From positions 1 to 32,896 of the forward strand of contig CAJQQA010000201.1 in assembly GCA_905480355.1 (NCBI GenBank): DNA of 32,896 nt. The letters run 5' to 3'. Positions within the stretch are counted from its first letter, which is position 1. Each line of letters starts with the position of its first letter. Source of the DNA: an uncultured Flavobacteriales bacterium. GTDB taxonomy: Bacteria; Bacteroidota; Bacteroidia; Flavobacteriales_D; Crocinitomicaceae. The position numbers and the translations under genes were made by a program. The notes below the pieces were generated by a model, which was not told where the DNA came from, ran no database searches, and saw nothing but the letters and a program-made list of their open reading frames with translations. Of this stretch, positions 1-32,896 are shown piece after piece.

Positions 1-700
1 CAGGTAAAGTAAATGCTGGAATATCAATAGTATAAACATACGTCCAATCAGCTGTGTTACCAGCACAATCAGTATACGTAAATACGTAAGTCATTGTTCC
101 TTCACAAGCAATATCTGCTGGTGTAGTTACTACTGGTACAATTGCATTACCACAAGCATCATTAACAACTCCTGGGGGAATTGGTTCAACTTGTGCATCA
201 ACTAAACAGTTAACTGTACTTGCATCATCTGCAAATGGGATAACAAATGGTGCCAATGTTACTGTATAAGTATACGTCCAATCTACTGTGTTACCAGCAC
301 AATCAGTATAAGTAAATGTCCATACTGCTCCTACTCCTGTACATCCTGTTGGAGATGGTGCTGTAATAACTGGAAGAAGTGTTGTTCCACACATGTCAAC
401 TACTACTCCTGGATCTGCTGGTTGAACTTGTGCATCAATTACACAGTTTACTACACTTACGTCATTTGCATAAGGAATAGTAAAGGCTGGAATGTCAATT
501 GTATAAGTGTACAACCAATCAGCTGTGTTGCCAGCACAATCAGTATAAGTAAACGTGTAAACCATATCACCTTCACATGCAATATCTGCTGGTGTAGTTA
601 CTACTGGTGTAAGTGGATTACCACAAACATCAACAATGCCTGCTGGAGCTGTTGGTACAACTTGAGCATCAACTAAACAGTTTACAGTACTTAGTCCATC
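1..700 (-). repeat. Tandem HYR-like repeat array, unit about 234-237 nt (78-79 aa), continuing past the left edge
   Basis: cagtatac/agtaaa recurs at 70, 304 and 541 (spacing 234, 237). ttg(t/a)gcatca recurs at 191, 428 and 662 (spacing 237, 234). Protein consensus VNC.(V/I)DAQV.P..PG.V.D.CG....PV.T.P....C.G....FTYTDCAGNT.DW.YTYTI..P.F..P. Confidence 0.9.
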
Positions 701-3700
701 AGCTGGAACAACTGGAACTGTTGTTGGCTCAATAATAATAGTCTGTGTAACAAAAATGAAGTTTGCACAATCATCGGTTACTCGGTATCTTCTTAGTATT
801 GTCTCTGGACAGCTTAAACCATCTGAAGTGTCATCTTCCCATGCAACTGTTGGTGTCGCTCCATTGTCATTCTCGTCAGTCACAACTGTTGGATCTTGAC
901 CTAATATATCAGCAAAGCACTCAACATCCATTGGCAAAGGATTAGAAGCTGTTGGTGGTACGTCGACAAAAATTGTAACTGTATCGTTAACAATGCACCC
1001 ATCAAAACTAATTTCCAAAAAGTAATCAGTAGTTACACTAGGGGCAACAACCACTTGGCCATTGTCTTGCCCTGGGTTTGAAAAGGCAATAGTCCCTGAA
1101 CCTGCAGCACTCGACCAAGTATAATTAGCCCCTTCTGTCAAAGTTATTGGATCGGCACCAATTGTTACGTTTGTTCCACCGACACAAACTATTTGATCTG
1201 GTCCAGCATCAATAAGCATAGGAACTATTGTTATAGTTAACGGTTCTTCATCATCACAAAATGGAGCAACGGAAAGTACATCGTATACAAAGAGAGAGAT
1301 ACTAGAAGTGATGACATCTCCAGCATTATATTGAGTACCAGTACCTAATGCTCCAGTAAAATACGCTTCATTATTTGTTAAATTTGAACCAGTAATGCTT
1401 GGTAAAACATAATCACCACAAACAATTATATCATTCGGTGGGTCCAAAACGGGAGACAAATCAACTGTAATGCAAATAGTTGTATCATAAAAACAGCCAA
1501 AATTATCTTCAACTTCAAAAACGTAACAGGCAGATCCGGCAATTATTGGCTCAACTGTGATTGGATTTGTTCCAGATACAATTGTAGGATCTGGCAACCA
1601 TGAAGAGTTAACTATAGTTGGTGTAAACGTCGTTGTAGTTGAAAGCAAAGCAGGATCAAAATTGATGTTCCAGCTAAAGATAAATCCATTATCTGAAGCC
1701 AAATTATCTGTAATAATTACCGTCCAGTCACCATTCATCGTACAACCAACTAACCCAGCCATATTATCTTGAGCCTCATATGTGCCAGCCGCTAAAGTTC
1801 CACCAGAGTTCGCTCCCCAAGTACCGTTTGTGGCTGTGGGTGACCAACAATAATCAAAGCCCGTGCCTTGAGCTGCTGGCTGACCATCATTATCAACCGG
1901 AATACCTAAATAAGTACCTCCTCCGCCATTTCCAGGGTAATTCACTAAATCTATTACTTCCCCACTGGGACATTGTATTGCTATATTTAAATCGCCCATA
2001 TAAGAATGCTCCATGTTTAGGCAAATATCAAAAAGATCGTTGATATTGTCTAGAGTTTGTCCAGGCAGGTAACAATCTAAATTTACACTTGCTTGATATG
2101 AAACTCCTGAGCCGTCAGGCAAGGAAAGTGAAGGAAAATTCGGAACTGTACATATAATTTCATACAATACAGGAGTCACAACACCAGTTATGTCAGATGG
2201 GTCTCCAGCGCAAATTGGATCAGGATTAGCGATTGAACCAGCAAAGTTAGGAGTTGTTGAGACATATACCAATTGATCAATATCATTTGCATTAGAACAT
2301 CCTTCTATGTCAGATATTTCTAATTGAATTAAAAAACCACCCTCTACCGGATAATTATAAGAAAAATTTTGGCCCGTTTGTGTTCCTCCATCTCCTGTAA
2401 ACCAGTCAAAAGTTGAAGTCCCATCAGACTGCGTATAACTAAAACCATTATCAGGATATACACCAACACCATTCAATTGTAAATCATCTCCTTGGCAAAG
2501 TCTAATGACTCCATCAGGGTCAGGTGCTGGCGAGAAATTTGCTGTCGCTATAACAGTTTGACACAAGGTAGTGCAAGAAATATCGGCAACCCATCCATCA
2601 TTAGTTATAGAGCCTGAAGATTGAAACCAAAAAGTAACACAGCCAGAAGGATTATTAGCCTGAACAATTCCAGTTAGAGGAGAATCATTCGAATAACAAC
2701 CAAATGTTGGTGCTAAAATATCTAATCCATCATATACACAAAGTACATCACCAGCTACAGTACCTTCAACATCAAATGAAGTAAAATCAAGAACTACAGC
2801 TTGGCCCGGAATTGAAGGACAAATTGTAATTAATTCATCTTCATTATTTCCATAAAAACCTGAAGGGCCTCCTGAATCATAAAAAACATCACCACAAACA
2901 TTAACCGTTCCCCCCTCACTAATATATACACCTACACATGGCGCACATGGCCCACCACAATCAATGTCAATTTCTCCTTGATTCTGAATGCCATCTGAAC
3001 ATGTGGGAGGCGGTGGGACGATACAACTAATAACAGCTTCCCAACCAATATCACTAACACTAATGTCAGACTCAAATACAAATGTCAAACATCCTGAAGA
3101 TGAAGTAACAGTACCTGGCGATAGCGTACCCGTAAATGGGCTACCCGGAATCTGAGCTGATCCGGTATTCGGTCCATCATAAATAAATAAATCATCAAAG
3201 ATATTCTCAATATCAAACATTAAAAAATCAACAACAACTACTTCTCCAGGTGTAGAAGAACATATTGTCATTTCATTCAATTCTCCATTTGAATAATTTG
3301 CCCCATTACCCCCTGAGTCATAGAAAGTACCTGAGCAAGTATTTATTGTACCGCCCGATGAAATCAAAATATCACAAGCAGCACATGGCCCTCCACAATC
3401 AATTCCAGTCTCACCTTGATTCTGAATTCCATCTGAACATGTAGGAGGTGGTGGAGAAATACAACTAATAGCAGCTTCCCAACCAGGAAAATTAGCCGAT
3501 GCATCAGAGTTAAACTCGAAAGTCAAACAACCTGAAGATGAAGTAACTATTCCTGGAGAAGTTGTGCCTGAAAAAGGGCTTCCGGGAATCTGAGTTGACA
3601 AAGTGTTTGGGCCATCATAAATAGATAAATCATCAAAGAAAATCTCAAGCTCAAACATTGTAAAATCAATGACAATTTGATCTCCTGCCACATCCGAGCA

Positions 3701-3889
3701 AAAAGTCATTGTAAATGATTCACCAGAAGAATAGTCTCCAATAGTACCTCCAGAATCATAAAAATTTCCTGAACATGTATTTACAGTTCCTCCATTATCA
3801 ATTGTGTAATCTTGAGAATATGAAATTGACCAACTCAATAAAATAATTAATCCAATAAACCCGATTCTATTTTTTTTTGCAAAATTCAT
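1..3889 (-). CDS. Giant secreted multidomain surface protein, 3' end beyond window (CUB-like x3, Cys-rich linkers, P-domain, PKD/Ig-like, HYR-like repeats)
   Basis: Manual minus-strand translation from ATG at 3889: MNFAKKNRIGFIGLIILLSWSISYSQDYTIDNGGTVNTCSGNFYDSGG... The frame stays open to position 1 (positions 2-13 read FTLP in the same frame). No stop in window, which explains its absence from the ORF track. Signal peptide at N-terminus. Confidence 0.9.
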   Translation of the reverse strand, partial: MNFAKKNRIGFIGLIILLSWSISYSQDYTIDNGGTVNTCSGNFYDSGGTIGDYSSGESFTMTFCSDVAGDQIVIDFTMFELEIFFDDLSIYDGPNTLSTQIPGSPFSGTTSPGIVTSSSGCLTFEFNSDASANFPGWEAAISCISPPPPTCSDGIQNQGETGIDCGGPCAACDILISSGGTINTCSGTFYDSGGNGANYSNGELNEMTICSSTPGEVVVVDFLMFDIENIFDDLFIYDGPNTGSAQIPGSPFTGTLSPGTVTSSSGCLTFVFESDISVSDIGWEAVISCIVPPPPTCSDGIQNQGEIDIDCGGPCAPCVGVYISEGGTVNVCGDVFYDSGGPSGFYGNNEDELITICPSIPGQAVVLDFTSFDVEGTVAGDVLCVYDGLDILAPTFGCYSNDSPLTGIVQANNPSGCVTFWFQSSGSITNDGWVADISCTTLCQTVIATANFSPAPDPDGVIRLCQGDDLQLNGVGVYPDNGFSYTQSDGTSTFDWFTGDGGTQTGQNFSYNYPVEGGFLIQLEISDIEGCSNANDIDQLVYVSTTPNFAGSIANPDPICAGDPSDITGVVTPVLYEIICTVPNFPSLSLPDGSGVSYQASVNLDCYLPGQTLDNINDLFDICLNMEHSYMGDLNIAIQCPSGEVIDLVNYPGNGGGGTYLGIPVDNDGQPAAQGTGFDYCWSPTATNGTWGANSGGTLAAGTYEAQDNMAGLVGCTMNGDWTVIITDNLASDNGFIFSWNINFDPALLSTTTTFTPTIVNSSWLPDPTIVSGTNPITVEPIIAGSACYVFEVEDNFGCFYDTTICITVDLSPVLDPPNDIIVCGDYVLPSITGSNLTNNEAYFTGALGTGTQYNAGDVITSSISLFVYDVLSVAPFCDDEEPLTITIVPMLIDAGPDQIVCVGGTNVTIGADPITLTEGANYTWSSAAGSGTIAFSNPGQDNGQVVVAPSVTTDYFLEISFDGCIVNDTVTIFVDVPPTASNPLPMDVECFADILGQDPTVVTDENDNGATPTVAWEDDTSDGLSCPETILRRYRVTDDCANFIFVTQTIIIEPTTVPVVPADGLSTVNCLVDAQVVPTAPAGIVDVCGNPLTPVVTTPADIACEGDMVYTFTYTDCAGNTADWLYTYTIDIPAFTIPYANDVSVVNCVIDAQVQPADPGVVVDMCGTTLLPVITAPSPTGCTGVGAVWTFTYTDCAGNTVDWTYTYTVTLAPFVIPFADDASTVNCLVDAQVEPIPPGVVNDACGNAIVPVVTTPADIACEGTMTYVFTYTDCAGNTADWTYVYTIDIPAFTLP
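1655..2060 (-). other. Proprotein-convertase P-domain-like module inside the giant protein
   Basis: FDICLNMEHSYMGDLNIAIQCPSGEVIDLVNYPGNGGGTYLGIPVDND...WSPTATNGTWG...LVGCTMNGDWTVIITDNLASDNGFIFSWNINFD matches the P-domain pattern (H.y.gDL.i.l.sP.Gt...L; G.W.l.v.D...dnG.l..w.l.f). Confidence 0.7.
2570..3830 (-). repeat. Three CUB-like modules; first two followed by the linker CSDGIQNQGE(T/I)(G/D)IDCGGPCA(A/P)C
   Basis: NGGTVNTCSG.FYDSGG / F.IYDGPNT.S.QIPGSPF.GT.SPG.VTSSSGCLTF.F.SD....GWEA.ISC repeated. Linker DNA at about 3381 and 2943, period 438 nt (146 aa). The third module is more divergent. Confidence 0.8.
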
Positions 3890-3892
3890 CTT

Positions 3893-4381
3893 TTATCTTT
3901 TTGAATTAATTATTTTACTAATATATTCAACAGGATAAATCATTATAACTTTCCCCGAATCTCCTATAATATAATAGGTAGCTTTAGTTCTTTCAAATTG
4001 AAACTTATACTTTAAAAAATTGAAATCTTCTGACTCTAGATCTAACAAAAACTCCTCCGGTGAAACAGCTTCAAGTTTTTGGGTGACTGTATTGAATTTT
4101 GGAATTTTTATTACCACTTGAAAATCAGACATTTTCTCATCAACATAATCCAAAATATGGTATCCTTCCTCACATCTAACATTTAGGTACTGAAGACAGC
4201 TTGGGTTAGACAATAAAACATTTTCATATTTTTCATCGCCTAAATACTCCAGCAACTGATCATTCTTCGAATAATTTTGTGAATATAGACTAGAGGTTAT
4301 AAATAATAAACTAATGAATAAAATGAAAAATGTTATAAACGTGGATTTTATGAGTTTTAAATCTCTGTAGTTAATCATCAT
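3893..4381 (-). CDS. Small exported protein of unknown function
   Basis: 162-aa ORF with N-terminal hydrophobic segment ending TSSLYSQN. Stop lies 3 nt from the start of the giant protein gene. Confidence 0.75.
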   Translation of the reverse strand: MMINYRDLKLIKSTFITFFILFISLLFITSSLYSQNYSKNDQLLEYLGDEKYENVLLSNPSCLQYLNVRCEEGYHILDYVDEKMSDFQVVIKIPKFNTVTQKLEAVSPEEFLLDLESEDFNFLKYKFQFERTKATYYIIGDSGKVIMIYPVEYISKIINSKR

Positions 4382-4569
4382 AATAAATCACTTTTTAAGG
4401 TAGTCAAATAATAGTTAAAACAACCTTTGAAAGATAACTCAAAACAATTTATAAAATAAGGTCTTATGAATATTTAGGGGGTTTCAATTAACAATAATGG
4501 TGTGAGACTAAACATCGCAAACCAATATTATTTTTTTTTTAGACAGAAAAAAATGTGAAGTAACTCTGT

Positions 4570-5196
4570 TTATAATTCTTCTAAGGACTTCAGTATCGCA
4601 TTTGCTTCGCTCTCATAACTGTCTTTTAATGATTCAAGTGTCCATGCCATGACAGAATACAAGCGTTCACTACCTACAATGTATCCGATCCAGTAGCTAA
4701 TGTCAAAGTCTATTCCTTCTATTCGAGCATCAAAAGCATAAAGATGAGCATCTAGACCATTCACTTTTGTTTTTACAACATTTGATTGACTTATAATCGT
4801 CACCCCTTCGCTAAATGAGGATAGTTGAATTTCTGCAAAATTGCCAATCAAAGACATATCGTCATCGTATAAATCTGCTTCATTCATTGCATCTTCAAAT
4901 AAATCTCTATCCTCGTCAATTACAATAATATATTTCTCGCTATAAACATTATTATATTGTAAAGAAGCATCATCATTTAAACTCGTTGTCATTGTTAAAT
5001 CGCTTGGAATCTGAATGGCGTAAGTATCATTAACTTCCTTTCGAACCACACTTGTTTTGGCAAGTTCTTCGACTGTAGTATCATCTGAAGGCTCAAAAAA
5101 GCTACCATTAAACTCTTCAGCTGAAGAACCTGAATCGCATCCCATGAAGAATAAGGAAATCGCAATAAATGTAACTATTAGTGTTTTGTTAATCAT
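4570..5196 (-). CDS. Putative lipoprotein
   Basis: 208 aa; MINKTLIVTFIAISLFFMGCDSGSS has a lipobox-like signal (FMGC). Confidence 0.8.
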   Translation of the reverse strand: MINKTLIVTFIAISLFFMGCDSGSSAEEFNGSFFEPSDDTTVEELAKTSVVRKEVNDTYAIQIPSDLTMTTSLNDDASLQYNNVYSEKYIIVIDEDRDLFEDAMNEADLYDDDMSLIGNFAEIQLSSFSEGVTIISQSNVVKTKVNGLDAHLYAFDARIEGIDFDISYWIGYIVGSERLYSVMAWTLESLKDSYESEANAILKSLEEL

Positions 5197-5257
5197 CTTA
5201 GTTAATTTTTATATCGTTTTTCATCAATATACAAACTTTCAGTTTAACAACTATAAT

Positions 5258-5743
5258 TCACCTCAAGCATTTAAAGTAATCATAAGGCTCTTGACAGCTA
5301 TCACATTGATAAAGTGCTTTACAAGCTGTGCTTCCAAACTGACTTACCAAATGTGTTTCATCAGAGTCACATTTTGGACAAGGAACAACAAATGACTTTG
5401 CAAATAAAATGCTTTTATCAGGTTCATTCACTGGTGGTGCGATTCCGAACTCTTTCAGCTTCACTCTTCCCTTATCAGTAATCCAATCAGTAGTCCAAGC
5501 AGGGGAATATTTCATTTGAACTTTTACATTTGTCAAATTATGCTTTTCTAGCTCTGACTTAATATCGGCAATAAAAACATCTGTAGCTGGACATCCACTA
5601 TACGTAGAGGTGATTTCAATAAGTATTTCTTCATCGTTAACCTTGACGCTTCGAACAACTCCAAGGTCAAGAATTGAGAGCACCGGTATTTCTGGATCAG
5701 GAACCTTTTCCAACCATTTCCATATATTTTTCTCTAGTGACAA
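5258..5743 (-). CDS. paaD: 1,2-phenylacetyl-CoA epoxidase subunit PaaD (MIP18/SufT-like)
   Basis: WLEKVPDPEIPVLSILDLGVVRSV and C-terminal CPKCDSDET...CKALYQCDSCQEPYDYFKC zinc-ribbon-like end; last gene of paaABCD order. Confidence 0.92.
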   Translation of the reverse strand: MSLEKNIWKWLEKVPDPEIPVLSILDLGVVRSVKVNDEEILIEITSTYSGCPATDVFIADIKSELEKHNLTNVKVQMKYSPAWTTDWITDKGRVKLKEFGIAPPVNEPDKSILFAKSFVVPCPKCDSDETHLVSQFGSTACKALYQCDSCQEPYDYFKCLR

Positions 5744-5756
5744 TCGCTATTTTTTT

Positions 5757-6509
5757 TTACCATTGAGAATTAGGGTACGCTCGTTGGATATATTGCATTT
5801 CACATAAAAGATGCCCCAAATACTCTGAGTGCATTGCATTTCTGCTTCCTTTTTGCATGTATTTACTTTCTGGTAAATCTAACTTTCCTCGCTTTAAGAC
5901 ACTTTCGATTGTAGCATTCCAAAGCGGTTTTATTTCTTCTAAATCAATAGCTATACCTTCGCTTGTTAGTAAATGATCTCCATCATTCATATCGAACATG
6001 TCTCCAGTATATGACCATAGTTCGTTTAATGACGTTTGAACCTTTAGCTTGCTTTCTTCTGTACCATCACCTAAACGAATTACCCATTCGCTTGAATGTC
6101 TTAAGTGATATACCACTTCTTTAAGTGATTTCTCTGCAAAAGCAGCAATTACACTATCCTTACTTTCTTTCAGTTTTGAATAATGATGAAAATTAAATGC
6201 ATCTACAAAAAAGCTCCGAACAATTGTATCTCCAAAGTGTCCATTTGGTCGTTCTGCTAATAAAATGTTATAAAATTCTCTTTCATTTCTTCTAAACGCA
6301 ACAGTATCCTCAGTTTCGTCACCGCCTTTTAGTTCAGCAATGTAGGAGTACAACATTCTTGATTGACCGAAAAAATCCAAAGAAATATTTGTTAGTGCGA
6401 TGTCCTCTTCCAGCATGGGCCCTTTACTGCACCACTCAGCTAAACGCTGTCCAAGAATCAAGCTTGAATCTCCCAAACGGAGACAATAATTAATTAACTC
6501 GTTTTTCAT
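5757..6509 (-). CDS. paaC: 1,2-phenylacetyl-CoA epoxidase subunit PaaC
   Basis: MKNELINYCLRLGDSSLILGQRLAEWCSKGPMLEEDIALTNISLDFFGQSR. The ORF-track start (6629) overlaps paaB; the ATG at 6509 is 1 nt after the paaB stop. Confidence 0.92.
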   Translation of the reverse strand: MKNELINYCLRLGDSSLILGQRLAEWCSKGPMLEEDIALTNISLDFFGQSRMLYSYIAELKGGDETEDTVAFRRNEREFYNILLAERPNGHFGDTIVRSFFVDAFNFHHYSKLKESKDSVIAAFAEKSLKEVVYHLRHSSEWVIRLGDGTEESKLKVQTSLNELWSYTGDMFDMNDGDHLLTSEGIAIDLEEIKPLWNATIESVLKRGKLDLPESKYMQKGSRNAMHSEYLGHLLCEMQYIQRAYPNSQW

Positions 6510-6510
6510 T

Positions 6511-6795
6511 TTAAATATTTTTTGACCCTTCCGGCATAATGTAATGTACTGCTTGTCTATAAATCTTATCATTAGAAGGTTCAAAAAAGCTGCCATCTTC
6601 TTCTGGAATCGAAGAGGTAATATCAGCAAATTTTACAACCCAAATGCATGTACCTTCTTGACGTCTTGTATACATATCACGTGCATTTTGAAGTGCCATT
6701 TCCTTTCCCATAGCATGTATATTTCCAACATGTTTATGAGCTAAGCCTGGTTTACTCTGAATAAATACTTCCCAAATATCTCCTTGATTATCCAT
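6511..6795 (-). CDS. paaB: 1,2-phenylacetyl-CoA epoxidase subunit PaaB
   Basis: WEVFIQSKPGLAHKHVGNIHAMGKEMALQNARDMYTRRQEGTCIWVVK is characteristic of PaaB. Confidence 0.94.
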   Translation of the reverse strand: MDNQGDIWEVFIQSKPGLAHKHVGNIHAMGKEMALQNARDMYTRRQEGTCIWVVKFADITSSIPEEDGSFFEPSNDKIYRQAVHYIMPEGSKNI

Positions 6796-6816
6796 TGTGG
6801 TTTTATCTTTCTTTTA

Positions 6817-7731
6817 TTAATTGTTTTTTTCTGCGTATGCATTAGCTGCTTCTCTCACCCATCTTCCCTCTTCATGTGCTTTAATGTGATGATTAATTCT
6901 ATCATCATTACATGGACCATCACCATTCACAACACTCCAAAACTCATCCCAATCCATTGCGCCAAAGTCATAGTGCTTAGTCTCCTCATTCCATTTCAAA
7001 TCTTTATCTGGAATTGTCAAACCAATTAATTCTGCTTGAGCTACTGTTTTATCAATAAACTTTTGCCTTAGATCATCATTTGACTCAATTTTAATTCCCC
7101 ATTTCATAGCATCACCGCTTCTAGCTGAGTCTTGGTCATGTGGGCCAAACATCATTATCGAAGGCCACCAAAAACGATTCATTGCATCTTGTGCCATTTC
7201 TTTTTGCTCTGGAGAACCGAGTGCCATTTTTGAAATAATCTCATAGCCTTGGCGTTGATGAAAACTTTCTTCTTTACATATTTTAACCATAGCGCGAGCA
7301 TACGGACCGTAAGAAGTTTTTTGCAATGAAACTTGATTCACAATGGCTGCACCATCAACAAGCCATCCAACTGCCCCCATATCTGCCCAATTAAGCGTTG
7401 GATAATTAAAAATACTTGAATACTTTGCTTTTCGAGATTGTAATTCTTCAATGTAAACTGCACGACTTTTACCTAAAGTTTCAGCCGCAGAATATAAATA
7501 TTGTCCATGACCTGCTTCATCTTGTACTTTAGCAAGCAAGATAACTTTAGCTCTCAAACTAGGAGCTCGAGTGATCCAATTCCCTTCTGGCTGCATCCCT
7601 ATGACCTCAGAATGTGCATGCTGCGACATTTGACGTTGTAAATGCTTTCTATAACCATCAGGCATCCAGTCTTTTGGTTCAATTTTTATATTGTTATTTA
7701 TTTTCTCTAAAAATTTATCTAAGTCTGTCAT
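6817..7731 (-). CDS. paaA: 1,2-phenylacetyl-CoA epoxidase catalytic subunit PaaA
   Basis: 304 aa; [36 protein letters not shown]...[15 protein letters not shown] diiron-type motifs. Confidence 0.95.
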
Positions 7732-7882
7732 TGTTAACGATTTTTTGTATTGATTGCAAGTTACGAATAATCTTTAAAAAAAAAGATGACAAAAGTCATT
7801 TGTAACTATTTCCTTAGATTTTTATCTAAGTCTATAAAAGTTCTATTTTTGTCTAAATAAGAATAACAAATAAAAAATATAG
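7732..7882. promoter_or_regulatory. Divergent paaA / paaE intergenic region with two inverted repeats and a Bacteroidota -7-like element
   Basis: ATGAC-AAAA-GTCAT at 7786-7799; CTTAGAT-TTTT-ATCTAAG at 7813-7830; TATTTTTG (fits TAnnTTTG) at 7844-7851 facing paaE. Confidence 0.5.
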
Positions 7883-8932
7883 ATGGATTTTTATAGTCTT
7901 CGAATTAAGGGAATTAAAAAAGAAACAAATGACGCTGTATCGATTACTTTTGATGTGCCAGAAAATTTAACTTCTGATTTTAAATATACCGCAGGACAGT
8001 ATTTAACTCTAGAAGCAACAATTAATAATGAAACAATAAGACGTGCTTATTCGATTTGGAAAGCGCCTTTCGAGAACGAAATATCTGTTTTAATCAAAAA
8101 AATTGAAGGTGGATCTTTTTCAAGTTATGCCAATCTTGAATTAAAAGTTGGCGATGCAATAAATGTTTCCAATCCGCTTGGTGGATTCAAAATATCCTCT
8201 GATGATGAAAAATCAACTACTTTTTTTGCAGCTGGAAGTGGAATTACACCTATTTTATCAATTGTAAAACAACAGCTGTTCGATCATTCATCGAATAGCG
8301 CAACGTTATTTTACGTAAACAAAAATACTGATTCTACAATATTTATGGACGAGATTGATAAATTATCATCAAATTTCCCAAATCAACTAAACGTTTTCCA
8401 TTTATTCACACGAGAAAAAAGTGATAAGAACGAATTCAGTGGCCGAATTAATGAAGCAAAATGTGCTGAACTTCTTGAAGCAGGAGCCTTGAATATTAAT
8501 TCTGATTCATTTTACATTTGTGGGCCAGAAGAAATGATTCTTTCCACTAAAGACTTTTTAATGGAGCATTCTGTAGAAAAGCAGAAAATAAATTTTGAGC
8601 TTTTCACAAGTAATGAACCTGATGAAGTTGATCTTGAATCTCACTTAGATGAAGCAACCGTTCACATTACTATCGACGACGATGAATTTGAGTTTGAATA
8701 TGTGCTTTCAGCATCTAATTCTTTACTAGACGCCGGGAATGAAACAGGACTAGATTTACCCTTTTCATGTAAAGGTGGAGTTTGTTGTACATGCAAAGCA
8801 AAAATAATGGAAGGCTCTGCGATGATGATAAAAAATTATGCCCTTTCTGATGAAGAGGTAGCAGAAGGTTACATCCTGACCTGTCAATCTCACCCTACAA
8901 GTGAAAAACTTGTTATTTCATATGACGAATAA
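7883..8932 (+). CDS. paaE: PaaE-like phenylacetyl-CoA epoxidase reductase, copy 1 (FNR-like + plant-type 2Fe-2S)
   Basis: YTAGQYLTLEATINNETIRRAYSIW, GSGITPILSI, CGPEEMI and LPFSCKGGVCCTCKAKI...CQSHP (Cx4Cx2C...C). Confidence 0.9.
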   Translation: MDFYSLRIKGIKKETNDAVSITFDVPENLTSDFKYTAGQYLTLEATINNETIRRAYSIWKAPFENEISVLIKKIEGGSFSSYANLELKVGDAINVSNPLGGFKISSDDEKSTTFFAAGSGITPILSIVKQQLFDHSSNSATLFYVNKNTDSTIFMDEIDKLSSNFPNQLNVFHLFTREKSDKNEFSGRINEAKCAELLEAGALNINSDSFYICGPEEMILSTKDFLMEHSVEKQKINFELFTSNEPDEVDLESHLDEATVHITIDDDEFEFEYVLSASNSLLDAGNETGLDLPFSCKGGVCCTCKAKIMEGSAMMIKNYALSDEEVAEGYILTCQSHPTSEKLVISYDE

Positions 8933-8950
8933 AAATTAACACATAAAATT

Positions 8951-10024
8951 ATGGCTTTTTTCAAGAAAATATTCGGTGATTCCAACAAAACAAAAACACC
9001 AAAAGGGTTTCATCTGTTAACTGTGGATTCGACAGCAAAGATTGGTGGAGAAACAGTGAAAGTGACTTTCTCTATTCCTGAGGAATTAAAAAGTATTTTT
9101 AATTTCACTCCAGGTCAATACATTAATTTTAGCATTACTTTAAATGGAAAAGAACATCGTCGATCTTATTCAATTTGCAGTGGACCTGACGAAATGCTAT
9201 CAGTTGCCATAAAAAAGGTGAAAGATGGTGTCATTTCAGCTTGGTTCAACAATGAAGTTACCTCTGAAATGAAAATTTTAGCCACTAAACCTGAAGGTAA
9301 TTTCATTCTCCCGGGTGACACTGATAAGATTGTTGCCATTGCAGCTGGAAGTGGAATTACGCCTGTATTATCAATCTTGAAATCAATTGAAAAAAATCAA
9401 GGCACTGCAGCATTATTTTATGGAAATCGTTCGGAGAATGAGATCTTATTTAAATCAGAAATTGATGAACTTTCTTCTACCAAAAGCACTTATTTTTTAA
9501 GCCGGGAAGAAAAAGAAGGGTTTATTTCAGGACGAATATCAAAAGAGAGTTTCACCACATTAATTAAAGCTAATTTGGAAATCTTAAAATCCGATGTATT
9601 CTTTATTTGTGGTCCAGAAAAAATGATTCGAGACATTAGTGAAACTTTAGAATTATTTGGTGTAGCGAAAGACAAAATCAAATTCGAACTTTTCACTACT
9701 CCCGTTTTAACTAAGTCAGATGGACATACTGAGGATACTAATTTTTTAGGAAAGAGTAAAATTAGCATTCTCGTAGACGGCACAACAACTACGTTTGACT
9801 TAGATTCTAAAAAAGTTATTCTTGACAAAGCAATTGATGAAGACATTGACATGCCATATTCATGCAAAGGTGGAGTGTGTAGCTCTTGTAAAGGAAAAGT
9901 ATTGAAAGGTGATGTTTATATGAAAATGAATTATACCTTAACGGACAAAGAAGTAGAGGAAGGATATATTTTAGCATGTCAATCATTCCCAAGAAGTGAA
10001 GAAATTGTCATAACGTATGATTAA
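8951..10024 (+). CDS. PaaE-like reductase, copy 2 (tandem paralog)
   Basis: FTPGQYINFSITLNGKEHRRSYSIC, GSGITPVLSI, CGPEKMI and MPYSCKGGVCSSCKGKV...CQSFP; same architecture as the preceding gene. Confidence 0.88.
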   Translation: MAFFKKIFGDSNKTKTPKGFHLLTVDSTAKIGGETVKVTFSIPEELKSIFNFTPGQYINFSITLNGKEHRRSYSICSGPDEMLSVAIKKVKDGVISAWFNNEVTSEMKILATKPEGNFILPGDTDKIVAIAAGSGITPVLSILKSIEKNQGTAALFYGNRSENEILFKSEIDELSSTKSTYFLSREEKEGFISGRISKESFTTLIKANLEILKSDVFFICGPEKMIRDISETLELFGVAKDKIKFELFTTPVLTKSDGHTEDTNFLGKSKISILVDGTTTTFDLDSKKVILDKAIDEDIDMPYSCKGGVCSSCKGKVLKGDVYMKMNYTLTDKEVEEGYILACQSFPRSEEIVITYD

Positions 10025-10051
10025 ACATATGATAAGAATAGAATATTAGTA

Positions 10052-10744
10052 ATGGAAGAAAAATTAACAATAGTTGTTGTTGGCGCGAGTCGTGGAATTG
10101 GGAAAGAAATTGTAAATCGATTAGCTTCTAACTCCTCATATACAATTCTGGCGCTTTCAAGAAATTTAGATCGAATGGAGAACAATTTCTCTTCATTTAA
10201 GAACGTAAAATGCTTTTCTTTCGATTTATCAAAAAACGATGTTAGAGAACAAGCATCTCATATTTTTAATTCTTTCAAATCAATTGACATTCTTATAAAT
10301 AATGCGGGAAAACTTATTAATAAGCCTTTTGTAGAATTGACGAGTAGTGATTTATCGGAATGTTACCAGGTAAATGCAATCGGTGTTATGCAAACCGTAC
10401 AAGCAGCCTTACCTAAAATGGAGCAAGCACATATCGTAAACATCAGCACTATTGGTGGATTTCAAGGTAGTGTTAAGTTTCCTGGGCTGACAGCTTATTC
10501 GACCTCAAAGGCAGCAGTTGTTTCTTTTACCGAACTATTTGCTGAAGAATACAAAGACACAGCAATAAAAATGAATTGTCTATGTCTTGGAGCTGCCCAA
10601 ACCGAAATGCTTGAGGAAGCCTTCCCTGGATATGAAGCACCAATATCGGCCATGAAAATGGCTGAATATATAGTGGACTTTGCATTAAATGCCGATCAAT
10701 GGATGAATGGGAAAATAATACCTCTCAGTTTAAGTACTCCATAA
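10052..10744 (+). CDS. SDR-family oxidoreductase
   Basis: VVVGASRGIGKEI, INNAGKL, YSTSKAAV motifs (Rossmann TGxxxGIG-like, NNAG, YxxxK). Confidence 0.88.
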   Translation: MEEKLTIVVVGASRGIGKEIVNRLASNSSYTILALSRNLDRMENNFSSFKNVKCFSFDLSKNDVREQASHIFNSFKSIDILINNAGKLINKPFVELTSSDLSECYQVNAIGVMQTVQAALPKMEQAHIVNISTIGGFQGSVKFPGLTAYSTSKAAVVSFTELFAEEYKDTAIKMNCLCLGAAQTEMLEEAFPGYEAPISAMKMAEYIVDFALNADQWMNGKIIPLSLSTP

Positions 10745-10797
10745 AATATTTACTGTTACTTCTACTTTTTTTATCATTATAACTGAAACACTTCTAT

Positions 10798-11364
10798 TTG
10801 AATCAGAAAAGAAATATAAAAAATCTATCAGAATCTGAACTAATCGTTCTGGCCAAAGACCAAAGCTATTATTTTGGTGTATTGTATGATAAGTATTTTG
10901 ATCAAATTTTTCGTTTTGTCTTCAAACGACTTGGAGGAAAAGAGGATATTGCTGGCGATTTAACTCAGCAAACTTTCATAAAGGCAATGGCTAACATTTC
11001 CAAATACGAGGATCGAGGACATCCGTTTAGCAGTTGGCTCTATACAATAGCTCACAATGAAGTTTCCATGTTTTTCAGAAAACAAAAAAATATTTATACG
11101 GTTTCTATTGACGAAAATCAACTTTCTGACATGGCAACAGAAGCTTCGATTGGCAGTTATATGACAACAGAAGAACAAGAAAAACTGATTGATATGATGA
11201 ATGAGTTGGAACAAGATCACCTTGATCTTATTGAACTTCGTTTCTTTCAAGGCATGAGTTTTAAAAAAATTGCCGAAATTTATTCTATCAGTGAAGCAAA
11301 CGCAAAAATGAGAACATACCGAATATTAGAGCGTATTGGGAAAAATTGGAACATCAATAAATGA
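10798..11364 (+). CDS. RNA polymerase sigma factor, ECF/sigma-70 family (TTG start)
   Basis: 188 aa; FRFVFKRLGGKEDIAGDLTQQTFIKAMANISKYEDRGHPFSSWLYTIAHNEV (region 2) and LIELRFFQGMSFKKIAEIYSISEANAKMRTYRILE (region 4). In-frame stop just upstream leaves TTG 10798 as the likely start. Confidence 0.9.
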   Translation: MNQKRNIKNLSESELIVLAKDQSYYFGVLYDKYFDQIFRFVFKRLGGKEDIAGDLTQQTFIKAMANISKYEDRGHPFSSWLYTIAHNEVSMFFRKQKNIYTVSIDENQLSDMATEASIGSYMTTEEQEKLIDMMNELEQDHLDLIELRFFQGMSFKKIAEIYSISEANAKMRTYRILERIGKNWNINK

Positions 11365-11567
11365 GAAAATTTAAACTAAATAAAGAAAAGAAAAATCTAT
11401 CTCCATCTGAGGCTCAAATTAAGCGTCAGAAAGATTTCTCGCGTCTGCATCACGACTATGAGAAATTAACCAAAAGAGGAAAGAAACCGCTTTTCAAGGA
11501 TCCTAAATTGTTCATATTACTCTTTCTGATTGGAATCATAATGTTTCTACTCTTTCTTGAAGACTAA
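11361..11567 (+). CDS. Small single-pass membrane protein
   Basis: 68 aa; basic N-terminus plus C-terminal TM (LFILLFLIGIIMFLLFL). ATG overlaps the sigma-factor stop (ATGA). Confidence 0.75.
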   Translation: MRKFKLNKEKKNLSPSEAQIKRQKDFSRLHHDYEKLTKRGKKPLFKDPKLFILLFLIGIIMFLLFLED

Positions 11568-11621
11568 TATTATTTGATTTCATTCTCCTTTTTTGTAACT
11601 TCAATCTATTAAACAAGAAAC

Positions 11622-12620
11622 TTGAGAGTATTACTTTTTTCATTTCTAATCATAGTGAGCTTTCAAGCTCACTCACAAGATATTCATTGGTCACAATTCA
11701 ATGATAATCCTATTTTTCAAAACCCCGCAAATGCTGGACATTTCATAGGAGACTATCGCTTTATTGGTAATTATCGAGATCAATGGAGAAGCGTTACGGT
11801 TCCCTTCTCAACACTTTCACTTTCGAGTGATTCTCGATTAATTAAGTACAATAACATTGGGTATGGGATTTCATTTTTTCATGATGTAGTTGGTGATGGT
11901 CAATTTCGAACAATAGAATTACAAGGTAATGTTTCTTATCATTTAAAACTCACCTCCGATTCGACACATAATATTCGCGTCGGTATGAATTTCGGGTTAA
12001 ATCATCGTCAATTTAACAGTGACCAATTCTTCTTTGACAATCAATTTGACGGGATTAGTTATAACCCAGCACTAAGCAGTGGCGAAACTTTTCAAAGTGA
12101 CAGAAGAAGTAACATGTCCGTCGGCGTTGGCGCTATTTATCATTACTATATAAATGAGCGTTTCAATTTTATTGGAGGTGTTGGCGCATTTAATTTGAAT
12201 CGTCCTGACCAAGGCTTTTTTACCACTGAAATAAAGCGTGAAATACGCACAACCTTTTTCGGAAAAGGAATTTATAAATTGACACCTGATCTTGACCTTG
12301 TACCCGGTATAAATTTATCGCTTCAGGGAAAATACCGTGAGTTTGTAGTTGGCTCTTCAATTAAATATACCTTAGTGAAAAGACTTGGAGAGTATAGAGC
12401 CCTTTATGCTGGTATTTGGTACAGAAATAAAGATGCAGCTTTTATTACTGCTGGCGTTGATTATCAAAGTTGGTTTTTCGGTTTAAGCTACGATATCAAT
12501 TTTTCAAAATTAGTACCTGCCAGTAGAGCAAGAGGAGGAATTGAGATTGCTGTTCGTTATATTATTCACAGATTTAAACCGAAGAAAATTAAACATCGAA
12601 TATGCCCAGATTATATTTAA
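11622..12620 (+). CDS. PorP/SprF family type IX secretion-associated outer-membrane protein
   Basis: Signal peptide ...QAHSQDIHWSQFNDNPIFQNPANAGHFIGDYRFIGNYRDQWRSVTVPFSTLSLSSD, the PorP/SprF signature; TTG start. Confidence 0.9.
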   Translation: MRVLLFSFLIIVSFQAHSQDIHWSQFNDNPIFQNPANAGHFIGDYRFIGNYRDQWRSVTVPFSTLSLSSDSRLIKYNNIGYGISFFHDVVGDGQFRTIELQGNVSYHLKLTSDSTHNIRVGMNFGLNHRQFNSDQFFFDNQFDGISYNPALSSGETFQSDRRSNMSVGVGAIYHYYINERFNFIGGVGAFNLNRPDQGFFTTEIKREIRTTFFGKGIYKLTPDLDLVPGINLSLQGKYREFVVGSSIKYTLVKRLGEYRALYAGIWYRNKDAAFITAGVDYQSWFFGLSYDINFSKLVPASRARGGIEIAVRYIIHRFKPKKIKHRICPDYI

Positions 12621-14839
12621 TACTATTTTCCTTTTTTTTTGTCGTTAATATTAATGCTCAAAACAACTTAAAGAAATACTTGTCTTTCGCAAAAGAGCAA
12701 GCAGATAAAGGTGATTATTATTATGCTCTAGAATACTATAAAAAGGCAATGGAATTGGACTCCAACACCATAGATATATTATGGAATGTTGCAGAAACCC
12801 ATCGTGCATATAAAGACTATCGAAAAGCAGAATTTTACTACGCAAAGGTATATGACAGAGAGGAAGCAAGAATATACCCAAGCAGTCTTTTAAACTGGGG
12901 ACTAATGCAGAAACATAACGGTAAATACGAAGCAGCAGCCTCAACTTTTAAAAAGGCTAAAAAGAAATACTATAAGCAGAAAAAAAGTTATCTCTATAAA
13001 AAAGCTAAACAAGAATTAGCCAGTGTTGTATGGGCACTTTCAAGTGCTATAGACAATACAGATATAATTATTAGTCCTCTGCCTGCCAGTGTGAATACTA
13101 AAAACTCTGAATTTGGACATGGTATTTACAATAAGCAATTGATCTTTTCTAGCTTGAGAGCCGATTCTATTAGCGCTGCAGAAGAGGTATATGGTTCAAG
13201 CTATAGAACATCAATTTATTCCAGTGAAATTGTTGATTTGAAATTCTCTAATTCTGAAAAAATAGTAGACCTGTTTGTTGAAAATTTAAACACGGGAAAT
13301 GGAACTTTTTCGCTGGATGGGAAACGATTTTACTTCAGTAAATGCCAAGAAGACGGGTACAATTATAAATGCAAAATTATGATTGCGAATTATACTGATG
13401 GTCATTGGTCCTACATAGATTCTTTGGGAGAAATAATTAATCAACCGCAAGCAAATACAACAATGCCATGCATTGCTTTAATAGATGGGAAAGAAACGTT
13501 AATTTTCTCATCTGATCGAGAAGGCGGAAAAGGAGGATTAGATATTTATTATTCCGTTATTTCAAATGGAAATCAATACGGAAAGGTAAAAGCAATTAAA
13601 ACAATCAATACACTTGACAATGAAATCACTCCTTGGTGGGACGCTAAAGAACAAGCTTTGTATTTTTCCTCTTCTTGGCACAATAGTTTTGGAGGATATG
13701 ATGTCTTTTCCTCAGCTTTCACTGACAAATTTAACAAACCTATAAATGCTGGACTGCCAGTAAATAGTTCAGCTAATGACATCTACTATTTTGCTGAGGG
13801 TGATACAAGTTATGTTACTTCAAATCGAATTGGTGTAATGTTCAGCAAGAACCCCACCTGTTGCAGCGATATATTTATGCTTATTCCTCCAATAATAGAT
13901 GTTCCACCTTCAAAGGAAGAGACGTTAGCTGACTTAAACAAACGACTGCCTGTTACACTATATTTTCACAATGACATTCCAAATCCTGACTCTTGGGACA
14001 CTGTAACTCCTCAAAGTTATATGGAAACATATGATGACTATACAATTATGATTGGCCGCTATCAAAAAGAATATTCTAAAGGACTCAGCGGAGATAAAGC
14101 TGATTTTGCAAGGCTAGACATTGAAAATTTTTTTATCGAATATGTAGATAAGGGTGTTGCCGATTTACAGTTGTTCCGAGAATTGCTTTTGAAAGAATTA
14201 GATCGAGGAGCTAAAATTAACATTACTGTTAAAGGGTTTGCAAGTCCGCTCGCTAAAACGAATTACAATGTGAACTTAACAAAACGTCGAATTTCCTCTT
14301 TGGTAAACTATATGAGGCGTTTTAATGGAGGCGTTTTTGCTAAGTATTTAGACAATAACGCTCAAAATGGTGGGAAAGTAATATTTTCTCAAGTACCCTT
14401 TGGTGAATATACAGCGAATCAATTAACAAGTGATAATCCAAATGATGTTCAGAACTCAGTTTATTCAAGAAATGCAGCCATTGAGCGAAAGATTGAAATT
14501 CAAAGCGTTAGCTATCTAGAAGATGATAAAGAATTTTCATTGACGACTACAAACCCTGTATTTGATTATGGTGATTCGAAGCGTGGTGATATACTGACCC
14601 ATACGTTTAGAGTTAAGAACAAATCAAATGAAACTATCTCAATTTCTGAATTCAGAATACCCTGCGATTGCACAGTTGCTGAAGCAGAAAAAGGAGAATT
14701 AAAAGCAGGTGAAGAAATGGAGATTACAATGACCGTGGATACTAAGAATTTAATCGGGTTTATGGTTAAATCAATTTACGTCAAGATCGATGCTAGCGAT
14801 GAAGAGTTGAGATTGTATATTTCTTCGGAGATTAAGTGA
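12602..14839 (+). CDS. TPR / PD40 beta-propeller-like / OmpA-family protein with C-terminal DUF1573-like domain
   Basis: TPR-like N-terminus (AKEQADKGDYYYALEYYKKAMELDSNTIDILWNVAETH); PD40-like DGKETLIFSSDREGGKGGLDIYYS; OmpA-like INITVKGFASPLAKTNYNVNLTKRRISSLVNYM; DUF1573-like FDYGDSKRGDILTHTFRVKNKSNETISISEFRIPCDCTVAE. Overlaps the PorP/SprF gene by 19 nt. Confidence 0.85.
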   Translation: MPRLYLILFSFFFVVNINAQNNLKKYLSFAKEQADKGDYYYALEYYKKAMELDSNTIDILWNVAETHRAYKDYRKAEFYYAKVYDREEARIYPSSLLNWGLMQKHNGKYEAAASTFKKAKKKYYKQKKSYLYKKAKQELASVVWALSSAIDNTDIIISPLPASVNTKNSEFGHGIYNKQLIFSSLRADSISAAEEVYGSSYRTSIYSSEIVDLKFSNSEKIVDLFVENLNTGNGTFSLDGKRFYFSKCQEDGYNYKCKIMIANYTDGHWSYIDSLGEIINQPQANTTMPCIALIDGKETLIFSSDREGGKGGLDIYYSVISNGNQYGKVKAIKTINTLDNEITPWWDAKEQALYFSSSWHNSFGGYDVFSSAFTDKFNKPINAGLPVNSSANDIYYFAEGDTSYVTSNRIGVMFSKNPTCCSDIFMLIPPIIDVPPSKEETLADLNKRLPVTLYFHNDIPNPDSWDTVTPQSYMETYDDYTIMIGRYQKEYSKGLSGDKADFARLDIENFFIEYVDKGVADLQLFRELLLKELDRGAKINITVKGFASPLAKTNYNVNLTKRRISSLVNYMRRFNGGVFAKYLDNNAQNGGKVIFSQVPFGEYTANQLTSDNPNDVQNSVYSRNAAIERKIEIQSVSYLEDDKEFSLTTTNPVFDYGDSKRGDILTHTFRVKNKSNETISISEFRIPCDCTVAEAEKGELKAGEEMEITMTVDTKNLIGFMVKSIYVKIDASDEELRLYISSEIK

Positions 14840-14903
14840 TAGAAATGATGAGCTCAATTAATTTGAAATTCAAGCCCCCCTTACTAAAAGAGCAATTAAA
14901 GCG

Positions 14904-14928
14904 AGGATTAAAAATAAATCCTATTTTT
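14904..14928 (+). terminator. Weak rho-independent-like hairpin after the OmpA-DUF1573 gene
   Basis: AGGATT (14904-14909) / AATCCT (14917-14922), 7-nt loop, then ATTTTTG. Confidence 0.35.
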
Positions 14929-14947
14929 GTGTTCAATTTGTAAATTA

Positions 14948-16087
14948 ATGTCAACGATTACAGCTTCTAATAAATCACCGAAAGACAGAATAAAGTTCAT
15001 TGACATGGCTCGTTCCGTAGCAATTTTATTGATGTTAGAAGGACATTTTGTTGACGATTCATTAATGGAGAGTTTTCGGGATCCAGACAACATCATTTAT
15101 TTCACCTGGCGTTTTGTTAGAGGGTTTACAGCTCCAGTTTTCCTTACTGTTACAGGATTGATTTTTGTTTACCTGATGCTCAAGAATAGTCATGAAAACT
15201 TCTTTACCAATATTCGAATTCGAAAAGGTTTTAAGCGCGTAATTGAGCTTATTTTCTGGGGAGCAGTTGTGCAATTCTATTCATTTCATGTTCTTGAATG
15301 TATTGCCTTTGCTATATTAAGTATTCTAATCATATTTGGGTTTTACAAATTAATCCGAGTCATTCCTTTGTGGATTTTATTTTTGATTGCAGCTATGAGT
15401 GTCTTTAGCTTATATCCTTTTATTAAGAAATATTACGGAAGTGGAACTTTCATAGAAAAAGAATTACTGTCGGGTATTAAGTCAATCTATAATTCAGGAA
15501 GAGAAAACACTATCCACTTCCCTATCTTTCCATTTATGGGATATACTTTTTTCGGTGCAATGATTGGTGCTCTGCTCCACAGTTTTCCGAATAAAATAAA
15601 AACTATGGCTTTTCCTACTATTTTTCTTTCTATAGGTGCAGTGATGTTTTATGCTGGAAAAATAATCCTTGGTGGGTTAGATTCATTTATAGATTTATTA
15701 TCTACATCTTGGAATTATGAATTTGTAAAAATTGACTGGTTATTAGAACGCGCTGGTATCGTCTTTATGGTTCTTAGTTTTCTGATGTATGTAGATAATT
15801 TATGGGGAAGTAAACTTAAAAATTCAAGTCTTTTTTTGAAGATTGGACAAAACACGCTCACCATATATATTCTACACATGGTACTATTGTATGGGAGTAT
15901 TACCTCATTGGGTTTAAACAAATTGTTTCATAAGAGCTTGGGTCCTTGGCAGGTTTTAGTCGGTGCCCTTCTCTTTATTGGAGTTTTTGTAGTGTTGATC
16001 AAGTATTTAGATTGGATTAAAGAGAAACTCTCATTTATTCTAAATCCGATTAAGCGTTTTTTTAATACCCTTTTTTTTATTCAATGA
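14948..16087 (+). CDS. DUF1624 / heparan-alpha-glucosaminide acetyltransferase-like polytopic membrane protein
   Basis: RIKFIDMARSVAILLMLEGHFVDDSL...FVRGFTAPVFLTVTGLIFVYLML and about 10 hydrophobic segments. ATG 14948 preferred over TTG 14927, which lies within a TAnnTTTG-like element (14922-14929). Confidence 0.75.
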   Translation: MSTITASNKSPKDRIKFIDMARSVAILLMLEGHFVDDSLMESFRDPDNIIYFTWRFVRGFTAPVFLTVTGLIFVYLMLKNSHENFFTNIRIRKGFKRVIELIFWGAVVQFYSFHVLECIAFAILSILIIFGFYKLIRVIPLWILFLIAAMSVFSLYPFIKKYYGSGTFIEKELLSGIKSIYNSGRENTIHFPIFPFMGYTFFGAMIGALLHSFPNKIKTMAFPTIFLSIGAVMFYAGKIILGGLDSFIDLLSTSWNYEFVKIDWLLERAGIVFMVLSFLMYVDNLWGSKLKNSSLFLKIGQNTLTIYILHMVLLYGSITSLGLNKLFHKSLGPWQVLVGALLFIGVFVVLIKYLDWIKEKLSFILNPIKRFFNTLFFIQ

Positions 16088-16091
16088 TAGA

Positions 16092-17183
16092 TTAATCACG
16101 CATTTCTTTAGACTTTTTTCTACGCCTAAAAATATTATTTGGCTTTACAAAAGTTACTGTATGCTTACTGTTGCGAATCCCACATCCATCAATAATTTCA
16201 AGCCTTATCGTATAAGTGCCTTTTTTCTTGTAACGATGAGTTATGTCAACTTCTCTTGACCGTGTTCCATCACCGAAATCCCATAAAACGGCAGAAGAAC
16301 CAGGATATAAAGCATTCGCTAATAAATAAAATTCCTTTCTGTTTCTTGTCTCAGCAGATAAAGTCAATTGATTATTATTCAAGTGATGCGGCACTGGATT
16401 CGATAAAATATAATTATATGCCATATCATCAATAAACTTCATCTTTTCAGTGTTCCCAACGTTAAACGCTGATTGATACATCGATTTTTTCTTGAAAATT
16501 GAAGTATAGAGTGTCGTTACAATCAGGTGAGATCCCATTACAGAAGGATGCATTTGATCTTTTTCATAAAGTTGAATCGCTGGATTAGAACGCACTTCTT
16601 TCCAGACATCACCAACTGGAGCAATCATTAGATTTAATGTATCTGCGATATAACGATAACCATATTGTACTGCTTTTGCCATTTTAGAAAAAGTATTTAT
16701 CTCATCTCTATTCTTAAAGCCGTTTTCATATCCCCAAGTCATAAAAAGCATAACATCGGTACATGAATTGTTCTGATGAATAGAATCTACAATTTGTTGA
16801 ATATATGGCAAAGAAACAGAATCAATATACTGTTTAGAATAACTCAATTCACGACTAAAACCTTGTAAAACAACATAATCCCATTGTTCTGAGTTAATTT
16901 TAGCATACATCTCAGAACGTTGACTATGCATTTCAAAAGTATGACTGCTTTTGGCACTCATTACAACCTCAACATTCTCACCATTTGAAGTCGCTATTTT
17001 ATCAAATAGCTTAGGCATATTATTCATATGCGTATAGCTATTTCCAATAAACAATATTTTTAAAGGATCTAGATTCTCTATTTTCTGAGCTATGCTATTA
17101 AATCCAAAGCTCAAAATCGTGAACAATACCAATATATATTGAGTAATCTTTAATAAGGGAGAATAGTTTTTAAAAGTGACCAT
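16092..17183 (-). CDS. SGNH-hydrolase-like exported protein with C-terminal PKD-like domain
   Basis: ILFIGNSYTHMNNMPKLFDKIA (GDSL/SGNH block I-like), MHPSVMGSHLI (Dxx/H block-like), SSAVLWDFGDGTRSREVDITHRYKKKGTYTIRLEI (PKD). Confidence 0.75.
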   Translation of the reverse strand: MVTFKNYSPLLKITQYILVLFTILSFGFNSIAQKIENLDPLKILFIGNSYTHMNNMPKLFDKIATSNGENVEVVMSAKSSHTFEMHSQRSEMYAKINSEQWDYVVLQGFSRELSYSKQYIDSVSLPYIQQIVDSIHQNNSCTDVMLFMTWGYENGFKNRDEINTFSKMAKAVQYGYRYIADTLNLMIAPVGDVWKEVRSNPAIQLYEKDQMHPSVMGSHLIVTTLYTSIFKKKSMYQSAFNVGNTEKMKFIDDMAYNYILSNPVPHHLNNNQLTLSAETRNRKEFYLLANALYPGSSAVLWDFGDGTRSREVDITHRYKKKGTYTIRLEIIDGCGIRNSKHTVTFVKPNNIFRRRKKSKEMRD

Positions 17184-17227
17184 ACACTGAAGTTATCAAA
17201 TTTCACTCCAAAAACTAAAGATTAGTC

Positions 17228-17626
17228 CTAATCTAGATGAACAGAACTAATACTAGTAGCAATTTCAAACAATTCTTCAGAAGTTAATTCAAGCTTAACG
17301 TTGGAGAAATTAATATCAGCTAAGTTGTTGATAGGGACTAAATGGATATGTGCGTGCGGGACTTCAAGTCCAATTACTGCCATTCCAATCCTTTTACAAG
17401 GGAAAACCACTTTAATCTTTTGCGCTACTTCTTTAGCAAAAAGAATCATTGCAGACAAATCACTATCAGTCAAATCAAAAATATAGTCAGTCTGCTCTTT
17501 TGGTATAACCAAAACATGACCTTTCTTTAAAGGCATAATATCCAGAAAGGCGAGAAACTCATTTGATTCATGCACTTTAAAAGAAGAGGTTTCTCCGCTA
17601 ACTATTTTTGAAAAAATCGTAGCCAT
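17228..17626 (-). CDS. HIT family protein
   Basis: MATIFSKIVSGETSSFKVHESNEFLAFLDIMPLKKGHVLVIPK and VPHAHIHLVP histidine triad. Confidence 0.95.
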   Translation of the reverse strand: MATIFSKIVSGETSSFKVHESNEFLAFLDIMPLKKGHVLVIPKEQTDYIFDLTDSDLSAMILFAKEVAQKIKVVFPCKRIGMAVIGLEVPHAHIHLVPINNLADINFSNVKLELTSEELFEIATSISSVHLD

Positions 17627-18099
17627 TAACGTGTAATTTCAATGATTTCGAACTGAATCATTCCATTCGGTGTAACCACTTCGGCAATATCACCAATAGA
17701 TTTACCAAGAAGGCCCTTTCCAATTGGAGAATCTATACTTATTTTATTAGCTTTCACGTCTGCTTCATTTTCAGCAACAAGTGTATAAATCATTTCATTG
17801 CCATTTACAGCATGTTTAATTTTAACAGTTGAAAGAATATATGCCTTAGAATTATCAATATTAGTATCATCAATAATTCTTGCATTTACTATTACACCTC
17901 TCAATTTTGCAATCTTCATTTCTAAAAGTCCTTGTGCTTCTTTTGCAGCATCGTATTCAGCGTTCTCCGACAAATCACCTTTATCAATTGCTTCACCAAT
18001 TAGTTTTGAAATTGCAGGTCGTTCAACGGCTTCCATTTGAAACAACTCGTCTTTCATGTGTTTTAAGCCCTCTTCAGTATAGTAGCTAATCTTTGACAT
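17626..18099 (-). CDS. greA: Transcription elongation factor GreA
   Basis: MSKISYYTEEGLKHMKDELFQMEAVERPAISKLIGEAIDKGDLSENAEYDAAKEAQG...SPIGKGLLGKSIGDIAEV. Start trimmed to ATG 18099; stop shares 1 nt with the HIT start (TAATG). Confidence 0.96.
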   Translation of the reverse strand: MSKISYYTEEGLKHMKDELFQMEAVERPAISKLIGEAIDKGDLSENAEYDAAKEAQGLLEMKIAKLRGVIVNARIIDDTNIDNSKAYILSTVKIKHAVNGNEMIYTLVAENEADVKANKISIDSPIGKGLLGKSIGDIAEVVTPNGMIQFEIIEITR

Positions 18100-18120
18100 C
18101 TCTAATAGTGTTAAATAAAA

Positions 18121-18146
18121 CAAGAGAGCTCATAAGAACTCTCTTG
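18121..18146 (-). terminator. Rho-independent terminator of the minus-strand PorV/PorQ-like gene
   Basis: CAAGAGAG / CTCTCTTG perfect 8-bp stem; read on the minus strand it is followed by TTTTATTTAA. Confidence 0.7.
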
Positions 18147-18170
18147 CTATTCAAATATAATAATTTTGTT

Positions 18171-19238
18171 TTACTTTAAGCTTATCGTGGCACCTATTGT
18201 GTGAATGACACCAAAAACCCCTGCGAAACGTGCAGCATATTCAATACCTAATGCACTTTTGTTCTCGCCAACTAATGCATCAACTGAAAAACCTGCAGTA
18301 GGTCCAACAAGTGCATTAGATCTATTTTCTACATCTAATAAATTCTTTTCATACACATAACCTGCTCTAAGATTAAATGCAAAGTTCTCTTGCGTCATCA
18401 TGTAATTAAGTCCAAGTCTAAATTGATCACTTGAAAATGAATTTGCTGTAAATGCAAGTGCGACATTCAATTTGTTCTTTTCACCAAAGATGAAGTCATA
18501 AGAACCTCCAATTGCTAATAATGAAGGCAGCTCATAGGTAGCTGAACGCTGTTCCAATGATACAATCTCACCAGTTTCCACATATGTTGCTTGATTTGCT
18601 AAACCATCACCTTTATAACGCATTACTGGTCCTACATTTTTTAATGTTATACCGAACTTAATTTGGTCTTGCTCACCTGTAACGTATCTAATTCCTGCAT
18701 CAATACCTACTCCTGTAGCTTTTAAATCAGCAATTGACTCAGCGATAACTTTAAAACCAATTCCACCTGAAATAGAACTTGAAAATGCTCTTGCATAACC
18801 AATACTAAAAATATTAGCTCTTGGTGAAAACACACCAATCTGCCCTTCAGGATTTGCTACAGTTGTTACATCAATATCACCAAAATTCATGGATTGAATA
18901 CTGAAAGATAAAACACTAGATTCTGAAACTCTCTGTGCAATACCAAATGCGTTCAGTCCAATATCAGCTGAACCCATCCAATTTGTATGGTTGAATTTGA
19001 TCTGAGTTTTATCTGTATAAGCAAGTCCAGCAATATTTATAAATGAAGCTTCGAGCCCGTTAACACATGCAATACCAGCTCCACCAGAAGCAGCACTTCG
19101 TGCCCAAGGATTTACCAGCATATGTGATGCTCCAGCAGAGCCAACACGATCTTCATTACCTGCATTTACATAGAAGCTTGATATAATGGCTGCTCCAATT
19201 ATAAATCGGGTTTTAATTTTTAAAATAGAATTATTCAT
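18171..19238 (-). CDS. PorV/PorQ family outer-membrane protein
   Basis: MNNSILKIKTRFIIGAAIISSFYVNAGNEDRVGSAGASHMLVNPWARSAASGGAGIACVNGLEASFINIAGLAYTDKTQIKFNHTNWMGSADIGLNAFGIA; FadL/PorV-like beta-barrel pattern. Start trimmed to ATG 19238. Confidence 0.82.
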   Translation of the reverse strand: MNNSILKIKTRFIIGAAIISSFYVNAGNEDRVGSAGASHMLVNPWARSAASGGAGIACVNGLEASFINIAGLAYTDKTQIKFNHTNWMGSADIGLNAFGIAQRVSESSVLSFSIQSMNFGDIDVTTVANPEGQIGVFSPRANIFSIGYARAFSSSISGGIGFKVIAESIADLKATGVGIDAGIRYVTGEQDQIKFGITLKNVGPVMRYKGDGLANQATYVETGEIVSLEQRSATYELPSLLAIGGSYDFIFGEKNKLNVALAFTANSFSSDQFRLGLNYMMTQENFAFNLRAGYVYEKNLLDVENRSNALVGPTAGFSVDALVGENKSALGIEYAARFAGVFGVIHTIGATISLK

Positions 19239-19257
19239 TGTATCTGTTTTATTCTTA

Positions 19258-22200
19258 TTAAATACCTTGTAAATCAATTTGTCTCATTCCTCCGAAGAAT
19301 TTAATAATCACCTCTCCAATTTCAGGAACATCTACATGTATCAAATAGATACCACCTGCAACCGGAATTCCTTTAGAATTATTCAAATCCCAATCCAATG
19401 AAGTCCTTGGACTGTCTTTTTTAAACGTTCGGACCAATTTACCATTAGCACTGTAAATTTTTACAGTACACACTTCAGGAAGATTAGTAATCTTCACACG
19501 CGTGTCTAGACGATTATCCTCATATTGCGAGTAAGCATAATAAGGATTCGGGACAATGTTAATCATATCTAACACCTCTGATAATCTCTCTTGACTACCA
19601 ATTTCTGTTGCCAAATCATCCATACTCCATGAGTACATTGGACGACCATTATTAGGGCCTCCATTTATATCTCCAGCAGTATAAAAATCTTTGTACTCCT
19701 TGTTTACTCGAAGACTTATGGTCGCTTCTGTACTTAAGAGTTCAGCTCCAAAGCCTGAAAATGTTCCTGTAGCTAGAGGATAAACTATCCATGAAAGATT
19801 TCCGTAAGTCTTCGTTTTCTGTGAATTATTATTTGCTTCAATTAGCAACATATCGTTATACAGCTGATTTGTTGCCAAGTTTTCCGCATCGGAAGGCACA
19901 TACGCAGGATAATCATTTCCTTGAAAGTGATTGTTAATGGACTTCTTTTGGTAATTATAGATATACACTGGATGCATACCTCCCAATATTGGATTACCGT
20001 TTGCATCTGAAACTCTTTCTGTTGGATTCCATTTCATATCTGCCCCATTATCAATCGCTAAAAATGAGTTTTCTCCAAACGACATGTAAAGTCTAGCACC
20101 TGATTCTACGTCAATAGCGTAACCAGGGAACCAACCCATTCCAGTATTTCCAGTACCATCATTATTTCCATTCTTATCAACACTTGGACTTTTTCTCATT
20201 TCTCCTGGCTCAGCATTTCCTACATTGAAAGCAGAAACTCTACCTAACTCAATAATTGGACAATAAGTCCACTTAGATTTATCACTCGTCATCACAATGT
20301 CTACACTTGGTAAATATTTTATTGACGCATGCTGTCTCGCTTGAGTTGGAGAAGATAAGTTGTAATAAGCAAGAGGCATATATTCATCTTGGTAACCAAC
20401 TATTTTGTGGGGTGCAACAGACCCTCCAAGTATTTTAGCCCATTTCTTATCATCATCATAACCTATTTCGTCAGGATATGCACAAGTTTCTAAGAAATTT
20501 GCAACATCTGGATCATCATTACACTGAAGTCCACTAATTCCTGCGTCAGTATCAGGCGAAAAAGTTCCTGAACGAATCCAATTTGTTGGATACATAACAT
20601 CATTATCCGTAACACCTCTTAACCATCTTTTCGAACTATCTGCGAATGATAAAGTAGCTTCTAATAAATCTGTAACTTCAGCTTGACTTGCAGCTACACC
20701 ATTCTCAGAACTAATGTGGTATTCTATTTGATTAATTTGAACAGAAACTCCCCAATCAGGAATTATTTGTTCATTTGCTCTTCCAATTGCTAAATCAGAA
20801 GTAATCGAGTCAATAAGTGCTCCTCCTTGAGATTCATATCTGTAAATTACCCAGCTAGCAGTATCTGCAACCGCATTAGAGGCTGTTGTTGAATAGTCTT
20901 TAAACTTACAAACAAAGTATCCATCAGCAACATTCAAAGGATCTACAACTTTCACGTTGATTGGACCTCTACCTGCTTGGTAAGAAGGATTGATTTCGTA
21001 ACCTGTACTAACAATCGAATTAATTGAGGTCTGAGTTAAATCAATTGCATTACCACCATTTCCATGACCATCTAGTCGTGTAATAATTGGACCATCGCCA
21101 TAAGAACTATTTTGAGTTAATCCATTAGACTCAGCAATTGGAGCATGAGGAATAGCCTCAACTGAAGCAATTGCAGCCCCATCATATGCAATTCTTGAAG
21201 AAATATAAGGCTTCTTTTGACCATCTAAAAGTAAAGGGTCGTTAGGATCATAAGGTGAATACTCATTATGTGCATAAGCGATAGCAATAAAGTGGTATCT
21301 CTTATGATTTATCAAATTCTTATTCCCTTGAGCAAACGCATCTTCTTTAACTAAGAAAGAATGCTGTATTCCTTGATTATTTGCATCAACCATTTGAGAA
21401 CCAATGGCAAAACCAAGCGCTTCATCGAAAATAAAATTATCCAAATCAATAATATCATTTTCAATATCACATTGAAAAACCAATCTTGACTTATTCTGAT
21501 CTAAAACATCAGATATAGAAGCATCTTCATCAATTAACTGATAAATTTGATATCCTTCAAATGTGTAAAAACGATCAAGATTAGGATCTACAATATTGAT
21601 TTTATCTTCTTTTTTATAAGCTTCCTGAAAGTTATTAGATGTTCCAGGGTTAGAAAGTGTCAATACCAATTCATTTTCTAGCTCTTGAACTATTAATTTA
21701 GGAGCATAAGGTGGCTCTAATATTTCAAAACAAGAATCAAACAACGCTTGTGCTTTTGTATCCGCCCTTCTCATTGTTTCAACCGAAGCAAAAGCATCAC
21801 CGTCTGAAGCCCTTCCGTATACAATACCTATTGTAATATTATTTACAGCACCTGGCTTCAATGTAAATGGTCCTGCAGATTGAACAAACCGTCTATCTCC
21901 AGCTACATTTGAGTTTCCTGCACCATCAGTATCAACTTCACTCCAATCAAATCCAAGGTCAGTTCCTTGTGTCCCCCAATTTAATGGGTCAGAATCACCA
22001 GGAAATAAGTAATCAGATGGAGTTATAGTAATACCAGGTGTACCAACGGCTCCTGTACCACCATAAAACATTTCTGAACCATCTGCCCAAACACCTTGCA
22101 TGAAATTATAAAACTCATTTGCATTGTTAGGGTCAGAATAAGGATATTGAGCTCCGTTAGTATAGTATGTAAATCTTCGCATTCCGAAACGTTCATTATC

Positions 22201-23553
22201 AATTAAACCATCAGAATATCCAATACCAATACCATTATAAACAATACCAGTATCACTTATTGCTTCATTAACTGTTGGAATGACATCCACACCTAATACA
22301 TCATCAAAATAAGGCCCTACGTTATCTCTACCATCAGCATCTTGGTATGGACCTTCGAAGAAATCACATCCAACAGATGGAGGATTTTCACCGTAACCTA
22401 AATTACCACCATTGTCCTCATCAAAATTATCACCATTATACATGTATCCTAATCCACGTGAAACATCACATCCAGCAAAATCATCACTAAAGTATCCAAC
22501 ATCTGCATCGATATACTGTGAGAAATATGTATCGAACAATGTTTGAGTACCTCTATTAATTAATTCGTAATTGTAAAAAGTCATTCTATTTACTTCATCG
22601 TTTGTAGCAAAAGAAAAAGCTTGTGCACGAATTTCCATACCAATTGGTTCTCCGTTTGTTTCACCGTGAATGTTTCCAACATCATTAAATACCCACCAAT
22701 GCGTTTCATCACCGAACAAAGTGATTCTTCTATCAAAACCACACTCTACATCATCTTTGCCCAAAATATCATCGTACCAAGGGTAATCTCCATCTTCAAC
22801 ATTGTAAAATAAATCTGCACCAGCAGGTCCATTTGGATTATCATAAAAAGGTGCTAAGAAAAAATCTTGATATCTAGAAGCATCCCCATGAGCTGGCCAA
22901 GAGTACAATCTATTCATAACTTCACTACTTGGAGCACTAACATCCGTACAACTTTCTGGAGGTAATACGCCAGCACCACAATCCCACCATGTACTGAATT
23001 GAATAATTTCAGATTTACGAACAGTATAGAATTTATCATATGCTTCACACTGATCTTGATCAATTGTAGCAGATCCAAAATCACGTATTGCATCATCTCC
23101 TACAGGATCAGCGGGATTGTAGGTTCCTATTCCTAATCCAGTAGAACCATTGTTTGATCCTACAGAAAGTGGACCAGCCCAAAAATCTTCATCTGATCTG
23201 AATGTTAATGCAGCAATTTTCAATTGCCCATTCACATCTGTACCACCCATCCAAAGAGCTCCAGCATAAATAACTTTCAAGCCGCTTCCTTTAGGAATCT
23301 CATAAGCAGCGACCCCATTACCACGATCTTGCCACATACTACCACCAGTCTCAAGGAAAGCACTAACATCATTGAATGACATTGTGATTTTACCTGTTGC
23401 AGGAGAACAGTTAGCGCTTTTAACTTGTGAAGCGTCTTTCTGCTTTGTTGGTTTCTGATTCTCTTTTACATTTGTCTTCAAATACGAGAATGCATTGTTA
23501 GAACTCAGTATGAATACTGAACCTAATACTATTGCTATTAATTGCTTTTTCAT
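19258..23553 (-). CDS. Large exported protein with C-terminal T9SS type A / FlgD-Ig-like sorting domain
   Basis: 1431 aa; signal peptide MKKQLIAIVLGSVFILSSNNAFS; C-terminal VKIYSANGKLVRTFKKDSPRTSLDWDLNNSKGIPVAGGIYLIHVDVPEIGEVIIKFFGGMRQIDLQGI. Confidence 0.88.
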   Translation of the reverse strand: MKKQLIAIVLGSVFILSSNNAFSYLKTNVKENQKPTKQKDASQVKSANCSPATGKITMSFNDVSAFLETGGSMWQDRGNGVAAYEIPKGSGLKVIYAGALWMGGTDVNGQLKIAALTFRSDEDFWAGPLSVGSNNGSTGLGIGTYNPADPVGDDAIRDFGSATIDQDQCEAYDKFYTVRKSEIIQFSTWWDCGAGVLPPESCTDVSAPSSEVMNRLYSWPAHGDASRYQDFFLAPFYDNPNGPAGADLFYNVEDGDYPWYDDILGKDDVECGFDRRITLFGDETHWWVFNDVGNIHGETNGEPIGMEIRAQAFSFATNDEVNRMTFYNYELINRGTQTLFDTYFSQYIDADVGYFSDDFAGCDVSRGLGYMYNGDNFDEDNGGNLGYGENPPSVGCDFFEGPYQDADGRDNVGPYFDDVLGVDVIPTVNEAISDTGIVYNGIGIGYSDGLIDNERFGMRRFTYYTNGAQYPYSDPNNANEFYNFMQGVWADGSEMFYGGTGAVGTPGITITPSDYLFPGDSDPLNWGTQGTDLGFDWSEVDTDGAGNSNVAGDRRFVQSAGPFTLKPGAVNNITIGIVYGRASDGDAFASVETMRRADTKAQALFDSCFEILEPPYAPKLIVQELENELVLTLSNPGTSNNFQEAYKKEDKINIVDPNLDRFYTFEGYQIYQLIDEDASISDVLDQNKSRLVFQCDIENDIIDLDNFIFDEALGFAIGSQMVDANNQGIQHSFLVKEDAFAQGNKNLINHKRYHFIAIAYAHNEYSPYDPNDPLLLDGQKKPYISSRIAYDGAAIASVEAIPHAPIAESNGLTQNSSYGDGPIITRLDGHGNGGNAIDLTQTSINSIVSTGYEINPSYQAGRGPINVKVVDPLNVADGYFVCKFKDYSTTASNAVADTASWVIYRYESQGGALIDSITSDLAIGRANEQIIPDWGVSVQINQIEYHISSENGVAASQAEVTDLLEATLSFADSSKRWLRGVTDNDVMYPTNWIRSGTFSPDTDAGISGLQCNDDPDVANFLETCAYPDEIGYDDDKKWAKILGGSVAPHKIVGYQDEYMPLAYYNLSSPTQARQHASIKYLPSVDIVMTSDKSKWTYCPIIELGRVSAFNVGNAEPGEMRKSPSVDKNGNNDGTGNTGMGWFPGYAIDVESGARLYMSFGENSFLAIDNGADMKWNPTERVSDANGNPILGGMHPVYIYNYQKKSINNHFQGNDYPAYVPSDAENLATNQLYNDMLLIEANNNSQKTKTYGNLSWIVYPLATGTFSGFGAELLSTEATISLRVNKEYKDFYTAGDINGGPNNGRPMYSWSMDDLATEIGSQERLSEVLDMINIVPNPYYAYSQYEDNRLDTRVKITNLPEVCTVKIYSANGKLVRTFKKDSPRTSLDWDLNNSKGIPVAGGIYLIHVDVPEIGEVIIKFFGGMRQIDLQGI

Positions 23554-23574
23554 AATGTCTTTCTTAATTATGAT

Positions 23575-26500
23575 TTAAAAATCAAATTTAACACCTAATC
23601 TAATCGTTCTTGGTGCACTAATATTAAAAGGATTTTGCACCTTCAAGGTGTAATAATCTCTAAACGACTGTTCATCTACTTGATTTTGAATCGAAGTCTG
23701 ACTAGCTGCAGCTGCCAAATAACCGTCATCATCAGAATTACCAGTAGCTCTATAAACACCAAGAACATTTTCTTGATTCAAGATATTAGTAACTCTAACA
23801 TAAACGTTTAAACTAGTTGCTTTTTTCTTATCTCCCTTTCCAATTTCCAAATCGAAATTTCTATCCACTTGAAGATCTAATCTATATGTCCAAGGTAAAC
23901 GAGAACCATTTGTTGTTCCTGTTAAACCTGAAGTTTGAGGAGTAAATGACCCCTGATCTGTAATATTAATTTGTTGAGAATAAGGTGACCCTGAACCGAT
24001 ATTCGAAACAACATTCAATCCCGTATTTTGTAGTACTTTGAAATCTCCAATTAAAGGACCATTATAATCCTTCCCGTTTCCATATCTATAATCCATCGTT
24101 ATGTTAATTGCATGACGCTGATCAAAGCTATATGGAAAAATAGCTCTTAAGTTTGGCAGGCCAGCATTGATAATTCCGGCTGCAGAAGTTGCACTTGAAC
24201 CAGTACCATCAGCAAACTGCAATGTATAATTGGCAGTCATTCTAAGATTCCCTGTTCTTCTTAAATCATAAGCAATAGTTAAACCTTTAACGGTTCCAAA
24301 ATCTCTATTCCCAAAAGTACTGTAAGTACGAGGAAAAGCTTCAGTAACATTCATCAGTTGTACATTATCTCTTTGTTCTCTGTAGAATGCTGAAATTTTA
24401 AGTGATGAAGTTTTGGTAAGTACTTGTTGAAATCCTAATTCATAATCAATTGTCTTCTCTGGCTTCAAATTAGAGTTATTAATTGTCGAACTTGTTGAAG
24501 AAATAAATTGATACTGAGCTGGATCAAAACGAACACCAGAAGTTGGACGCTTTGTTAACACATCATAATGAGCAAAGAAAGAAGCTTCATCAGATACAGG
24601 GAATGAAAAAGAAACACGTGGCATAATACTCACTTGCGCTTCATAATCTTCAAAGATATCAGCTTTTATATCATTCTTATTATCAGGATCAGTCAAGTAA
24701 GGTGCAATTCCTTCAGGACCTCTTAATAATCTTGGATCAGTAACTTCAATTCCATTTGCATCAAACCAAACATCTCCATTTCTATAACCGTTAATGGCAT
24801 TTGGACTGTCAACATTATCTACATATACGATATAGTCAGATCCCATAGAAGTAGGGATGTTAATCCAATTTAACGATGGGTTATCAGCAAGTACAGCTTT
24901 GGTTTCGTCTACAGTTCTTGCAGTACTGAGAAGAAACTTATCCTTAAGTACTGGCTGATTAGCATCAAATACATCAACACGAACACCAACATTAAATACT
25001 ATATCACGGAAAGAAAACTTATCCATTATATATCCTGCAATATAAGTTGGTTGGTATGCTCCTACAAATCTTTTATAGTTTCCATTTTCATCAAACTCCT
25101 CAAAATAATTATTGATATCTGTTTGACCTTTTACTTTCTCTCCAGTATGATCGTAACCCCAATATGAAACATAAGAGCTACCACTATTTAATAACTCATC
25201 TGGAGAAAACATATCTAATGTAAAGATGTTAGGATCGTATTGATCAATATTCAGATATTCCTCATCTGCCACACCTGTTGAAATCAATCCATTCTCGTTA
25301 AGGTATTGTCTTAAATTATAATCAAAAAATGATTGTTGATCATTGTTTTCAGCACCACCATATATTCCAGTACCACTTTCACTAGCATATCCCAAATTCA
25401 AAGGCTCATAACTTGTGAAAATAACACCTTGTTCAGCATTGAAAGTTAAAGTTGGTGTGCTTAAATCAATTTGCTGTAAATGTGAATTTGTCAACTGACG
25501 TGCCAATGTCCACAATGAAATTGGCCCATTCGCGCCAGCAGTCCATCCTCTATCATAACGCTGCTCATATTCAAAACCTAATGATATCGAATGATCACCG
25601 ATATTTACAGACCCCGCACCAGAAACTCTAATCTGATCAGTTTGTGCTTTTTGGAAATAATTATATGGTGAACCAATATTGCTCCAAATACTATAAATTG
25701 ATTGAGGACCATCGCCATTTCTCAATCCGTTACCTTGAATTATTTGGTCAAAATTTCTGTAGTGAATTTCGTTTTGCCATGCAGCTTCTGGAGAATATAA
25801 ATTGAAATATTGTTCAGTTTGAGCTGCAAGTTGTGGATTTGCATCTGATGGTGTAAACGTCACACCAACAACTGGAGGAATTACATCTTGCACTGGGCCA
25901 TCATTTGAAATGCCCGCGTATGTTCTCTCTCTTTCTAATTCAAATGAACCTACGTGCCCATAATTAAACAAGTTGTATTCATGCTTAGGGTCAAATTGAT
26001 TTCTAATTGTCTTAGAGTAATCAACCATCAAAGAGTAAAAAGCACTTTTAATTTTAGAGCTACTTCCTTCTGTAGAGTTTGAAAAACGTTGTGTTACTCT
26101 TCCGTAGACTCTGTAATCTGTACTTTTATAAGATCCGAAATTTGAGAAATTAAATAAAGAACCTGTTCTGTTATAAATGTTACCCCAGGAATAATTGTAT
26201 GAACCACCAAACGTAACATTTACAGATGGGCCTGTATTAACATCAATTTTACCTTGAGCTGAAATAGAAGATGCAGCAGCATTCATTCTCCAATCGACAT
26301 TTTCGAAATCATCTTCTTTTAAATATAATGCACTGTAAGTAGACCCAAAACCACTTGCATTTGGTCTTAATGGATTTTCTAGTATCTCATCTCTAACATC
26401 TTTCTTAATTCGAGATGAACCGCCAGCTAATGGTCTACTATCTAATTGTGATGTATAGTTAGCCGAAAGTAAAAAGCCTAATCTTGGCTTCGTCTTTTTA

Positions 26501-27369
26501 CCTGTTGAATCTTTTTGCATCCATAATGGACCTGAAAACAAACCTTCCACTAGATTGTAAGAATATTTATCTAATCCTATTACTTTACCATCATAACCAT
26601 CAGGATCACTTCCTTTGAAGTAGAATCCGGAAGAAACTGCTTCAATAGAACCAAAATACTTTGATGATGGACCTCTTGTGGTAATAGATATAATACCACC
26701 AGTTGCATCTCCGTAATTTGCAGGAAGACCACCAGTAATAACTGACACTTCTTCAATTGCTGATTTCGGAAGACTTGATGACCCTCTGACCTTAATACCA
26801 TCAATGTAAAAGTATGTTGCATCTGAACGAGAACCTCTAATACTAATTGCACCTGACCCTTCTGACTTATTTACCCCACCAACTGTACCAGCAACATCAG
26901 CAGCTGAACGAACTGGAAGACGCGCAATATCTTCTCTACCAATTGTAGCTCCAGAAGCTCCACCATCACGATCAATCAATGGAATCTTGTAAGCGATAAC
27001 AGTTACCTCTTCAACATCTTGAACATCTTTTGCTTTGCCAATTGCTAAATCATATAAGAATGTAATCTTGTCTGAGCTCACTTTAACTCCTGTTAATGAG
27101 AGTGGCTTATAACCTTCCGTTTCATTTCTCACTTCAACGTCATAAGTCCCAGCAGGAATAGAATTGATTTGGAAGTTTCCATCAAAATCTGTATTCGCTC
27201 CACCTTTAACTTGACCCTCTGTCTTAAGAATTACTTTTGTAAAAGGAATTGGTTGCTTCGTGTCGGAGTCAGATACAGTACCTTTTATAGTACCAAGACC
27301 TGACTGAGAAAAACCATAAGAAAGTGTGAGTAAGATACTTACAAGTAATAAATTTAGTTTCAATAACAT
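23575..27369 (-). CDS. TonB-dependent receptor with N-terminal carboxypeptidase-regulatory-like domain
   Basis: GTIKGTVSDSDTKQPIPFTKVILKTEGQVKGGANTDFDGNFQINSIPAGTYDVEV; plug SGAISIRGSRSDATYFYIDGIKVRGSSSLPKSAIEEVSVITGGLPANYGDATGGIISI; barrel ending TIRLGVKFDF. Confidence 0.93.
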   Translation of the reverse strand: MLLKLNLLLVSILLTLSYGFSQSGLGTIKGTVSDSDTKQPIPFTKVILKTEGQVKGGANTDFDGNFQINSIPAGTYDVEVRNETEGYKPLSLTGVKVSSDKITFLYDLAIGKAKDVQDVEEVTVIAYKIPLIDRDGGASGATIGREDIARLPVRSAADVAGTVGGVNKSEGSGAISIRGSRSDATYFYIDGIKVRGSSSLPKSAIEEVSVITGGLPANYGDATGGIISITTRGPSSKYFGSIEAVSSGFYFKGSDPDGYDGKVIGLDKYSYNLVEGLFSGPLWMQKDSTGKKTKPRLGFLLSANYTSQLDSRPLAGGSSRIKKDVRDEILENPLRPNASGFGSTYSALYLKEDDFENVDWRMNAAASSISAQGKIDVNTGPSVNVTFGGSYNYSWGNIYNRTGSLFNFSNFGSYKSTDYRVYGRVTQRFSNSTEGSSSKIKSAFYSLMVDYSKTIRNQFDPKHEYNLFNYGHVGSFELERERTYAGISNDGPVQDVIPPVVGVTFTPSDANPQLAAQTEQYFNLYSPEAAWQNEIHYRNFDQIIQGNGLRNGDGPQSIYSIWSNIGSPYNYFQKAQTDQIRVSGAGSVNIGDHSISLGFEYEQRYDRGWTAGANGPISLWTLARQLTNSHLQQIDLSTPTLTFNAEQGVIFTSYEPLNLGYASESGTGIYGGAENNDQQSFFDYNLRQYLNENGLISTGVADEEYLNIDQYDPNIFTLDMFSPDELLNSGSSYVSYWGYDHTGEKVKGQTDINNYFEEFDENGNYKRFVGAYQPTYIAGYIMDKFSFRDIVFNVGVRVDVFDANQPVLKDKFLLSTARTVDETKAVLADNPSLNWINIPTSMGSDYIVYVDNVDSPNAINGYRNGDVWFDANGIEVTDPRLLRGPEGIAPYLTDPDNKNDIKADIFEDYEAQVSIMPRVSFSFPVSDEASFFAHYDVLTKRPTSGVRFDPAQYQFISSTSSTINNSNLKPEKTIDYELGFQQVLTKTSSLKISAFYREQRDNVQLMNVTEAFPRTYSTFGNRDFGTVKGLTIAYDLRRTGNLRMTANYTLQFADGTGSSATSAAGIINAGLPNLRAIFPYSFDQRHAINITMDYRYGNGKDYNGPLIGDFKVLQNTGLNVVSNIGSGSPYSQQINITDQGSFTPQTSGLTGTTNGSRLPWTYRLDLQVDRNFDLEIGKGDKKKATSLNVYVRVTNILNQENVLGVYRATGNSDDDGYLAAAASQTSIQNQVDEQSFRDYYTLKVQNPFNISAPRTIRLGVKFDF

Positions 27370-27489
27370 AAGTGCAGTTTATTTAAATTACTTAAATGCT
27401 AACATTAAGCGCGTAAATATAAAAAAAAATCAAATTCAAGATACAAATTGTTAATTTTATTTAATTCTTTGTTCATTAACTTTACTTAA

Positions 27490-27551
27490 CAAAACTAGGC
27501 ATTAGTTTTTGATGAAAGTTGCGAATGTTTTTAATTTTCAAGACAAATATA
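27490..27551 (-). promoter_or_regulatory. Candidate Bacteroidota -7 elements upstream of the TonB-receptor triad
   Basis: Minus-strand TAGTTTTG (27497-27490) and TATATTTG (27551-27544) fit TAnnTTTG; no convincing -33 TTG seen. Confidence 0.3.
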
Positions 27552-27599
27552 CAGGTCTAAACTATTTTATTCTAAAAGGTTGGTAACTTTACAGTTCAG

Positions 27600-28241
27600 A
27601 TGACACCTTTTAAATTCGAAAAAATACAGATTAATCATTCGACTATACACATTTGTAGTTTTAATTATTTCTTACCTAAACGCTATTTAAAGTACCTTTC
27701 AAAAGAAGAAACCATTCGATTTAATCAATTTAAAAGCGAAAACAGACAAAGAGAATTTGTTGCTTCTCGCATATTAAAACACCGTATATTCGGTTTCCAA
27801 TACATTGAATACGCAGAAAATGGGGCACCTTATATAGAAAGCCATGGCTTTATTTCTATCAGTCATTGTAAAGGTGCTGTTGGTTTAGCTTGCAACAAAA
27901 AGCATCAAGTAGGCTTAGATCTGGAGATTGAACGTCCAAATATTCAAAAACTTGGAGCCAAGTTCTTATCTGAAAAAGAGCGTGTTAAATTCGATATTAA
28001 AAATGATAAAGTCTTGACTAAAATTTGGTCAGCCAAAGAATGCCTCTATAAGCTTGCTGGGCGAAAAAAAATTATCTTTAAAACGGAGCTACTTATTGAC
28101 ATGAATCAGGATTCGGAATGGATTGGCACAATTATTAATCAAGACCATGTGCTTTCGGTTAAAATCGATACATTTGAACTTAACGAAGTAATCATAACCC
28201 TCAATAAAGAAGACGTTGAAAAGAACAGTAGATATATATAA
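27600..28241 (+). CDS. 4'-phosphopantetheinyl transferase superfamily protein
   Basis: ISISHCKGAVGLACNKKHQVGLDLEIERPNIQKLGAKFLSEKER...LTKIWSAKECLYKLAGRK (GxDxE and WxxKE-like motifs). Confidence 0.9.
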   Translation: MTPFKFEKIQINHSTIHICSFNYFLPKRYLKYLSKEETIRFNQFKSENRQREFVASRILKHRIFGFQYIEYAENGAPYIESHGFISISHCKGAVGLACNKKHQVGLDLEIERPNIQKLGAKFLSEKERVKFDIKNDKVLTKIWSAKECLYKLAGRKKIIFKTELLIDMNQDSEWIGTIINQDHVLSVKIDTFELNEVIITLNKEDVEKNSRYI

Positions 28242-28953
28242 ACAATTCGCTTCAAAAAAAGGTCAAATTGCAATATTAATTGACCCTGACAAATGTTCAG
28301 ACCTAACTCAATTAAACGAATTACTAAAAAAGTGTCAATTCGCATCAGTCGATTATATTTTTATTGGCGGAAGTACGGTGAGTAGAGAAGCTTTTCAAGA
28401 GGTCATACAGTTTATCAAATTGAATAGTACTATTCCAGTTGTAATATTTCCTGGAGATGCACACCAAGTTTCTGAAAAAGGCGATGCATTGTTGTATCTT
28501 AGCCTTATCTCGGGTAGAAATCCAGAATACCTCATCGGACAGCATGTCAACTCAGCAAATGAAATCTTTAATATGGATATTGAGATTATTCCAACTGCAT
28601 ACATTCTTATTGATGGGGGAACGAAATCGTCTGTTGCTTATGTAAGCCAAACTACTCCTATACCAATCAATAATCAAAATATTATCCTGAATACAGCCAA
28701 AGCTGGAATTCTACAAGGCAAAAAGTTAATTTACATAGATGCCGGAAGTGGAGCGAATGAACACCTGCCAGCAACTATTGCGACTGAATTATCAAAGTTA
28801 GAAGTCCCACTAATAATTGGCGGTGGAATAAAATCGGTTGATTCGATAAAAAAATTGATGAACGCTAACGTCCTCGTTATAGGGAATAAGATTGAAGAAA
28901 ATATTGACTTCCTTTTAGATATTAAACACTATATTGACGTAAAGAATAACTAA
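28216..28953 (+). CDS. Geranylgeranylglyceryl/heptaprenylglyceryl phosphate synthase family protein (GGGPS/PcrB; TTG start)
   Basis: GQIAILIDPDKCSDL, YIFIGGSTVSREAF, PVVIFPGDAHQVS, ALLYLSLISGRNPEYLIGQHV, YIDAGSGA, LIIGGGIKS, VLVIGNKIEE. Overlaps the PPTase gene by 26 nt. Confidence 0.93.
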   Translation: MKRTVDIYKQFASKKGQIAILIDPDKCSDLTQLNELLKKCQFASVDYIFIGGSTVSREAFQEVIQFIKLNSTIPVVIFPGDAHQVSEKGDALLYLSLISGRNPEYLIGQHVNSANEIFNMDIEIIPTAYILIDGGTKSSVAYVSQTTPIPINNQNIILNTAKAGILQGKKLIYIDAGSGANEHLPATIATELSKLEVPLIIGGGIKSVDSIKKLMNANVLVIGNKIEENIDFLLDIKHYIDVKNN

Positions 28954-28955
28954 GC

Positions 28956-29324
28956 ATGTTAAAAAAAATATCAGCAGTTTCCTTTGCTATCGCATTCACA
29001 ATGGCTATTGTTATATTTACAGGATATGGGCGTCAGTTTATCTCTAGTAGTTCTGCAAAAACTATTTTCTTGATCGCAGGAGCAATTGGTCTCTTTTTGA
29101 ACTTGTTCTCTTTCACAAAAAGTGAAAACAGTCTCGTTTTCAACTTTATATACTGGACTGGGAGCATTGTCCTATTTACTGGACTTGTATTTATGATATT
29201 GAGATTACCTCTCCATTTTTACATTATCATTGCTGGAATGGGAATATTAGGCTTTTCTTTTCTTGTACCCGAAAAGACTTTGCCCGTAAAAAAAGATGAA
29301 AATATTCTAGACGACTTAGATTAG
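28956..29324 (+). CDS. Small polytopic membrane protein
   Basis: 122 aa, about four hydrophobic segments; starts 2 nt after the GGGPS stop. Confidence 0.75.
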   Translation: MLKKISAVSFAIAFTMAIVIFTGYGRQFISSSSAKTIFLIAGAIGLFLNLFSFTKSENSLVFNFIYWTGSIVLFTGLVFMILRLPLHFYIIIAGMGILGFSFLVPEKTLPVKKDENILDDLD

Positions 29325-30157
29325 TTAAATGTCGCTTTTAACGACATGTCTAAGCTTTTAAAGCTATGTGTTAATGCTCCAACAGAAATAAAATCGACTC
29401 CTGTTTCTGCAAAATCTCTAATCGTTTCTATCGTTATCCCGCCAGAAGCTTCTACTTCGTATATTTCAGGAATTATTTTTAAGGCTTCTCGAATTCTTTC
29501 TGGCGTAAAATTATCCAACATTATTCGGTCCACCTTTCCTACTCGAAGAACTTCCGCCAACTCCTTTTCGTTTCTTACTTCAATCTCAATTTTCATTTTT
29601 TTACCTGAGCTCTCGAGGTAATGATTCGCGCGCTTAATTGCATTTTCTATTCCACCAGAATAATCAATATGATTGTCCTTTAACATAATCATATCATACA
29701 AGCCGAATCTGTGGTTATGCCCCCCTCCTATTCTAACCGCCCATTTTTCTATATAACGTAAACAAGGAGTAGTTTTTCGTGTATCCAAAAGCTTCGCATC
29801 CGTACCTTCGATCAGCTCGACAATCGCACTTGTCTGTGTAGCGATTCCACTCATTCTCTGCATAAAATTAAGCACAATCCTTTCTGCACCTAAAATAGAT
29901 CTTGAACTTCCTTTTATAATAAACACGATATCTCCAACATCGACATTTTCTCCATCCAGAATTAGCACTTGAATCTCTAATGATTCATCCAAGCTTTTAA
30001 ATATCTTCTCCGCAAGTTCTACTCCTGCGATTATTCCTTTGTCTTTCACGATTAACTTAGCTTCCCCTATTGCTTCTTTTGGGATGCAAGAAAGAGATGA
30101 ATGATCTCCATCTCCTAAATCTTCCTCAAATGCAGTTTTTATTATCCTATCAACCAT
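29321..30157 (-). CDS. nadC: Nicotinate-nucleotide diphosphorylase (carboxylating)
   Basis: EDLGDGDHSSL, LNFMQRMSGIATQT, LLDTRKTTPCLRYIEKWAVRIGGGHNHRFGLYDMIMLKDNHI, VEASGGITIETIRDFAETGVDFISVGALTHS. Confidence 0.97.
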   Translation of the reverse strand: MVDRIIKTAFEEDLGDGDHSSLSCIPKEAIGEAKLIVKDKGIIAGVELAEKIFKSLDESLEIQVLILDGENVDVGDIVFIIKGSSRSILGAERIVLNFMQRMSGIATQTSAIVELIEGTDAKLLDTRKTTPCLRYIEKWAVRIGGGHNHRFGLYDMIMLKDNHIDYSGGIENAIKRANHYLESSGKKMKIEIEVRNEKELAEVLRVGKVDRIMLDNFTPERIREALKIIPEIYEVEASGGITIETIRDFAETGVDFISVGALTHSFKSLDMSLKATFN

Positions 30158-30187
30158 GTTTTCTTATTGCTCCGATACCACAAAAGT

Positions 30188-30571
30188 TTATGGCTTTTCT
30201 ATAACCAGACTTTCTATTTTAAAACCATCTCCAACTCGTTTGAGATGAACTGTCACTCTGTATTCGTTCGATTTGGTCTTATATGTTCCAATAGCGAAAG
30301 TACCGTTTGCCATTTCTTTGCCTTTAAAGAAAAACATAAACTCATAACAGGGGTTTGTACTAAAAAAACTCTCCAGTACAAGTGCTGCTTGCGCTTTACT
30401 ATACACATCTTCTTTTCTAAGGACATTTATTAACACTTTCTCTTTGCTCATGGCTGTTATTGCTTTCGCATTACCACTTTCAAAAGCTTCTTCAATAGCA
30501 GTATGCGGAACCTCTGAATCAACAGAAAAACCGATAAAAACTGCTATTACTAAGGAATATATTGCCCCCAT
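30188..30571 (-). CDS. DUF4783-like exported protein
   Basis: MGAIYSLVIAVFIGFSVDSEVPHTAIEEAFESGNAKAITAM...AALVLESFFSTNPCYEFMFFFKGKEMANGTFAIGTYKTKSNEYRVTVHLK; adjacent to nadC. Start trimmed to ATG 30571. Confidence 0.75.
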   Translation of the reverse strand: MGAIYSLVIAVFIGFSVDSEVPHTAIEEAFESGNAKAITAMSKEKVLINVLRKEDVYSKAQAALVLESFFSTNPCYEFMFFFKGKEMANGTFAIGTYKTKSNEYRVTVHLKRVGDGFKIESLVIEKP

Positions 30572-30675
30572 ATTGCTCTTCTTTTTTTGGAGTAATAAAT
30601 GTACAAAAATAGTGCCGAATAACAATTGAAACGCTAGCCATTTTTCGCAAATCTAAATAATCATATCTTCGTACA

Positions 30676-31149
30676 ATGAAAATTAAACTCATTTGTGTTG
30701 GGAAAACTACCTCTTCTCATCTTATAGCTGGAGAAAATGAGTATTTAAAACGGCTCAAACATTATAGCTCTTTAGAAAAAATTGAAATTCCTGAACTTAA
30801 GAACGCAAAGAAATTAAGTGAAAAAGAAATTAAAAATCAGGAAGGCACATTGATTTTAAAAAAAATTGATTCAACAGACTATGTTATTCTTCTTGATGAA
30901 AACGGAAAAGATTATACTTCTCTGGAATTCTCAAAGTTTATTCAGAAAAGATTGAATAGTGGCGCTAAAACAGTTGTGTTTTTGATTGGCGGAGCTTATG
31001 GCTTTTCAGACGAAATTTACAGCAGAGCTCAAGCAAAAATTGCCCTTTCAAAAATGACGTTTTCTCATCAAATGGTACGGATGTTTTTTCTAGAGCAGGT
31101 TTATAGAGCATTCACGATCCTTAAAGGACAACCTTATCATCATCAGTAA
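30676..31149 (+). CDS. rlmH: 23S rRNA (pseudouridine(1915)-N(3))-methyltransferase RlmH
   Basis: MKIKLICVGKTTSSHLIAGENEYLKRLKHYSSLEKIEIPELKN...FLIGGAYGFSDEIYSRAQAKIALSKMTFSHQMVRMFFLEQVYRAFTILKGQPYHHQ. Confidence 0.97.
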   Translation: MKIKLICVGKTTSSHLIAGENEYLKRLKHYSSLEKIEIPELKNAKKLSEKEIKNQEGTLILKKIDSTDYVILLDENGKDYTSLEFSKFIQKRLNSGAKTVVFLIGGAYGFSDEIYSRAQAKIALSKMTFSHQMVRMFFLEQVYRAFTILKGQPYHHQ

Positions 31150-31179
31150 AAACAGTATATTTACGAAAAACAGCACACA

Positions 31180-32583
31180 TTGATATCCTCACCATTAACA
31201 CTCCATCTTGCATCTTTGACAATCTCTGATGTGTTTTTTTCTACTGTTTTTCTAATAGCAATCCTAATCATTGCGAGTAACAAAAAAAAGAAGATGATTT
31301 TGATAGATGGCAATGAGCATTACAAATATTACATCCTCAATATCATTTTCAAAATGTTTTTTGCCGTTGCTTTCGGTTCAGTATATATGTTCTATTACAA
31401 AGGTGGTGATACAATGGCATATTGGTCAGGAGCTGAAAAACTAAACAATTTATTTTGGAGCTCACCCGTAAATTACTTCATTGAAATGACTAGTACTCCA
31501 GGAAAGGGATTGTATCTATTGAGGTTCAATCCAAATACAGGATTCCCTCCCGGATGGATTTACAGAGAGCCTGATAGTTTTTTCGTCAGTAAAATACTCT
31601 CTCTGGGAATGATTTTTTTAGGGCAAGGCTACTTCATTTTGACACTTTTCTTATCTTATCTTTCTGCCATAGCCTCATGGAAAATTTATGACTTAATTCG
31701 TTATTATAAAATAACTTCTGACTGGATGGGAGCGATTTCTATTCTTTTCATTCCTTCAGTTGCGTTTTGGTGTGGCGGAATATCGAAAGACACAATAGTA
31801 TTTCTTTGTCTTTTTCTTCTCGTCCATTACTTATTTGCACATATGAATGGTAGGTCTAAAGGCGGTTTTAGAACATTGATTTTACTTACACTCCTATTTA
31901 CTGTTTTATTTCATACAAGGTCATTCATGGTGTTTGCGGTTTTGGGAACAATGTTAATAGCTATGAGTACTAGAATTCTTAGAAAATATAGAGATAGCGT
32001 ATTTCTAGTAAACATCATCCGTTTTTTTATCATTACAATGAGTCTTGGATCTTTTGTTTTATTACTCGAGCTCCAAGGAGAAGAAATTGGTAAGGTTACT
32101 CAAAAATATGTCGATGAAGCTGCTGTTCAGCAAGCTGACTTCTTAAACAACCTTACATATGGCACCAAACGATATGACCTAGGAATTACCGATTATACCT
32201 CTTCTGGCATGCTGAAAAAAGCACCCGCTGCTATCTTAACAGCAATGTACAGACCTGGAATTTGGGAAGCTCGAAGTCCATTGCTTTTAATTAGCGGACT
32301 AGAAACTTCAGTCTTTATTTTTCTAACACTTTTATTTATCTTCAAGGGGAATGTCATCACTAAAATTAATTTTATCCGCTCTAATGAACTACTTGTGTTT
32401 AGTCTTCTTTTTACGTTGATATTAGCTTTTTTTGCTGGATTCACATCGGGATTATTTGGTGTTCTCGTGCGTTTTAAAGCACCCTTTCTTCCGTTTTTAC
32501 TCCTTATTTTAACGACCAAAGCAAAAAATCAAATCGAATTCAAATCGGATGAATTGAAAGAATTGAAAGAATTGAAAGAATAA
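31180..32583 (+). CDS. Polytopic membrane protein, possible polysaccharide-locus polymerase/glycosyltransferase-C-like
   Basis: 467 aa with about 10 hydrophobic segments and SVAFWCGGISKDTIVF motif; precedes an ABC-2 permease gene. Function inferred only from topology and context. Confidence 0.7.
   Translation: MISSPLTLHLASLTISDVFFSTVFLIAILIIASNKKKKMILIDGNEHYKYYILNIIFKMFFAVAFGSVYMFYYKGGDTMAYWSGAEKLNNLFWSSPVNYFIEMTSTPGKGLYLLRFNPNTGFPPGWIYREPDSFFVSKILSLGMIFLGQGYFILTLFLSYLSAIASWKIYDLIRYYKITSDWMGAISILFIPSVAFWCGGISKDTIVFLCLFLLVHYLFAHMNGRSKGGFRTLILLTLLFTVLFHTRSFMVFAVLGTMLIAMSTRILRKYRDSVFLVNIIRFFIITMSLGSFVLLLELQGEEIGKVTQKYVDEAAVQQADFLNNLTYGTKRYDLGITDYTSSGMLKKAPAAILTAMYRPGIWEARSPLLLISGLETSVFIFLTLLFIFKGNVITKINFIRSNELLVFSLLFTLILAFFAGFTSGLFGVLVRFKAPFLPFLLLILTTKAKNQIEFKSDELKELKELKE
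32551..32580 (+). repeat. 9-nt tandem repeat (GAATTGAAA x3 plus GAA) at the 3' end of the 467-aa ORF
   Basis: gaattgaaa gaattgaaa gaattgaaa gaa taa, encoding ELKELKELKE. Confidence 0.95.
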
Positions 32584-32744
32584 CTTATACACATTAAGTA
32601 CTTAACAAATCAAAGAATGAACGATTGTTTGCTTTCATTTATTTCTTTAGATTTATATAACTATTTAACACTTCTTTGAGAGAGATTTATTATGTTTCTC
32701 CTCAATGTTGAATTTATACCATTTAAGAATTGTCACAAGCAAAC

Positions 32745-32896
32745 ATGAAAAGCAACAATTTATCTTCTGAAGAACAAGAGCAATGGACAGAGATAATTGA
32801 ACCGGGAAAGAGTTTATTTGCTCTGGACCTTGCTAGTGTTTGGCGCTATCGTGATTTACTGATGTTGTTTGTGAAAAGGGATTTTATTTCTACTTA
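32745..32896 (+). CDS. ABC-2 type (polysaccharide export) permease, N-terminus; truncated by window edge
   Basis: Translation MKSNNLSSEEQEQWTEIIEPGKSLFALDLASVWRYRDLLMLFVKRDFIST resembles the Wzm/TagG-type N-terminus (xIxPxxxxxxLxLxxxWxYRdLlxxfvkRDf). Confidence 0.8.
   Translation, partial: MKSNNLSSEEQEQWTEIIEPGKSLFALDLASVWRYRDLLMLFVKRDFIST

Follow-up and report, generated by a model that had tools for sequence, protein, structure and literature searches.

Genes for a TonB receptor, a large and probably T9SS-exported cargo and an outer-membrane barrel of the PorV family recur side by side across the Bacteroidota, and the cargo is found only in genomes that possess the T9SS translocon SprA. 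The barrel belongs to a distinct clade, the putative C-terminal sorting domain (CTD) of the cargo is PorZ-like with a fixed tail, and the three proteins diverge together. We propose that the trio forms one outer-membrane unit. The cargo would be exported by Sec and then through SprA, and its CTD, left uncleaved by PorU, would be received from SprA and retained by the trio barrel, as in PorQ-PorZ or the SprF/PorP-type B cargos. The surface-exposed passenger would then sit beside the co-encoded TonB receptor, where it would capture or gate substrate as SusD does for SusC. The binding of the CTD to the barrel, its retention, the contact of the cargo with the receptor and uptake are inferences from these results. 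We give the whole chain, from T9SS export through a barrel-held CTD to substrate capture for the receptor, about an even chance of being right. That the trio pairs a T9SS cargo with a PorV-clade anchor specific to it is more probable than this, and the substrate-capture role of the passenger is less so. The literature that we searched (preprints and most subscription papers excluded) contained no description of the trio.

Layout and conservation of the trio

The window, by which we mean the whole 32,896-nt stretch analysed, corresponds to contig C201; the genome to which it belongs measures 2.6 Mb in 254 contigs and is 86% complete. A preliminary description of this DNA had reported three co-directional genes separated by about 20 nt and ending at a strong terminator, and this layout was confirmed: the open reading frames lie at the same positions, the gaps are 21 nt (receptor/cargo) and 19 nt (cargo/barrel), and the terminator hairpin has a 13-bp stem and a T-rich tail (−21.5 kcal/mol, z = −5.8 relative to shuffled sequences; Table 1). 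Beyond the terminator lie greA and a HIT-family gene, and the receptor gene's other neighbour encodes a 4'-phosphopantetheinyl transferase. With these flanks, and no dedicated catabolic neighbours seen in them, a polysaccharide utilisation locus was rejected. The Bacteroidota promoter pattern TTTG-N-TANNTTTG was not found upstream of the receptor, and its window-wide count was at chance level.

Table 1. Features of the trio locus, in window coordinates.
Feature	Position	Strand	Description
TonB receptor gene	23575-27369	-	1264 aa; CarboxypepD_reg domain, plug, large beta-barrel
Cargo gene	19258-23553	-	1431 aa; hydrophobic signal at the N-terminus, large passenger, putative Ig-like sorting domain at the C-terminus
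PorV/PorQ-family barrel gene	18171-19238	-	355 aa from ATG; 14-strand outer-membrane barrel
Passenger core	21154-23427	-	Cargo residues ~43-800
CTD	19261-19596	-	Cargo residues ~1320-1431; closest match, PorZ CTD
Fixed 13-residue cargo tail	19261-19299	-	After conserved Lys: K-FFGGMRQIDLQGI
Intrinsic terminator	18119-18148	-	3' of the trio

Elsewhere in the window, positions 11622-14839 (+) hold a second T9SS-type barrel pair with no obvious adjoining type B cargo. It consists of a PorP/SprF-family gene (TIGR03519, 163.5 bits) and, after it, a TPR/PD40/DUF1573 gene that matches PorE below the threshold (110.9 of 600 bits); an ECF sigma factor gene lies ahead of the pair. Positions 6817-10024 encode the phenylacetyl-CoA epoxidase subunit PaaA (-) and, in tandem, two PaaE-like reductases (+; 346.6 and 304.9 bits, cut-off 420.8). 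An incomplete gene (2-3889, -), 1296 aa or longer, runs off the contig end; its product has repeats that are CUB-like by eye, and looks like another large surface protein.

To survey the trio in other genomes, we retrieved loci by cargo similarity alone, so that the flanks are unbiased; most sequences were metagenome-assembled genomes, and some loci are non-independent since they come from related genomes. The labels of the relatives were mostly those of Crocinitomicaceae or Flavobacteriales metagenome-assembled genomes, and the named isolates Crocinitomix algicola and C. catalasitica (loci L123 and L134) have a trio. In the near set (the same order and its neighbours; 107 distinct cargos after removal of duplicates), a receptor lay upstream of 82/103 distinct cargos and a barrel downstream of 73/92, with both present for 68 of the 88 cargos whose loci extended far enough in both directions. 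In the distant set, drawn mostly from other classes and with passengers alignable only in part, receptor, barrel and both together were each found at 35/38 loci. Median gaps within the trio were 20-32 nt across the phylum. The recurrence of this gene order with short gaps is more than chance. The preliminary description had named rare co-occurrence of the three genes as grounds for refuting its reading; our survey did not bear this out, since they co-occur throughout the phylum. Where a near cargo had no partners, it was in most cases a second paralog whose genome possessed a trio as well. GreA was encoded no more than 4 kb away from the trio at 75/77 near loci versus 6/35 distant ones, all six of the latter from the window's family or class; inside the window's class, therefore, the trio locus keeps its place. 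Sampled flanks of distant trios (dehydrogenase, diacylglycerol kinase, aminotransferase) gave no functional clue.

At three loci outside the window's class, the receptor gene is immediately preceded by a gene for a protein of about 250 aa (L219:4648-5415, L235:14885-15637 and L241:3076-3798), which matches DUF4397 in L241 and nothing in Pfam in L219 or L235; it is a possible fourth member of the trio. Loci L250, L260 and L274 show a variant order in which the receptor adjoins the barrel and the CTD protein is two genes off.

In one sample of 297 genomes with a completeness of 90% or more (the genome of the window comes on top of those drawn), 159 had a match to the cargo profile and every one of these was SprA-positive, whereas none of the 69 SprA-negative genomes had one (Fisher p = 5e-29). 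At E < 1e-10, 140 genomes remained; the weaker matches probably reflect the CTD only. PorU was present in 43/43 trio genomes tested. A further 69 SprA-positive genomes had no cargo, which makes the trio an accessory of the T9SS and not a core part. One SprA match (genome G137, C7:260525-263974) lies inside an open frame of 6523 aa, the usual length being 2300-2700.

Three distant genomes held 12, 9 and 7 complete trios among the loci retrieved. Within these genomes, tree distances were correlated between receptor and passenger (r = 0.95), receptor and barrel (0.88), passenger and barrel (0.83) and CTD and barrel (0.79), and 0/2000 permutations reached the observed correlations. Such co-divergence would fit inheritance and duplication of the trio as an entire unit, in the manner of SusCD pairs; linkage and joint duplication alone could suffice to produce it.

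The barrel and the cargo CTD

The preliminary description had called the third protein PorV/PorQ-like. This held for the broad family (PorV_fam NF033709, 141.5 bits, cut-off 90) and for the fold, and the clade proved separate from PorV, PorQ and PorV2. By profile, the nearest solved structure was PorV (6h3i, E = 7e-27); PorV also took the first two places in the fold search (8gl6, 6h3i), led by the PorV of the RemA-CTD-bound translocon and followed by FadL-family transporters. Narrower identities were rejected: PorV (NF033710, 75 of 250 bits; outside the PorV clade, support 100), PorQ (NF033711, 77 of 220 bits; outside the PorQ clade, support 99) and PorP/SprF (TIGR03519, 23.4 bits, cut-off 90.6). 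In a tree of 115 proteins, PorV, PorQ and PorV2 were each monophyletic (support 100, 99 and 100), and trio barrels of the window type, drawn from the whole phylum, formed one clade (support 99), with only L237 of the distant ones outside it. Most extra barrel paralogs of the three multi-copy genomes made up a second group in the tree. The window's genome also encodes a canonical PorV (C159), a true PorQ (303 bits) and another PorV-family protein (C118) that corresponds to PorV2 in relatives. In 20 distant genomes, the three multi-copy ones among them, the trio barrel profile, which also reaches PorV and PorQ, had 9-29 matches each. We found no assigned role for PorV-family barrels beyond PorV and PorQ in the literature searched.

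The CTD of the window cargo scored highest against the PorZ C-terminus (31.6 bits), followed by FlgD_ig (19.5) and TIGR04183 (18.5; cut-off 23), all of them below cut-off. For 32 cargo relatives, the corresponding profiles matched 24 (PorZ), 9 (TIGR04183) and 4 (PorU), and the sole PDB match was PorZ (5m11, E = 0.009), over the CTD. Both PorZ and PorU retain the CTD, and they dock on PorQ and PorV, respectively (PMC10202324, PMC8545088). We rejected a type A CTD (PF18962/TIGR04183) for the window cargo, with TIGR04183 short of its cut-off and no PF18962 match, and a type B CTD with an SprF shuttle, with no TIGR04131 match in the window cargo or its 32 relatives at E ≤ 0.001. Two of the 32 cargo-family members, orphan L124 among them, matched PF18962 at E ≤ 0.01. 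In 104/105 distinct trio cargos, a K (R once) at position −14 precedes the tail, which ends in I, L, F, Y or T, a loose pattern that also occurs in 53/504 random long ORFs. The exception, L237, is also the distant locus whose barrel falls outside the window-type clade.

A natural exchange of CTDs is seen among the relatives. Six of them (L055, L057, L059, L062, L068 and L071) and the full-length L124 share the passenger and carry an ordinary type A (PF18962) CTD, and none of the seven has a PorV-like neighbour (Fisher p = 9e-6, a value that includes near-set duplicates and assumes the other cargos to be non-PF18962, as checked in a sample). Thus, the barrel is tied to the CTD and not to the passenger. 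Many genomes also carry full-length orphan cargos that have the trio tail and no adjoining PorV-like gene. Their CTDs are 58-88% identical to that of the trio cargo in the same genome, mostly more than the N-terminal halves of the passengers are, and such identity suggests that these orphans may use the trio barrel in trans; orphan type B cargos have one SprF-like shuttle in common (PMC12618676). The idea, put forward in the preliminary description, of a barrel dedicated to its cargo is therefore supported in part: the separate clade, the distinctive CTD, the co-divergence and the 0/7 count argue for it, and the many same-tail orphans suggest that "dedicated" may be too strict.

At L052 the barrel gene continues the reading frame of the cargo gene, which allowed us to model CTD, gap and barrel as a natural read-through chain (AlphaFold2). 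The model had a mean pLDDT of 85.6 and a pTM of 0.82, with a disordered linker and a tail of low confidence (~62). Set against our own estimates of the pTM with the CTD unplaced (~0.69) and well placed (~0.87), the predicted placement of the CTD on the barrel looks fairly confident, as judged from pTM for the cognate pair only.

Passenger, receptor and alternative explanations

A family search with the 1431-aa cargo gave matches confined to the C-terminal ~110 residues, all below cut-off. The passenger core carries the motifs GALWMGG...NGQLK, ETHWWVFNDVGNIH and DDFAGCDVSRGLGY, and is partly common to distant trio cargos and to relatives of 530-640 aa. In our model of residues 24-1200 the passenger folds well (mean pLDDT 84.3, pTM 0.74). 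The best matches in the fold search were carbohydrate-active enzymes, mostly of GH94/GH116 type and galactose mutarotase (best E = 6e-4, TM ≤ 0.23); the search returned no recognised substrate-binding fold. These matches to the modelled passenger give a weak hint that the substrate may be a glycan. In genome G015, a trio cargo and an orphan cargo (L038/L039) share 491/497 residues (99%) in a block that starts at residue 801 and stops 110 residues before the end, and are 57% and 71% identical on either side of it, a pattern that points to recent gene conversion between the paralogs.

The window receptor matched CarboxypepD_reg and Plug profiles. As a single sequence it had no match in the PDB; as a profile it matched SusC-type and siderophore receptors across the N-terminal and plug domains. 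We rejected a SusC/SusD locus in the window, where no SusD-like gene adjoins the receptor and the receptor does not match the SusC model TIGR04056. That model matched 11/22 trio receptors at E ≤ 1e-3.

Our reading has three competitors. Cargo and barrel could be a secretion and anchoring pair like SprB-SprF, the cargo being an adhesin or surface-layer protein and the receptor co-regulated with them without being a physical partner. Known type B CTD/SprF pairs work in this way (PMC12618676, PMC9143113), and orphan cargos without a receptor exist. However, the receptor accompanies the cargo with the same constancy as the barrel does, and its co-divergence with the passenger is the strongest of all, so we consider such a pair unlikely, while regarding it as the most serious of the three. 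The receptor could instead act outward and aid export or assembly of the cargo, as the TonB-dependent transporter Oar does for PopC in Myxococcus xanthus. Trio receptors do have the Oar-type N-terminal architecture, CarboxypepD_reg followed by a plug, but this architecture dominates the TonB receptors of Bacteroidota generally (PMC6434023), and a cargo with a T9SS-type CTD, found only with SprA, already has an export route at hand; an outward role seems to us quite improbable.

Finally, the barrel could be a FadL-type channel for small hydrophobic molecules, leaving the cargo to the canonical PorV. The rank of FadL-family transporters just after PorV in the fold search and the presence of a canonical PorV in the window's genome are compatible with such a channel. 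Against it, PorV supplies both leading fold matches and clearly the best profile match, and the relatives with type A CTDs, which are known PorV clients, have no adjoining barrel gene. We find a channel as doubtful as an outward-acting receptor.

A broader version of the outer-membrane unit proposed here is possible, though we would sooner bet against it than for it. The trio would represent a third mode of T9SS cargo assignment, in which CTDs with a 13-residue tail stay uncleaved on cognate PorV-clade barrels and mount giant substrate-binding proteins on TonB receptors throughout the Bacteroidota. Such a system would be an analogue of SusCD without a lipoprotein, with independent multiplication in other classes of the phylum. 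If the model holds, PorV-family barrels beyond PorV and PorQ would be cargo-specific anchors, the T9SS and TonB-dependent uptake would be joined in one unit, and many unannotated giant surface proteins of environmental Bacteroidota would gain a testable role.

Comparison with known systems

In the T9SS attachment complex of Porphyromonas gingivalis, where it acts with PorU-PorV, the PorZ-PorQ pair offers a T9SS-exported surface protein that keeps its CTD on a PorV-family barrel, and the trio CTD scores best against the CTD of PorZ. PorZ itself is a beta-propeller that delivers A-LPS to PorU, whereas the trio passenger is unrelated. The trio further differs in that its barrel lies outside the PorQ clade, a TonB receptor belongs to the gene unit, and the genome's own PorQ is separate. 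Type B CTD cargos with PorP/SprF, such as SprB-SprF, resemble the trio in gene order, a large cargo gene being followed by that of its own 14-strand shuttle or anchor barrel (a putative one in the trio), and in having orphan cargos elsewhere in the genome. In the trio, however, the barrel is of the PorV family, the CTD is not TIGR04131, and a TonB receptor precedes the cargo.

With SusC/SusD the trio shares a CarboxypepD_reg TonB receptor beside an exclusively paired large protein, probably at the cell surface in the trio, and the occurrence of many paralogous sets per genome. In contrast to SusC/SusD, the partner is a T9SS-type protein and not a lipoprotein, a PorV-like barrel is added, and there is no SusD. 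By analogy, the trio seems to be related in kind to the nutrient-uptake pairs of SusC/SusD, as a form that the literature searched does not describe.
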